A DNA stretch of 64,000 nt, taken from positions 2,392,501 to 2,456,500 of the forward strand of contig NZ_CP007029.1 in the NCBI RefSeq assembly GCF_000227685.2, written 5' to 3'. The notes beneath the pieces are model-generated. The model was not told the origin of the DNA. It ran no database searches and was given only the letters and a program-made list of their open reading frames with translations. The first letter of the stretch is position 1. Each line of letters opens with the position of its first letter. Shown here piece after piece: positions 1 to 64,000 of this stretch. This DNA comes from Thioalkalivibrio paradoxus ARh 1 (GTDB lineage Bacteria > Pseudomonadota > Gammaproteobacteria > Ectothiorhodospirales > Ectothiorhodospiraceae). Position numbers and translations under genes: made by a program.

Positions 1-1251
1 GCAGGTGTCCTCGACCAGGGCCTTCGAGTCGGGGTGGAAGCTCTGGGTCTCGCTCGCGAGCTGCGCGAAGAAGAAGGGGTCGCGCCCGGCCAGCCCCATG
101 GGCGAGGTGCGCCAGGTCGCGTAGGGCGAGAGATTGAACAGGTTGTCGCCGTACGGGTTCGGCTGCGTCATGTCGAACTGCAGCCCGGTGCTGCCGGCAT
201 CGTGGCAGCCGAGGCACTGGCTGGAGGTGAGGAAAGTATCGGCGGCGGTGGGCCCGCCTGCAGCGACCCAGGTGTTGTCGTAGGTCTCCGAGGGCATCGG
301 CACGACCGTGTCCCAGCTGGGGGTATCCCCCAGGTGAGCGCGGAGGGTCTTCAGCAGGTCGCGGTCGGCGCGGTAGTGCGGCTCACCGAGGCGGCGCACC
401 CTGTCGTGCGGCAGCGTGACCTGCTCGTGGTGGCTCCGGGGCGCCGCCGCCTCGAAGAAGGACTGGCTGAGGAAGACCAGCGGCTCGCCGGGCTGGCCCT
501 GGATGTTGCGCGGTGAGGCGAAGGTCAGGTTGTCGCGCGCCGATGCGTGGCAGTTCAGACAGTACTGCGCGAAACCCTGGTTCGCCAGCGGGTTGCCGGG
601 GGTCGGCGGCCAGTCCGGCGCCCAGCCGCTGCTTGGCCCGAAGCCGTACCAGCCCCAGTACCAGCCGTCGTGCGAGGCCTGGCGGTCACGGATCATGATC
701 GCCGCGCCGCTGGTCGGGAAGAGCTTCAGCGGATCGACCGCGTCGCAGGCACCCGCCGGGTAGGGGAACATCTCCTTGACCATGATCGCGCCGTCAGGCA
801 CCGGCGGCGGCTCGGCCTCCGCCTCGCCGGTGCGATGCTCGACCAGCCAGGCGAGCATCTCCGGGGAGTACCAGATCACCACCGGCGCGTGGGTGCCGTG
901 GCCCGTGCCCTGCCAGGCGCGGTCGACCAGTGCCGCGGTGAAGGGGCCGGTGTCCCGCACCCGCTTGTCACGCTGCCAGCCCGCGGCTTCGTCGCGGTGG
1001 CACCAGTTGCCGAGGAAGTCGTTCAGCTGCGCCTGGTAGCGGTCGAGCGGCAGGGCCGAGGGGTCGCGGATCGCCGCGCTCAGGTGCTCGCAGAGCGCCG
1101 GGTCGGCGGGGGGCATGGCTTCCGTCCGCTCGGCCGCGCACTGCGCCGCTTCAACCGTGCCAGCCGAAGCCAGGAGCAGAAGCGTCGCCGCGGCGCTGGC
1201 TCGCAGTCCCGGGCGCCGCGCCGTCGCGTGATTCCTTGCCGGCATCCCCAT
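1..1251 (-). CDS. Secreted di-heme c-type cytochrome, 3' end outside window
   Basis: An open frame of 417 codons starts at the ATG at 1251 and runs off the left edge without a stop. A run of G bases just upstream (GGGGGG) can serve as ribosome binding site; a second ATG lies two codons later. Residues about 17-36 form a Sec signal peptide (Ala/Leu-rich core ending in GTVEA), so the product is exported. Two CXXCH heme c sites are visible: CLNCH at 231-235 and CLGCH at 346-350. An additional WCHRD motif lies near residue 80. It is therefore a periplasmic electron-transfer or oxidoreductase cytochrome. I do not recognise a characterised subfamily, and the missing C-terminus could hold more heme sites. 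The gene is divergent from the epimerase-like gene at 1665. Confidence 0.85.
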   Translation of the reverse strand, partial: MGMPARNHATARRPGLRASAAATLLLLASAGTVEAAQCAAERTEAMPPADPALCEHLSAAIRDPSALPLDRYQAQLNDFLGNWCHRDEAAGWQRDKRVRDTGPFTAALVDRAWQGTGHGTHAPVVIWYSPEMLAWLVEHRTGEAEAEPPPVPDGAIMVKEMFPYPAGACDAVDPLKLFPTSGAAIMIRDRQASHDGWYWGWYGFGPSSGWAPDWPPTPGNPLANQGFAQYCLNCHASARDNLTFASPRNIQGQPGEPLVFLSQSFFEAAAPRSHHEQVTLPHDRVRRLGEPHYRADRDLLKTLRAHLGDTPSWDTVVPMPSETYDNTWVAAGGPTAADTFLTSSQCLGCHDAGSTGLQFDMTQPNPYGDNLFNLSPYATWRTSPMGLAGRDPFFFAQLASETQSFHPDSKALVEDTC

Positions 1252-1664
1252 GATCCCCCCGACTTTCGTGTCGCTGACCCTCCGGCCTTCTCTGGCGAGG
1301 CTACTCCCCTGCGTCCCGCGCGACAATCGCGGCGCAGCCCTCCGGACGGTCCTTGCCCGAGGAAGAAACGACTCAACCTTCTTGCCGCCGACCTGACGGG
1401 AACACCTTCGCAAGCGCGGGAGGGAGATGTTCGTCCTCAGGGGTGGCGCGGGGCCATGACAGTTCGCTCGGTAGATCAGGAAACCTTTCGGTTTTGTGCT
1501 ACCCCCACATCAGTTCACTCGGTCTCGCTCCCACGCGGACCTGAGGAATGCGTCTCGTCCGGATTCCGATTCGACCCCGCTGTGCGATACCCTGGCCAGA
1601 CCAGGAGCAGGACGCTGACACCAGTAGGGCAATCGAGGGGTTCGCTGTCAATGGGTACGGGACC
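1252..1664. other. Divergent intergenic region
   Basis: This 413-bp stretch lies between the leftward cytochrome gene and the rightward epimerase gene, so promoters for both should lie here. I see no convincing sigma-70 pair, RNA gene or repeat. Open frames crossing it lack recognisable protein features. Confidence 0.5.
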
Positions 1665-2687
1665 GTGCGTGTTCTGGTGACTGGGGGCACCGGCTTCATC
1701 GGGTCGCATTGCGTGGCGGAGCTCTTGGGACGCGGCCACGCGGTGCGGCTGCTGGTGCGCAACCCGGCCCGCGTCGCAAGGTCGTCGGCTCCGTTGCAGA
1801 AGGAGACACCGGCGTACAGCGTCGGTGACGTGTCGGACCGCGCTTCGGTCGAACGTGCCATGGCGGGCTGCGATGCGGTCCTTCATGCGGCCGCCGTCTA
1901 TTCGCTTGATGTGCGTGACGCTGACGCCATGCGCCGGATCAATGCAGTCGGCACCCTGAACGTGCTGAACGCGGCCGGGGACCGCGGTCTGGATCCCATC
2001 ATCCATGTGTCGAGTCATGTGACCTTGTCCCCGACGCACGACGGGTTGCTCACCGCGAATGCTGCGGTCGCGTCACCCTTGGGGGCGTATTCCGCATCCA
2101 AGGCGGACGCCGAGCGGGCGGCGCGAAGCTTGCAGGAACGGGGCCTTCCCGTCGTGATCGGCTATCCCGGAGCGGTGTTCGGTCCGCACGATATGCGACT
2201 CGGGGAAAGTACCCGATTCCTTTGTGACGTGCTCGCCGGTCGAATGCCGGTGATTCCACGCGGCGGCATTTGCATCGTGGATGTGCGTGATCTCGCGGCG
2301 GCCTTCGCTACCATGCTGGAGGCTGGGCAAGGTCCCAGGCGCTACCTGCTCGGTGGCGTCCAGGTATCTTTGGCCGGTCTGGTCGATCTCGTCGCGGAGG
2401 TTACCGACAGGAGGATCCGCCGATGGGTTCTGCCGCCATGGGCCCTTCGTCCGGGTGTTCGGCTGGCTGGCCACCTGCAGCGCCTCCTCCCCGTCAGGCT
2501 ACCTCTGAGCGAGGAGGGATTCGACACCGTCGTCCGGAATGCGCGGCCCGATGATAGCGCAGCCGCCTGCGACCTCGGATTCTCGCCACGGGATCTCCAT
2601 GACACCCTTGCCGACACCTGCCACTGGGCGTACCGTCGCGGATGGATCTCGCGACACCGGGTGGGGCGGCTTGCGACAACACGTTAG
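1665..2687 (+). CDS. NAD(P)-dependent epimerase/dehydratase (extended SDR)
   Basis: The 340-residue product is an extended short-chain dehydrogenase. The Rossmann dinucleotide motif GGTGFIG is at 7-13, a Ser pair is at 116-117, and the catalytic Tyr-x3-Lys appears as YSASK at 142-146. This is the pattern of NAD-dependent sugar epimerases, dihydroflavonol-4-reductase-like enzymes and HpnA-type proteins; the substrate cannot be read from sequence. I place the start at the GTG at 1665 because the fold begins directly there (MRVLVTGG). The frame is open further upstream to 1548, but that extension has no family character. It may be cotranscribed with the membrane protein gene 82 bp downstream. 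Confidence 0.85.
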   Translation: MRVLVTGGTGFIGSHCVAELLGRGHAVRLLVRNPARVARSSAPLQKETPAYSVGDVSDRASVERAMAGCDAVLHAAAVYSLDVRDADAMRRINAVGTLNVLNAAGDRGLDPIIHVSSHVTLSPTHDGLLTANAAVASPLGAYSASKADAERAARSLQERGLPVVIGYPGAVFGPHDMRLGESTRFLCDVLAGRMPVIPRGGICIVDVRDLAAAFATMLEAGQGPRRYLLGGVQVSLAGLVDLVAEVTDRRIRRWVLPPWALRPGVRLAGHLQRLLPVRLPLSEEGFDTVVRNARPDDSAAACDLGFSPRDLHDTLADTCHWAYRRGWISRHRVGRLATTR

Positions 2688-2769
2688 CGATCCCTATGTG
2701 TTGCGATATGTCAATGCGATCTGATTGGAACGCAGATGCAACAATCCTCTGATCGTTCAGGAGGGCGTG

Positions 2770-3621
2770 ATGTCCCGACACGAGCCGGTTTCCCGATATC
2801 CTGGGGAGGACAAGGTTCTCCCGGAAACCCGAGCAGTATCCGCCATCATCATCCCGTTTCTGCTGGCCGCTTTTGTCATTCTCTTTCTCAGATCCGACGA
2901 GACCGAGCGCCTTTTTGCATGGCCGATCGGACCCCAGATGAATGCCATGATGCTCGGGGCGACCTACCTCGCGGGCGTGCTCTATTTCACGGCCGCGCTT
3001 TTCGCCCGTCGCTGGCAGCAGATCAAGTTCGGCTTGATCCCGGTGGCTTCATTTGCCGCGTTGATGGGTGTCGCGACCATTTTGCATTGGCCCGCATTCA
3101 ATCACAGTCATCCGACCACCTGGATATGGGTTGTCCTGTATGCCACGACGCCGTTCCTGGTGGTCGGGATCTGGATACGGAACACGCGCAGCGCGCGCCT
3201 GGGTCCGCCGCAGCCGGATGATCATACCTTACCGCCACCCGTTCGACTCCTCGTGGGCATTGTGGGGCTCGTCGGAGTGCTGGCCAGTTTGCTTCTATTC
3301 GTGACACCGACCCTGATGATGGAGATCTGGCCCTGGCGTTTGAGTCCCCTGACCGCCCGTGTCCTGGCCGCACAGTTCGTGGTGTTCAGCCTGTTCGCGC
3401 TTGCGGCCTACCTGGATCCCCGCTGGCAATCCCTGCGCTACGTCCTGCGTGCCGAGTTGGCTGCGCCTCTGCTGTTCCTCGTAGCCATGCTGGCCTCATG
3501 GGACGACTTCGATACCGGCAATCCGCTCACCTGGGTCATTGCGTTCCATGTGGTGGTCGTCTTCTCTATCGGCGTCCCTGCGATGTACTTCTACATGGAG
3601 GCGCGAGGCAAGAGGAAGTGA
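2770..3621 (+). CDS. Multi-pass membrane protein of unknown function
   Basis: A strong ribosome binding site (AGGAGGG) ends a few bases before the ATG at 2770, which decides the start over an in-frame TTG at 2725. The 283-residue product has about seven or eight hydrophobic helices, for example at residues 24-40, 60-80, 87-105, 119-135, 160-180, 200-220 and 255-275, joined by short loops, and a charged C-terminus (EARGKRK). No catalytic motif is evident. It follows the epimerase-like gene on the same strand, which suggests one transcript. I do not recognise the family. Confidence 0.8.
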   Translation: MSRHEPVSRYPGEDKVLPETRAVSAIIIPFLLAAFVILFLRSDETERLFAWPIGPQMNAMMLGATYLAGVLYFTAALFARRWQQIKFGLIPVASFAALMGVATILHWPAFNHSHPTTWIWVVLYATTPFLVVGIWIRNTRSARLGPPQPDDHTLPPPVRLLVGIVGLVGVLASLLLFVTPTLMMEIWPWRLSPLTARVLAAQFVVFSLFALAAYLDPRWQSLRYVLRAELAAPLLFLVAMLASWDDFDTGNPLTWVIAFHVVVVFSIGVPAMYFYMEARGKRK

Positions 3622-4353
3622 GTGGTTTCCCCGACGCCTGCCGAACTCGCTTTGATCGATAGAGCGCCCACGGCGCAAGCGCATCTAGCGAGTCTCGGGG
3701 CGGCCCCGCGGATCCCCGGCCCTGACGGCCGGGCCCGCGCAGGCGCGCCGGTACCAGACCTGGACGATTGCAACGCGAGACCTGACCCCATGCCTCGTTC
3801 GCCCTGTGGCCGGCTTTCCCCTTGCGTGCCTCAATAACCGCGTGCCCTGTCGGTGGCAAGTCCATCCAGGAGCCCATCGGGGCTTCCCGAGTTCTCCGAC
3901 GTATCTCTTGCCTCGCAGCCAAGGCCTGTGGACTCCGCCGGACCTCCACACCCTCGCCCTGACGGGTGCTTCTGTGTTGCCTTCGGTGCACGTTAAAACC
4001 CTCAGCGCCCGGAGCTGAGCTTGTCGAAGCTGTACCAGCACTTCAAGGGTGCGCGATCACCCCTGCGGCCTACAGGATTCTCTGTCTACGCTTAACCTGC
4101 CTTGTTCGTCCTCCATTACTCCGCCACAGGCCCAAGACTCGATACGGGTGGATGGCTAACCCTTACCCGTCGGGGACTTTCACCCCGCAAGATACGCCGA
4201 GCTTTGCTCGGCGCGATAACGCCTAGCTCACCCGACGAAGACCGCAAAGCGGTTTTTGGTCGGGCAACGGTCAACAAAATGGGTGTCTTGCCGCTTCCAG
4301 TCGTCGCTGAACCGTCGGACCCTGGGCGCCGGGCACGTCCGCGCTTTCGACGC
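3622..4353. other. Non-coding stretch of unknown origin
   Basis: About 730 bp without a convincing gene. Open frames on both strands have arginine/proline-rich shadow composition. A palindrome containing GAGCTTGTCGAAGC (about 4016-4030) resembles the REP-like TTCGACAAGCTC repeats common in proteobacteria. Near 4218, TAACGCCTAGCTCACCCG resembles the first half of the attC at 6793 (TAACGCCTCGGCTCACCCG), but no matching second half follows. Confidence 0.4.
4241..4257 (+). terminator. Possible rho-independent terminator
   Basis: The hairpin ACCGC-AAA-GCGGT is followed by a run of five T on the plus strand. The stem is only five base pairs, so this is a weak call. It would stop rightward transcription before the leftward gene at 4354. 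Confidence 0.4.
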
Positions 4354-4701
4354 TCACTGACGGTGGCGGTAGCGTGCGATACTGCGCTGGCGCTGCTCCA
4401 TCAGGATGCTCAGCGGGTTGGCCGAGGTGGTCAGGCCATAGTTCCACAAGACCTGATTCCTGTGACGATCCCCGATCCAGAAATCCCCGCCGGGGTAGGT
4501 GCAGATCGGAAACGCGTCCATGCCGCCGCCTGGCCGATGGTCGAACTGAAGCTCGAACTGGCCTCTGGTGTGGTCACAAAGCATGCCGAAGTGCTGTGAG
4601 GCAGCCGCCGGCTGGCTGGTCAGCAGCAGGGCCGCGGCCAAGGCACTGACCGTAAGGCTCACCACCAGGCGACGTTGTCCGTTGTTGTTTCGAGCGATCA
4701 T
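4354..4701 (-). CDS. Small exported protein, unknown function
   Basis: The 115-residue frame starts at the ATG at 4701 behind a GAGGAAGAG ribosome binding site. The frame is open further upstream (to 4869), but only this start gives a clean export signal: positive MIARNNNGQRR, a hydrophobic stretch (VVSLTVSALAAALLLT), then an AAAS-type cleavage site near residue 33. The mature part has about 80 residues with two Cys and many aromatic and Gly residues (RPGGGMDAFP, TYPGGDFW). It is probably periplasmic. I do not recognise the family. The ISNCY-type element begins about 200 bp upstream. Confidence 0.6.
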   Translation of the reverse strand: MIARNNNGQRRLVVSLTVSALAAALLLTSQPAAASQHFGMLCDHTRGQFELQFDHRPGGGMDAFPICTYPGGDFWIGDRHRNQVLWNYGLTTSANPLSILMEQRQRSIARYRHRQ

Positions 4702-4897
4702 CGTCTCTTCCTCGCTTCCTGGTTTCATCGTAGTCCAGCGACCGGTGGGCCGCGGAGGATCGGTGCTCGGCAGTCTGCCCCCGAATGCGGCGCCACTCCG
4801 TTCATCGCCGGCCTCGGTCAACGTGGCCACGGCCGTCCAGCCACGTCCGAGTGCATTGAGCATAGACACCCCGTTTCGGACGGGTTAATGCGGAGTA

Positions 4898-6797
4898 TAG
4901 TGCCTGCACGAAATGCCAATAAAATCTGCAAAACCAATTGGATGGACGATTTTGGCAGCGCGAAGCGGGAGCCGGAGGCAGCGCCTTGCGCTTCAGTGTG
5001 GGCACGGTAACATGCTGATCGGCAATGGGTCCCGGTGCGCCGGGTCGTAACGACGGGGGGCGGTGGCCTGTTCACGCTCCGGTTTCCAACACGATCTTCC
5101 CCGGATGAAATCACGATGCGCAAGGTGATCGAACCGCAAATGCAGTTGGGAGAACTCCCGATCGGCGGAATTGAACTGGATCCCCGATCCCGCGATGACA
5201 TTCCCCAGATCCTGCGCGGACTGCAGCACCTCTACACGACCCCGGAGGTGCGTGCGGAGGTCTTTGCCATCCTGGAGGAACTGGTACCCGAGCGCAGCAC
5301 CGAGACGGGCCCCGAGAAGGTCGATGTCGAGAACGGTCGGCCGGGGATGTCGCAGTGGAACCTGCTGGTGCTCGGGGTGTTGCGCCTGGGCTTGAATGCC
5401 GATTACGACCGGATCCGGGAGTTGGCGAATGAGCACAAGACGATCCGGCAATTTCTCGGCCACAGTGGCTGGGACGACGACACCTCCTACGGCTTGCAGA
5501 CGGTGCGCGACAACCTGAGCCGGTTCACGCCCGAGGTGCTGGACCGGATCAACCAGGTGGTGGTGCGGGCCGGGCACCGGGCGCTAAAAAAAGCCTGGCG
5601 GACGGTCTCGTCGGCCGCTGTGACTCGTTCGTGGTGGAGACCGATGTTCACTACCCGACCGACACCAACCTGCTGCTGGACGCGATCCGCAAGGTGATTG
5701 GGTTGAGTGCCGAGCTGGCGGCGGCGAACGATCGCACCGAGTGGCGCACCAACGGCAGTTCAAGCGCGCCTACCGCCGGCTGACGCGCCTGCGGCATTCG
5801 ACCTCGCAGGATCCGGAGCGGCAGCAGGCGCGGACCGAGGCGATCGCCCAGGCCTGCCGGGACTACCTGGCGGCGGCGGAGCAACATCTCCAGCGTTCAG
5901 CCATGACCGGTGCAGGGGTCGCGGCGAACGAGCCCGTGAATGCCGCGCTGCTGCAGGAGATCGCGGTATTCCGCGACCATGCCCGGCGCCAGATCGACCA
6001 GATCCGCCGGCGCATCCTGGAGGGCGAACGCATCCCGCATGACGAGAAGGTGTTTTCCCTGTTCGAGCCGCACACGGAGTGGATCAGCAAGGGCAAGGCG
6101 GGGGTCCCGGTGGAGCTGGGCCTGCGCGTATGCGTGATGGCCGCCCCCGACGGGTTCATCCTGCACCACCGGGTGATGGAACGCTGCACCGACGATGCGG
6201 TTGCGGTACCCATGGTCCAGGAGACCCGGGACCGCTTCCCGCTGGTGCGCGCGGTGAGCATGGACAAGGGGTTCCACAGCCCGAGCAACCAGACCGAGCT
6301 GCGCCAGATCGTCGGGACCGTGGTGTTGCCGAAGAAGGGGCGGCGCACCCAGGAGGAAGCGGAACGGGAGCGGGATCCCGAGTTCGCGACCTTGCGCCGG
6401 CAGCATGCCGCGGTCGAGTCGGCGATCAACGCGCTGGAGGTGCACGGCCTGGACCGCTGCCGGGATCACGGCATCGACGGCTTTCGTCGGTACGTGGGCC
6501 TGGCGGTGCTGGCCCGGAACATCCAGCACCTCGGTGCCATCTTGCGCCGCCAGGAGCGGGACGCGGAGAAACGACGACGTGGTCCCTACCGCAAAGCGGC
6601 TTGAGCGACGCCGAACATCGCACAGGGCTGGCCACACCCAAGGCTTCCTGTGCCCGCGAATCGCCCCCGTTGCGAGCGATTATCATCCAGGTGCACAACA
6701 CAAACCTCAGCCTGGCGATTCCTGAGCATTCCGGCCGCTCGGGGATTTGCGGCGGTGCAGCAATTTTAAAATTGGCAGGGTTTTCGTGCTGGCACTA
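4898..6797. mobile_element. ISNCY-type insertion sequence, decayed
   Basis: The ends are imperfect inverted repeats. The left end reads TAGTGCCTGCACGAAA then TGCCAAT from 4898; the reverse complement of the right end reads TAGTGCCAGCACGAAA then ACCCTGCCAAT, ending at 6797. The element is about 1.9 kb with one transposase gene (5116-6604) that has two frameshifts. No clear target duplication is visible. The right end overlaps the attC at 6793, so the element sits at the distal edge of the integron array. Confidence 0.65.
5116..6604 (+). pseudogene. ISNCY family transposase, two frameshifts
   Basis: The reading starts at the ATG at 5116 (MRKVIEPQMQLGE). It runs in frame to a run of seven A at 5586-5592, where the protein sense moves to the -1 frame. 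There the catalytic-domain segment VVETDVHYPTDTNLLLDA is encoded. A second shift between about 5742 and 5759 restores the sense of the final 280 residues (RQFKRAYRRL onward, ending at 6604). The combined product would be about 495 residues, the normal size for this transposase type. Programmed -1 slippage at the A run is possible, but the second shift has no such signal, so I call it a pseudogene. Confidence 0.8.
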
Positions 6798-6854
6798 ACG
6801 CCTCGGCTCACCCGCCGCGCGTAGTGAGCGGTCGTATGCAGCGAGTGGTTATAC
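6793..6854 (-). repeat. Integron attC site (alpha/beta hydrolase cassette)
   Basis: Read on the minus strand, this site runs from GTATAAC (R'' core) to GTTAGTG (R' core) with an internal GCTCAC/GTGAGC hairpin. It lies 43 bp beyond the hydrolase stop codon, as expected for a cassette read leftwards. The R' core is imperfect and overlaps the inverted-repeat end of the ISNCY-type element, so this attC is less certain than those at 18703-20392. Confidence 0.55.
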
Positions 6855-6897
6855 GGTTTCTCTCGTCGCCCACGATGTGTCCTCGCGGATTTGACGA

Positions 6898-7719
6898 TCA
6901 TCGGGAATTTTTGCGAACGAACGTCCTGATTGCCTCGACGTAGGCATCCGGGTGGGTGGCGTGTGGCAGGTGACCAGCGCCAGGGAGCACGATGCTCTCC
7001 ACGTTGGGCAGCACGCTAGCAAGCTGTGCAACTACCGGAGGGAATGTCGGCGGACTTTGGTCGCCAGTCGTGAGTAGTGAGGGTGGAGAGAATCCCTTAA
7101 TCCATGCGAGATTAAAGGCAAGTTGCTCGGGATCGTTGACCTCGTCCAGGAAGGTAGGCGCATTTCCGATCAATGTCTGCTGGAAATCAGACGGGAGTTG
7201 TGCCCAAGTGTTGGGGCCGAGCGCCACCGTCTCGACGAACTGCTCCGCGGCACCGGCATGATCGCCGGAAGCAATTCGTTCGGAAACCGCACCGAACTTT
7301 TGTTCGACTTCCTTGAGCATCGGCGCCATGGCCGGATCGTCTGCGAGCAACGAGAATAGCGGCGGCTCGTGAGCGATAAGGCCCCTCAAGAGTTCGGGAC
7401 GCTCGCTGGCCATCCGGAGTGTAATTGACGCGCCAAAGGAGTTTCCGGCCACCCACGCTGGGGCTAGCCCCAGGTTCTCGATCAGCGCTGCAAGGTCGGC
7501 GACATCTTCCCGGACGCTTCCTTGCGCGGTTAGACGCTGACTTTGGCTGTGACCACGTCGGTCGTAGACAAGCACTTGGAACGACTCTGCCAAACTTGGA
7601 ACAACCAAGTCCCAGGTGTTGTGCGACGCCCAAGACCCGTGCACGAAGACGAGAGGTGTGTCACCCGTCCCGTGAAGCTCATAGAATAGCTGCACGCCGT
7701 TAACATCAATGGTCGGCAT
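6898..7719 (-). CDS. Alpha/beta hydrolase, integron cassette gene
   Basis: A 273-residue alpha/beta hydrolase-fold enzyme. The oxyanion-hole segment HGSWAS is near residue 28, the nucleophile elbow GNSFG is at about 91-95, a candidate acidic residue lies in TTGDQSP near 217, and the catalytic His is in GAGHLPH near 250. The start at 7719 is supported by a GAAAGGAG ribosome binding site. Relatives include haloperoxidase- and esterase-like hydrolases; the substrate is not predictable. It reads away from intI like the other cassette genes and has an attC-like site behind it. Confidence 0.85.
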   Translation of the reverse strand: MPTIDVNGVQLFYELHGTGDTPLVFVHGSWASHNTWDLVVPSLAESFQVLVYDRRGHSQSQRLTAQGSVREDVADLAALIENLGLAPAWVAGNSFGASITLRMASERPELLRGLIAHEPPLFSLLADDPAMAPMLKEVEQKFGAVSERIASGDHAGAAEQFVETVALGPNTWAQLPSDFQQTLIGNAPTFLDEVNDPEQLAFNLAWIKGFSPPSLLTTGDQSPPTFPPVVAQLASVLPNVESIVLPGAGHLPHATHPDAYVEAIRTFVRKNSR

Positions 7720-8097
7720 ATCTTCTCCTTTCTTCCAGGGCGTAGCGGTGCCACGTCGTCATCGGCCCGTAAAACAGATTAGCGTTTATCCGGCGTGCGC
7801 AGCATGGCGGATAAACGTCTGTTGGACTGGGCCGCCCATGAATTAGCACACACGTTCATGTAAGGGGATTGTATTCAGCGTACGCCGGGATGGCGGGTCG
7901 AAGGAACCCGGGATCGAGCCTCGGGGCAATCCTTGCGTCCGTTTGTGATCATGGTCGGGCTCCCTGGAGGCTCCGATTTCTTGTACGGTAGCCCCGTTTT
8001 CTGCTGAGATCCAGTCGCATGCACAGACGGGCCAGCGCCGGCCCTTTTCCAAGGAGCGACGCAAGGGAGCCGGCGGTTCTTACTCGTCAGGCCGAGG
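7720..8097. other. Junction between hydrolase cassette and IS91-type element
   Basis: No gene is evident in these 378 bp. The hydrolase leader with its ribosome binding site occupies the first 20 bp. The region includes the strong hairpin at 7783-7817 and should contain the left terminus of the IS91-type element. A base-perfect cassette 5' core (GTTATAC, as predicted from the attC at 6793) is not found; GTTTTAC at about 7769-7775 on the minus strand is the nearest match. Confidence 0.45.
7783..7817. repeat. Long hairpin, candidate IS91-type element terminus
   Basis: CGTTTATCCG at 7783-7792 is the exact reverse complement of CGGATAAACG at 7808-7817. Pairing extends imperfectly into the 15-base spacer. 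It lies downstream of the IS91-type transposase gene, the side where elements of this family carry their replication origin end (oriIS). The assignment is inference. Confidence 0.45.
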
Positions 8098-9231
8098 TCA
8101 TCGTCGGTGCTCCGGGATGTCGGTTCGGTTCGGTCGCGGACGCAGTACCGTGAGCACGCACACCCGACCGACCCGGCATCGGGGACAGGGGTAGGTCGCG
8201 GGCTCAGACCGGCCTTCCGAGGCATCCCTCGTGTCGGGTCGCGGTGCGTTCAACGCGCTGCGGATGCGCGGAAGCTTGGTCCGCCGGCAGCGGTTGGCCA
8301 GGAACCCGTAGTGCCGCACGCGCATGAGTCCTTTGGGCAGGATGTGCAGCAGAAAGCGGCGCACGAACTCCTCGCCTTCGAGACGCATCACCTTGGGTCG
8401 GTGGTGATCGCGGTAGTCGGTGTAGCGGAAGGCGACCTTCCTCGCGTCGATGTCCAGAATGCGCGCGTTGCGGATCGCGTTCCGGTGGGTGTAACGCGCC
8501 AGGTAGTCGACCACCGTGGGGGTGTGATCGAGACAGTCCTTGGCGTAGACCACCCACTCGGTGGCCATCAGCCGGTCGAGTACCGCGTCGATCTCGCCCG
8601 GCCGTGTGACCCGGTGCAATACCCCGTCGTCGGCAGCCCGGCGCAGGGCCGCGACCATCGCCCCGCGAAAGCGCCGGGACAAGGCCCGGACCGGGAACAG
8701 GGTCTGGCCCCGGCTCGGCTTCCAGTGGCCGTCGGCCAGGAGGGCCCCGCCGGGGATCAGGCAGTGCAGGTGCACGTGCTGGCTCAGGTTCTGGCCCCAG
8801 GTGTGCAGCACCGCGGTCATGCCCAGTTCGCCACCGAGGCGGCGGGGGTCCTGGCCGAAGCGGCGCAGCGTGTCCCAGGTCACCTGGAACAACCGCCGGT
8901 AGAGCACCTCCGGGTGCAACTGCACCCAGCCGTTCAGGGCATGCGGCAGGGTGAACACCAGATGGAAGTAGCGCACCGGCAGCAGCGCCTCCTGCTGGCG
9001 CTCGGCCCAGAGCCGGGTCGCGCGGGTCTGGCACTGCGGGCAGTGCCGGTCCCGGCAGCCGTGATACCACGGCTGCTCCCAGCCGCAGGCCTCGCACTGC
9101 ACCTGCATCCCGCCCAGCGCCTCGGTGCGGCAGGCCTTCAGGTGCTGGCACACTCGGCGCCGGTGGCCGTCCAGCGTCTCTTCGTGCAGGAACCGGTAAA
9201 GAGCCTGTTGCAGCGTCGCCGGTTCAGCCAT
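8098..9231 (-). CDS. IS91 family transposase
   Basis: A 377-residue HUH-type rolling-circle transposase. The N-terminal zinc-finger segment has Cys clusters at about residues 46-70 (CEACGW, CRDRHCPQC). The HUH metal motif appears as HVHLHC near residue 155, and the candidate catalytic Tyr lies in LARYTHRNAI near residue 245. The start at 9231 overlaps the end of the recombinase gene by 8 bp, implying translational coupling. The frame is intact, so the protein could still be made, although the partner recombinase is broken. Confidence 0.88.
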   Translation of the reverse strand: MAEPATLQQALYRFLHEETLDGHRRRVCQHLKACRTEALGGMQVQCEACGWEQPWYHGCRDRHCPQCQTRATRLWAERQQEALLPVRYFHLVFTLPHALNGWVQLHPEVLYRRLFQVTWDTLRRFGQDPRRLGGELGMTAVLHTWGQNLSQHVHLHCLIPGGALLADGHWKPSRGQTLFPVRALSRRFRGAMVAALRRAADDGVLHRVTRPGEIDAVLDRLMATEWVVYAKDCLDHTPTVVDYLARYTHRNAIRNARILDIDARKVAFRYTDYRDHHRPKVMRLEGEEFVRRFLLHILPKGLMRVRHYGFLANRCRRTKLPRIRSALNAPRPDTRDASEGRSEPATYPCPRCRVGRVCVLTVLRPRPNRTDIPEHRR

Positions 9232-9539
9232 GACGCACCGCCAATCCCGCCACCAGATCCACGGGTCCGCCCGCCTCCGGGCGACGTTCGGGCACCCAGT
9301 GCAGATAGCGCAGGGTCGACTGCAGGTGCCCATGGCCAAGAACCCGCTGCAGGCGATGCACCAGCAACCCCGCCTCGAGCTGATGCGTGGCATAGGCGTG
9401 GCGCAGCCCATGAATGCCACCGATCTTGGCGATGCCCGCCGTCGCCTTGGCCCGACTGAACACGCGCTGGGCACTGCTGATGCTCAGCGGTGTACACCGG
9501 TCCCGCCCCGCCGGGAACAGCCACTCGGTCGGCCGGAAC
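9224..9539 (-). pseudogene. Tyrosine recombinase, 3' fragment (split by IS66)
   Basis: This fragment encodes the catalytic C-terminal part of a tyrosine recombinase: HGLRHAYATH (Arg and His of the RHxxH box), LGHGHLQSTLRY with the nucleophile Tyr, then a short tail ending in RHG. Joining it to the fragment at 13754-14303 with one copy of the 8-bp duplication removed gives an uninterrupted 285-residue frame (858 bp with stop). Its TGA lies inside the start of the IS91-type transposase gene. Confidence 0.88.
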
Positions 9540-9570
9540 GTAAGCGTCCGGGGAACCCCGGGTTCTCCGC

Positions 9571-10724
9571 TTACAGTTCCGGCGCCGGGATTTTCAGATC
9601 CTCGGGCGTGAGCCGATGCGGCAGCAGGGCCGCGATGCCGCCCGGGGTGGTCACCGCCGGCAGGGTCTCGAACAGGTAATGCAGGTAGGCGCGCGGCTCC
9701 AGGCCGTTGGCCTTCGCCGTCTCCACCAGGGTGTAGAGCATCGCACTGGCCTCGGCACCGCGCGGGCTGCCGCTGAACAGCCACGCCTTGCGCCCCAGGG
9801 CGAATGGCCGGATCGCGTTCTCGGCCAGATTGTTGTCGATCTCGAGGTGACCGTCCTGCAGGAACGTGATCAGGATCGGCCACTGCCTGCGGGCATACTG
9901 GATCGCCTCGCCCAGCAGGCCCTTGGGCAGCACCTTCTGCGCCTTGTCGTCGAGCCAGGCCTGGATCTCATCCAGGATCGGCTGCGACTGTTCCCGCCGC
10001 ACCGCGTGGCGGTGTTCCGGGGCCGTGCCGCGGATCCGGCGCTCGACCTCGTAGAGCTTGCCGATCAAGGCCACGAAGGCATGCGCGGCCCCGGTCTTGG
10101 TTCGACTGTTGGCCGCCTCGACGGCCTTGCGCCGGACGTGGGCCCAGCACCCCATGTGGCCCCGGATGCCCTCTTTCTCTGCCAGCGCGTGATAGCCCGC
10201 ATAGCCATCCGTCTGCAGATAGAACCGGAGTTCCGGAGGCCGGCCGTCTCCTTCCGGGAACAGGAAGTCGATCGGCACCTCGCCGCTGCGGCTCGGGGCG
10301 TACTGGAACCAGATCACTGGTCTTCCAGACGGCCCACCGCGGTAGACCCACATATAGGACTTGGTGGTGTTGGCCCGGCCCGGTTCATCGAGCACCTGCA
10401 CCGGGGTCTCGTCGATCTGCAGCACCGGGCCTTGGGTCAGGTGCTGCTTCAAAGCGGCCAGCACCGGGGCGAGCGGGGTGGCCAGTTGTACGATCCAGCC
10501 GGACAGGGTCTGGCGGGAGAGCTCGATGCCCTCGCGGGCGAAGACCTTCTCCTGGCGGTACAGCGGCAGGCCATCGACGAACTTGCCCGTAACCACCTCC
10601 GCGAGCAGCGAACTGTGCGCGATGGCTTTCGGCAGGATCTGCGCCGGGCGGGGTGCGATCCGCAGCCCCGCCTCGGCGCCGGGTACGTCGGCGTGGATCG
10701 GCGCGTACTTGGCGCGCTTGATCT
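9571..10724 (-). pseudogene. tnpC: IS66 transposase tnpC, 3' fragment
   Basis: This part encodes most of the IS66 DDE transposase: the conserved KYAPIHADVPGAE start region, LQIDETPVQVLDEPG, YLQTDGYAGY, MGCWAHVRRK and DNNLAENAIRPFALGRK, ending with the C-terminal IS66 segment (AYLHYLFETLP). It was separated from its first 176 codons by an IS3-type insertion at the GATCT target. Removing that insertion and one target copy restores a 558-residue frame. Confidence 0.9.
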
Positions 10725-10802
10725 CCCCCTCTGTCAGCATAGAAGTCCGCTGGATTGGACGCAGTAAACTTAACCCTCGAGGGGGCGGAGAGAGCGGATG
10801 GA

Positions 10803-11299
10803 ATGCCACGGTACAGCGAAGAGTTCAAAGCCAAGGTGGTCGAGAAGATGATGCCGCCCAATGCCCGGGCGGTGGCCGACGTGCACCGGGAGACGGGGGT
10901 GTCGGAACCCACCCTGTATGCCTGGCGCCGGGAGTTCCAGGACCGGGGGCATGCGGTGCCGGCGGATCCGGCGAACCCGGAATCCTGGAGTGGCCGGGAC
11001 AAGCTCGCGGTGGTGATCGAAACCGCCGCGCTGAATGAGCAGGCGCTCTCGGAGTACTGCCGGTGCAAGGGTCTGTATCCCGAGCAGATCGAGCGCTGGA
11101 AGGAAGCGGCCATGGCCGGCAGCGCCGATCCCCAGCGGCTGACCCGGGACGAGCGTGCCGCCTGGCAGCAGGAGAAGAAGCGCGTGCGCGACCTGGAGCG
11201 CGAGCTGCGCCGGAAAGAGAAAGCCCTGGCCGAGGCAGCCGCCTTGCTGGTGTTGAAAAAAAAGCCCAGGCGATCTGGGGGGACGACGAGGACGCATGA
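10803..11299 (+). pseudogene. IS3 family OrfA, frameshifted in a run of A
   Basis: OrfA is the helix-turn-helix partner of the IS3 transposase. It starts at the ATG at 10803 (MPRYSEEFKAKVVEK), carries an HTH region near residues 20-40 and a coiled segment near 130-150 (RVRDLERELRRKEKALAE). At eight A (11256-11263) the continuous frame runs into unrelated sequence up to 11531. In the -1 frame the normal OrfA end AQAIWGDDEDA follows, with a TGA overlapping the orfB start as ATGA. Most likely one A was lost. Slippage on A-AAA-AAG could still yield some full OrfA. Confidence 0.75.
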
Positions 11300-12372
11300 T
11301 CACGCCCGAGACCCGTGCCTTGGCGCTGGACCTGATCGACGAGGCGGTCGCCGCCGGTGCCCGGCTCACCCCGGCCTGTGCGGTCCTCGGCCTGACGCCG
11401 CGCACGCTGCGCCGCTGGCGCGCCCTCGCCGGCAGCGACACCGGGCTGGTGGACCGGCGCACCTGCACCCCGCGGGTGCCGGCCAACCGCCTGAGTGCCG
11501 AAGAGCAGGAGACGATCCTGACGGTCTGTAACGCGCCGGAGTACCGTAGCCTGCCACCGACCCAGATCGTGCCGCGCCTGGCCGACCAGGGCGTGTACAT
11601 CGCGTCCGAGGCGAGCTTCTACCGCGTGCTGCGGGCCCATGACCAGGTACAGCGCCGGGGCCGGGCGGCGGCCCCACGGCAGGTGCCCAAACCGGAGGGG
11701 GTCTGCGCGACTGCGCCCAATGTTTGCTGGGCGTGGGACATCACCTTCCTGGCCTCTTCGATCCGGGGGCAGTTCTACCGCCTGTACCTGATCGAGGACG
11801 TCTTCAGCCGCAAGGTCGTCGGCTGGGAGGTGCACACCGAGGAAAGCGCCGAACACGCCAGTCGCCTGATCGAACGCGCCTGTCTCGCCGAGGGCGTCCA
11901 TCGCCCGGGCCTGGTGCTGCACTCGGATAATGGCAGCCCCATGAAGGGTGCCACCATGCTCAGCACCTTGCAGCGCCTGGGTGTCGTCCCGTCCTTCAGT
12001 CGCCCCTCGGTGAGCGACGACAACCCCTACGCGGAAAGCCTGTTCCGGACCTTGAAATACACGCCGGCCTTTCCGCCTCAGCCGTTTGCCAGCCTCGCCG
12101 ACGCCCGCGCTTGGGTCGCGCGCTTCGTCCACTGGTACAACGAGGAACATCGCCACAGCAAGATCCGCTTCGTCACCCCCGGCCAGCGTCATCGCGGGGA
12201 GGACATCGCGATCCTGGCGCACCGGCACCGGGTGTACCAAGACGCCCAACGCGCCAACCCGACACGCTGGTCGCGGCACACGCGCAACTGGACACCGATC
12301 GATCACGTCTGGCTCAACCCACCGAAGGAACATGCCCAAACGCCAGCCCTGATGGTCGCTCAGGCGGCATGA
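11296..12372 (+). CDS. IS3 family transposase OrfB
   Basis: A 358-residue integrase-core transposase. The first 110 residues hold an HTH region (LTPRTLRRWRAL). The DDE residues are in CWAWDITF near 141, LHSDNGSP near 213 and NPYAESLFRTLK near 250, with spacing typical of retroviral-type integrases. The start ATG at 11296 overlaps the expected OrfA stop by 4 bp. The frame is complete, but a fused OrfAB would need the damaged orfA to be read through. Confidence 0.9.
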   Translation: MITPETRALALDLIDEAVAAGARLTPACAVLGLTPRTLRRWRALAGSDTGLVDRRTCTPRVPANRLSAEEQETILTVCNAPEYRSLPPTQIVPRLADQGVYIASEASFYRVLRAHDQVQRRGRAAAPRQVPKPEGVCATAPNVCWAWDITFLASSIRGQFYRLYLIEDVFSRKVVGWEVHTEESAEHASRLIERACLAEGVHRPGLVLHSDNGSPMKGATMLSTLQRLGVVPSFSRPSVSDDNPYAESLFRTLKYTPAFPPQPFASLADARAWVARFVHWYNEEHRHSKIRFVTPGQRHRGEDIAILAHRHRVYQDAQRANPTRWSRHTRNWTPIDHVWLNPPKEHAQTPALMVAQAA

Positions 12373-12401
12373 AAAAGCGGACAACTACGTTGACAAACAC
12401 C

Positions 12402-12929
12402 GATCTTGATCACGTAGTACTGCTTGGGCAGCACCCCCAGCTGCTCGGACTCGTCGAAGCCGATCCGCACGTGGGTCTCGGCGAGCGCCGCCTGTTCCGC
12501 CTCGGACAGGTCCAGGATGCGCTCCACCCGCGGCAGGTGCGCCGGCAGCGGCTTGCGCTTCGGGGTCTGCTTCTTGGGTTCGGTACGTTCCGAGCGTGGC
12601 GGCGCCTTGGCTTCGGCGATCTGGGCGTCCAGTTCCTCGATCAGGACGTTCAGCTCGGCTTCGTCAAAGAGCGCGAGCTGCTCCCGCGCGACGCGATCCG
12701 CCTTCGGTCCGAAGCGCTGGTGGCGCAGCAGATCCAGGCGCTCCAGGAGGAGCTCGATCTTGCGGTCGAGCTTATCGATGGTCTCGTTCCGCACCCGAAG
12801 TTCTGCATCGCGTGCCTGCAACTCGGCCTCGAAGCGCTGTTCCCGCGCGACCTTCTCGGCCGCCATCCGGGCGATGATCGCGTGCAGCTCCGCGGGGTCC
12901 TTGGGGAGCTTCTGAGCGGCTTCGGGCAT
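12402..12929 (-). pseudogene. tnpC: IS66 transposase tnpC, 5' fragment
   Basis: This encodes the N-terminal part of the IS66 transposase: the coiled-coil leucine-rich region (AELQARDAELRVRNETI), the RHQRFGPKADR segment and LGVLPKQYYVIKI, where the IS3-type element interrupts. As it stands the frame continues 14 codons into that insertion and stops at 12360. The continuation of the gene is at 9571-10724. Confidence 0.9.
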
Positions 12930-12977
12930 ACCCGGAAGTTTACCAAAACCCAGCCAATAACGCTGCAGAATCAGCGA

Positions 12978-13331
12978 CTAAAGCAGAGAAAAAGACGCCT
13001 TGAGATGGCCCTGCACGGCGGTCGGATCCAGGCCCTCCAGCAACCACTGCAGTTCGCGCACCGACAGTTCAACCGAACTCTGCTCGGTGCCCGCCGGCCA
13101 CCAGAAGCGCTGCTTCTCCAGGCGCCGGTACCACAGCCAGAAGCCGTTCCGGTACCACACCAGCACCTTGATCTTGTCCCGCGCCCGGTTGCAGAACACG
13201 AACAGGTGCGAGGAAAACGGATCCGCCTGCAGCACGTCCTCGACCCGCGCCGCGAGACCGTCGATCTGGCAGCGCATGTCGGTGTGGCCGCGCGCCAGAT
13301 ACACCTTGGTGTGCGCGTCCAAGGCGATCAT
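12978..13331 (-). CDS. tnpB: IS66 accessory protein TnpB
   Basis: A 117-residue protein with the typical IS66 Orf2 sequence: MIALDAHTKVYLARGHTDMR start, FSSHLFVFCNRARDKIK in the middle, WYRNGFWLWYRRLE and the conserved FWWP. The ATG at 13331 overlaps the tnpA stop by 4 bp, so it is probably translationally coupled. TnpB is required for IS66 transposition in studied members; its exact activity is not settled. Confidence 0.92.
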   Translation of the reverse strand: MIALDAHTKVYLARGHTDMRCQIDGLAARVEDVLQADPFSSHLFVFCNRARDKIKVLVWYRNGFWLWYRRLEKQRFWWPAGTEQSSVELSVRELQWLLEGLDPTAVQGHLKASFSLL

Positions 13332-13666
13332 GCGCGCTCCCGCAGCACACCCAGCACCCGCTGCAGCGTCTCGGCCGAACACCCCGGCCCGATCTCCAGA
13401 CGCAGACCACCGGCCAGCACCAGCGTCAGATCGGCAGCCCGCGTCCCGGGCGCGTCATCGACCAGGGTGACCGGCACGAACTCCGGCACCGGGGCCGCCA
13501 CCGGCGACTCGGTCCGGGGCTCCGGCGCCAGCAGTCGCCGCCAGCGCTGCAGGCTGGCCACCGAAATCCCGCGCCGCTCACAGTACGCCTGCTGCGACAG
13601 ACCGCTGCGCTCCCAGCCCCGCACCAGCCGCTCCCACTCCTGCCGACTGCGCCGCACGCCCCACAT
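13328..13666 (-). CDS. tnpA: IS66 accessory protein TnpA
   Basis: A 112-residue IS66 Orf1 protein. The N-terminal helix-turn-helix (GLSQQAYCERRGISVASLQRW) is followed by a Pro/Ala-rich linker and a beta-strand segment (LTLVLAGGLRLEIGPGC), the family pattern. It is the first gene of the IS66 operon and overlaps tnpB by 4 bp. The predicted role is DNA binding. Confidence 0.9.
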   Translation of the reverse strand: MWGVRRSRQEWERLVRGWERSGLSQQAYCERRGISVASLQRWRRLLAPEPRTESPVAAPVPEFVPVTLVDDAPGTRAADLTLVLAGGLRLEIGPGCSAETLQRVLGVLRERA

Positions 13667-13753
13667 GATCCCGCCCTCCGGTTATCCTGGACTGGCGGCT
13701 ATCATCCGGAGGCCGCCGGGGCGGCGGAAGAACGTATTTCGCAGGACGCTTAC

Positions 13754-14303
13754 GCCGGAACAGCACCCAGTACCGCCGCAACTCCGTCAACAGCGTCGGC
13801 GACACCGGCACCAGCCGGTCCTTCGCCCCCTTGCCCTGCTCGACCCGTAGCAGACCGCGCTCGCCGTCGATGTCGCGCACCCGCAACGCCACCACCTCGC
13901 TGACCCGCAGGCCACAGGCGTAACGGATCTTCAGCAACATCCGGTGCTTGGGGTTCGGGCACGCGTCCAGGAGCCGCGTCACTTCAGCCCGGGTCAGCAA
14001 CTCCGGAATCCTCTGCGCACGCTTGGGTACCACAAAGGGCACGTCAAAGGCCGGCCACTGCAACACCTTCAGGTACAAAAAGCGGATCCCGTTCCGGTGC
14101 AAACGGCAACTCGCCCCGGACAGCTCCCGTTCCAGCGCCAGGTGCCGGAAATACTGCTCAAGCTCAGGAACGCCCAGTTCCGCCGGAGAACGTCGGTGGA
14201 ATCGAGCCAGGTCCCGTACTGCCCACAGGTAACTGCGTTGCGTGCGCTCGGCAAAACCACGCTGCCGCATGGCATCGACCATCTGCTGCCGTAACGGTGT
14301 CAT
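13754..14303 (-). pseudogene. Tyrosine recombinase, 5' fragment (split by IS66)
   Basis: The gene starts at the ATG at 14303 behind a GGAGAGG ribosome binding site. It encodes the SAM-like core-binding domain (RTQRSYLWAVRDLARFHRR) and the start of the catalytic domain with the first Arg in YACGLRVSEVVALRVRDID. It stops making sense at 13754 where the IS66 element begins. The rest is at 9224-9539. A recombinase directly upstream of an IS91-type transposase is a known arrangement in that family. Confidence 0.88.
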
Positions 14304-14404
14304 CGTCCTCTCCTTGTCATTGCGACCCACAGGGGTCACCAAGGAGTGTTGACGATCGGTGTTGCCTCAGCGCCCGGCGAAACGGGCTGCCGCGAAGCGG
14401 CTTA

Positions 14405-14474
14405 GTTCAACGACAGCGCTCAGCCGAGAGGAGCCGCATCGCGGTCCGTCGTCGGCTGGAGCGCCTTGTTAGCC
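14405..14474 (-). repeat. Integron attC site behind the CPBP protease gene
   Basis: Read on the minus strand the site runs from GGCTAAC (R'') through paired arms (CTCCAGCCGAC and TCGGCTGAGCGC) to GTTGAAC (R', a GTTRRRY match). The 70-bp length fits attC sites. The CPBP gene ends inside it at 14420. The IS91-type element begins directly beyond its R' core. Confidence 0.8.
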
Positions 14475-15163
14475 GCCGCCATCACAAATGCTGAAAAGAT
14501 AACGACATCCTGGACGAAGTGAATAAACCACGCCCAAAAGATACCGTGCGTTTCAATAACAGACTTAGCAAGGAGCCACCCCAGAAAACCTGCCATGATG
14601 GCACCAATCAAGCCATTTGGCATGCCGCGCAGGTGAGGAGCGCCAAAGGCTATCGCCGAAATCAGCATGATATATCCGGGTTCAATTCTGCCATACAGCG
14701 GCACAATGACTCCCAGCCTATAAACCACTTCTTCAGAGAAGGAATTGGTCAGAGAAAACAGCAGCACCCAAGGAAGATAGCGGAATAGCTGTTTCCAAGA
14801 CCCCCCTGAAGTTCTGAATTGTAGATAAACAAATACTGTCGTGCCAAGCGTGATTACAAATAAAAAAAGAACTCCTAACACCAACCAAGATGTGCCCTCG
14901 CCAATCCCAAGCAATGAAACACCTCTTGTCGCAGCAGTGACTTCGCCAGGAGCAAGAAAAATGGACAGGTTTTCCTTGTTAATCAGCAGAAGGACGAGCA
15001 AAACCAATAACGCCACGACAAACAACAGTGCCTGAAATTTTAGCTGAATGTTGACATACTGCAATTCGCTTACTGAAAACGTCGACCTTGCCGCGACACC
15101 ACCAAGATTGAGAATGACAGCCGTTGCAAGACCAACCATCCCCAGCGATAAAACAAGTTCCAT
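14420..15163 (-). CDS. CPBP family intramembrane metalloprotease
   Basis: A 247-residue membrane protein with about seven helices. The Abi/CAAX-protease motifs are present: SEEVVYR near residues 147-153 (the EExxxR box), a His in FGAPHLRG near 177, and HFVQD near 225. It starts at the ATG at 15163 after an AAGGAAT ribosome binding site. Members include prenyl-protein proteases and bacteriocin-immunity proteins; the role here is unknown. The last 16 residues (NKALQPTTDRDAAPLG) are encoded by the attC site, as often seen in cassette genes. Confidence 0.82.
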   Translation of the reverse strand: MELVLSLGMVGLATAVILNLGGVAARSTFSVSELQYVNIQLKFQALLFVVALLVLLVLLLINKENLSIFLAPGEVTAATRGVSLLGIGEGTSWLVLGVLFLFVITLGTTVFVYLQFRTSGGSWKQLFRYLPWVLLFSLTNSFSEEVVYRLGVIVPLYGRIEPGYIMLISAIAFGAPHLRGMPNGLIGAIMAGFLGWLLAKSVIETHGIFWAWFIHFVQDVVIFSAFVMAAANKALQPTTDRDAAPLG

Positions 15164-15256
15164 TCTGATTCCTTTTCTGGCGAACGCGACCCTCAACCGG
15201 AAGCCTGAAGCAAAGCGCTGAAGGAGAGCAGCTTTTGGATACCCGGTTTAATGGGC

Positions 15257-15676
15257 TTATTGCGCATATTTGACTTCAATAAACCACTTGGGCTGCATGG
15301 CATCAAAATCTTGTCTGATATTCGATGGCAGGTAACCAGCCGAATCCAGCACAAAAGGCTGGCCATATACGCGCTTGAAAACAACCCAGTGCCAAAAGTA
15401 TTTTCCTTCTTCCTGGTGATGTTTGATCGAGAGTAACGCCAGGTCAGGCAGCGCGTCCCAGGATTCAAATGGGGTTTCTTCATCAGCGGTATCAACTCCT
15501 GCACTTAGCAACATGCGTCGGACATATTCGGTTTCAGACCAAAGCACCTTGTCCGAAGCATGAATACCCATAGCATTGGCTACAGCCTTCATCTCTGAAT
15601 ACGTCTTACCCAGAATGTTGGCTGCCGCTGCGATTCCACATCCGGTAGTTTCTTCTTGTACTACTGATTTGAGCAC
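15257..15676 (-). CDS. C39-like cysteine peptidase domain protein
   Basis: A 139-residue protein starting at the GTG at 15676 behind AAGGAGGG. The catalytic Cys lies in QEETTGCGIAAAANIL near residue 13, the His in KYFWHWVVFKR near residue 95, and an Asp in PFVLDSAGY near residue 108, matching the Cys/His/Asp order of papain-like C39 peptidases. It has no transporter domain or signal peptide, so it is a stand-alone cytoplasmic peptidase-fold protein. GC content is clearly lower than in the flanking chromosome, in line with its cassette origin. Confidence 0.68.
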   Translation of the reverse strand: MLKSVVQEETTGCGIAAAANILGKTYSEMKAVANAMGIHASDKVLWSETEYVRRMLLSAGVDTADEETPFESWDALPDLALLSIKHHQEEGKYFWHWVVFKRVYGQPFVLDSAGYLPSNIRQDFDAMQPKWFIEVKYAQ

Positions 15677-15753
15677 TGCGCCCTCCTTGATGAAAGATGT
15701 AAGAAAAATAGGCGGATCGCACCCAGCCCCACAGGGCAAATTGCTTTACTTGA

Positions 15754-16197
15754 CTATGCGCCACATGTGTAGACATACCATGCGCTTTTCTTTGCACCAA
15801 GGGAGTCATAAAGCTTTTGAGCCGAATGATTGTCCTGGGCTGTAAGCCATTGAAGTCTGGCTGCGCCATGTTCCAGGGCAAACTCCAAGCAATGATTGAT
15901 CAGACACTTACCTATCCCCTTTCCTCTATGGGCTGGCAATGTATAAAGGTCACTCATAACACCGACACGTGCCGGAATGCTGGATACATACGTAAAATAT
16001 ACAGTCGCGAATGCCACGGCGTCTCCGGAACTGCTCCTGAACAAGAAAAGGGAGCCGTTATTTCCATTTTCGCTGAACTGCGAGAAGAACTCCCTATTCT
16101 TTTCATCATCAATCTCTTGAACCTTATAGAACTCCTGATATTTTCTAATCAGAGGGAGCGCTTCTTCGATGTTCTTAATTGATACTGCTTCTATCAT
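15754..16197 (-). CDS. GNAT family N-acetyltransferase
   Basis: A 147-residue acetyltransferase. The acetyl-CoA-binding signature is visible as DLYTLPAHRGKGIGKCLI near residues 82-99, with the R-G-K-G-I-G pyrophosphate loop, followed by the C-terminal WLTAQDNHSAQKLYDSLGA segment. The ATG at 16197 overlaps the amidase stop by 4 bp (ATGA), so it is probably translated by coupling. The substrate is unknown. Confidence 0.88.
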   Translation of the reverse strand: MIEAVSIKNIEEALPLIRKYQEFYKVQEIDDEKNREFFSQFSENGNNGSLFLFRSSSGDAVAFATVYFTYVSSIPARVGVMSDLYTLPAHRGKGIGKCLINHCLEFALEHGAARLQWLTAQDNHSAQKLYDSLGAKKSAWYVYTCGA

Positions 16198-17696
16198 TTG
16201 ACGGTTCCTCTAACTGCAAAATTTTCGCCACTGCGGCTCTCGTCCTGCGATATCACCCCAGGAGGTGGAACATAGCGCCCGGTAATCGCCTCGATTTCCC
16301 GGCAGATGGACAGTAACCGCTCATCCTGCCAGCGCTTCCCGATAAACTGAAGACCGACCGGCAGCCCTTGTTCTATACCCGCAGGCAACACCACAACCGG
16401 ACTCCCGGTCAGGGAGAAGGGTGTGGTCATGCTTACCATGGCCTCCAGCCAGGGCAAGCGGTGCTCATCAAAGCGGATGGCCGGCAACGGGTTGAGGCCC
16501 TTCCCGGGTACGTGAGGGTGGGCCACGGTGGGAGCCACGGGGCATAGCCAGGCATCCCAGTGATCCAGAAACATCTCCAGTTCGATGATCAACCGCTCAC
16601 GCAGATTCAGGGCATCATTGTAGCGCCGCAGGCTGAAGCGTAGCCCTTTGATGAAGTAGCCGGCGAGTCGCTGCGAGGGCGGCAACAATCGTCCGGCCAG
16701 CGTCAGGCCCCTTCGCTCAATCCCGGGCATCCCCAGCCCGACTTCACTCCCCGCGACGATACCGTACGCGTACCAAGCACGGTCAAAGTCGAACCCCTCC
16801 GGTTTGCGGCGCTCCACCTCCACCCCGCGCGCCTTCAACACCTCGACGGTTCGCGCCAGCACGTCTGTGGTGCGTCGGCACATCGGCAGACCTGCAAAGT
16901 CATCCCACCAGGCGATCCGTAGCGGGCGTTTCCGCAAGACCGTCGACATCTGGGGCAGTGTTGGCACCTCGGTATCCTCACCATCCGGCCCATCTAGGTG
17001 CTTGAAACCCAGTTGTAGGCTATCCACATCCCGCGCGAGCAACCCAAATGAGAGGCAGTGGCGCACACTGCGCTCGCCATCGGGCAGGTGGGGAATGTGC
17101 CCGGTGCGCGGCAGCCGGTTCTCGGTGGCCTTGAATCCGGCCACGCCGCAGAAGGCGGCCGGAATTCGAATCGAGCCGCCGATATCGCTCCCCAGATCCA
17201 GGCAGGAGAACCCCATCGCCACTGCGGCCGCACTGCCGGCGGAGCTACCGCCCGGCGTGCGGCTCGGATCCCAGGGGTTATTGGTGCGGCCGAACAGCGG
17301 ACTGTCGCAGTGGGGAGTACCGGCCAGCCGGGGCAGATTGGTCTTACCCAGCAGAAGGCCGCCGGCTTCGCGCAGGCGCGCCACCAGGGTGGCATCCCGC
17401 ACCGGCACGTAATCAGCCAACGGTGGATGGCTGCTGGTAGTGCGCAGCCCGGCCGTGGCGAAGGCATCCTTGATGGTAAGCGGCAGGCCCGCAAGGGGTG
17501 GCAGTCTCCCCTGCTCCCGCAACTGCTGCAACGCCTGCGCCTGCTGCAGTGCGCCCGCTCGGTTCAGGGTGACGACCGCATTGACGGTGGGATTATACCG
17601 CTCAATGTGCTGCAGGTATCGCTCGGCAACCTCGGTAAAATCCAGCTGACCTGAATGCAGCTGTGCCAACAACTGGCGACTGGTAGGCATCAGCAT
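16194..17696 (-). CDS. Amidase (amidase signature family)
   Basis: A 500-residue amidase-signature enzyme. The Ser-cisSer-Lys triad is visible: Lys in LPLTIKDAFA near residue 78, and the Gly/Ser-rich signature PGGSSAGSAAAVAMG with DLGSDIGGSIRIPA near residues 148-175. I start it at the ATG at 17696 behind CAGGAGAG; an open extension upstream overlaps the AraC gene and lacks family character. It lies 52 bp after the AraC-type regulator and overlaps the GNAT gene, so the three look like one operon. The substrate could be an amide, nitrile-derived amide or amino-acid amide. Confidence 0.88.
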   Translation of the reverse strand: MLMPTSRQLLAQLHSGQLDFTEVAERYLQHIERYNPTVNAVVTLNRAGALQQAQALQQLREQGRLPPLAGLPLTIKDAFATAGLRTTSSHPPLADYVPVRDATLVARLREAGGLLLGKTNLPRLAGTPHCDSPLFGRTNNPWDPSRTPGGSSAGSAAAVAMGFSCLDLGSDIGGSIRIPAAFCGVAGFKATENRLPRTGHIPHLPDGERSVRHCLSFGLLARDVDSLQLGFKHLDGPDGEDTEVPTLPQMSTVLRKRPLRIAWWDDFAGLPMCRRTTDVLARTVEVLKARGVEVERRKPEGFDFDRAWYAYGIVAGSEVGLGMPGIERRGLTLAGRLLPPSQRLAGYFIKGLRFSLRRYNDALNLRERLIIELEMFLDHWDAWLCPVAPTVAHPHVPGKGLNPLPAIRFDEHRLPWLEAMVSMTTPFSLTGSPVVVLPAGIEQGLPVGLQFIGKRWQDERLLSICREIEAITGRYVPPPGVISQDESRSGENFAVRGTVK

Positions 17697-17748
17697 GAGA
17701 CTCTCCTGCCAATTGAGTAAGTACTGATACCGTATGCGTTTTCGCCTG

Positions 17749-18633
17749 TCAGGGCTTGAAGAAACGCGACATACCGGAGCCGGTGGCCAGCGCCCCAGGT
17801 AGAATACGATAGACCCAATACTCCGGGTCCTCTTCAACGAGTCGCCCCAGTCTGGCTGGCGGCACTCCGATTAACTGTTTGTGATCACGACTCAGATGGG
17901 CCTGATCGGCGTAACCTAATTCAGCAGCCAGCACGGCCAGCGGTGTTGAAGCTGGAGCCTGCCCATGACGGGCAAGCAGCAGTGCCATGCGCGCCAGCCG
18001 CTGATACGCCTTGGGGGACAGACCAAACTGCTGCAGGAAGCGTCGCTCGATTTGGCGCAGTGACAGACCGTAGTTCTGTGCCATTTCCCCAGGGGCAGTA
18101 TGCAGCAGAGCATCGCGCATCCAACGGGTATCACTTTCACCGAAGCGACCTCGACGCGACGCGGCTTGTCGAATCCAACCACGTAGACCCTCTTCAAGTC
18201 GCTGCATCATCATCTGCGGCGCCGCAGTAGCCATCTCATCAACGACGGCGTGCAGCCAACGGCAACCAAGTCCAGAGACCTCCTGTCGCCGATCGGCTAA
18301 GTTCTCGGGTGCGGCATCAAACAGGATGTCCCAACAACCGGGCGCAAAAACCACGACCAGGCAGCGAAACTGCCCCTCGGCCACCATTGTCGCTGAACTT
18401 CTCTGCGACCCCGAAACAAAGAGCTGCGGAAGCGGCACAATCCGGCCGGATTCGGCATCCAGCAGGCTCGCCTTCCCACTCAACACGAGGGTCAGCGTGG
18501 CCGTCGCTGAAGAGGGCAAGTGAGTGACCACTGGTACATCAGATGCTGCACCGTGACTCTGTACATAGAAGTCAATCCACGCCCTTAGATAAGGCGATGG
18601 CAATAAATACTTCTCACCGCTCAACTGAATCAT
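17749..18633 (-). CDS. AraC family transcriptional regulator
   Basis: A 294-residue regulator. The N-terminal 150 residues are a sensor-like beta domain. The C-terminal AraC/XylS double helix-turn-helix spans about residues 165-270 (AQNYGLSLRQIERRFLQQFG and LAAELGYADQAHLSRDHK). It is the first gene of the block transcribed leftwards and probably controls the adjacent amidase and GNAT genes. The cassette 5' boundary (18708) lies only 75 bp upstream of its ATG. Confidence 0.88.
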   Translation of the reverse strand: MIQLSGEKYLLPSPYLRAWIDFYVQSHGAASDVPVVTHLPSSATATLTLVLSGKASLLDAESGRIVPLPQLFVSGSQRSSATMVAEGQFRCLVVVFAPGCWDILFDAAPENLADRRQEVSGLGCRWLHAVVDEMATAAPQMMMQRLEEGLRGWIRQAASRRGRFGESDTRWMRDALLHTAPGEMAQNYGLSLRQIERRFLQQFGLSPKAYQRLARMALLLARHGQAPASTPLAVLAAELGYADQAHLSRDHKQLIGVPPARLGRLVEEDPEYWVYRILPGALATGSGMSRFFKP

Positions 18634-18702
18634 TTTTCAAGAACCCTATGAGGGTACAAGATACCACTGGTTTTTCCCCTATCGCAACGTCAGTTCATAG
18701 TC

Positions 18703-18750
18703 AGCTAACGCCGCGCTCACCGGCTTATCCGGTGCAGCGCATGGTTATAC
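18703..18750 (-). repeat. Integron attC site, cassette 3
   Basis: Minus strand: GTATAAC (R'') then arms GCGCTGCACCGG and GCCGGTGAGCGC, which pair with one extrahelical G, then GTTAGCT (R'). R'' is the exact reverse complement of the 5' end of its own cassette (G/TTATAC at 19576/19575). At 48 bp it is a short attC. Crossover is expected between 18709 and 18708. Confidence 0.9.
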
Positions 18751-18751
18751 G

Positions 18752-19555
18752 CTAACTCTGAGACGGGGCAGCAGCACTGCCTGCCAATATGCCACCGTCA
18801 ACATTCAACTCAATCCCCGTTACATACTTTGACTCATCAGAGGCCAAATACAGAGCAGCGTATGCAACATCTCGTGACTCACCCATTACTCCCAGCGGGA
18901 CATCAGCAGCTACCGCTTCAATGGCTTTTATACGCGATTCACCTTCCCCCAACATTGCATCCCACATAGGAGTCAAAATGGCACCAGGATGAATAGAATT
19001 ACACCGTATTGGATACTTCTGCTGCGCACAATACAAGGCGACTGTTTTTGTATGGTTTCGCACCGCCGCTTTACTGGCAGCATACCCTGCTGCGCCAGGA
19101 ATGCCGACAATGCCAGATCGTGATGAGATATTCACTATGCTTGCGGACTTCGATGTTTTCATTAGTCTGATAGCATATTTGCATCCAAGCGCAACGCCAT
19201 CTGAATTCGTTTGATGCACCATATGCCAACTATCAAGATCCAAGTTCTCCGGATCATGCGGCCCTTCCGATTCAAAAAACCCAGTTATCCCGGCGTTGTT
19301 TACAAGCACATCCAATCGACCGAATTGTTTGCTTATATATTCGCCAACTCGCTCCCAGTCTGATTCGCTGGATACATCCAGATGCTGATAGTTGGCATGA
19401 TCGCCAAGCCTGGAGGCTATCTCCTTTCCAGATTCATCGTTAATGTCAGATATAACAACAGACGCCCCTTCTTCAACAAAAAGCTCGGCTGTAGCCTGGC
19501 CGATCCCTCTTGCTGCCCCTGTAATTAAAACAGTTTTTCCTTCAAGTCTTGGCAT
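18752..19555 (-). CDS. Short-chain dehydrogenase/reductase, cassette 3 gene
   Basis: A 267-residue classical SDR oxidoreductase. The cofactor motif TGAARGIG is near residues 12-19, NNAG near 86, and catalytic Ser and Tyr-x3-Lys in ISSRSG...GYAASK near 143-160; the C-terminal VTGIELNVDGG strand is also typical. The Asp in VISDIND after beta-2 suggests NAD(H) preference. The gene starts 15 bp inside its cassette behind AAGGAG and ends 2 bp before attC, so it has no promoter of its own in the cassette and depends on upstream transcription. Confidence 0.9.
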   Translation of the reverse strand: MPRLEGKTVLITGAARGIGQATAELFVEEGASVVISDINDESGKEIASRLGDHANYQHLDVSSESDWERVGEYISKQFGRLDVLVNNAGITGFFESEGPHDPENLDLDSWHMVHQTNSDGVALGCKYAIRLMKTSKSASIVNISSRSGIVGIPGAAGYAASKAAVRNHTKTVALYCAQQKYPIRCNSIHPGAILTPMWDAMLGEGESRIKAIEAVAADVPLGVMGESRDVAYAALYLASDESKYVTGIELNVDGGILAGSAAAPSQS

Positions 19556-19569
19556 GAAATCTCCTTATC

Positions 19570-19656
19570 GTATAACGTCATCGATAAGCCGCGCCGCCAC
19601 CGTCTCTGGAATCTTGCGCGGCTGCATTCGGCGTCGGCTTGATCAGTTGGTTAGGC
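19570..19656 (-). repeat. Integron attC site, cassette 2
   Basis: Minus strand: GCCTAAC (R'') at 19656-19650, arms around CTGATCAAGCC and GGCTTATCGATG, then GTTATAC (R') ending at 19570. R'' is the exact reverse complement of the cassette's 5' end (G/TTAGGC at 20336/20335). Length is 87 bp. The preceding gene reads into it and ends at 19578. Confidence 0.9.
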
Positions 19657-20291
19657 GCGACCTTTTGGACTTCCGCGGGACTGAAACTGTCGGCTAGTGC
19701 TTGATAGAATTGTGTGCCTGCAAGATAAACGCCACTGCCGAATAGCGAGACTGCAATACTACCAGCTGCCAACCACCCCCCGACAGAAAGGTTCTTGACA
19801 AGCCAGGGGATCGTCACTTTCTCGGGTTTTGCTAATGGCAAGTAATGCTTTATCTTTTTTCCAACGCCTTTTGAAAAATATTCCCATTCATCCTTGGATA
19901 TAAGTAGGTCGCCAATACTGACGCGCCAAGGACAGTTTAATAGCCACTTTCCTTTCTTGGGGTCAAGATCTCTAGTCTCGTACAAAGCTCTGACTAGGGT
20001 CTTTCTGTTTGGGGCCTCGTTGGTTACGATATTTATGACGTCTTCAGGCCCAATATATTTGAGTTTCAGCGCCGGCCCATCTCCACCAACTAATACCATT
20101 GCCTCGTTAGTCCGCGTCCGAACGCCCTTACCCCCGTCTTCTGTTACGAACTCAGAGGTTTCCTCGTAATTCCTCGGCGCATGCTCCAGAACAGAAAAAA
20201 CAATCGTTCCGGACATGCCCAGCCGGAGAATCTGGTCTTTGCTTAGACCTGATTTCCCTGCAATCTCTTCAATAGTGAAATAGGCTAGCAA
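19578..20291 (-). CDS. Cassette 2 protein with HTH-like start and membrane helix
   Basis: A 237-residue protein of unknown function. The N-terminus looks like a short helix-turn-helix (FTIEEIAGKSGLSKDQILRL). The middle is a mixed alpha/beta domain, and one transmembrane helix lies near residues 168-190 (SVGGWLAAGSIAVSLFGSGV). The last about 25 residues (starting APNQLIKPTPNAAA) are translated from the attC site and are probably not part of the functional fold. GC is lower than in the chromosome. I do not recognise the family; a membrane-anchored DNA-binding protein is one possibility. Confidence 0.75.
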   Translation of the reverse strand: MLAYFTIEEIAGKSGLSKDQILRLGMSGTIVFSVLEHAPRNYEETSEFVTEDGGKGVRTRTNEAMVLVGGDGPALKLKYIGPEDVINIVTNEAPNRKTLVRALYETRDLDPKKGKWLLNCPWRVSIGDLLISKDEWEYFSKGVGKKIKHYLPLAKPEKVTIPWLVKNLSVGGWLAAGSIAVSLFGSGVYLAGTQFYQALADSFSPAEVQKVAPNQLIKPTPNAAAQDSRDGGGAAYR

Positions 20292-20329
20292 TCTCTAAAA
20301 CCCCAGTGCTGTCTGATGCCCTGTGTGTC

Positions 20330-20392
20330 GCCTAACGCCAAGCTAAGGGGCGCGCAGCGAAGCGGAGTGTCCCTTTGAGCGACGTGTTATGT
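20330..20392 (-). repeat. Integron attC site, cassette 1
   Basis: Minus strand: ACATAAC (R''), arm CGCTCAAAGGGAC, loop, arm GCCCCTTAGCTTG, then GTTAGGC (R'). R'' is the exact reverse complement of the cassette's 5' end (G/TTATGT at 20851/20850). Length is 63 bp. Cassette 1 is therefore 20336-20850. Confidence 0.93.
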
Positions 20393-20398
20393 TTTTGT

Positions 20399-20827
20399 TT
20401 AATTTGCATTCAAGTGCTTAAAGTCTTTCCCGCACAAATCGGTATTTGTTACCAGTTTCCTCGATAAGAGATCATTTCTAATTGATGCAACAAAATCGCC
20501 CATTGCCTTTTCTTTCACCTCATCCGTTGACGGGTTAGATGCATAAACTGTATTTAAAAACTCATACCCTTTTAAAATGACATCGTCCGGACAATATAAC
20601 CAACACCGATTTAGCTGGGTAAGAAATTCCGATTTTAGTTCATTTGCGTTGTTTGCCCCGACATAAAAGCCTTTAAGGCAACGCAGTAATTCTCTGTAAC
20701 TTTCCTCTTTCCTTTGATATTGCTCCCAAACTCGTTTACGCCATTCGTTAACGAACCAAGCGATAATTGCCCCAAAAAGAGGGGCAGCAAACTTCCAAAA
20801 GTCTACTGATCCAAGAATTTCAAACAT
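20399..20827 (-). CDS. Cassette 1 protein, unknown function
   Basis: A 142-residue protein starting 23 bp inside the first cassette. A hydrophobic segment at about residues 8-28 (VDFWKFAAPLFGAIIAWFV) is a likely membrane anchor, followed by a mostly helical, charged soluble domain (WRKRVWEQYQRKEESYRELLRC). The gene is AT-rich compared with the chromosome. As the cassette nearest attI it would be the most recently acquired and best transcribed. I do not recognise a function. Confidence 0.75.
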   Translation of the reverse strand: MFEILGSVDFWKFAAPLFGAIIAWFVNEWRKRVWEQYQRKEESYRELLRCLKGFYVGANNANELKSEFLTQLNRCWLYCPDDVILKGYEFLNTVYASNPSTDEVKEKAMGDFVASIRNDLLSRKLVTNTDLCGKDFKHLNAN

Positions 20828-20844
20828 GACTCACTCGTTTTGAA

Positions 20845-20877
20845 ACATAACTACAATTCGGCGGCGAAATCGGCGGA
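20845..20877. other. Integron attI site (proximal part)
   Basis: The minus-strand core GTTATGT at 20851-20845 marks the junction of attI with cassette 1; crossover falls between 20851 and 20850. It lies between the divergent integrase gene and the first cassette gene, as in all integrons. The outer limit of attI cannot be fixed from sequence alone. Confidence 0.75.
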
Positions 20878-20905
20878 TTGCAATGCGCCGATAATGCCAT
20901 ATAAT
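20878..20905 (+). promoter_or_regulatory. Sigma-70 promoter of intI
   Basis: TTGCAA at 20878-20883 and a consensus TATAAT at 20900-20905 are separated by 16 bp. Transcription would start near 20912, leaving about 75 nt before the integrase ATG. The leader contains a GGGGCC-T-GGCCCC hairpin at 20938-20950. No LexA box of the CTGT-N8-ACAG type is seen. Confidence 0.7.
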
Positions 20906-20987
20906 CCCGGCACACGCAGGGTAGGGTCCTGTTTTTCGGGGCCTGGCCCCAGGATACGTGGCGGTAACTCAGGGAGGAAACGTGGCC

Positions 20988-21963
20988 ATGGAAACGCCCC
21001 GTCCACCGCGGCTGCTCGATCAGGTTCGCGAGCGCTGCCGTGTCAAGCATTACAGCCTGCGCACCGAGCAGGTGTACGTTCATTGGATTCGCCGGTTCAT
21101 CGTGTTTCACGGGAAGCGGCATCCGCGCGAGATGGGCGCTCCGGAGGTGGAGGCGTTCCTCAGTCACCTTGCGGTACATGAGAACGTGGCTCCTTCCACA
21201 CAGAATCAGGCGCTGGCGGCGATCCTGTTCCTGTATCGTGAGGTACTCGGAACGGACCTCCCCTGGCTCGACGGCGTAACACGCGCGAAAAAGCCGCCAC
21301 GGGTGCCGGTCGTGCTCACCCGCGAGGAAGTGCGTGCGCTCCTGGCGCGCCTTGATGGTGTCCACTGGCTCTTGGCGAGCCTGATGTACGGGTCGGGGGC
21401 TGCGGCTGATGGAGGCTTTGCGTCTGCGGGTCAAGGACGTGGACCTGGAACGGCGCGAGATCACGGTGCGCGAGGGGAAGGGAGCAAAGGACCGGCGCAC
21501 TCTCCTGCCTGCATCGCTGATCGAGCCGCTGCGGGTGCAGCAAGGGCGTGTTCGGCTGCTGCATTCGGCCGACCGCTCCGAACGCCTCGCGCCCGTGTGG
21601 CTGCCACATGCGCTGGAACGAAAATACCCGAACGCTGGGCACGAACTGGCCTGGCAATTCCTGTTTCCGGCAGCGCAGCCTGGAGTCGACCCGCGAACGG
21701 GGGTCAGGCGAAGGCACCATTTGCACGAATCTGCGATACAACGTGCCATCCGCTCGGCCGTGCGCGCGAGCGGAATTCTGAAGCCGGCCAGCAGCCACAC
21801 GTTGCGGCATTCCTTTGCGACCCATCTGCTCGAGGCGGGCTACGACATACGCACCGTGCAGGAGCTGTTGGGGCACAAAGACGTTTCGACTACGCAGATC
21901 TACACGCACGTGCTCAATCGTGGCGGGCGCGGGGTGCTGAGTCCGTTGGATGCAGGCGGATGA
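20988..21963 (+). pseudogene. intI: Integron integrase IntI, frameshifted
   Basis: The gene encodes a tyrosine recombinase that would recombine attI and attC sites. Features are the core-binding domain (YSLRTEQVYVHWIRRF), the IntI-specific insert ([12 protein letters not shown]...FPAA), the [10 protein letters not shown] box and the nucleophile Tyr in [11 protein letters not shown], which together separate IntI from other recombinases. A run of five G at 21395-21399 breaks the frame within [17 protein letters not shown]; with four G the frame would be continuous (about 325 residues). The start is the ATG at 20988 behind GGGAGGAAAC; a GTG at 20982 is also possible. Orientation is opposite to the cassettes, as expected. 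Confidence 0.93.
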
Positions 21964-22372
21964 AACCCAGGATGCACCGCGGTTCACGCTACCGCCGTTC
22001 GTGTGGAGAGCGTTTCGAGGCGGACGAGCGGGCCTGGGCATGCGATGGTCTCATCCTTGAGCGGGGGACATTTTTTGGAATTTAGTCCGGCTTTCCAAGG
22101 GTTGCAAACACGGACCCCCTCCGGTCAACGATCGCGGGGTACACACGGGTCGTTCCGCCGCCAGGATTGGCTTTGAGGCGCTGGGCATTGAGCAGCGTCG
22201 GTACCGCCATTTGCGTTCCGGTACCGAACCGGTGGAGAGTGCGACGGGGCAATGGTGCTTTGGCAGGAAGCTGGCCTCTGTCGCGCAGGCCGGGTCACGG
22301 CCCGCGGCTGCCGCGGGTTGAAGGCTCCGGGCCGCGCCATCCCCGATTCGTACCGTTGACCGATGGTGCACG
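21964..22372. other. Region between intI and the DNA glycosylase gene
   Basis: About 410 bp with no recognisable gene, RNA or repeat. A T-rich patch (ACATTTTTTGGAATTTAG, near 22068-22084) follows the integrase but has no clear hairpin. Confidence 0.4.
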
Positions 22373-22993
22373 ATGCCGATACCCGAGTACTGGGAGCGCG
22401 CCTGCGCGGATCTTGCCGGGACTGACCCGGTAATGGCCGCGCTGATCGCGCGCTATCCCGACGCGGTGCTGACGACCCGTGGCGACCCGTTTCAGACGCT
22501 GGCGCGCGCGATCGTCGGGCAGCAGATTTCGGTGAAGGCCGCCGACAGCGTCTGGCAGCGGTTCGCGGCGTTTGTGGGCTCGGTCCGGCCGGAGCAGATC
22601 GTGGTACTGGAGCTGGAGTCGCTGGCGGCCTGCGGCCTGTCGCGGCGCAAGGCCGAGTATCTGCGGGATCTGGCTGGCCACTTCGTCGATGGCCGCATTC
22701 AGCCGGCCCGTTGGGAGAGCATGACCGACGAGGCGGTGATCGCCGAGCTCGTCGATGTGCGTGGGATCGGCCGCTGGACCGCGGAGATGTTCCTGATCTT
22801 CAACCTGCTGCGGCCCGACGTCTGGCCGGTCGACGACATCGGCCTGCAGAAGGCGGTCGCGCTGCATTACCTCGACAATGAACGCCCCACGCCCCGGACC
22901 CTGCGGCGCCACGGCGAGCGGCATGCGCCGTGGCGCACGGTTGCCACGTGGTACTTGTGGCGCAGCCTGGATCCGACCGTGGTGCTGTATTGA
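22373..22993 (+). CDS. DNA-3-methyladenine glycosylase II-like protein
   Basis: A 206-residue HhH-GPD superfamily base-excision glycosylase. It would remove alkylated purines such as 3-methyladenine from DNA. The helix-hairpin-helix with its Gly-rich loop is VRGIGRWTAEMFLIF near residues 127-141, and the catalytic Asp lies in PVDDIGLQKA near residues 150-152. The FQTLARAIVGQQISVKAA segment near 43-60 is typical of the short AlkA-like type, without the extra N-terminal domain of E. coli AlkA. It stands alone between the integron and the IS1182-type element. Confidence 0.88.
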   Translation: MPIPEYWERACADLAGTDPVMAALIARYPDAVLTTRGDPFQTLARAIVGQQISVKAADSVWQRFAAFVGSVRPEQIVVLELESLAACGLSRRKAEYLRDLAGHFVDGRIQPARWESMTDEAVIAELVDVRGIGRWTAEMFLIFNLLRPDVWPVDDIGLQKAVALHYLDNERPTPRTLRRHGERHAPWRTVATWYLWRSLDPTVVLY

Positions 22994-23030
22994 CGGCCAC
23001 GGCGAAGCTCGCCCTGTGCGCGGATGCACG

Positions 23031-23132
23031 GTAGGGCGGAAGAGGCCGCAGGCCGTCATCCGCCGCTGCAGCGCCCGGGGTCGCGCGGAGGGGTTCGGTT
23101 CTTCCTGGCGCTGCTTGGCGGATGACGCTGCG
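23031..23132. repeat. Palindromic repeat, copy 1, left part
   Basis: It begins GTAGGGCGGAAGAGGCCGCA and ends GGCGGATGACGCTGCG, matching the cores at 39675 and 48700. The repeat is cut after CTGCG by the IS1182-type element; the missing end CTGCGCTCTTCCGCCCTAC is at 25011-25029. Confidence 0.88.
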
Positions 23133-25010
23133 AGACTGTGAAAGTATTCGCCCCGAGTCTCGGTTCGGGTGCGGCGGCTTGGTAGAATCGGCGCACGCTG
23201 TGATGCCCCTCACGCGCTGTGGCGATGGAGGAAAGCCGATGCTGAGTGAGTCCGAGGCTGCACCACCGGAAGCGTTGACCCTGTGGCCGTCCCCGGAGGA
23301 CGGTGGACCCCCGGCGGCGGCCGGTCCGGAGCCGCGCCCGCCGTTGCCCCGGTCGCGGCGGTACAAGGAAGGGCCGTCGGGAGAGCAGCCGCTGCTGCTG
23401 CCGGCGTGTGTGGACGACTACGTGGCGGCGAACCATCCGGTGCGGGCGATCGCGGCCTACGTGGAGATGCTGGACCTGGAACGGTTGGGCTTTCGGCATG
23501 CCGGGGGTGAGCGCACCGTAGGGCAACCGGCGTACGCGCCCGGCGATCTGCTGAAGTTGTATCTCTATGGCTATCAGGAGCGGGTGCATTCCAGCCGGCG
23601 TCTGGAGGCGGAGTGCCGCCGCAACCTCGAGGTGATGTGGTTGCTGAACGGGCTGCGCCCGAACTATCACACGATTGCTGATTTTCGTAAGAACAACGCT
23701 GCGGCACTGAAGGCGGCGAACCGGGAGTTTGTGCTGCTGTGCCGGGAACTGGGGCTGGTCGGCGGGACCCGGGTGGGGGTGGACGGAAGCTTCTTCCACG
23801 GCAATGCGAGTGCCGCCAGTGTCAAGACCAAGAAGCAGTTGGCAGCGGAGCTGGCCGCACTGGAACAGGACATCGAGGGCTACCTGGCAACGCTGGAGCG
23901 AGGGGACGCCGACGCAGCGGCGACCGAAGCGGCGACGGTCAGCGCGCAGTAGCTTGCGGATCTGCAGGCGCGCGCGCAGCACCGACGGGAGCAACTCGAG
24001 GAGTTGGCCCGGACCGGCGAGACCCAGATCTCGCAGACCGATCCGGACGCCCGGCGTCTGAGCAAGAACGGGCAGAAAGTGACCGGCTACAACGTGCAGA
24101 GCGTGGTCGATGACCAGCACCACCTGATCCTGACCCACGAGGTCACCAACGCCGGGAACGACCTAGGCCAACTGGTGCCGATGGCGGAACAGGCCCGGCA
24201 GATGCTGATCGATGGGCAGACCACGGAGGCCGCACAGCCGCTCGAGGTGCTGGCCGATGCCGGTTATTTCACCGAGTCCGACATCGCGGCCTGCGCATCG
24301 CGGGGCATCGTGCCGTATGTGCCGGTTCCCGAGAAGACCGGTGCGGCCGAGCGGGCCGGCCGTCTGAGCGCCCGGGAGTTTGTCTACGATGCCGAACAGG
24401 ACCGGTACCGCTGTCCGGGTGGGGAAGCCCTGCACCCGTATGGCCAACCGGACATCCGTAACGGCGTGGACTACCGGCGCTACCGTAGCCGCGCTTCGGT
24501 CTGCCAGTCCTGTCCTCTGAAGGCGCAGTGCCTGCCGCCGGCCGGCAAGCGTCGGGAGATTCTCCGCTCCGAGCACACCGAGGCGGTGGAGCGGCATCGA
24601 GAACGGATGCAGGCGGCACCGCAGGTGATGCGCCAGCGCGCGGCGCTCTGCGAACACCCGTTCGGTACCCTGAAACGCTGGCTGGGCTGGGACCACTTCC
24701 TGGTGCGGGGGTTTGACAAGGTGCGCGGTGAGATGGCGATGATCGTGCACAGCTACAACTTCCGCCGCGTACTCAGCATCCTGGGGGTTGCGGCCTTCAT
24801 CGCCTACTGCCAAGCGCGGGGCGTTGCGCGCGGCTTTCTTGCGGCTTGGTACGGGCTTCTCGAGCGCCTCTGCCAGCCGTTCTGGGGTCACGATCACTCG
24901 TGGCCCATGGCCGGGACCGTTGGCGGCTCGTGCCGTCAACGCGCGGCTTCGTTCGTCCCAGTGCGTTTCACGCCTGCTCCCTAGCATCGGTGCCCATTCT
25001 TTCACGGTCT
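23133..25010 (+). mobile_element. IS1182-type insertion sequence
   Basis: The ends are inverted repeats: AGACTGTGAAAGTAT at 23133 and, reverse-complemented, AGACCGTGAAAGAAT ending at 25010. The 5-bp duplication CTGCG flanks it at 23128-23132 and 25011-25015. Removing the element and one CTGCG rebuilds a complete copy of the palindromic repeat, so the boundaries are exact. Length is 1878 bp with one transposase gene. Confidence 0.93.
23239..24984 (+). pseudogene. IS1182 family transposase with an internal amber codon
   Basis: The frame starts at the ATG at 23239 after GGAGGAAAG and would give 581 residues. It contains the N-terminal DUF772-like region (AYAPGDLLKLYLYGYQERVH), the DDE segments VGVDGSFFHG, SQTDPDARRL and VLADAGYFTESDI, a Cys-rich insert (CQSCPLKAQC) and the end HPFGTLKRWLGWDHF. 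An in-frame TAG at 23950-23952 splits it after 237 codons, between the first DDE strand and the rest, so the element is probably immobile unless the stop is suppressed. Confidence 0.88.
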
Positions 25011-25029
25011 CTGCGCTCTTCCGCCCTAC
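25011..25029. repeat. Palindromic repeat, copy 1, right part
   Basis: CTGCGCTCTTCCGCCCTAC completes the repeat begun at 23031. Its first five bases are the target duplication made by the IS1182-type element. Confidence 0.88.
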
Positions 25030-25104
25030 GCGGGGTTGGGGGGCTGATCCGGATGGTGGTGGTACGGATCGCTTGGCAGGGCGTGGTTCTCCGTGCTCGG
25101 GCGT

Positions 25105-25509
25105 CCCCCCCCCCCCGAGCCTTTCGTGCGGGTGGGAGCGGGCGTTCCATTGCGCATTCCCCCGTTCGACGGCCTATGCTGATCGGGAGTGAACTCTGGG
25201 TTTGCGTCCGGGATCGCGTGGGCGGTGCACCGCTGCCTGCTGGTCCGCGATTCCGTGCGTCCGACGTCACGCCCGGTTGCCGGGCCGGATCGCGAGGGCA
25301 CGATGAAGCGGGATTCCAGTGTGAGCAAACCGCCGGTGGCGGTGCCGTTGCCGGGTGAGCCCTACCCGCTCGGGGCCACGTTCGATGGCAAGGGCACGAA
25401 CTTCTCGCTGTACTCGGAGATCGCGGAGCGCGTGGAGCTCTGCCTGTTCGACGCGAACGGCAGGCAGACCGCCGCGCACGATCTGACCGAGGTCATCGCG
25501 CTGTGCTGG
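25105..25509 (+). repeat. Direct repeat copy 1 (glgX 5' region)
   Basis: This stretch matches 34664-35067 with only about three substitutions after a length difference in the C run at its start (12 C here, 7 C at 34666). It covers about 190 bp of upstream DNA and the first about 205 bp of glgX. The weaker match may extend upstream to about 25060. The pair brackets the Rhs locus. Confidence 0.92.
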
Positions 25510-25551
25510 CACGCGCGCTGCACGAGGTGAACCGGCTCTCCGCGTTTTGAC
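25303..25551 (+). pseudogene. Remnant of glgX/treX with internal deletion
   Basis: The remnant starts with the same ATG and sequence as the intact gene at 34860 ([20 protein letters not shown]). At GCTGGCACG (about 25505) it jumps to sequence matching the intact gene near 35943, about 880 bp further on (GCTGCACGAGGTG...CGGCTCTCCGCGTT). Both endpoints share GCTGGCA, so the deletion probably arose by recombination at this short homology. The joined frame stops after a few codons (25530) and the similarity ends near 25550. Confidence 0.85.
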
Positions 25552-25866
25552 GCGGCGAAGACCTGCGGATAAATCCCGTGTCCTCGCCAATTCCTCAGAC
25601 CATCGGACCGAATGCTTCCGGCCGCCGCGCTTGTGCCCCCGGGCAGCGCTGTGGTACTTCTTTTTGCTTTTAGTCGCACAGGGAGTGTGCGTACGGCTGC
25701 ATCGCTAGGGACTGGATGTCCGGGTGCCACCGCCGGTGGCCTTGAAACCCGTGTTAGTCCGGCCCGATTGGGGCGGAGACGTATCCGCCCCTCGATCGCA
25801 CCACGTTTAGCCGCCAACGGCCTCCCTGCGCATCCGGAAACGATCAGGCAAGGGAGTAGCGTCTCC
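25552..25866. other. Upstream region of the Rhs gene
   Basis: No gene is recognised in these 315 bp. They hold a perfect 8-bp inverted repeat, GGGGCGGA at 25770-25777 and TCCGCCCC at 25784-25791, about 75 bp before the Rhs start. It may be an operator or attenuator; no T run follows. Confidence 0.45.
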
Positions 25867-28800
25867 ATGGAAGGAACGAACCGGGCAGGTACGCGCGGGC
25901 AGAAAAAAACCTCGGCGGGTCAATCGGACGGTAATCGTGGTCCCGCGCGGCGGCGCGGATGGCGGTCCGCGGTCCATGCCCTCGCGCTGTTGCTGCTGAT
26001 CCCCGCGTGGACCGTGGGCACCCAGGGCAACGAGGACTCGGATCCCATCGGCGCTGGCGTGCAGGAAGAGGATCGCGCCACCACGCCCGGCGCGTCCTTG
26101 TGGGTGGGAGCCACGGGCGGCGCCCTGCTCGTCGACGCGGTCGACGGGGCGATCCTCTTCTCGGATTACGGCACAGGGGAATTGAATGCCGTGGCCGCAG
26201 ATCTGCGACGGGGGACCGCCTGGGCCTATGGCCGCGGCAGCCTGTATGCGCTCGATCCCGGCGGGCAGGTCTCGATGACGATCCCCGTGGACCATGGCGG
26301 CCGGGGAAATTCCAACCCAGTGCACCTCGATCTGGCGATCGACGAGGCCAGTGGCGACATCTGGCTGGCGCGTCTCGGCAGCTTGACGGTCTTTGACTGG
26401 CGGGGTGTCCAGTTGCTCCACCACCCGCTGGCGCAACCTCTGCGTGCCATGGCGCTGGATTCCGGGCGAAGGACTGCGTGGGTCGCAGGCCCCGACAGGC
26501 TCAGTGCCTGGACACTGCAGGGAGAGCCTGCGGGAGAGATGCTTCTGGGCGAAGGATTCGATGCCCGCACGATCGCATTCGATGCCAGCCTAGACGCTGT
26601 CTGGGTGGGCGGCGCAGGGGGTCTTCGCCGCTATGCGATCGACGGCACGTTGCAGTTCACGCAGGAGGGCAGCGACATCCGGCTTATCACAGCCGACCAG
26701 GCGGGGGCCCTTTGGGCAACGGATGGTACCTGGCTGTGGTTGCTGGATGCCTCGGGCCACGAGCATTTCGCCCTGCAGCCCCTGTACGGTACGGAAACGG
26801 TGCAGGCGCTGGCGGTCGATCCGGCGGATGGATCGGCCTGGGTCGCGGGTGCCTCCACGCTGCAGCGGATCTCGGCCCATGGTGACTGGGGCGTCAGCCT
26901 GGATCTGCGTACACATCCGTCCTTTCGGGGCCGTGTTTGGGCATTGTCCGCTTATGCGGACGTGACCCCTCCCGAAATCGCGATCGTCGCGCCTGCAGAA
27001 AACAGCTTCGAGAACACCGCGAGACCGCCGATCGTGCTGCGGTACAGCGACGTGGGATCCGGGGTCGACCCGGACTCGCTTGCGCTTACGGTGGACCACA
27101 AGAATCTCCCGGTCTCCTGTGCGCACGCCGCCGACGGCGCGGAGTGCGTCCCTGAGTCGACCGTTCACGAAGGGGAGGTGACGCTGCGGGCGGTGGTTGC
27201 GGACCGTGCCGGAAACGTCTCCGCGTTCGCGGAGCGCCGGTTCACGGTCGACACCATCCCGCCGGTGATCACACTGACGTCGCCAGAGCCGGGTGGCTTC
27301 ACCAATCAGGTGCAGACCCGGCTGCATGGGCTGGTCAGCGAACCGGTGGAACTGACGATCGAAGGCGAGGCCGTGGCGCTGGGGCTGGAGCACCGCTTCG
27401 ATCACCCGGTGGAGCTGGTCGAAGGCCCGAACACGTTGTCCTTCGTGGCGGTCGACCGCGCCGGGAACGTCGGCGAACTGCAGGCCACGATCGTCCTCGA
27501 TACGGTGCCCCCGCTTCCGGTGGAGGCCGATCAGGTCCGGGTCGGCGATGTCAGCGCTGGCCAGGTCTCCGTGACCGGCGGCGTGGGCAGTGCCGAGGCG
27601 GACGCGCGGATTCATCTGCAGAACACGCACACCGGCGCTGTGGCCAGCAGTCCAGTCGCCGCCGACGGCAGCTTCGCGCTGATCGTTGACGCCTCACCGG
27701 ATGAGAGCCTTGAACTCGTCGTGGTCGACCGTGCCGGGAACCGCAGCACACCCGTCGTGCTAGATGTACCCGGTGCAACCGGCATAGACCAAGGCCCTCT
27801 GCCGCCGGATCCGGCCACGGTCGCCCCGCCTTTGGATGAAGGCGGCGTTCCGGAGCTGCTGGTCGCGACCGCCTTCCTCTACACCGGGGACAATCCCATT
27901 CAGCGCGGAGTGGTGCCCGGAACGATCACCGAGCATCGTGCGGCCGTGCTGCGCGGCAGAGTGACCGCGCGGGACGGGCAGCCGCTCGCCGGGGTGCGCA
28001 TCACGGTGAAGGACCACGATGACCTCGGCCACACCCTCAGCCGGCTGGACGGCGGCTTCGACATGGCCGTGAACGGTGGAGGCCATCTCGCGGTGCGATA
28101 TGACAAGCCGGGCTATCTTCCGGTCCAGAGGCAGGTCCGGGTGCCCTGGCTGGACTACGTCTGGGCACCCGACGTGGTGCTGATCCCTCTCGACCCGGCC
28201 GTCAGCAGCATCGATCTCGCGGCCGATGTACCGGTCCAGGCCGCCCGCGGCAGCGTGGTGAGCGACACCGACGGCACACGGCAGGCCACGATCCTGTTTC
28301 CGCAGGGGACCACAGCGGAGCTGCGGTTTGCCGACGGCAGCTCGCTGCCCATCACGCGCATGAGTGTTCGCGCAACAGAGTACACGGTGGGGGAGAGCGG
28401 AGCCGCAGCCATGCCCGGAGAGCTGCCGCCCACATCGGGTTATACCTATGCCGTGGAACTCTCGGTGGACGAGGCGATGACGGCGGGAGCCACTGAGGTT
28501 CGCTTCGACCGACCGGTCCCGGTGTACGTGGAAAACTTCCTCGACTTCCCGGTGGGCGGGATCGTGCCCGCTGGCTGGTACGACCGTGACAAGGCGGCGT
28601 GGATCGCATCCGACAACGGCCGGATCATTCGGGTGCTCTCGGTCGAAGGCGGAGCGGCGGTGCTGGACGTGACCGGTTCCGGTGCCGCCGCCACCGAGTC
28701 TGAGCTTGCGGCGCTCGCAATCGACGCGCACGAGCGCCGCGCGCTCGCCGATCTCTATGCCCCAGGGCAGAGTCTCTGGCGCGTGCCGACCGAGCACTTC

Positions 28801-31800
28801 ACCCCCTGGGACTATAATTGGCCCTATGGCCCGCCTCCGGATGCGGAGCCGCCCCGGGTACCCGAACCGGAGATCGACGAGCGGGAGGATGAGCCGGATT
28901 GCCGCAGTGGTTCAATCATCGAATGCCAGAACCAGGTGCTGGGCCAGTCGGTGCCTGTGGCCGGTACACCGTTCTCGCTGAATTACCGCAGCGACCGGGT
29001 TCCGGGGCGGCAGGCGGCGCGCAGCCTCCGCATCCCGCTCAGTGGCAGCCAGGTGCCCGCGAGCCTGCAGCGGATAGATCTGCAGATCGAGGTGGCCGGC
29101 CGGCGGTTCCACCAGAGCTTCGCCGGCCACCCGAACCAGGTCCACACGTTCGTCTGGGACGGCAAGGATGCCTTTGGCCGGGAACTGCCGTCCGCCCAGA
29201 CGGCAACGGTGCGGGTCGGGTATGTCTATCGGGCTGTCTATTACGCTCCCGCGAATTTCTCGCGCAGCTTTGCGGCGACCGGCCTGGGCATTCTTTCCGG
29301 AGACCGGCGCCGCCATGAGATCACCCTCTGGCGCGAGTCCCGGCCGATGCTCGGTGCTGTGGACGCCCGGGTCCTTGGTCTCGGCGGCTGGAGCCTGAAC
29401 GCCCATCATATGTACAGTGCACCCGACGCGGTGCTGTACAAGGGCGATGGGACGCGGCGCAGTGCGAAGGACGTGGGCGCCCTGATCACCACTGTGGCCG
29501 GAAACGGGAATGGCACGAATACCGGCGATGGCGGGCCAGCGCTGGAGGCCGGGATCAACGGGCCCTACGACGTCGCGATCGCACCGGACGGCTCGATCTT
29601 CCTGGCGGCCGGCGATCGGGTGCGCAAGGTCGACGTGCGAGGGGTGATTTCGACCGTTCCCGGGACCGCCGGCAACTCCGGCATCTTGAACGTCGCGGTG
29701 GATGCCGGCGGGTCCGTGTTCTTTACGCGCCGCAACGGCGGACCTCGAATCTTTCGGGCCAATCCGGACGGCACCGTACATCACGTGGCCGGAAACGGGT
29801 CCAGCACCTTTGCCGGTGATGGCGGGCCCGCCGTGAACGCGAGTTTCATCGACCCGCGCGGCATCGCGGTCGGCGCCGACGGCAGCCTGTACGTGGGCGA
29901 CTTCCGCACACACCGGGTCCGGAGGATCGGGCCCGACGGGATCATCCGGACGGTCGCTGGCAACGGCGGCTCTGGCATCGGCGGGATCGGGGGGCCCGCG
30001 GTGCAGGCACGCATCGACCGGATCTATGACGTGGCGGTCAGCCCCGAGGGAGACCTGTACATCGACTCGCACAATTACACGGTGTTTCGGGTGGGACCCG
30101 ATGGCATCATCCACCGGGCAGCGGGCAGGGTCTGCAACGGCTTCAGCGGTGACGGAGGGGATGCGACATTGGCCTGCATGGGGCGTGTGAGCGCCGTCAC
30201 GGCTGCGTCCGACGGTACGATCGCGATTGCCGACATCATCGACAATCGCCGCATCCGGTTGGTGACCCCGGATGGCATCATCCGCACCGTGGCCGGAACC
30301 GGACAGTCGGGATTCACCGGCGACGGAGGGCTCGCCGAGCGGGCCACAATCGGGGGCACCGAAATCAGCTTCGGCCCCGATGGCTCGCTGTACCTGGCCG
30401 ACTCCAGTAACCGGCGCGTCCGGCGCATCGCATCGAGCCTGGGCGGGACGGTGGGCGGCGCCCGTATGGTCGCTTCGCGGGACGGCAGCGAGCACTATGT
30501 TTTCGACCACTCCGGGCGCCACCTGCGCACCGTGGACAATGTGACCGGCGCGCTGCGTTACGTCTTCGGCTACGACGTTCGCGGGCTGCTGGTGCAGATC
30601 GAGGATGGGGATGGCAACCGGACACGGATCGAACGGGATGCCACTGGAGACGTGGTCGCCATCGTGGGCCCCGATGGTCAGCGTACGGTGGTGTCCGTGG
30701 GGGCGCACGGGTACCTCGCTTCGGTCACGAACCCGATGGGAGAGACGAGCCATTTCGCCTACGGGGCAGGCGGCCTGCTGACGGGTCTCACCGATCCGCG
30801 AGGCTTCCAGTCCGCCTACACGTACGATGCGCTCGGGCGGCTCGCGGGCACCGGAGACCCGGCCGGCGGTGGCTGGAACATCACCCGTGGGGCCATCGCG
30901 AATGGCTACGAGGTCGGAATGACCTCGGCCGAGGGACGCGCGACCCGTTACCGCGTGGAACAGACCCCGACTGGCAACCGATTCCGCGAGAACCTTCTCC
31001 CGGACGGGACCCGGGAAACCCTGGCGCTGAATACCGGTGGGCGGCGCATCTTCACCGCGGCGGACGGCACGTTGGCAGAGATCCTGAAGGGTCCGGACCC
31101 GCGCTTCGGCATGAGCAGTCCGGTGCCGTCCAGCGTGACGCTTCGCACGCCGAGCGGACGTGTCCAGCAGACCACGACGCAGCGCACCGCGATGCTGGGA
31201 CAGGCGGGCGACCCGCTGAGCCATAGCGAACTGGTGGAGATTGTCACTAGCAACGGACGAATGACCCAGGCCCGTTTCAGTGCCGCGGATCGCACCTGGC
31301 TGATCACGAGCCCGCAGGGGCGGCAGCGCAGTATCGAACTCGATGCGCGTAGCCGGATCCAGAGAGACACGATTGCCGGGCTGGCGCCTGTGGCGTACGA
31401 ACGGGATGCCAGGGGGCGACTGACCCGCATTATCCAGGGCGCCGCCGGGGACCGGGTCCATGCGTTGAGCTACAACGAATCGGGCCAGGTCGCGACGGTG
31501 TCGGACCCGCTTTCACGGACCCGAGGCTACGCATACGATTCCGCGGGCCGTATCGTTCGTGAGACGTTGCCGGACGGGCGCGAAATCGGTTACGCCTATG
31601 ACCCCGCCGGAAACCTTGCGGCGCTGGTCCCGCCGGGACGTGAGGCGCACCTGTTCGAATACACGCAGGTGAATCTGGAACAACGGTACTTACCGCCGGC
31701 CCTTCCGGGCGTGGATACGATCACGCGGTACCAATACAACCGCGATCGCCAGTTGACCGCGATCGAGCGGCCGGACGGGCAGGCGCTACGGTTCTTCTAC

Positions 31801-33507
31801 GATGCCGGCGGGCGCCCGGACAGCCTCCAGGTCTCCACGGGCGAGTACCGGTTCGGATTCCATCCCGAAACTGGACAGCTCGCATCCATTGATTCCCCCA
31901 CGGGGATCGGCCTTGCCTATTCCTGGGATGGCTTCCTTCCCTTGAGTGAGACCTGGGCCGGGGCGGTCAACGGGTCGGTATCCCAGTCCTACGATCACAA
32001 TTTCTGGGTCACGCAACGGTCGGTGAACGGCCAGGGCATCGCCTACCAGCACGACAGCGACGGACTCCTGATCGGGGCGGGTGACCTGAGCCTTGCACGC
32101 GATCCCGGAAACGGGAGAGTCATCGGTAGCAGCCTGGGCCTGGTGAGCACGGTACTCGACTACAATGCTTTCGGCGAGATCGTTTCGATCCGGGCGGCGG
32201 GCGCTACGGGCGTGTTAGCCGAGTTCGGCTATTCCCGCGACGCCGTCGGCCGTGTGATCGAGGAGACGGCTCTGATCGAAGGCGGCCTGACGAGGACCTC
32301 CTATTCTTATGATGTCGCGGGGCGGCTTGCGACGGTCTCCCGAGATGGCACTGCAGTGACGTACACATACGATGCGAACGGCAACCGCACGCACGTGAAC
32401 GGTCTGCAGGCCGCCGTCTACGATGGTCAGGACCGTATGCTGGCCTACGGGCAGGCGCAGTTCGAATACTCGGAGAACGGCGAATTGGCAAGCAGGACGG
32501 ACGGCGGCGTGGAGACACGGTATGTGTACGACGAAGTCGGCAATCTGCAGCAGGTACACCTGCCCGGGGATCTGCGGATCGAATACCTGACCGATGGGCG
32601 CAACCGGCGGGTGGGCAAGCGGGTGAACGGCGCTCTCGTCCAGGGCTTCCTGTACCGTGACCAGCTGAATCCGATCGCGGAACTGGATGGCTCGGGACAG
32701 GTGGTCAGCCGTTTCGTGTACGCCGAGCACGCCCACGTGCCTGACTTTATGATCCGCGATGACGCGACCTACCGGATTCTCTCTGACCAGCTCGGGAGCC
32801 CGCGCCTGGTGGTGAACGTGGGCACAGGGGAGGTGGTCCAGCGGATCGATTACGACGCCTGGGGCAATGTGCTGCAGGACACCAACCCTGGTTTCCAGCC
32901 CTTCGGCTTTGCAGGTGGTCTGCTGGATCAACACACGAACCTGGTCCGCTTCGGAGCCCGGGACTACGACCCCAGCACGGGCCGCTGGACCGCCAAGGAC
33001 CCCATCCGCTTCGCCGGCGGCGACCCCAACCTCTACGGCTACGTCCTCAACGATCCTCTAAATTGGCTCGACCCACATGGGCTTTGGTCAGTAAGTTTAA
33101 ATGCTTTTGCGGGCATTGGCGGGGGTGTCATATTTGGTCGCAATGATACTGGTACATGGTTTATCGGTGGGCAACTGGGAGTTGGGATTGGTGGGGGCGG
33201 TGCGCTTGATCCATTTGATCAAGGGCCGACAGGCGGGGCAAGGACGGATGGGCCATATGGTGCGGCATGCTCGACTTTGAAGCCCCCCTCAACCGGGTTT
33301 AGCGCGGGCGGATCCATTGGGATCGGCGGATCGTTCGGCGGCTCCAATTTCACTTATGGAGGTGGCGGTGGCTACAACTTTGATGGCACTGGAAGTTCTT
33401 ATGGCGGACAGGTAGGGCTTAACTCAAGCCTGAACCCGATACACAGAAGAGGTCTCGGGCTCTCGGTAGGAGCAGCGGGCGTCATTAATGTAATAGGATG
33501 GTGGTAA
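25867..33507 (+). CDS. Giant secreted Rhs/YD-repeat protein, candidate polymorphic toxin
   Basis: A 2546-residue protein. Residues 28-50 are a Sec signal or anchor (RSAVHALALLLLIPAWTVG). Then come beta-propeller-like repeats (about 60-360), Ig/cadherin-like modules with DRAGNV strands (about 366-630), a carboxypeptidase-regulatory-like domain (about 693-790), the start of the Rhs core (about 1011), NHL-type repeats with GDGGPA motifs (about 1208-1520), many YD repeats (about 1560-2365), and the core end DPIRFAGG...NLYGYVLNDP...DPHGL at 2402-2406. The last 140 residues are Gly-rich (IGGGVIFGRN, GVGIGGGG, YGGGGGYN) and lower in GC. Known Rhs proteins enclose a C-terminal toxin in the YD shell; here the tip resembles no enzyme I know. 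The start is set at the ATG at 25867 because it gives the signal. Confidence 0.88.
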   Translation: MEGTNRAGTRGQKKTSAGQSDGNRGPARRRGWRSAVHALALLLLIPAWTVGTQGNEDSDPIGAGVQEEDRATTPGASLWVGATGGALLVDAVDGAILFSDYGTGELNAVAADLRRGTAWAYGRGSLYALDPGGQVSMTIPVDHGGRGNSNPVHLDLAIDEASGDIWLARLGSLTVFDWRGVQLLHHPLAQPLRAMALDSGRRTAWVAGPDRLSAWTLQGEPAGEMLLGEGFDARTIAFDASLDAVWVGGAGGLRRYAIDGTLQFTQEGSDIRLITADQAGALWATDGTWLWLLDASGHEHFALQPLYGTETVQALAVDPADGSAWVAGASTLQRISAHGDWGVSLDLRTHPSFRGRVWALSAYADVTPPEIAIVAPAENSFENTARPPIVLRYSDVGSGVDPDSLALTVDHKNLPVSCAHAADGAECVPESTVHEGEVTLRAVVADRAGNVSAFAERRFTVDTIPPVITLTSPEPGGFTNQVQTRLHGLVSEPVELTIEGEAVALGLEHRFDHPVELVEGPNTLSFVAVDRAGNVGELQATIVLDTVPPLPVEADQVRVGDVSAGQVSVTGGVGSAEADARIHLQNTHTGAVASSPVAADGSFALIVDASPDESLELVVVDRAGNRSTPVVLDVPGATGIDQGPLPPDPATVAPPLDEGGVPELLVATAFLYTGDNPIQRGVVPGTITEHRAAVLRGRVTARDGQPLAGVRITVKDHDDLGHTLSRLDGGFDMAVNGGGHLAVRYDKPGYLPVQRQVRVPWLDYVWAPDVVLIPLDPAVSSIDLAADVPVQAARGSVVSDTDGTRQATILFPQGTTAELRFADGSSLPITRMSVRATEYTVGESGAAAMPGELPPTSGYTYAVELSVDEAMTAGATEVRFDRPVPVYVENFLDFPVGGIVPAGWYDRDKAAWIASDNGRIIRVLSVEGGAAVLDVTGSGAAATESELAALAIDAHERRALADLYAPGQSLWRVPTEHFTPWDYNWPYGPPPDAEPPRVPEPEIDEREDEPDCRSGSIIECQNQVLGQSVPVAGTPFSLNYRSDRVPGRQAARSLRIPLSGSQVPASLQRIDLQIEVAGRRFHQSFAGHPNQVHTFVWDGKDAFGRELPSAQTATVRVGYVYRAVYYAPANFSRSFAATGLGILSGDRRRHEITLWRESRPMLGAVDARVLGLGGWSLNAHHMYSAPDAVLYKGDGTRRSAKDVGALITTVAGNGNGTNTGDGGPALEAGINGPYDVAIAPDGSIFLAAGDRVRKVDVRGVISTVPGTAGNSGILNVAVDAGGSVFFTRRNGGPRIFRANPDGTVHHVAGNGSSTFAGDGGPAVNASFIDPRGIAVGADGSLYVGDFRTHRVRRIGPDGIIRTVAGNGGSGIGGIGGPAVQARIDRIYDVAVSPEGDLYIDSHNYTVFRVGPDGIIHRAAGRVCNGFSGDGGDATLACMGRVSAVTAASDGTIAIADIIDNRRIRLVTPDGIIRTVAGTGQSGFTGDGGLAERATIGGTEISFGPDGSLYLADSSNRRVRRIASSLGGTVGGARMVASRDGSEHYVFDHSGRHLRTVDNVTGALRYVFGYDVRGLLVQIEDGDGNRTRIERDATGDVVAIVGPDGQRTVVSVGAHGYLASVTNPMGETSHFAYGAGGLLTGLTDPRGFQSAYTYDALGRLAGTGDPAGGGWNITRGAIANGYEVGMTSAEGRATRYRVEQTPTGNRFRENLLPDGTRETLALNTGGRRIFTAADGTLAEILKGPDPRFGMSSPVPSSVTLRTPSGRVQQTTTQRTAMLGQAGDPLSHSELVEIVTSNGRMTQARFSAADRTWLITSPQGRQRSIELDARSRIQRDTIAGLAPVAYERDARGRLTRIIQGAAGDRVHALSYNESGQVATVSDPLSRTRGYAYDSAGRIVRETLPDGREIGYAYDPAGNLAALVPPGREAHLFEYTQVNLEQRYLPPALPGVDTITRYQYNRDRQLTAIERPDGQALRFFYDAGGRPDSLQVSTGEYRFGFHPETGQLASIDSPTGIGLAYSWDGFLPLSETWAGAVNGSVSQSYDHNFWVTQRSVNGQGIAYQHDSDGLLIGAGDLSLARDPGNGRVIGSSLGLVSTVLDYNAFGEIVSIRAAGATGVLAEFGYSRDAVGRVIEETALIEGGLTRTSYSYDVAGRLATVSRDGTAVTYTYDANGNRTHVNGLQAAVYDGQDRMLAYGQAQFEYSENGELASRTDGGVETRYVYDEVGNLQQVHLPGDLRIEYLTDGRNRRVGKRVNGALVQGFLYRDQLNPIAELDGSGQVVSRFVYAEHAHVPDFMIRDDATYRILSDQLGSPRLVVNVGTGEVVQRIDYDAWGNVLQDTNPGFQPFGFAGGLLDQHTNLVRFGARDYDPSTGRWTAKDPIRFAGGDPNLYGYVLNDPLNWLDPHGLWSVSLNAFAGIGGGVIFGRNDTGTWFIGGQLGVGIGGGGALDPFDQGPTGGARTDGPYGAACSTLKPPSTGFSAGGSIGIGGSFGGSNFTYGGGGGYNFDGTGSSYGGQVGLNSSLNPIHRRGLGLSVGAAGVINVIGWW

Positions 33508-33512
33508 TACAG

Positions 33513-33947
33513 ATGTCTATTATGATTAGCTCATTTCTCGAAATGCCATTTGCTCTAAAACTGATGTTTATCGCAGGCCTGCTTTCTCCTTTGCTAACTC
33601 TCGGCGCAACTCTAACGGGATCAATCACCCCGAGTGGTGATCCCGCGTGGCAGTACGGCGCAGCCAAGAACCTGTTCGAGTTATTCGTGATTGTTGGTCT
33701 TATGGTGCCTGCTTCCGTCTCGGCTATACTTCTTGCCAGACGCTGGCGTAGCTCGCGGTTCTTGTTCGTTGCATCGTATTTTATTGCTTGTGTCGCCCCC
33801 TTTTCTATAGAATCTTTTCGTGAAGAATTGCACGATACAAGTGCGTATGTACTAGCGGCTATTTTTACAAGCTTCGTTATTCTTTTTTACATATTATTAT
33901 CTAGGCGTGTCAGGGTGTATTTTCAAACATCAAGTGAGCATACATGA
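33513..33947 (+). CDS. Small multi-pass membrane protein, candidate immunity protein
   Basis: A 144-residue protein with four predicted helices, at about residues 10-30, 45-70, 80-100 and 110-130, and a short polar tail (VYFQTSSEHT). It starts 5 bp after the Rhs stop; an ATG at 33498 in the same frame would overlap the Rhs end by 10 bp. Its AT-richer sequence matches the Rhs tip rather than the Rhs core. Position, size and composition fit an immunity protein to a membrane-acting toxin, but no sequence family supports that, so the role is inferred from context alone. Confidence 0.7.
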   Translation: MSIMISSFLEMPFALKLMFIAGLLSPLLTLGATLTGSITPSGDPAWQYGAAKNLFELFVIVGLMVPASVSAILLARRWRSSRFLFVASYFIACVAPFSIESFREELHDTSAYVLAAIFTSFVILFYILLSRRVRVYFQTSSEHT

Positions 33948-34663
33948 GTCACTCGCTTGCAATATACATAAGCCCTGGATGGCCTGTTCCGCAGGGCTTG
34001 CAGGATCCAGCATCCGGCCCGTGCCCACCGGCCGCCGTACTTGTCGTTCAACTCGGCCGTGACGGGTATTTGAAGGAGTTTACGGGCACCGTCTACCCTT
34101 CCACCCGCCCGTCCGACACAATGCGCGCGCATCCGGACTTTTTCTACCGCGTCTGTCCCACCGCCTCGCTGGCAAGGTTCAGAAAAAGCCCTCCCAGATT
34201 CCGGGTTGATCCTTGTGTATGTGCCATGCTCTTCGACCCCGGCGAGTCACGGACATCAAGCCCTACCGTGCCCGCGCTGTTGCCTGCCGCTCTCCCAATG
34301 GCGTCGGCGCCACAAAATGGCTTCTTCGAGGACCTATCACACGACCCGCACACCCCCTGTGTACGCTTCGCAACCGGCGTCACCCCGCGCCAGTCTGGAG
34401 AGAAGTACGACACGCGCGCCCTTAGATCCAGGCTTAGCTGATTCGGTGCTTCCGTGGGACGTGCCCGTTTCGGCGTTTAGACCAGCCTATAGTTCACGCT
34501 TCCGCAAGCCCCCTACGATCCCGAACGATCGCCTTCCCCTGTACTGCCCCGCATCCGGGGCTTTGGCAGCGTGAATCGTTGTGCCTCCTGCGTCGGCACA
34601 ATCTATGCGATTCCGGTGTTGGTGGCAGGAGCCGTCTGGCAGGGCATGCATCCCTGTGTCCCT
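33948..34663. other. Non-coding stretch between Rhs locus and repeat copy 2
   Basis: About 700 bp without a convincing gene. A minus-strand frame of 89 codons (34144-34413) has fairly normal amino-acid composition but no start signal or recognised family. The sequence may be debris of an older element. Confidence 0.4.
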
Positions 34664-34859
34664 CGCCCCCCCGAGCCCTTTCGTGCGGGTGGGAGCGGGC
34701 GTTCCATTGCGCATTCCCCCGTTCGACGGCCTATGCTGATCGGGAGTGAACTCTGGGTTTGCGTCCGGGATCGCGTGGGCGGTGCACCGCTGCCTGCTGG
34801 TCCGCGATTCCGTGCGTCCGACGTCACGCCCGGTTGCCGGGCCGGATCGCGAGGACACG

Positions 34860-36990
<2,131 letters not shown>

Positions 36991-37001
<11 letters not shown>

Positions 37002-39678
37002 GTGGATTGCGACCTACCGGCTCCAGCTGCACCCGGGGTTCACGCTCGACGACGCGGCGGGCATCGTGCCTTACCTCGCGCGGCTCGGCGTCAGCCACGT
37101 CTACCTGTCGCCGTTCCTGCAGGCGGTGCGCGGCAGCCTGCACGGCTACGACGTCGTCGACCCGTCCCGGGTGAACGACGAACTCGGCGGCGAAGACGCG
37201 CGCCGGCGCCTGACCGCAGCGCTGCAGGAAGCCGGCATGGGGCAGGTGCTGGACGTCGTGCCCAACCACATGGCGGTGGCCGGCGACCAGAACCCCTGGT
37301 GGTGGGACGTGCTCGAGAACGGGCCCTCGAGCCGCTTCGCCACCTTTTTCGACGTGGACTGGGAAGCCTCGGAGGAGCGCTGGCCGAACAAGGTCCTGCT
37401 GCCGGTGCTCGGGGACCACTACGGGAGGGTGCTAGAAGCCGGCGAGCTGCAGCTGCGCGATGACGGCGGCCTGTTCACCCTGCACTACCACGAGCACCGA
37501 TTCCCGCTGGATCCCTCGTCGCTGCGCGACCTGCTCTACCGGGCCTACGGGCACAGCGGCATCGAGATGCTGGGGTTCCTCGCCGAGTCCTGCGCGCGCC
37601 TGCCGCGGCCCCAGGTCACCGCGCGCGGTCCGGCGGAGCGCCGGCGGCGCGACCAGCGCGTGATCCACCTGCTGCTGGCAGCGGCCTGTCGCAAGGATGC
37701 CGAGGCGCTGGCGGCGATCCAGGTCGAGGTGGACCGGCTGAACGCGGATCCCGACGCGCTCGATGCGCTGCTGGAGCAGCAGAACTACCGGCTGGCCTGG
37801 TGGCAGACGGCACGGCAGGACCTCGGCTACCGGCGCTTCTTCGACATCGACGATCTCGCCGGGCTGCGGGTCGAGGACGACCAGGTCTTCCAGGCGGTGC
37901 ACGAATTACCGATCGGCTGGGTCCAGCAGGGCGAGGCGCAGGGCCTGCGCATCGACCACCCGGACGGGCTGCGCGATCCCGCGCAGTACTTCCAGAGGCT
38001 GCGGGCCGCCTGCCCCGACGTCTGGATCGTCGCCGAGAAGATTCTCGAGCCCGGCGAGGCGCTGCCCGAGGACTGGCCGATCGCGGGCACGACCGGGTAC
38101 GACTTCCTGAACCGGGCGCAGGGGCTGTTCGTCGACCCGCGCGGCGAGGAACCGCTGACCCGGCTCTGCGCCGCGCTGACCGGGGAGACGGTCGGTTTCC
38201 CCGACCTCGTCTACGACTGCAAGCGGCAGGTATTGCGGGAGCTGCTGGGCAGCGAGCTGCACCGGCTGACCTCGCTGTTCGTCGCCGTGTGCGAGCGGCA
38301 CCGGCGCCACCGCGACTACACCCGCGACCAGCTCTACCGGGCGCTGCTCGAGGTGGCGGCCTGCTTCCCGGTCTACCGCAGCTACGTGACCGCCGACGGC
38401 GGAGCCTCGTCCGAGGATGCCGCGCAGGTCGACCGGGCCCTTGAGCAGGCGGCGGAGCGCGCGCCCGAACTGGACCCGGAGCTGCTGCGGTTCCTGCGCC
38501 GGCTGCTGCTGGTGCAGATCGAAGGCGAGCTCGAGACCGAGCTGGCGCTCCGCTTCCAGCAACTGACCGGGCCCGCGATGGCCAAGGGCGTCGAGGACAC
38601 GGCGTTCTACCGCTTCCCGCGCCTGCTCGCGCTGAACGAGGTCGGCGGTGATCCCGACCGCTTCGGCATCGCGCCGGCCGAGTTCCACCAGGCCTGCCGG
38701 GAGGCGCTGCAGCGGCACCCGCAGGCGATGCTCACGACCTCGACCCACGACACCAAGCGCAGCGAGGACGTACGCGCGCGCCTGCTGCTCCTCTCCGAGA
38801 TCCCCGGGCGCTGGGCGTCGCAGGTGAACGACTGGTTCCGGCGCAACGCCCGGTACCGGCGCGACGACGGGCCCGACCCCGCCACCGAGTATCTGCTCTA
38901 CCAGACGCTGGTCGGCGCCTGGCCAATCGACAGCGAACGCATCGAGGCCTACCTCGAGAAGGCCGTGCGCGAGGCGAAACGGCACACGAACTGGACGCGA
39001 CCGAACGTCGGGTTCGAGGAGGCGCTGCAGGCGTTCGCGAAGGCGCTGCTCGCCGACGCGGCGTTCCGGACCGAACTCGAGGACTTCGTGCAGCCGTTGG
39101 TGTTCCCGGGGCGGGTCAACGGGCTGGCGCAGCTGCTGCTGAAGCTCACCACGCCCGGCATCCCGGACCTGTACCAGGGCACCGAGCTCTGGGACCTGAG
39201 CCTGGTCGACCCGGACAACCGGAGGCCGGTCGACTTCGCACGGCGTGCAGCCCTGCTCGACGCGCTGGACACGCTGCACCCCGCGGAGATGCTCGCCCGC
39301 GCCGACGAGGGACTGCCGAAGCTGTGGGTGATTCGGGAGGCCCTGGCGCTGCGCCGGCGCAGGCCGCAGGGGTTCGGTTCCGAGGGGTCCTATGAGCCGA
39401 TCATCGCAAGGGGGCCGCGTGCCGACCACGCGGTCGCTTTCCTGCGCGGCGGCGATGTGCTGGTGGTCGTGCCGCGCCTGGTACTCGGCCTCGACGGCGA
39501 CTGGCAGGATACCGTTCTTCCCGTCCCGCCCGGAACCTGGGTGAACCGCCTCGACGGCACAACCGTCGAGGGTGGCGACCGCAGCCTGCAAGAGATGCTC
39601 GCGGCGTTCCCCGTCGCCCTGCTCGAACGGAGCCAACTTCCATGGCGAGGGCCACCCCCGACCATGAAAGAATGGTAG
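36991..39678 (+). CDS. treY: Maltooligosyl trehalose synthase
   Basis: An 895-residue GH13 enzyme that isomerises the reducing-end alpha-1,4 bond of maltodextrin to the alpha,alpha-1,1 bond of trehalose. Typical motifs are [16 protein letters not shown] at the start, [23 protein letters not shown], the nucleophile Asp322 in [21 protein letters not shown] and [13 protein letters not shown]. The start GTG at 36991 overlaps glgX. The final codons (GPPPTMKEW) and the TAG stop lie in the dispersed repeat beginning at 39650, so the C-terminus has been altered by that repeat. Confidence 0.94.
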
Positions 39679-39822
39679 GGCGGAAGAGGCCGAAGGCCGT
39701 CATCCGCCATCCGGCGCCGGGGTTGCCGCAGGCGCCAGGGAAACGCGAACGCCGAGCGGCGGATGACGCTGCGCTCTTCCGCCCTACAGATCGCCGAGAG
39801 GCGAACGTCAGGTTTTTTCGCG
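39650..39822. repeat. Dispersed palindromic repeat, copy 2 (full)
   Basis: The core 39675-39787 starts GTAGGGCGGAAGAGGCCGAA and ends CTCTTCCGCCCTAC, with inverted GGCGGATGAC/GTCATCCGCC arms. Compared with the copy at 48675, similarity extends outward from GGCCACCCCCGA (39650) to GGTTNTTTCRCG (39822). It provides the last codons and the stop of treY and separates treY from treZ. Confidence 0.85.
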
Positions 39823-39872
39823 TTAATTGTCCCGAAACCTCTGCGGCGAGCACGACACCGCTCTGCGTCGGG

Positions 39873-39989
39873 CGTCGTTGCGAGCGCAGCGCGGCAACCC
39901 ATCCGGCGTCGGGAATGCTTACGCCGTTTGGATCGCCACGCCCCGCCGCGCTTTGCTCGCGGCTCATGGCGTCGCTCCTCGCGATGACG
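39873..39989. repeat. Inverted-repeat element of the CGTCATTGCGAG type
   Basis: The ends CGTCGTTGCGAG and CTCGCGATGACG are near-perfect inverted repeats, with GCGGCAACC and GATCGCCACGCC inside. This pattern belongs to widespread intergenic palindromes of proteobacteria. It lies between treY and treZ next to the other repeat. Confidence 0.7.
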
Positions 39990-40062
39990 GTGGTTTCGAA
40001 GACGGTCCGTTCCAAATTGCGGAGCATCCGTGATAATCAGGTGAACAGATGGAGGAAACCCG

Positions 40063-41796
40063 GTGACGCTGCTGACGGTATGGGCTCCGCACGCCCGGAG
40101 GGTCGAACTCGAATACGGTAGCGCCCGGCGCCCGATGCACCGCCAGGAAGGCGGCGAGTGGCGCCTGGAGGTGCCACAGCTCGCGCACGGGGAGGACTAC
40201 GCGTTCCACCTGGACGGAGCCGGGCCGTTCCCCGACCCGCGCTCGCGCTGGCAGCCGCAGGGGGTGCACGGGCCGTCGCGCTGGGTGGATCACGGCCGGT
40301 TCGAGTGGAACGATCGCGATTGGCAGCCGCCGCCGCTGGCCGCAGCGGTCATCGCCGAGATCCACGTCGGCACCTTCACCGACGAGGGCAGCTTCGACGG
40401 CGTGATCGACCGGCTCGATCACCTGGTCGATCTCGGGATCACCCACGTCGAGTTGATGCCGGTGCAGGAGTTCCCAGGCGAGCGCGGCTGGGGCTACGAC
40501 GGCGTGAACCTGTTCGCCCCGCATCATGCCTACGGCGGGCCGGACGGGCTGAAACGGCTGGTCGACGCCTGCCACGCGCGCGGGCTCGCGGTGCTGCTCG
40601 ACGCCGTCTACAACCACCTGGGGCCCGAGGGGAATCACCTTGGCCGCTTCGGCCCCTATTTCACCGACGCGTACCGCACGCCCTGGGGCGACGCGGTGAA
40701 CTTCGACCGGGCCCACAGCGACGCGGTCCGCCGCTTCTTCCTCGACAACGCGCTGATGTGGCTGCGCGACTACCGTTTCGACGGGCTGCGCATCGACGCA
40801 GTGCACGCCATCGTCGACACCTCGGCGATCCATTTCCTCGAGGAGCTGGCGGCCGAGGTGCGCCGGCTCGAGGCCGAGACCGGGCGTCACCGGGTGCTGA
40901 TCGCCGAGAGCGACCTGAACGACCCGCGGCTGATCCGCCCGGTGGAGGCCGGGGGCTACGGGCTCGACGCCCAGTGGAACGACGATTTCCACCACGCGCT
41001 GCACGCGCTGCTGACCGGGGAGCGCGACGGCTACTACGCCGACTTCGGCACCATCGGGCACCTGGAGCGGGTGCTCACCCGCGGCTATGCCTACGACGGC
41101 GTGCGGTCCGTCTACCGCGGGCGCAGGCACGGACGCCCGGCGACCGGCCTTCCGGGACGGCGTTTCGTCGGCTGCCTGCAGAACCACGATCAGGTGGGCA
41201 ACCGCGCCGCGGGCGAGCGCAGCAGTCACCTGCTTTCCGCCGGGCTGCTGAAGGTCGGCGCGGCACTGGTGTTGACCGCCCCGTTCGTGCCCCTGTTGTT
41301 CCAGGGCGAGGAATGGGGGGCGAAGACACCGTTCCTGTACTTCACCGACCACCCCGACCCCGACCTCGGCGAAGCGGTGCGCAAGGGCCGGCGGGAGGAG
41401 TTCGCCGCGTTCGGCTGGGACCCCGAACGCATCCCCGATCCGCAGGACCGCGCCACCTTCGAACGCTCGCGGCTCGACTGGACCGAACTCGACAGAGCAG
41501 AGCACGCGGCGCTGCTCGCCTGGCACCGGAAGCTGATCGCGTTGCGGCGCAGCCACCCCGCGTTCGCCGATGACCGCCTGGATACGATCCGGGTATGTTT
41601 CGACGAGCAGCAGCGCTGGCTGATCGTGCTGCGCCCCGCTGTGATCGTCGCCTGCAATCTGGCCGGGGGCGACCGGCGGCTCCATTGCGCGCAGCTCGCG
41701 GGGCACCGGATACTGCTGGCATCATCGCCGGATGCCGCCCTCGACGGAGAAGCCATCGCGCTTCCCGCGGAATCGGTCGCGATTCTGGCCCGATGA
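40063..41796 (+). CDS. treZ: Maltooligosyltrehalose trehalohydrolase
   Basis: A 577-residue GH13 enzyme that releases trehalose from maltooligosyl trehalose. The start is a GTG at 40063 behind GGAGGAAACCCG. An N-terminal CBM48-like domain (LTVWAPHARRVELEY) leads into the barrel with IAEIHVGTFTDEG, the nucleophile Asp245 in FDGLRIDAVHAI, general acid in LIAESDLNDPR, and NHDQVGNRA. It completes the TreX-TreY-TreZ route. It lies 385 bp after treY with repeats in between, so it may have its own promoter there. Confidence 0.94.
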   Translation: MTLLTVWAPHARRVELEYGSARRPMHRQEGGEWRLEVPQLAHGEDYAFHLDGAGPFPDPRSRWQPQGVHGPSRWVDHGRFEWNDRDWQPPPLAAAVIAEIHVGTFTDEGSFDGVIDRLDHLVDLGITHVELMPVQEFPGERGWGYDGVNLFAPHHAYGGPDGLKRLVDACHARGLAVLLDAVYNHLGPEGNHLGRFGPYFTDAYRTPWGDAVNFDRAHSDAVRRFFLDNALMWLRDYRFDGLRIDAVHAIVDTSAIHFLEELAAEVRRLEAETGRHRVLIAESDLNDPRLIRPVEAGGYGLDAQWNDDFHHALHALLTGERDGYYADFGTIGHLERVLTRGYAYDGVRSVYRGRRHGRPATGLPGRRFVGCLQNHDQVGNRAAGERSSHLLSAGLLKVGAALVLTAPFVPLLFQGEEWGAKTPFLYFTDHPDPDLGEAVRKGRREEFAAFGWDPERIPDPQDRATFERSRLDWTELDRAEHAALLAWHRKLIALRRSHPAFADDRLDTIRVCFDEQQRWLIVLRPAVIVACNLAGGDRRLHCAQLAGHRILLASSPDAALDGEAIALPAESVAILAR

Positions 41797-41827
41797 ACGC
41801 CCCTTGCACCAACAGCGAGACAGCGCG

Positions 41828-43651
41828 ATGACGATCGCCGATCAGCTTCCCCGCCGGCAGAACGGCTACCTGCCGATCGAGGACCATGGCCTGATCGGCG
41901 ATGGCAGCACGGCCGCGCTGGTCGGCCGCGACGGCGCGATCTCTTGGCTCTGCGTGCCCCGCTTCGACTCCGAGCCGCTGTTCTGCGCGCTGCTCGACCG
42001 GGAACGCGGCGGGGCCTTCACCGTGGCACCAGAACCGCTGACCGGCGCGCGCCAGCACTACGAGCCGCACACCGCGATTCTGATCACCGAGATGACCGGC
42101 CCGGAGGGCCGGGTGCGGGTGACCGACTGCCTGACGCTGCGCGCCGGTGCGGACCTCTCGGAGGACGCGCCGGCGGGACGCGGCGAGCTGCTGCGCATGA
42201 TCGAGGTGCTCGAAGGCCGGGTGAAACTGCGCGTGCGCGTGCAGCCCTGGGGCGGCCTGCGCTGTTTCCCGCGCGCGGGCGGGCTCGGCATTGGCCTGGA
42301 GCGCCGGCCGGAGTTCGAGCTGCATCTCGGATCGTCGCTGCCGCTGGAGGGTAGCGAGAGCCTGTACGACCTCGCCGCGGGCGCTCGCCACCACCTGCTG
42401 CTGTCCTGGGGCACGGGGCCCCACCGCTTCCACCCGCACACGCCCGGGGAGACGCTGGCCGCAACGGCTGCGGTCTGGCGCGACTGGCTGCGTCACTACC
42501 ACTACGAAGGGCCGCAGGAGGCGCTGGTGCGGCGCTCCGCGATCACGCTGAAATTGATGGACTACACCGCAACCGGCGCGATGATCGCGGCGCCCACCTC
42601 GTCGCTCCCCGAGGCCATCGGCGGCCCGCGCAACTGGGACTACCGCTACGCCTGGATCCGGGACGCCGCGTTTTCGGTCTACGCCCTGGACCGCATCGGC
42701 ATGGGGCACGAGGCCGCCGGCTTTCTCGGATGGGTACTCGACGCGGTCGACCGCGCCGGGCGGCCGCGGGTGCTCTACGACGTCGACGGGCAGTCACCGC
42801 CACCCGAGTTCATCGAGACCGGCCTCGAGGGGTATCGCGGGTCGGCCCCGGTGCGCTGGGGCAACGCCGCGGCCAACCAGCGCCAGCACGACGTGTTCGG
42901 CGAGATCCTGGATTGCGCCTACCGCTGGGTGCGCTGGGGCGGCACGCTGGACGACGCGCTCTGGGCCCGACTCCGGCGACTCGTCGAAGCGGCGGCCGCG
43001 GAATGGCAAACGCCCGACCACGGGATCTGGGAGGTACGCACCCCGGGCCGGCCGTTCACCTACTCCGCGGCACTGTGCGCGGTGGCGCTCGACCGTGGCG
43101 CACGGTTGGCGCAAGGCAAGGGTTCGCAAGGCGACGCCGAACGCTGGCAGAAGGAGGCGGCGCGCATCCGCAACGCCATCCTGGAACACGCCTGGGATCC
43201 GCGGTTGCAGTCGCTGACCGAGCACCTCGGCGGCGGCGGAATCGACGCCAGCCTGCTGGCACTGCCGCTGCGCGGCGTGATTCCCACCGACCACCCCAAG
43301 ATGGTGGCCACCACCCGGGCGGTGATACGCCGGCTCGGGGCCGGCGACGGGCTGCTCTACCGCTATCTCCCGGAAGAGTCGCCGGACGGCCTGCCAGGCC
43401 ACGAAGGCGCGTTCCTGTTGTGCAGCTTCTGGCTGGCGGACAACCTCGCCGGTCAAGGGCGTCTCGACGAAGCGGGCGATCTGTACGATTCGCTGTGCGC
43501 GCGAGCCAATCCGTTGGGCCTGCTGCCGGAGCAGATCGACCCTTCGACCGGTGCTTTCCTCGGGAACTTCCCGCAGGCCTTCAGCCACATGGGGGTGATC
43601 TCCACCGGCATCAACCTGCGCCGGGCGAGAACGAACCGGGCCAAGAGCTGA
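41828..43651 (+). CDS. GH15 family glycosidase (glucoamylase or trehalase-like)
   Basis: A 607-residue GH15 protein without signal peptide. An N-terminal beta-sandwich (IEDHGLIGDGSTAALVGRDG, ISWLCVPRFDSEPLF) is followed by the (alpha/alpha)6 barrel with the family motif NWDYRYAWIRDAAF near residues 268-281 and the C-terminal LPEQIDPSTGAFLGNFPQAF with the second catalytic acid. GH15 includes glucoamylases, glucodextranases and trehalases. Next to treZ, either removal of glucose from maltodextrin ends or trehalose breakdown would fit. It begins 31 bp after treZ, so it is probably cotranscribed. Confidence 0.88.
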   Translation: MTIADQLPRRQNGYLPIEDHGLIGDGSTAALVGRDGAISWLCVPRFDSEPLFCALLDRERGGAFTVAPEPLTGARQHYEPHTAILITEMTGPEGRVRVTDCLTLRAGADLSEDAPAGRGELLRMIEVLEGRVKLRVRVQPWGGLRCFPRAGGLGIGLERRPEFELHLGSSLPLEGSESLYDLAAGARHHLLLSWGTGPHRFHPHTPGETLAATAAVWRDWLRHYHYEGPQEALVRRSAITLKLMDYTATGAMIAAPTSSLPEAIGGPRNWDYRYAWIRDAAFSVYALDRIGMGHEAAGFLGWVLDAVDRAGRPRVLYDVDGQSPPPEFIETGLEGYRGSAPVRWGNAAANQRQHDVFGEILDCAYRWVRWGGTLDDALWARLRRLVEAAAAEWQTPDHGIWEVRTPGRPFTYSAALCAVALDRGARLAQGKGSQGDAERWQKEAARIRNAILEHAWDPRLQSLTEHLGGGGIDASLLALPLRGVIPTDHPKMVATTRAVIRRLGAGDGLLYRYLPEESPDGLPGHEGAFLLCSFWLADNLAGQGRLDEAGDLYDSLCARANPLGLLPEQIDPSTGAFLGNFPQAFSHMGVISTGINLRRARTNRAKS

Positions 43652-43654
43652 CCC

Positions 43655-43670
43655 GGGGCCGCCCGGCCCC
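43655..43670. terminator. GC-rich hairpin after the trehalose cluster
   Basis: GGGGCCG-CC-CGGCCCC starts 4 bp after the GH15 stop, between convergent genes. The stem is strong, but no T run follows on either strand, so a terminator role is tentative. Confidence 0.35.
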
Positions 43671-43863
43671 GAGCTTCGACTCCCGCCGTCGGGGGATTGC
43701 GCCATGACCGCGCCACCTGATCGCACCGCGGGCGCCATCCTCCAGCACCACCCGCCACCGCTGCCGGACCACCGCCTCCGGAAGCAACGTTGTGGAAACG
43801 GTGCTCACCCGCGAACGCCCGTAGCACAAGGCGTATCGATCCAACGCCATCAGCCGCCTGGGT

Positions 43864-44994
43864 TCAGCCCTTCTCCAGCTCGGAACGCACCTGCAGGAAG
43901 TGCAGAAGATCCTTCAGCGCCAGGATACCGACGATCCGATCCCCGTCGGTCACGATCAGGCGGCTGGCCCTCTGCCCCTGCATGCGTTCGAGTGCTTCGT
44001 TCGCATCCTCATCGGCCGACACGGTGGCTCCTTCGCCGGCCTCGCGACACACCTCCCCGATGCGCGTGTGGTCCCAGTCCCCCCTGGCAACCTGTCTCGC
44101 CTCGCGCAGCCCGGCATGCCCCACGAGCCGTCCGTCTCGCTCCACCGGGAACAGGTCGAAGGCATGGTGATAGACATAGTCCTCGACGAAATCACGGATG
44201 CTGGTCTCGGCAGGCACCGTAACCGGATTGGCAGTCATGAAACGGCGCACGCTGCGCCCGGCCAGCGCCTGCTGCATCAGCAACTGGCGGTAGCCCATAC
44301 CGGCGGCCGCGTGCACGAACAAACCGATCAGGAACCACCACATGCCGCCGATGAAGTTGCCGGCCACGAAGCTCACGACCCCGAGTGCAACCAGCAACAG
44401 CCCGAACCCCTGACCCATGCGCGATGCCCAGCGCGTCGCCCAGCGCAGGTCGCCCTTCAGGTGCCAGAGGGCGGCGCGGAGCACGCGCCCACCGTCCAGC
44501 GGAAATCCGGGCACCATGTTGAATACGGCCAGCAGAAAATTGATGAACCCCAGGTAGTACACAACGCCGGCCAGGTGTTCCGGCACGCCGGCCGCGTGCA
44601 TCCCGGCGCCGAGCAGGTAGAAGGCGACCGCAAGAAACAGGCTCGCGATCGGCCCCGCGATCGCCATCCAGAACTCGACCCGCGGCTCCTTCGGCTCGCC
44701 CACCATCTCCGCCATGCCGCCGAACAGGAACAACGTGATCCCGCGCACCCGGAGCCCGTAACTGCGCGCGACCACGGAATGACTGAGCTCGTGGAACAGC
44801 AGCGAGAAGAACAGCCCCAGCATGCCCGCCAGGCCCATCAGCCAGTAGGTGAGCGGCGCCAGTTCCGGGTAGGCGTAGGGGAACAGGCCCTCGGCGAGCG
44901 ACCAGGTAATCAGCAGGGCGAGAAACAGCCAGGAGACATTGGCTCGAATCTCGAACCCCAGGACCCGGAACAGGCTGAAGCTTTCACCAAACAT
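43864..44994 (-). CDS. Site-2-type intramembrane metalloprotease with CBS domains
   Basis: A 376-residue M50 protease. The zinc site HELSH is at residues 68-72, and the third ligand is Asp166 in PGFPLDGGR. Six or so helices span residues 18-240. Two CBS motifs follow at about 255-370 ([17 protein letters not shown] and [15 protein letters not shown]), which in related proteins bind adenine nucleotides. It probably cleaves a membrane-anchored regulator in response to energy state; the substrate is unknown. It converges with the GH15 gene. Confidence 0.92.
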
Positions 44995-45117
44995 GCGAAA
45001 TCGCGGCTGCCGCAGACGATGACCCCGAATTGAGCATAGCAGGACGCGCTACCATTCAGTCGCGACTCGGCCAGCGGATTTCGCGGCTTCGCCGGGCCGG
45101 CCGTGTGTCCCCGCGTT

Positions 45118-45435
45118 TCAGGGCGGTGGGGGTCTGCGCCACCGCGGCTTGCGCGCCTGCCAGGCGGCCACGAGGTACGCGGGTGCGAACACCAGCAGCA
45201 GAAACACGATCGCGGGCACCACGCGTTCCAGCGCCTGGGAAAGGCCCAGATAAACGGCAAGCCAGGAAAGAAGCGCGAACAGGATTCCGGCGACCAGCGT
45301 GAACAGCGACACGAAGATCAGGTAGGCGGCCAGCGGTCTCTGGTCTGGGTGGCGGATGCGCCGTACCAGCGGAATGGCGACGATGAAGAAGGCGATCCAG
45401 ACGAGAAGAGTCAGGAAGAAACTTCCGTTTTCCAT
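45118..45435 (-). CDS. Small integral membrane protein
   Basis: A 105-residue protein with three hydrophobic helices (about residues 5-22, 38-60, 68-92) and a basic, Pro-rich tail (WRRPPPP). The ATG at 45435 is chosen because the hydrophobic pattern begins there; the upstream extension is arginine-rich and unlikely. The ribosome binding site is weak. It is probably an inner-membrane protein of unknown role. The 298 bp upstream show no other gene. Confidence 0.6.
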   Translation of the reverse strand: MENGSFFLTLLVWIAFFIVAIPLVRRIRHPDQRPLAAYLIFVSLFTLVAGILFALLSWLAVYLGLSQALERVVPAIVFLLLVFAPAYLVAAWQARKPRWRRPPPP

Positions 45436-45733
45436 GAGGAATGTGCCTCGGTGTCTCTGAAGGTTGCCGCAACCGTTCCGGATCAGCATGCGCGACGCCC
45501 CAGCCGGTTGCAAACCCGAGGCATTGCGGCTGCCCCGGTCCGCGACGGGGGACCACCATCCGCCAGCGATCAGCATCCAGCCACGGTGGCGATGGCTGCG
45601 AAGCCCGCGGGGATTGCAACCGAGGCCGCGCTGGCTTCGAACCACAAGCGATTGCCCCTCTACCCTTCCCGTTCAGCGTCAGGATTCGGGCAGATGTGTT
45701 CATGATCCAGGTTCCGGACTTGTGCCACGGCAT

Positions 45734-48385
45734 TCACGCCGATGCTTCACCCACGCGCTCCAGCGCGGACTGCAGGTTTCGCACGATTTCCCGTTCATCG
45801 GTGCCGTAGGTCTCGGGGGAGACCGGATCCCCGATGATCACCCGTACCCTTTTTCCAGGGCGCGGGAAATACTGCCCCGGGGCCATCACTTCACGCGTGC
45901 CGTCGATCCACACCGGCACCACCGGCACCGGCTGCGCGGCAAGAACCAGTCCGATTCCGGGGCGCAGGGTCTGGAGTGTACCGTCCGCAGAACGCTGGCC
46001 TTCGGGGAACCAGATCAAGCTGTGCCCGCGCTTCAGGCAGGCCGCGGCGAGGGCCAGGCTCCTGCGCGGTGCGGCACCAGGATCGATCGGTAACACATGC
46101 GCCGTTCGGCTGAATGCCCGGGAAACCCGGTTGGAGAACAGGTAGGCCTCCAGACCCGCCCAGTACAACGATTCGAGTTGCTGCCTGTCGAGGGCCGGCA
46201 GCAAGGCCAGCGGGTCCACGAAGCTCAGGTGGCGCGGTGCAATCAGATACGGGCCGTCATCGGGCAGACGTCCTTGCACTTCGACGCGCATCAGCAGATA
46301 CGTCAGCAGCCGCGCAGGCCCCAGCAGCGCGCGGGCGAGGGACCGGCGGACCGGGCCGAGAGGCGCGAGATCCTCCCTCTGGTCCTCTGCGAGGAGCGAC
46401 TCCGGATCCTCGAGCTGTTTTTTCAGGTCGCCCCTACCCGCCTTGGCCTCGGCAGCCCCGGCCGCCTCCCGCAGAAGATCCCGGACCGTCTCGACGCGTT
46501 CGATCGCCGAGTCATCGAGGTCGATCCTGGCACGATCCTGCAGCGCCAACGTCAGGTCCACCCAGCTGAGCGAATCAATCCCCAGTTCCTCGGCGAGGCT
46601 GCTGTCCGGAGTCAGGCGGAGATCGTGAAAGCGCTCGGCCAGATAGTTCCAGGTGCGCTCTGCACTCGGGTCGGACAGCAACTGCTGGTCCTCGGGAGCC
46701 ATCGATTCCGGCGAAACCGGCTCTGGGCGCGCCTCGGAAACGCTGTCTTGCTGGCCCAGTTTCTCGAACAGCTCGTCCAGCTTGTGCCGGCGCAACTTGC
46801 CGAGGCGCGTGCGCGGCAGGGGGTCGAGCACCATGCGCAGAACGCCCGGGCGATGATGACTCGGCAGTTCCTTCGCCGCCTCCTTCACTGCGGCCTTGAC
46901 CCGCTTCTCGAGGTCCTCGCCGGTCACCTCGCGCAACAGACCGGACTCAGGAACCACGACCGCCGCCAGACGATCGTCGTGCGCGAGAACGCCAACCTCG
47001 CGGACGTCGTCGGCGGCCTGAAGGGTTTTCTCCACGCGCTCCGGATCGACGTTCTCGCCACCCGAGAGCACGATCATCGAAGACTCGCGACCATGCAGAT
47101 GCAGGTAGCCATCGGCAGTGATCTCGCCGGTGTCGCCGGTACGGAACCAGCCGTCGTCGTCGAGAACCGCCGCGGTCTTCTCGGGCAGGTTCAGGTAGCC
47201 CGCGAAGACGTTCGGACCTCGGGCCATCACTTCGCCGCGCCCGTCCGAGGAGCCGGAGTCATCGATGGCCAGCTCCACCCCCGGCAGCGGAAGCCCGGCA
47301 GCTGCAAGCTTCAGGCGATCCGGTGGATTGTAGGCGAGAATCGGCGAAGTCTCGCTGAGACCGTAGCCTGTGGCCACCTCCCAGCCCAGCGCCTGCAGAT
47401 TGCGCCCGAGCTCCGGGTCGAGCGCGGCACCACCGGCGACCACCAGGCGCAGGCGGGGGGCCAGGCGCTCATGCAGGCGGTTGAAGAGCTTGCGGCCCAC
47501 ACGCAGGCCAAGCCGTTGGCGCGCGATCTTCGAGATACCCAGCATCAGGCGGAACACGGCTGCCGCGATCCTGCCGCGTGCCGCGACCCGTTCCTCCAGG
47601 GCCTGCCATACCGCTTCGTAGAGCCGCGGCACACCCAGCATCACCGTGGCCTCGCCGTCGCGCAGCGCGCGCACGATCTGGGGGCCCACCAGCGAGAACG
47701 GCACGATGATCGGTGCTCCGATCGTCAGCGGAATCAGGATACCGACCGTGAACGGATAGACGTGGTGGAATGGCAGCGGAACTAGTACCCGGTCACGGTG
47801 ATCGGCGAGTTCCTGCGCGCACAACGCCTCGACGTTGCTGGTCAGGTTCCGGTGCGTCAGCGGGACGCCCTTCGGCGGGCCAGTAGTACCGGAAGTGTAG
47901 AAAATGGCGGCCACATCGTCGGCTTTCGCGACCGCGGATGCCGGTTCGTGGTCGAGTAGCTTTTCCCACGATTCCTCCGCATCCGCGCCGGCATCGAGCA
48001 GATAAATCTGTCGGTCGCTCAAATCCTCGGGCAGACGCTCCCTGAGCTTCGAGGTGGTGAAAACGAACCGCGGCTCGGAATCGGAAAACGCGTGTTCCAG
48101 ATCCTCGCGGGGCATCTGGGTATCCAGCGGCACCACCACACCACCCGCGTTCATCACACCCAGCGCGGAGATCACCCAGGCGGCGCTATTGGGCGCGAGG
48201 ATCACCACCCGGCCGCCCGGTTCCAGGCCGGCCTGCTGCAGCCCGGCGACCAGGCGGCGCGCGCGTTCGAAGAGATCGGCACGCGAAGTCGTGCCGAATG
48301 AATCTCGGCCCATCGCGATCACCGCCGCCTGATCCTCGGCCACCGCGCGGGAAACCACCAGTTCGCCGAGGGTTCGAGCACTCAT
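45734..48385 (-). CDS. Acyl-CoA/ACP ligase - acyl carrier - acyltransferase fusion
   Basis: An 883-residue three-domain protein. Residues 1-540 are an AMP-forming acyl ligase with the P-loop YTSGTTGPPKG at 163-173, YGLSETSP at 341-348 and GWFRTGDTG at 412-420. Residues about 575-645 are an acyl-carrier domain with the phosphopantetheine Ser605 in LGIDSLSW. Residues about 690-883 are a PlsC acyltransferase with the H-x4-D motif (His719, Asp724) and FPEGQRS at 793-799. It could activate a fatty acid, load it on its own carrier and pass it to lysophospholipid or glycerol phosphate. This resembles Aas-type acyltransferase/synthetases but with reversed domain order and an added carrier. No membrane transporter domain is seen. 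Confidence 0.92.
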   Translation of the reverse strand: MSARTLGELVVSRAVAEDQAAVIAMGRDSFGTTSRADLFERARRLVAGLQQAGLEPGGRVVILAPNSAAWVISALGVMNAGGVVVPLDTQMPREDLEHAFSDSEPRFVFTTSKLRERLPEDLSDRQIYLLDAGADAEESWEKLLDHEPASAVAKADDVAAIFYTSGTTGPPKGVPLTHRNLTSNVEALCAQELADHRDRVLVPLPFHHVYPFTVGILIPLTIGAPIIVPFSLVGPQIVRALRDGEATVMLGVPRLYEAVWQALEERVAARGRIAAAVFRLMLGISKIARQRLGLRVGRKLFNRLHERLAPRLRLVVAGGAALDPELGRNLQALGWEVATGYGLSETSPILAYNPPDRLKLAAAGLPLPGVELAIDDSGSSDGRGEVMARGPNVFAGYLNLPEKTAAVLDDDGWFRTGDTGEITADGYLHLHGRESSMIVLSGGENVDPERVEKTLQAADDVREVGVLAHDDRLAAVVVPESGLLREVTGEDLEKRVKAAVKEAAKELPSHHRPGVLRMVLDPLPRTRLGKLRRHKLDELFEKLGQQDSVSEARPEPVSPESMAPEDQQLLSDPSAERTWNYLAERFHDLRLTPDSSLAEELGIDSLSWVDLTLALQDRARIDLDDSAIERVETVRDLLREAAGAAEAKAGRGDLKKQLEDPESLLAEDQREDLAPLGPVRRSLARALLGPARLLTYLLMRVEVQGRLPDDGPYLIAPRHLSFVDPLALLPALDRQQLESLYWAGLEAYLFSNRVSRAFSRTAHVLPIDPGAAPRRSLALAAACLKRGHSLIWFPEGQRSADGTLQTLRPGIGLVLAAQPVPVVPVWIDGTREVMAPGQYFPRPGKRVRVIIGDPVSPETYGTDEREIVRNLQSALERVGEASA

Positions 48386-48925
48386 CGTGACACCTTCGAA
48401 GTACCCGGTGGCGGGGGCAATAGTGGCTTTCCTGGTACGCGCGGAAATGCGATCGTCGCCGGCGCGTCAAGGAACGCGCCACTCCGCGCGCCGGCAGGCA
48501 GAGGAACCCAGGCGGCGCATGGCCGATCACGGCGTTCGGCTTGTTCCACGCTGGCGACTGTCATGGACCCGGCCATCGACGGCGATGATCACTTGCGGAA
48601 GAATCGGGCGGCACGCTCGCCGGCCGCAACAACGGCCTGCGCCGCCGAGCCGCGCTAACTGCCATGACCCGTGTGGCCACCCCCGATGATGAAAGAGGCG
48701 TAGGGCGGAAAAGGCCGAAGGCCGTCATCCGCCAGCCGGCACTGGGGAGTGCCGCGGGCCTGGGCACTGCGAACGCCCTGTGGCGGATGACGCTGCGCTC
48801 TTCCACCCTACGGGTCGCCCGGGGCACGCCCCGGGTTCTTTCACGCTGATCCGGCTGATGGAAAATCAGCACCGCCAAACGGCGCCAGGCCAGCGACGCC
48901 ATCCCGGCCTTGCCGACTGCGCGCG
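48386..48925. other. Intergenic region with a dispersed repeat
   Basis: 540 bp without a gene, lying between the acyltransferase fusion and dodecin. It is dominated by the repeat at 48675-48845. Nothing else is recognised. Confidence 0.6.
48675..48845. repeat. Dispersed palindromic repeat, copy 3 (full)
   Basis: The core 48700-48811 runs from GTAGGGCGGAAAAGGCCGAA to CTCTTCCACCCTAC with internal CATCCGCC/GGCGGATG arms. The outer similarity to copy 2 runs from GGCCACCCCCGA (48675) to GGTTCTTTCACG (48845). Confidence 0.85.
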
Positions 48926-49126
48926 TCAGTCGAGTACGAAGGTGACCTTCAGGTCGACCCGGTAGCTCGTGATCGCGCCGTTCTCCACCCGGACCTTCTG
49001 CTCCTTGACCCAGGCACCGCGAATTCCGTGCAGCGTCTCCGACGCCCGTTGGACTCCCTGGCGGATCGCATCCTCGAAGCTCTCGGTCGATTCCGCCGTG
49101 ATTTCCGTTACTTTTGCAACAGTCAT
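48926..49126 (-). CDS. Dodecin, flavin-binding protein
   Basis: A 66-residue dodecin. It contains the family pattern VAKVTEITAESTESFEDAI at the start, the conserved Trp in GIRGAWVKEQKV near residue 38 that stacks on flavin, and the strand SYRVDLKVTFVLD at the end. Dodecins form dodecamers that store and protect FMN, riboflavin or related flavins. The start ATG at 49126 follows GAGAAGGATC. It is a single-gene unit. Confidence 0.93.
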   Translation of the reverse strand: MTVAKVTEITAESTESFEDAIRQGVQRASETLHGIRGAWVKEQKVRVENGAITSYRVDLKVTFVLD

Positions 49127-49427
49127 GATCCTTCTCCCATTCCCTCTGGCTGTCCCGGCCATCCCGGCGCGCCACCCGCGTCTTCCCGAGGCTCCACAGG
49201 CGCGTACCACCGCTGGCAAGGCCGCGTAACCGGGTGTAGCTGCAATAATTAGCCGTCGCGGATCGCGTATACCGGCTGAACGACCACCCCGGCCTCTTCA
49301 TCCCGCACTCACTCGAATATAGTAGGGTTATGAGCGTCCAGCCACCCGGCGGTCGACGAAGCTTTCCAGGAAGACGCGCGACATCAAGCGGTGCAGCGGG
49401 GTACAGGCAACGACGCGTCGGCGGTGT
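49127..49427. other. Gap between dodecin and the DUF1622 gene
   Basis: 301 bp upstream of dodecin, holding its leader and probably its promoter. No further gene, RNA or repeat is recognised. Confidence 0.5.
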
Positions 49428-49793
49428 TCAGCTGGAGGGGCGGTCCGGGGGCGGCTGCCACGGCCACCGGCCCTCGATCTCGAGGAAGAGCGAGAAGCTG
49501 AGCAGGATCCGCAGGAAAATGATGATCGCGAGCCCGCCCAGCCCCTCGAGGGTTTGATCGACCACCACCGTGCGGATGATGTCTCCGGCGATCAGGAATT
49601 CCAGTCCGACCAGGATCGAGCGTCCCAAACGCACCCGGAACTCCCGGTACGCCTGTCCGTCCTCGTCATCGAGCCGCCATCGGCGCACGAACCGGGCGAT
49701 CGCGATCACGCTTCCGATCACGATCACCAGAACACCGAGAGCCTCGAGCGTCCAGCCGATTGCCCCTACCGTGATCTTGAAATATTCCAGCAT
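49428..49793 (-). CDS. DUF1622 family membrane protein
   Basis: A 121-residue protein with three helices (about residues 12-33, 58-78, 83-105). The family segment LGRSILVGLEFLIAGDIIRTV near residues 56-76 and the end IEGRWPWQ are typical of DUF1622 inner-membrane proteins. The function is unknown. Confidence 0.88.
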   Translation of the reverse strand: MLEYFKITVGAIGWTLEALGVLVIVIGSVIAIARFVRRWRLDDEDGQAYREFRVRLGRSILVGLEFLIAGDIIRTVVVDQTLEGLGGLAIIIFLRILLSFSLFLEIEGRWPWQPPPDRPSS

Positions 49794-50044
49794 GGCCCAC
49801 CCGCTGCGCTGATGACCACCCCTGGTCCGATACGCGCCCCAACGCCCGATACCGGCGCATCACGACGCTCCGCATCTTCGGACCACCCCGGTGCCCGTCG
49901 ATTGTCGCATCCGCACCGGCGCCGTTGCACACGCCTGGCCCGCGGCACGGCAGAATACGCGCGCATCGACCCGCGTCGAGGGCGTGCTACTGTGTCAGCG
50001 GGCCATCGCGAGCGGTCCGCGTACCTTCCGGAGGGCATGAAGCC

Positions 50045-51145
50045 TTGCAACTCTATCGCTGCCAATCCTGCGGGCACCGCGTGTACTTCGAAAACGTGGT
50101 CTGCACGCGCTGTGGACACCGTCTGGGCTTTCTGCCGGACCGCCTTCAGATCTCCGCGCTCGAACCGGTGGGCCGCAACGTCTTCACCGCGCTTGCGGCG
50201 ACGGATGGAACGCGATACCGGCTGTGCGCGAACACCACCGACTTCGGGGTCTGCAACTGGATGGTGCCCGAGACAGACGACGATGCCCTCTGTGCGTCCT
50301 GCCGCCTCAACCGCACCATCCCGAATCTGAGCGTCGCCGGCAACAAGGACCTCTGGCAGGCACTGGAATCCCAGAAGCGCCGCCTGGTCTACAGCCTGAT
50401 CCGGCTCGGTCTCCCGGTACGGCCGAAGTACCGGGATCCCGCCGGGCTCGCGTTCGATTTTCTTGCCGACAGCGAACCCAGCTTTCGCGAGACCGGCTCG
50501 GTGATGACCGGCCATGCCGATGGTCTGATCACCATCAACGTCGCCGAGGCCGATCCGGTCATGCGCGAACGGATGCGGCGCGACATGGCAGAGCCGTACC
50601 GGACGATCCTCGGACATTTCCGGCACGAGTCCGGCCACTATTACTGGGATCGGCTGGTTCGCGACACCCGCTGGCTCGACGAGGTGCGGGGGCTGTTCGG
50701 CGACGAAACCCTGGACTACGCGCAGGCCTTGGAAACCCACCACACGCGAGGCCCCGTCGCCGACTGGCAGCAGCGCCATGTCAGTGCCTATGCCAGCAGT
50801 CATCCCTGGGAGGACTGGGCCGAAACCTGGGCGCACTACCTGCATATCGTCGACACGCTGGACACGGCGCGGCACTCCGGCGTGACCGTCGGTACCGGCC
50901 TGGACGAGACCGGGTCACCGCAGGCAGCGCCGGCTTTCGACGCCTACGCGCCGGGCGACTTCGCGCCGATTCTCGAGCATTGGCTGCCGCTGGCCTTCGC
51001 GCTCAACAACCTGAATCGAAGCATGGGCCACGCCGATGCCTACCCGTTCGTCCTCGCCCCTCTCGCGATCGAGAAGCTGAAACTGGTGCATCGCATCGTT
51101 CAGGATCCACTAACTGTCATGGCCAGCGGCCACCCTGCAACATGA
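50045..51145 (+). CDS. Putative zinc-binding metallopeptidase with zinc ribbon
   Basis: A 366-residue protein. The N-terminal zinc ribbon has CQSC and CTRC pairs near residues 6-22 and further Cys pairs near 60-85 (LCANTTDFGVC, LCASC). The catalytic domain carries HESGH in LGHFRHESGHYYWDRL near residue 200 and a downstream DWAETWAHYLHI with likely third ligand. This is the Peptidase_Mx-like family of unknown substrate. I set the start at the TTG at 50045 behind CGGAGGG because family sequence begins there (LYRCQSCGHRVYF). Confidence 0.85.
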   Translation: MQLYRCQSCGHRVYFENVVCTRCGHRLGFLPDRLQISALEPVGRNVFTALAATDGTRYRLCANTTDFGVCNWMVPETDDDALCASCRLNRTIPNLSVAGNKDLWQALESQKRRLVYSLIRLGLPVRPKYRDPAGLAFDFLADSEPSFRETGSVMTGHADGLITINVAEADPVMRERMRRDMAEPYRTILGHFRHESGHYYWDRLVRDTRWLDEVRGLFGDETLDYAQALETHHTRGPVADWQQRHVSAYASSHPWEDWAETWAHYLHIVDTLDTARHSGVTVGTGLDETGSPQAAPAFDAYAPGDFAPILEHWLPLAFALNNLNRSMGHADAYPFVLAPLAIEKLKLVHRIVQDPLTVMASGHPAT

Positions 51146-51153
51146 AAGGGCGA

Positions 51154-51229
51154 GCCACGGAAAGCACGGACAGATACCAAAAGGGTTTGATCCGTTTCAT
51201 CTTCCGTGGTTTCCGTGTTCTTCCGTGGC
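51154..51229. terminator. Inverted repeat between convergent genes
   Basis: GCCACGGAA at 51154-51162 pairs with TTCCGTGGC at 51221-51229, with further partial complementarity inside (AGCACGGA and TTCCGTGT). It lies between the convergent metallopeptidase and DsrE-like genes and could end transcription from both sides. Confidence 0.4.
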
Positions 51230-51278
51230 TGTCATTAAAGCCGGAACGCCCCCGCGCAGGTCGGATCGCAGACCCCGA

Positions 51279-51770
51279 TCAGCGCATGAACACATGCCCT
51301 TCCTCCTGCTGTAGCCGAATGATCTCCGCGTCGGCCATCGGCACCACGCGCACGAAGCCGTGCATGTCCTCCGGCTCGAAGCCTCGCGCGCGCGCCGCTG
51401 CGCGGCATATCCGGAACTCGATCGGTCCCGCCTGGGTCAGGCTCTGCGCGCGGCGCATCAGCTCCCCGTACTCGCCGTAGTTCTCGATACCGAAAAAGCG
51501 GATCTCGTCGCCGTGCAGCACCAGCACGATCGAGGCATCGAACGGATCGGCCTCGTAGACATTGTTCAGAAAGCTGACCCGGTCGAGAATCCGCTCGAAT
51601 CGATCGGGGTCACCCTCGGCCACGTCGTACACGACCTTCTGGGGTGCGTACTCGATCGCTTCGGCACTCGCCTGGCCCCAGGGCGCCTGCCCCTCGCCGG
51701 CCTGCAGAGAGGGGGTCCCCAGCCCCAGTACCAGCATCGTTCCCAGAAACCAGCGTGTTGCCTGCCACAT
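51279..51770 (-). CDS. Exported DsrE-like protein
   Basis: A 163-residue protein with a signal peptide (residues 1-24, ATRWFLGTMLVLGLGTPSLQAG) starting at the ATG at 51770 behind GGAGGA. The mature part follows the DsrE/DsrF fold: KVVYDVAEGDPDRFERILDRV, ASIVLVLHGDEIRFF, and FRICRAAARARGFEPEDMHGFVRVVPMADAEII. DsrE proteins can carry sulfur on Cys or act as small binding proteins. Here one Cys is in FRICRAAA, and the periplasmic location suggests an unknown sulfur- or redox-related role. Confidence 0.82.
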   Translation of the reverse strand: MWQATRWFLGTMLVLGLGTPSLQAGEGQAPWGQASAEAIEYAPQKVVYDVAEGDPDRFERILDRVSFLNNVYEADPFDASIVLVLHGDEIRFFGIENYGEYGELMRRAQSLTQAGPIEFRICRAAARARGFEPEDMHGFVRVVPMADAEIIRLQQEEGHVFMR

Positions 51771-51988
51771 AGCGTCCTCCTGCGTGTTGGGTTGCTCGGT
51801 CCCCCGCCACGGGCCCGCGAATGCCACGACACATGGTCTGCACCGGACCCCGGTTCCCTGGCGTGTGGGTACAGCCTGTCGACGCCGCAACGAATCCCCG
51901 CATTCCCGATCCTGGTCCGGCGCGGCGGCACCTATAATCAGACTACCCGCCCAGCCGATCGCCGGCTTCGGCAACCACGACGAGGATC

Positions 51989-54019
51989 ATGAATACCACG
52001 ACCGCGGATTCCGTGCTGGCCAGGCTCGCCGATGACGAGGACAGGGATCTCGCCGACACCCTCCGGCTGCTGGTGGACTGGCTGCGCCCTGCGCCGCACC
52101 AGCGCCACCTCGCAGCCCCGGTAATCGCGCGGATCGAGGAGCTCGTGGTCGCCCTGCGCGCGGATCCCGGACGGCGCCAAGTGCTGCGCGAACGCCTCGA
52201 GCAGGGTCTGGAATCAGCCCGGCACCTGACCCTCTACACGGGCATCGGCCTGTTCTCCCGTCGCGGTTTCCTGCGAGAACTCGTCGAGCGGATGTACGAG
52301 CGGGTGAACCCCAGGCCGATGGAGCGCCGCGACCTGAAGGACGTGCTCGCGTATGTGTTTCACCAGCCCAGCGACGCGGACTGGGTGTCCGCGCTTCCCG
52401 ACGATGCCTGGTGGCGGCTGTTCGAGGCACTTGGCTGCGGCGCGGAAGAGCATCCGGTCGTGCTCCAGCGAGCGCGTGACGAGATCCTCTACGCCCTCGA
52501 GATGCTCTCGATGTGGATCGCCGCGGAGGAACTGGAGCCCGAGCTGCTGCGTCTCGATCCGTCGATCGCCGAACGCAACTCCGCGTTCGTGGCACAGCAG
52601 CGGGAACTCGGCCGTTTCATCGAGGCGTACCGCGCCTGGCTCACCGACCCCTCGCTGGCACGCCACGACGACCGCCATGCCCGGGTGCTGCTCGACCAGT
52701 GTCGGGAACAGATCGCCCGCCTGCGCCGCCGTGCAGTCACCCGCGGCAGCAGCGTCTCGCTGACTCACTTGCTCGAGCGGCTGGATCAGACGCTCGCACG
52801 CATCGAACGGCTGCTGGACATGCTCGACCCGAGCGACCCGACGGCTGCCCGCAGCGCCTGGGCGACCCTGTTCCGGGAACTGGTCGCCGCCAACACCCGC
52901 CGCTACAGCGTGCGCACCCTGTGGCAGGAAAACATCGGTCTGCTCTCGCGCAGCGTGACCCAGCGGGCCAGCGAGACCGGCGAGCACTACATCACCCAGA
53001 ACCGCGCCGAGTACCTGGAGATGTTCCGTTCGGGCGCAGGCGCGGGCCTGATCATCGCGCTGATGGCGCTGATCAAGATCCAGGTCGAGGCGCTCGATCT
53101 CGCCGCCGGGGCCCAAACCTTCTGGGTCAGCATGAACTACGGCCTGGGATTCGTTCTGATTCACATCCTGCATTTCACGGTCGCCACCAAGCAGCCGGCG
53201 ATGACCGCCGCGCGCCTCGCCGCCGCGATCGAAGAAAGCGACCGCGGCACCGCCAGCCCGGCGAAGCTGGCCGACCTGCTGATCCAGGTGGGCCGCTCGC
53301 AGTTCATCGCGGTGCTGGGGAACGTGAGCATCGCATTGCCGGTGGCGGTTCTGGTCGGGTGGCTCTACGCCCTGGCACTGGGATCGCCCGTGCTAACACC
53401 CCAGGGCGTCGAATACCAGCTCCATCAATTGAGTCCCGTGGCCGGTCTCGCCCTGTTCCATGCGGCAATCGCGGGGGTATGGCTGTTCGTCGCCGGCCTG
53501 ATCTCGGGATTCTTCGACAACCGCTGCGCCTACCTGGAACTCCCCGATCGACTGCGCGGCCATCCGCTGCTGCGCCGGCTCCTGTCCGAGCGCAAGCGCG
53601 ACCGCCTGGCCAACTTCGTGGCGCACAACTATGGCGCGCTGTTCGGCAACTTCTTGTTCGGGGTGCTGCTCGGCGTAACCGGCTACATCGGCTACCTGCT
53701 CAGCCTGCCTCTGGACATCCGCCACGTCGCATTCGCCTCGGCGAACCTGGGCTATGCCACCGCAGTGCAGATGCCGGGTGTGTTCGAATGGCTGTTCTAT
53801 CTGGTGCTGGTGCTGCTGATCGGTGCGGTGAACCTCTGGGTCAGCTTCGGGCTCGCGCTGTATGTCGCGCTGAAGGCCCGCGGCACCCGCATTGGCGCAC
53901 TGGACCGGGTGCTGAAGGCCTACGCGCGTCGCATCCGCGAACGCCCGCGGGAATTCCTGCTGCCGCCGGCCCAGGTGCGGGAAGCGAGCGACGCGTCGGG
54001 GAAAGACCGCCAGGACTGA
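51989..54019 (+). CDS. Gcr-type 'site-specific recombinase' membrane protein
   Basis: A 676-residue protein matching the family annotated as site-specific recombinase (Gcr). It has a long helical N-terminal region (residues 1-330), then about six membrane helices (for example around 352-372, 382-400, 430-455, 480-505, 545-565, 595-620) and the VATKQPAMTAARLA and GFFDNRCAYLELPDRL segments typical of the family. Despite the name, its topology argues for a membrane function and no recombinase catalytic motif is visible. The start at 51989 follows GAGGATC. The next gene is 13 bp downstream. Confidence 0.8.
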   Translation: MNTTTADSVLARLADDEDRDLADTLRLLVDWLRPAPHQRHLAAPVIARIEELVVALRADPGRRQVLRERLEQGLESARHLTLYTGIGLFSRRGFLRELVERMYERVNPRPMERRDLKDVLAYVFHQPSDADWVSALPDDAWWRLFEALGCGAEEHPVVLQRARDEILYALEMLSMWIAAEELEPELLRLDPSIAERNSAFVAQQRELGRFIEAYRAWLTDPSLARHDDRHARVLLDQCREQIARLRRRAVTRGSSVSLTHLLERLDQTLARIERLLDMLDPSDPTAARSAWATLFRELVAANTRRYSVRTLWQENIGLLSRSVTQRASETGEHYITQNRAEYLEMFRSGAGAGLIIALMALIKIQVEALDLAAGAQTFWVSMNYGLGFVLIHILHFTVATKQPAMTAARLAAAIEESDRGTASPAKLADLLIQVGRSQFIAVLGNVSIALPVAVLVGWLYALALGSPVLTPQGVEYQLHQLSPVAGLALFHAAIAGVWLFVAGLISGFFDNRCAYLELPDRLRGHPLLRRLLSERKRDRLANFVAHNYGALFGNFLFGVLLGVTGYIGYLLSLPLDIRHVAFASANLGYATAVQMPGVFEWLFYLVLVLLIGAVNLWVSFGLALYVALKARGTRIGALDRVLKAYARRIRERPREFLLPPAQVREASDASGKDRQD

Positions 54020-54032
54020 AACGGGAGCCATC

Positions 54033-54416
54033 ATGAACCTCGAGAAGGTGATTTTCGGATTCTTCATCATTCTGGCGCTGACGCTGAATTTCGGCTTCGT
54101 GCTGGGCGAGATCGACAACCCCGCGCACCACAACGTCTACGAGCTGTTTGCCGCGATCGTGGTCAATCTCGTCGCCACGCTGCTCAAGTTCGGCGACCGC
54201 ACGCAGACCGGTGCACTGCTGCTGGCGACATCGCTGGTGGCGATCCTGCAGCTCTTCGCGGCCGCGGTCGTTTGGGGCTACGCGGTGAACATCAGCGCCA
54301 CCGGCCTCGACGCGATGATGATGGCCAGCATCGTCTCGCTGGCCGCAGGCGCGATGATCGCGAATGTCATCTCGGTCGTGCTGCTGATCGCAGACACCAT
54401 CGTGCTGCGCCGCTGA
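54033..54416 (+). CDS. Small membrane protein next to potassium channel
   Basis: A 127-residue protein with four hydrophobic helices (about residues 6-24, 36-55, 62-85, 95-122), starting behind CGGGAGCC. Conserved-looking polar positions are in GEIDNPAHHNVYELF. It resembles a family of uncharacterised proteins found beside potassium channels (DUF6394-like, from memory). It lies between the Gcr-type gene and the channel gene, 7 bp before the latter, so a channel accessory or shared membrane role is inferred. Confidence 0.75.
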   Translation: MNLEKVIFGFFIILALTLNFGFVLGEIDNPAHHNVYELFAAIVVNLVATLLKFGDRTQTGALLLATSLVAILQLFAAAVVWGYAVNISATGLDAMMMASIVSLAAGAMIANVISVVLLIADTIVLRR

Positions 54417-54423
54417 GCCCGCC

Positions 54424-56151
54424 ATGGACAAGGTGCTGTCGTTGTTCCTGCGGCGGATGCGCGCGCCGCTGCTCGCACTCACCGCGGCCTACAGCATCTC
54501 GGTCACGGGACTGGTGCTGATCCCGGGAATCGACGATCAGGGAGAGCCCTGGCGCATGGACTTCTTCCATGCGTTCTACTTCGTCAGCTACATGGCCACC
54601 ACCATCGGCTTCGGCGAGATTCCGCATGCCTTCAGCGAAGCGCAGCGGATGTGGACCACGGTCACCGTCTACCTCTCGGTGATCGCCTGGCTGTACGCGA
54701 TCGGGAAAATCCTGACCCTGGTGCAGGATCCGACCTTCAAGCTCGCCGTCTCGCAGCAGACCTTCGACCGCAGCATCCGCCGACTGCGCGAACCATTTTT
54801 CATCGTCTGCGGGTACGGCGACACCGGATCGCTGCTGGTCCGGGCACTGCTGCGCCGGCGCAAGCGCGTGGTGGTGATCGACCGCAACCCGGACTGCCTC
54901 AACGACCTCGCGCTTTCGGACACCGACATCTTCGTCCCAGGCCTGATCGCCGACGCCAGCGTGTCGGCCCGGCTGCAGTCGGCGGGGCTTTCCAATCCAC
55001 TCTGCCAGGGCGTGGTCGCGCTCACCGACAGCGATGAGGCGAACCTGAAGATCGCGATCACGGTAAAGCTGCTGAATCCCATGCTGCCGGTGATCTGCCG
55101 CGCGGAAAGCGCCGACACCGAGCGGAACATGCAGTCCTTCGGCACCGACCAGGTGATCAACCCCTTCCACACCTTCGGAGACCGGCTGGCGCTGGCCCTG
55201 CACTCCCCGGCGCATCACCTGCTGCATCAGTGGCTCAGCAGCGTACCGGGCAGCAATCTGCCGATGCCGCTGTATCCGCCGCGCGGGCGCTGGATCCTCT
55301 GCGGCTTCGGCCGCTTCGGCAAGGCGGTGCACGCGGGACTCTCCGGGGAGCAGGTCGAAGTGGTCGTGGTGGAGGCGGACCCCGAGGGCACAGGGTGCGC
55401 CGAGGACTGTGTGCAGGGGCGCGGCACCGAAGCCGAGACCCTGCGTGAGGCCGGAGTGGCAAGCGCCGCCGGCATCGTTGCCGGCACCAACAGCGATACC
55501 AACAACCTGTCGATCCTGATGACCGCGCGCGATCTGAGCCCCGAGCTGTTCATGGTCGGCCGCCAGAATTCCGACGGCAACGGGGCGCTGTTTGCCGCGG
55601 CCGAGCTCGACCTGGTGATGCGGCACAGCGAGACCATCGCCGAGGCGATCCTGTCGCACCTGACCTCGCCGCTGCTGCCGCTGTTTCTGCGCCGATCGCG
55701 CGATCAGGACAGCGACTGGGCGAACGAACTGATCAGCCGAATCGGCGCCGTCACCGGTGAAAGAGTACCGGCGGTCTGGGCGGTGCGCCTGGACCGGGAC
55801 ACGGCTCCGGCACTGCTGGAACGGCTGCGGACGGCGCCGGTCACGCTGGGCGAATTGCTGTCCCACCCGCACCAGCGCGAGCGCCGCCTGCCCTGCCTGG
55901 CGCTGATGCTGCGCCGGGGCGCGGACCGGCAGCCGCTGCTGGCGCCCCAAGACAGCGAGACCCTCGGCGAAGACGATGAAATCCTGTTCTGCGGCCGCGG
56001 CGAGTCGGCGGCCCGCATCGCCCGCGAACTCCAGGACCCGCATGCTCTCGAATTCCTGCTGACCGGCCGTGACCGCCCACAGGGCTGGCTATGGCGCCGT
56101 CTGGGCAGTACCCCAAGGCCCGGGGCGGGTGGTACCTTACCGCCTTCCTGA
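54424..56151 (+). CDS. Potassium channel with two TrkA/RCK domains
   Basis: A 575-residue channel. Helices at about 15-35 and 75-95 flank the pore with filter TTIGFGE at 59-65 (compare TVGYGD). Two Rossmann-like TrkA-N domains follow (CGYGDTGSLLVRALL near 130 and LCGFGRFGKAVHAGL near 293), each with TrkA-C-like tails; these bind nucleotides or Ca2+ in relatives to gate the pore. The Phe in place of Tyr in the filter is known in other bacterial channels. It is the third gene of a tight three-gene unit. Confidence 0.92.
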   Translation: MDKVLSLFLRRMRAPLLALTAAYSISVTGLVLIPGIDDQGEPWRMDFFHAFYFVSYMATTIGFGEIPHAFSEAQRMWTTVTVYLSVIAWLYAIGKILTLVQDPTFKLAVSQQTFDRSIRRLREPFFIVCGYGDTGSLLVRALLRRRKRVVVIDRNPDCLNDLALSDTDIFVPGLIADASVSARLQSAGLSNPLCQGVVALTDSDEANLKIAITVKLLNPMLPVICRAESADTERNMQSFGTDQVINPFHTFGDRLALALHSPAHHLLHQWLSSVPGSNLPMPLYPPRGRWILCGFGRFGKAVHAGLSGEQVEVVVVEADPEGTGCAEDCVQGRGTEAETLREAGVASAAGIVAGTNSDTNNLSILMTARDLSPELFMVGRQNSDGNGALFAAAELDLVMRHSETIAEAILSHLTSPLLPLFLRRSRDQDSDWANELISRIGAVTGERVPAVWAVRLDRDTAPALLERLRTAPVTLGELLSHPHQRERRLPCLALMLRRGADRQPLLAPQDSETLGEDDEILFCGRGESAARIARELQDPHALEFLLTGRDRPQGWLWRRLGSTPRPGAGGTLPPS

Positions 56152-56174
56152 ATCAACCTGGGAGTTTCCCCGAG

Positions 56175-56645
56175 ATGTCCAACGTACTGATCAGCGTGAT
56201 GTTCGGCCTGCACGCCCTGTCGGCAGCCGTCTGGGTCGGCGGCATGTTCTTCGCCTACATGGCGGCACGGCCGGCCGCAGCCAAGGTGCTCGAAGTCCCC
56301 GAGCGGACGACCTTCTGGCGCGAGAGCTTCGCTCGGTTCTTCCCCTGGGTCTGGGGCATCGTGATCGTGCTGCTGGCCACCGGCTTCTGGCTGATCTTCG
56401 GCCTCTACGGCGGCATGGGGAACGTGGGCGTCCATGTGCATTCGATGCTGCTGCTGGGGCTGATCATGATGGCCATCTTCGCGCACATCGTATTCGCACC
56501 CTACCGGCGCATGCGCCAGGCCATCGACGCGGAGAACTGGCCCGAGGCCGGCCGCCGGCTCGGCCAGATCCGGATGTTCATCGGAATCAACCTGCTGCTG
56601 GGCCTGGTCACCATCGTGCTGGGCAGCGCCGGCCGGTACTGGTAG
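56175..56645 (+). CDS. CopD family membrane protein
   Basis: A 156-residue protein with four helices (about 5-27, 55-77, 85-105, 130-152). His residues in GLHALSAAVWVGGMFF and VHVHSMLLLGL are typical of CopD-like heme- or copper-associated membrane proteins. The start is the ATG at 56175. It lies 23 bp after the channel gene. The exact function is unknown. Confidence 0.8.
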   Translation: MSNVLISVMFGLHALSAAVWVGGMFFAYMAARPAAAKVLEVPERTTFWRESFARFFPWVWGIVIVLLATGFWLIFGLYGGMGNVGVHVHSMLLLGLIMMAIFAHIVFAPYRRMRQAIDAENWPEAGRRLGQIRMFIGINLLLGLVTIVLGSAGRYW

Positions 56646-56675
56646 CCCCCACCGCACCCGCCAGCCACGGAAGGC

Positions 56676-57470
56676 TCATGCCCGGCGCCGCGGCACGCGC
56701 CTGTCGCCGGCGATCGCGCTACGGCCGTCGCCCGGCAGCCCGAGCGTGGCGCGCACCGCCTGGCGCGCCGTGTCCGCCAGTTCGCTCCGACTCGACGCCT
56801 CGGTAACGGGCAACTGAGGCAACAGGTGAACCTGAACCACCGTGCGCGGCTGGCAGAGGATCCGCCATGCGTGCAACATGAACCATTCGCCACCCACGAA
56901 TGCGGCCACTGGCGGCCCGCCGTCGGGGCCGCGTTCGTGCTCGATCGCCACCGGCTGAACCGGGGTACCGGTATCCACCGCCGCAGCGAACAGGCGCGGA
57001 TGAAAGTGCCGTACCTCGGTACCGGTAGTGGTGGTGGCCTCGGGAAAGAGCACCACGCGCTGGCGCGCGGCCAGCGCCTGCGCCATATCGCGCAAGATCT
57101 GCGAGGAACGGTGGGCGCCACGATGGATGAACAAGGTGCCGTTGCGCCGGGCCAGCCAGCCGATCAACGGCCACCGCGCGACTTCGGCCTTCGACAGAAA
57201 CCGCAGGTCCAGCACCGCACCCAGCACCGGGATATCCAGCCAGGACACGTGGTTGGCCACCACCAGCGCCGGACCGTCCGGTGCACGTCCGTGAACGCGG
57301 ATCTCGACCCCGGCGAGTGCCATGGCTCGCCGGTACCACCGGCGCCGAATCTCGGCCATCCGCGTCTCGCCCGCTGGGCCGAAACCGTAGCGCAGGGTCA
57401 ACCAGAGCCCGTAGAACAGGTACGCAATGATCCTGAGCAGCCTGTAACCGCCCCGCAACTTGCTCGACAT
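56676..57470 (-). CDS. 1-acyl-sn-glycerol-3-phosphate acyltransferase family protein
   Basis: A 264-residue PlsC-like enzyme that would acylate lysophosphatidate or a related lipid at the membrane. The H-x4-D motif is NHVSWLD near residue 72, the substrate motif FPEATTTTG near 142, and a membrane helix near residues 10-30. The start ATG at 57470 follows AGGGGATTCC. It is convergent with the CopD gene. A second PlsC domain exists in the fusion at 45734. Confidence 0.9.
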   Translation of the reverse strand: MSSKLRGGYRLLRIIAYLFYGLWLTLRYGFGPAGETRMAEIRRRWYRRAMALAGVEIRVHGRAPDGPALVVANHVSWLDIPVLGAVLDLRFLSKAEVARWPLIGWLARRNGTLFIHRGAHRSSQILRDMAQALAARQRVVLFPEATTTTGTEVRHFHPRLFAAAVDTGTPVQPVAIEHERGPDGGPPVAAFVGGEWFMLHAWRILCQPRTVVQVHLLPQLPVTEASSRSELADTARQAVRATLGLPGDGRSAIAGDRRVPRRRA

Positions 57471-57653
57471 GGAATCCCCTCGTGGCGGCCGGAATCGGCA
57501 CGCACCGCAAGTGCCGATGGTACCGTTGTGCAGCGCCCCGCACACCTGCGGGACGACCGGCCGGCATGCCTGCGGGTTCGCCCGCGGCGTTGCCGAATGC
57601 CGTGCGACGCCCGCCAGCGTCCGATCGACCCCCAGCGCCGGACCCGCCGGTAC

Positions 57654-59132
57654 TCAGCGTGCCGCGGCCTTCAGCTTGGCGCGGATGTCGTCGGTCAGCC
57701 ACTGGGCTTCGGCATGCGCGTCGCGGGTCGCCGGGCTGTTCATCCACCCGAGTTTGACCCGACGACCGTCGCCGAGCCACAGGCGCAGGTAGAAATACGG
57801 GGTTTCCGGCGAGGGGGCGATCACGGGTTCGACCCGGGCGATATCTTCGGGGGCGTACTCCCGCCAGCGACCCAACCCCGCGAACCGGTTCCGGACCAGC
57901 ACGCGTCCCGGCTCGATCACCAGCCGAGTCGAAGCCGTCCACATCTGCAGCGTGATCAGCGTCAGCACCAGGGGGAATAGCCATCCCCACAGCGAGGATG
58001 CGGCGATCACGCTTCCGGGGACCTGGCTGTACCCGTAGCCCGCGAACACCAGCAGCGTGACGGCGGTCATCACCATCGCTGCCCGTCTGGCCCTGCCGGG
58101 GGCCCAGTAGTATTCGGTGCCGCCCGCATCCGTGGCCACGATGCGCAAATCCAGCGCCGCGGCCGGATCGAAGGCGGGTTCGCGCACTTCGCGCGATTCG
58201 CCCTGCCGCGACTCGGACGCCCGTCGCGTCTCGGTAACAAACACCGGAACATCGAAGTGGGCGCGATAGTCGACACCAGGCACTGACGCAGCGACCTCGA
58301 CGCGCCAGAGGGTGCCGTCTTCGGTTCCGAAGACCGTGGTCGGCTGCCCGTCGTGTGGAATCGGAAATTCCACCGGGATCACGACCCCGCCCTCGCGCCC
58401 TCGCGACAGTTCCTCGGTACCGAGTTCGCGATCCTGCTCCCACAGCTTCCGGTAGTGGGTTCGGCGCTCTTTGCCCGAGCGCTCGGTGGTGCGCTGGTAG
58501 TTCACCAGGCGCAGGGTCACCCGTTCACCGGGCTGCAGTTGCAGCCGGGTATGCACCTGCCCCTGCAGGCTGCCGCCGATTCCCCCTGGCGGCGCACCCA
58601 GCTCGAAGGTCGAGACGCCATAGCGCAGGTAGCTCAACGTGACGTGGACTGCACCGCCCAGCAGAAACAACCCGATCAGCGGGAACACCAGGATGAACAG
58701 TGCTGCCCACTCGCCGGTCTCGAGCGCTTCGCGAACGACCAGGTACGTAGCCGGAAACGCGACCGCGTTCCAGATCAGCGCCGCCACCCAGAGGCCGAGC
58801 CCGCTCTTGTCGCTGTGCCGAATGCGCCTGCTTGCCCAGTCCGCGCGCCACATCCACGGCTGGCCGGGATAGCGCCGTTCCACGGCGCTGCGCGCAGCGC
58901 GTGCAGCCTGCCGAGCCCGCCAACCCACGAACCCCGCTGCCAACCCGATCACCACGACCCCAGCCACGATGGCTTCGAAAATGCCGGGGCCGCCGGTTCC
59001 GAAGAATCCGCCGGAGAATTCCAACCACAGTGCAGCCACCGCCGGCAGAGACGCCAGGACGAGCAGGCCAACCAAGAACTTCCTGTGCCGAGGCTTCGCG
59101 GTTCCAGGATCCGTGCCAGGCCGCATACGCAT
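57654..59132 (-). CDS. DUF3592-like membrane protein
   Basis: A 492-residue protein with helices at about 20-38, 50-70, 110-155 (two) and 335-375 (two), and a beta-rich periplasmic middle (residues 170-320, GERVTLRLVNYQRTT). The end is a PH-like segment (TRLVIEPGRVLVRNRFAG). Start sites at 59132 and 59126 are both possible; GGAAGAAAG lies before the first. The function is unknown. Confidence 0.72.
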   Translation of the reverse strand: MRMRPGTDPGTAKPRHRKFLVGLLVLASLPAVAALWLEFSGGFFGTGGPGIFEAIVAGVVVIGLAAGFVGWRARQAARAARSAVERRYPGQPWMWRADWASRRIRHSDKSGLGLWVAALIWNAVAFPATYLVVREALETGEWAALFILVFPLIGLFLLGGAVHVTLSYLRYGVSTFELGAPPGGIGGSLQGQVHTRLQLQPGERVTLRLVNYQRTTERSGKERRTHYRKLWEQDRELGTEELSRGREGGVVIPVEFPIPHDGQPTTVFGTEDGTLWRVEVAASVPGVDYRAHFDVPVFVTETRRASESRQGESREVREPAFDPAAALDLRIVATDAGGTEYYWAPGRARRAAMVMTAVTLLVFAGYGYSQVPGSVIAASSLWGWLFPLVLTLITLQMWTASTRLVIEPGRVLVRNRFAGLGRWREYAPEDIARVEPVIAPSPETPYFYLRLWLGDGRRVKLGWMNSPATRDAHAEAQWLTDDIRAKLKAAAR

Positions 59133-59388
59133 CTTCTTTCTTCCTTTGGTATCTGCCGGTCGGCTGCCAACGTCCTTCGCTGGCGGTGTTCGCGCCCATT
59201 GGGCCGCGCCAGCATGCCCCGCCTGTGCGGTCCCGGCGACGGCCGCGACCGGACGATCCGCGCGAGTATCGCCGATCGTAGCGCTGAACGGGCGGTTTGA
59301 CAGCGGTTGGTCAGCAAAAAGATGCACCAGCGCTTGCACGGTGGTCCGATCCCGGACGGACACGGCCCGGCACCGGGGTGACCTCCGG

Positions 59389-59835
59389 TCAGGGCAGCGG
59401 GCCGGTATACGGTCCGGTCTCGGTGGGCAGCTCTTCGGCATCCCACAGCCGGATGCCGCCGGCCACGTTCACCACGTCTGAAAAACCCATCTCCTCGAGC
59501 ACCACCGCCGCGAGTGCCGACCGGGCTCCGGTCGCGCACAGCAGCGCCACCGGACGATTTCGTGCCTCGCTCAGCGCCCGGATCCGATGGCGGCTGCCGG
59601 GTTCGGCCGCCCCCTCCAACAGCCCCCGGGGGATCAGCAACGACCCGGGCACATGCAGGCGCTGGTACTCGTAGGGCTCGCGCACGTCCACGACCAGCCA
59701 GGGCTCGCCGGCCTCGATGGCTGCGTGCAGATCGCCGGGCGTCATCTCGCGGATCCGCGCGCGGGCCTCGGTAACCAGGTCCGCCAGGGTTCTGCGGGCC
59801 TTCGCGGGCCTGGAAGGTCGGGAGCGGGTCGTCAC
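59389..59835 (-). CDS. Rhodanese-like sulfurtransferase domain protein
   Basis: A 148-residue single rhodanese domain. The active-site loop is LLCATGARS (Cys near residue 103 followed by TGARS), with [16 protein letters not shown] near residues 53-68 and NVAGGIRLW near the end. It would transfer sulfane sulfur or act as a phosphatase-like binder. It starts with GTG at 59835, overlapping the stop of the DUF255 gene by 4 bp, so it is translationally coupled. Confidence 0.9.
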
Positions 59836-61859
59836 AGTGCCGCCAACAGCGACTCCAGGTCGTACTCCGGCGGTGCGCAGGCCGTGCCCCGACAAAGGTA
59901 GGCGACCACCCGATCGGGCGCAGTGGGATGGCCGCACTTCCCCGCCAGCGCCGGCGGCAGGCCCTGCCCGTTCGTGGGCAGCGCGAACGTCCATGCCGGC
60001 GGCAGCCGCTCTCGGATCGCACGTTGCCAGCGGGCGGTCGCCGCTTCGGGCCCGCGCAGGATCACCAGCGGCGGCGGATCGCGATGCAGGTCCAGTGCCC
60101 GCAGGAGGCTCATGTGCCCGAGCGGGGACTCCTCCATCATCGGGCCGGCATTGGTGAGCGTACGCTCGACCGCGTCGAGGTAACGCGGTTCGACCAGCAG
60201 GTATCCGAGCTGCAGCAAGGCCTGCGCGGCAACGCCGTTGCCGGCGGCGATTGCGTCGTCCGCGTACACCTTCGGGCGCTGAATCAGCGCCTCGTGGTCG
60301 ACTGCCGTGTAGTAGAAACCGCCGTGCGCGGGATCGGCGAAGTCGCGCAGCAGCCCGTCGGCCAGCGTCACCGCCCAGTCGAGCCATTCGACACGCCAGC
60401 GCACGCGCAGCAGGTCGAGACAGGCCGCCAGCAGCAGCGCGTGGTCGTCCAGGCAGGCGCGCGGCATTGGCGTGTCCGCCCCTTCGCGGTAGCTCGCGTA
60501 CAGCCGGCCGTCGCGCCACAGCAGCCGCCGCACCGCCTGCAGCGCGGTTTCGGCATGGTCCAGCCATCCTGGCTCGTCCAGCGCCTCCCCGGCACGGATC
60601 AGACCCGAGATCATCAGCGCGTTCCAGGCACCCAGGATCTTATCGTCGCGATGGGGGCGCTCGCGCCGTTCGCGCGCCTCGAGCAGCCGCTCCCGAGCCG
60701 CCTGCAGCAGCGCCTGCGCGGTATCGGGTGCCAGATCCAGCGCCGCCGCGGCCGCGTCCGGTTCCTCGGCCTCGCGCAGGTGCCAGCGGCCCTCGAAGTT
60801 CGGCGGGCGATCGAGGCCCCAGACGCGGCGGGCCAGGCGCCACTGCTCGGGTTCCAGCAGCCGCTCGACCTCCTCACGCTCCCAGACGTAGAAGCGCCCT
60901 TCCTCCCCCTCGGAGTCGGCGTCGAGGCTCGAATGGAAGGCCCCGGAGGAATCGTGCATCTCGCGCAGCAGCCAGCCGACCGTCTGGTCGGCCACGCGGC
61001 GGGAGCGGGCATCGCCCTGCGCCGCCGCGTAGAGCCCGAGGAGCGGCCCGTTGTCGTAGAGCATCTTCTCGAAGTGCGGGATCATCCACTGTGCATCGAC
61101 CGAATAGCGGCAGAAACCGCCGCCGACCTGGTCGAACAACCCGCCACGGGCCATTGCGGTCAGTGTCCGTTCCAGCATCGCGCCGGCCTCGGCGTCGCCG
61201 TGGCGCTCGGCGTGCCAGAAGAGCCATTCCAGCATCGCGGGGTGGGGGAACTTGGGCGCGCCGCCGAAGCCGCCGTGCTGCGGGTCGAAGTCGCTTTTCA
61301 GCGCGGCGCGCGCGCGGTCCAGCAGGCCGGCGTCGGGAATCGTGCCGCCCTCGGGGTTGTACATGCGCGTCAGCGCCTGTTGCAACGCGGCGTTCTGCTC
61401 GGCGATCTGTTCGGGATGCTCGTCCAGAAAGTCGGCGACGCGCTCGAGCACGTCCAGGAACGCAGGGAGCCCGTGTCGGGCCCGGTCGGGGAAATACGTT
61501 CCGGCAAAGAACGGTACCTGGTCCGGGGTCAGGATCACCGTCAGCGGCCAGCCGCCCGGGCGGCGGGTCAACAGCATGTGCGCATGCTGGTAGATCCGGT
61601 CCAGCTCGGGTCGCTCCTCGCGGTCGACCTTGATGTTCACGTAGCGCGCGTTCATCACCCGCGCGGTTCCCGGATTCTCGAACGATTCGTGCGCCATCAC
61701 ATGGCACCAGTGGCACGCCGAATAGCCGATCGAGAGCAGGATCGGCCGTTGCTCGTCGCGCGCCTTATGCAGCGCCTCGTCGCCCCAGGGGTACCAGTCC
61801 ACCGGGTTTTCCGCATGCTGCTGCAGATAAGGGCTGCTGGCCCGAGCCAAACGGTTCAT
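59832..61859 (-). CDS. Thioredoxin-fold DUF255 protein (YyaL/SPATA20-like)
   Basis: A 675-residue protein. The N-terminal thioredoxin-like domain has ENPVDWYPW and the redox motif CHWCH at about 49-53. The rest is an (alpha/alpha)6-type domain ([47 protein letters not shown]). The family is widespread, but its reaction is unsettled. Coupling with a rhodanese suggests a thiol or sulfur-related role; this is inference. Confidence 0.9.
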
Positions 61860-61953
61860 CGAACTCCTCGGATCGTTCGGGACGCGAAGCGCCTTCGCCT
61901 TCGGCGCAGGTTCGGTTTAGACTGCGGTGTCGCATCAGCCAGCGCAAGCGCCC

Positions 61954-62751
61954 ATGCCCGTTCACCCATTTATCGATCCGGTCGCGATTACCCTGGGGCC
62001 GTTCCGGCTTCATTGGTATGGGCTGATGTATCTGATCGGCTTCCTGGCCTTCTGGTGGCTGGGCACGCGCCGCGCGCGGCGCGCCGATTCACCGCTGACG
62101 CCCCACCAGGTCGGCGACCTGCTGTTTTGGGGCGTGTTGGGCGTGATCGTCGGCGGGCGCCTGGGCCATGTGTTCCTCTACAACTTCGATAGCTTCCTGC
62201 AGGACCCGCTGATGCCGTTGCGGCTGTGGGAGGGCGGCATGGCCTTTCACGGCGGCCTGATCGGGGTGCTGCTGGCGATCGCGTGGTATGCCCACCGTCT
62301 CGGCGTGTCGTTCCTTCGGCTTGGCGACTTCGTCGCGCCGCTGATTCCGATCGGCCTCGGCGCCGGACGTATCGGCAACTGGATCAACGGCGAGCTCTGG
62401 GGCAAGCCCACCGACCTGCCCTGGGCGATGGTCTTCCCCGCGGCGGACTACCTGCCACGGCATCCGTCGCAACTCTACCAGGCCTTTCTGGAAGGCCTGG
62501 TCCTGTTCACCGTGCTCTGGCTGGTGTCGCGCAAGCCGCGGCCAACCGGCCTGATCTCCGGGTTGTTCCTGGCGCTTTACGGCAGCTTCCGGTTCCTGGT
62601 CGAATTCGTCCGGGTGCCGGACGCCCATATCGGGTATCTCGCGTTCGGCTGGCTGACCATGGGACAGGCGTTGTCGGCGCCGCTGATCCTGGCCGGGCTG
62701 GCGCTGATCTTCTGGTCCCGCCGAACCCCCGGACGCAAGGCCGCCGCATGA
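61954..62751 (+). CDS. lgt: Prolipoprotein diacylglyceryl transferase
   Basis: A 265-residue inner-membrane enzyme that attaches diacylglycerol from phosphatidylglycerol to the lipobox Cys of prolipoproteins. Conserved segments are [14 protein letters not shown] near 15-28, the substrate motif [11 protein letters not shown] near 70-80, [11 protein letters not shown] near 95-105 and [13 protein letters not shown] near 138-150. The ATG at 61954 fits known N-termini better than the in-frame GTG at 61927; neither has a clear ribosome binding site. It overlaps thyA by 4 bp. Confidence 0.94.
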
Positions 62752-63578
62752 AACCGTACCTGGATCTGGTCCGCCATATCATGGACCACGGCGTCGATCG
62801 CCCCGACCGCACCGGCACCGGCACCCGCTCGGTGTTCGGCCACCAGCTGCGCTTCGACCTGTCCGAAGGATTTCCGCTGGTGACCACCAAGCGCACGCAC
62901 TTGCGATCGGTGATCCACGAACTGCTGTGGTTCGTTCGCGGCGACACACGCCTGGACTATCTGCACCGGCATGGCGTCCACATCTGGGATGAATGGGCGA
63001 CCGAAGACGGCAGCCTGGGACCGATCTACGGGGCCCAGTGGCGCCGCTGGCCGACCCGCGACGGCGTCGTCGACCAGCTTGCGGAACTGGTCGAGCAACT
63101 GCGCCTGCGGCCTCATTCCCGGCGGCTGCTGATATCCGCCTGGAACATTGCCGACCTGCCCGATGAGGCCCACTCGCCACAGCAGAACGTGCGGGCCGGC
63201 CGGATGGCGCTGGCGCCCTGCCACACGCTGTTCCAGTTCTACGTGGCCGAGGGGCGGCTTTCCTGCCAGCTGTACCAGCGTAGCGCGGACGTGTTCCTGG
63301 GCCTTCCGTTCAACATCGCCTCCTACGCCTTGCTGACCCTGATGCTGGCGCAGGTGACCGATCTTGCGCCGGGCGATTTCGTGCATACGCTGGGCGACGC
63401 GCATCTGTACCTGAACCACTTCGAGCAGGTGCACGAGCTGCTCGAACGGGAACCGCTACCGCCACCGACGATGCACCTGAACCCCGAGGTGCGCGACCTG
63501 TTCGCCTTCCGGTTCGAGGACTTCCGCCTGGAGAACTACCAGAGCCATCCGCCGATTCGGGCGCCGATCGCGGTATGA
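62748..63578 (+). CDS. thyA: Thymidylate synthase
   Basis: A 276-residue ThyA that methylates dUMP to dTMP using methylenetetrahydrofolate. The catalytic Cys158 is in [12 protein letters not shown]; the folate site [11 protein letters not shown] near 57-67, RRLLISAWN near 125-133 and [11 protein letters not shown] near 205 are also present. Its ATG overlaps the lgt stop and its stop overlaps the folA start, both as ATGA. The dihydrofolate product is recycled by the adjacent folA. Confidence 0.96.
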
Positions 63579-64000
63579 CGCGCTTCGGGGAGATCGACCC
63601 GAGGGTCGAAATCGTCGTCGCGATGGACCCGGACCGGGTGATCGGGCGCAACAACGCCCTGCCCTGGCACCTGCCCGACGACCTGCGTCACTTCCGGCGC
63701 CTGACCACCGGGCACACGGTGCTGATGGGGCGGCGCACCCACGAATCGATCGGCCGGCCGCTGCCCGAGCGGCGCAACCTGGTGCTGACCCGCCAGCCCG
63801 GATGGACCGCGCCGGGGGTGGAGGCCTTTGCCGACTTCGAAGAGGCGCTGCAAGCGGCGGGCTCCGGCCGCGTGTTCGTGATCGGCGGCGCCGAACTCTT
63901 CGAAGCGGCACTGCCGCGTGCGGCGGTGCTGCACCTGACCCGGGTCCACCAGCGCTACCCGGGGGACGTCCGTTTCCCCGAATTCGGCAACGACTGGGTG
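63575..64000 (+). CDS. folA: Dihydrofolate reductase, 3' end outside window
   Basis: The first 142 codons are present. FolA reduces dihydrofolate to tetrahydrofolate with NADPH. Visible motifs are [29 protein letters not shown]-type sequence in residues 14-42 (substrate Asp in LPDDL), [15 protein letters not shown] near 58-72 and [12 protein letters not shown] near 100-111. The start overlaps thyA by 4 bp. Confidence 0.95.

Follow-up and report, generated by a model that had tools for sequence, protein, structure and literature searches.

Integron cassettes usually hold one gene, and chromosomal integrons also have multi-gene cassettes, the two-gene toxin-antitoxin cassettes of Vibrio being an example; these Vibrio pairs are taken as functional operons with one attC. 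Fused cassettes, such as blaGES-1/aacA4, are known from class 1 integrons, and in the portions of a report (PMC4670013) and a review (PMC8876359) drawn on here they are described as complete frames enclosed by a single core site and a single attC after all or part of the upstream cassette's attC had gone; the disappearance of the stem-loop is believed to promote translational coupling. For the fused pair, the same portions of the former source report one message and a joint movement deduced from inverse PCR (PMC4670013). Here we describe a block of five genes which we interpret, with reasonable though far from full confidence, as a fused integron cassette, i.e. former cassettes whose internal attCs have been lost. 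Fused cassettes having already been published, the block so read is a longer, chromosomal, five-gene example of a rare known kind. Like the class 1 fusions as these sources present them, it has complete frames (five in this case) between one core site and one attC. The examples given there each join a pair of resistance genes and come from class 1 integrons or related mobile elements, whereas the block lies in a chromosomal array, appears to join at least two, probably three, former cassettes to an AraC-amidase pair, and has two sites seemingly decayed by mutation where the published ones were truncated. It shares with the Vibrio toxin-antitoxin cassettes the possession of more than one gene per cassette, but differs in that former cassette boundaries appear to lie between its genes.

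The window, i.e. the whole stretch of 64,000 nucleotides that was analysed, covers positions 2392501-2456500 of the one-contig, 3.76-Mb genome of Thioalkalivibrio paradoxus ARh 1 (NZ_CP007029.1); positions below and in Table 1 are counted within it. A chromosomal integron extends leftward from a divergent integrase gene, with its cassettes on the minus strand, and a covariance model (R1) finds five attCs in the window, all minus and scoring 25-45 bits. The integrase gene beside the array is frameshifted (its pieces, scanned apart with TIGR02249, give 167 bits for 20973-21389 and 284.5 bits for 21412-21963), so the array is probably static now. The integrase of another genome of the same genus (G013) is likewise split, at nearly the same place in the model (about 124-129). 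Read leftward, the array consists of two cassettes with Pfam-less ORFs, the SDR cassette, the five-gene block, insertion sequences, and then an alpha/beta-hydrolase cassette. The region beyond the block (6792-14404) holds the hydrolase gene (6898-7719) with its attC (6792-6854, 31.1 bits, minus), and IS66-type and rve-type insertion sequence genes sit between block and hydrolase cassette. Directly past the closing attC of the block lies the N-terminal part of a tyrosine recombinase (13578-14342, minus; TIGR02249 117.7 bits, below cut-off) that seems to be cut by an IS66-type element, and no second full copy was found in the genome. Matches to a group II intron (Rfam RF02005) occur on the minus strand at 3922-4180 (107.8 bits) and 34227-34436 (55.3 bits).

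Table 1. Features of the five-gene block and of the neighbouring part of the integron (window positions).
Feature	Position	Strand	Evidence or remark
Proposed fused block, core to core, 4298 bp	14405-18708	-	R1 matches at both ends, none inside
attC of the preceding SDR cassette	18703-18750	-	25.4 bits minus vs 7.3 plus
AraC-family regulator gene	17749-18633	-	Pfam HTH_18 2.6e-12
Amidase gene	16194-17696	-	Pfam Amidase 9.5e-91
GNAT acetyltransferase gene	15754-16197	-	Pfam Acetyltransf_1 2.8e-18
C39-like cysteine peptidase gene	15257-15676	-	Conserved Cys/His/Asp, structure model
CPBP membrane protease (Rce1-like) gene	14420-15163	-	Pfam Rce1-like 4.4e-10
Intact attC closing the block	14405-14474	-	37.8 bits minus vs 6.6 plus
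Relic 5' core of GNAT cassette, ATTTTGC (GTTATGC in G040)	16216-16222	-	G040 DNA homology starts here
Relic R'' over GNAT stop, GCATAGT (GCATAGC in G040)	15753-15759	-	5/7 identical to GCATAAC
Relic 5' core of C39 cassette, ATCTTTC (GTTATGC in most inspected cassette copies)	15692-15698	-	Leader homology fixes position
Probable decayed attC, C39/CPBP, 85 nt	15179-15263	-	Assignment partly inferred
Parts of 15179-15263: R'' relic	15256-15263	-	
Parts of 15179-15263: arms	15243-15255 and 15190-15200	-	
Parts of 15179-15263: R' relic GTTCGCC	15179-15185	-	
Integron integrase gene, frameshift giving two reading-frame pieces	20973-21963	+	TIGR02249
First cassette: ORF 20399-20827 without Pfam match, attC 20330-20392	20330-20827	-	attC 36.7 bits
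Second cassette: ORF 19578-20291 without Pfam match, attC 19570-19656	19570-20291	-	attC 44.8 bits
Preceding cassette: SDR gene	18752-19555	-	Pfam adh_short_C2 2.6e-60

The initial annotation placed five genes between two attCs in about 4.3 kb, and this is borne out, attCs being detectable by model at the ends only. Judged by their R1 scores on the two strands, both flanking attCs are real and have the orientation of the genes, and the R' core of the SDR attC, GTTAGCT (18703-18709), forms the 5' start of the block. The coupled starts noted at the same time are also present, the amidase stop and GNAT start overlapping as ATGA (16194-16197). Promoter and terminator scans of 14300-18900 remained at chance level, and the one match returned by PADLOC, likewise at chance level, was discarded.

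R1 was trained on 33 integron attCs taken from other genomes of the family and class; no attC of the window was included. Inside the block (14500-18690, filters off) its best match reached 4.3 bits (E 4.6), and at 15180-15260 and 15677-15753, where a degenerate attC had been suspected, the best scores were -0.4 and 0.4 bits, so that no attC is found there by model and no clear attC appears between the genes. In a locus (L168) with 22 attCs called by fold scan, R1 missed all 22 with default filters (E ≤ 0.5) and recovered 14 of them whole, at 7-19 bits, with filters off; given this incomplete sensitivity, a very divergent attC could be present in the block as far as the model alone goes. A relaxed scan for folding R''/R' pairs, which detected only three of the five window attCs, was negative at three of the four junctions and showed a single weak hairpin at the remaining one, C39/CPBP. 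Its top match in the block was a 79-nt hairpin within the amidase gene, with a per-base fold equal to that of a real attC, which we take as chance because R1 does not support it; a stricter fold scan gave 15148-15252, on the opposite strand. Plain folding energy was dropped as an attC test, as three of the five window attCs have z of -0.1 to -0.75. Relics are found at the expected places for GNAT and C39, and less clearly for CPBP.

Six of 273 other genomes of the class contain relatives of the GNAT protein (E ≤ 1e-25). The G202 gene begins at (GT)TATGT, at a contig end, and has its stop within ACATAAC, with a weak attC after it (11.2 bits, E 0.11) and a strong one further on (35.5 bits), while in G123 a 13.7-bit attC (E 0.019) abuts the GNAT start; no cassette signs were seen in the inspected flanks of the remaining four. 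From this evidence, weaker than that for C39, GNAT is probably a single-gene cassette elsewhere too. The open frame in G202 (L172:9486-10285, minus) is 235 aa long, against 147 aa for the window protein. In G040, which belongs to the same genus, the GNAT DNA is 86% identical to that of the window, and the homology ends at cassette boundaries, beginning at GTTATGC and stopping about 25 bp beyond the stop codon, over an R''-like heptamer; no attC lies beside the gene. Reading insertion boundaries from the homology of the G040 flanks was abandoned, since the flank segments that have homologs do not reach the gene. The relic core in the window is identical at five of seven positions, which 0.9% of random heptamers equal, and the GNAT R'' looks damaged in both the window and G040. 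Plasmids (1e-25) and viral contigs yielded no GNAT protein. Upstream, amidase homology to G123 ends at about residue 480 of 500 and the final amidase codons are read from the GNAT leader, which accounts for the stop/start overlap; the attC at this junction is gone. Downstream, the relic R'' and the relic core of C39 (15753-15759 to 15692-15698) enclose an attC-sized spacer of 68 nt.

Searches for the C39-like gene gave 77 loci, and elsewhere it is a single-gene cassette: an attC (R1, E ≤ 1) is flush with one or both ends of the gene in 13 loci, starting at the stop in 9 and ending at the leader in 8, and an attC lies within 3 kb in 22. Immediately upstream of the gene, a core heptamer is present in 23 of the 77 loci (vs 0.5% of random stretches), an R''-like heptamer covers the stop in 24, and both are present in 16. 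Most of the loci have no visible cassette boundary; members of the family are present outside integrons as well. Inspected cassette copies mostly share the leader GTTATGCATTAAGG, and their stop codon is supplied by R'' (GCATAAC). In the window the leader stands in register and agrees at 11 of 15 positions with the closest of eight cassette leaders, an agreement reached by a fraction of 0.0003 of 15-mers taken at random from the GC-richer window; the relic heptamers themselves are less distinctive, the core being identical at 3/7 positions (equalled by 22% of random heptamers) and the R'' at 4/7 (5.9%). While the protein has no Pfam match at E ≤ 1, its Cys, His and Asp are invariant in an alignment of 35 sequences, and a structure model (pLDDT 93) finds the PCAT1 (E 1.7e-4) and ComA (TM about 0.6) peptidase domains as best Foldseek matches; by fold and Cys-His-Asp residues, the fourth gene is a predicted C39 peptidase. 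A search of plasmids with the protein at 1e-15 returned one record (72.6%). This stand-alone C39-fold family without a Pfam match recurs as an integron cassette and also away from any visible integron, in Pseudomonadota as well as in other phyla (L013-L089).

Between C39 and CPBP, the weak inverted repeat that had been reported near 15190-15250 exists and sits at the expected L''/L' place. A hairpin fold constrained between AAC and GTT is equalled by 2 of 1000 dinucleotide shuffles, and among 2000 stretches taken at random from the GC-richer window, 139 reach the same score; the plain fold of 15173-15264 is no better than shuffles (z 0.07). The spacer has a suitable size: in nine C39 copies that carry an attC of their own, the corresponding length is 84 nt in five and 52-88 nt in four. 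We consider 15179-15263 to be probably an attC relic and not a working site. Upstream of CPBP, GTTCGCC matches the complement of that gene's own R'' at 6/7 positions, a match as good as that contained in 3.2% of random 40-mers. Since CPBP relatives were found neither in 273 other genomes of the class (1e-15) nor in plasmids or viral contigs, it is this one heptamer that suggests that CPBP may be a former cassette.

The regulator and the amidase are probably a native pair, and no attC relic was seen at their junction. AraC relatives were absent at E ≤ 1e-25 from 273 other genomes of the class and at 1e-15 from 298 other genomes of the phylum, and while plasmids gave four records at 29-31% identity, viral contigs gave none. 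The amidase (1e-120, 209 other genomes of the class) has a single relative, in G123, with no R1 match in the 19 kb around it; no cassette relative of either gene was found in the genomes searched. A variant that overlaps our preferred explanation holds that this pair is chromosomal DNA that entered the array without an attC of its own and that only GNAT, C39 and CPBP are former cassettes, and we give it somewhat less than an even chance. It would fit the absence of cassette relatives, the truncation of the amidase into the GNAT leader and the composition, GC3 being 0.59 in AraC and 0.74 in amidase vs 0.48 in GNAT, 0.46 in C39 and 0.51 in CPBP, with a step at the amidase/GNAT junction (near 16300). 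The AraC side, however, begins cleanly and in a cassette-like way at the SDR attC core, and GC3 is 0.37-0.50 in the three upstream cassettes but reaches 0.64 in the more distant hydrolase cassette, so that GC alone cannot tell what was a cassette.

The initial annotation left it open whether the block was one large cassette or several with lost attCs, and pointed to a near-match between its 5' core and distal R''. The near-match is real (GTTAGCT vs GGCTAAC, 6/7) but uninformative. Among 85 cassettes of other arrays, each shorter than 1.5 kb and delimited with 129 of 147 R1 matches (the 18 dropped were partial-model, opposite-strand or weakest), a cassette's own R'' agrees with its 5' core at all seven positions in 63 and shows one mismatch in 11, whereas unrelated pairs agree fully in 10% and with one mismatch in 27%, so that 37% of them do at least as well as the block. 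Its single mismatch therefore speaks, if anything, slightly against one origin, and on these frequencies the match was rejected as evidence for one original cassette. That a five-gene operon acquired a single attC and was captured whole is, in our judgement, improbable; in its favour are the bounds of one core and one attC, which differ at 1/7, but C39, and probably GNAT, have cassette boundaries of their own elsewhere, and composition steps occur inside the block. As to origin, then, it is the several-cassette half of the proposal that stands (supported for C39, probable for GNAT, weaker for CPBP), and the one-cassette half does not, although at present the block may act as a single cassette. 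Even less credit, indeed very little, goes to ordinary neighbouring genes of a chromosomal operon with core-like heptamers by chance: single heptamer matches are weak, as this would have it, but attCs of a genuine array enclose the block, C39 is found repeatedly as a cassette, and a leader homology like that of C39 is seldom met by chance. No copy of the block was found in 46 other genomes of the family (best six candidates per genome scored).

On the fused-cassette reading, GNAT, C39 and CPBP, or at least GNAT and C39, would once have been adjacent single-gene cassettes behind the AraC-amidase pair. The attC between amidase and GNAT would have been lost by deletion, the amidase frame then running into the GNAT leader, and those at GNAT/C39 and C39/CPBP would have been lost mainly by mutation, leaving attC-sized spacers and damaged core sites; this order of events and the mode of loss of each site are our reconstruction. 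The five genes may be co-transcribed, and excision of the whole block as one 4.3-kb circle by an active integrase would still be conceivable. Its relics range from deleted through heavily decayed to lightly decayed, and the block suggests, stepwise, how separate cassettes of a chromosomal array can become an operon-like chain as attCs are lost. It is a much more tentative thought, and on balance a doubtful one, that chromosomal integrons can build operons in this way, attC decay welding cassettes behind a regulator into a mobile, co-regulated five-gene unit that would travel as a single cassette, which would be operon birth outside antibiotic resistance. As a scan for attCs only would call the block one large cassette, counts of genes per cassette can hide fusion.

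Other integrons, in which the same block might have been intact, and fixed places outside integrons, in which it might have been conserved, had both been raised earlier; no further copy came to light in the genomes, plasmids and C39 loci covered. In the family genomes, matches comprised GNAT in G040 and short ones of 31-180 bp, mostly in the amidase region. DNA searches of plasmids gave no whole block, 20 records with short amidase-region matches and one C39-region match; E. coli genomes gave no block (3761 bases of it queried), and none of the other block genes lies beside C39 in the 77 loci. A limited literature search found no published report of the block. Its size is unusual, as only 2 of 99 cassette intervals outside the window are 4 kb or more (median 664 bp; retaining the 18 dropped R1 matches would shorten some intervals). 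In integrons of two relatives, gaps between attCs of 8.7 kb (L119:9343-18018) and 8.2 kb (L115:8582-16803) are further candidates for multigene or interrupted blocks.
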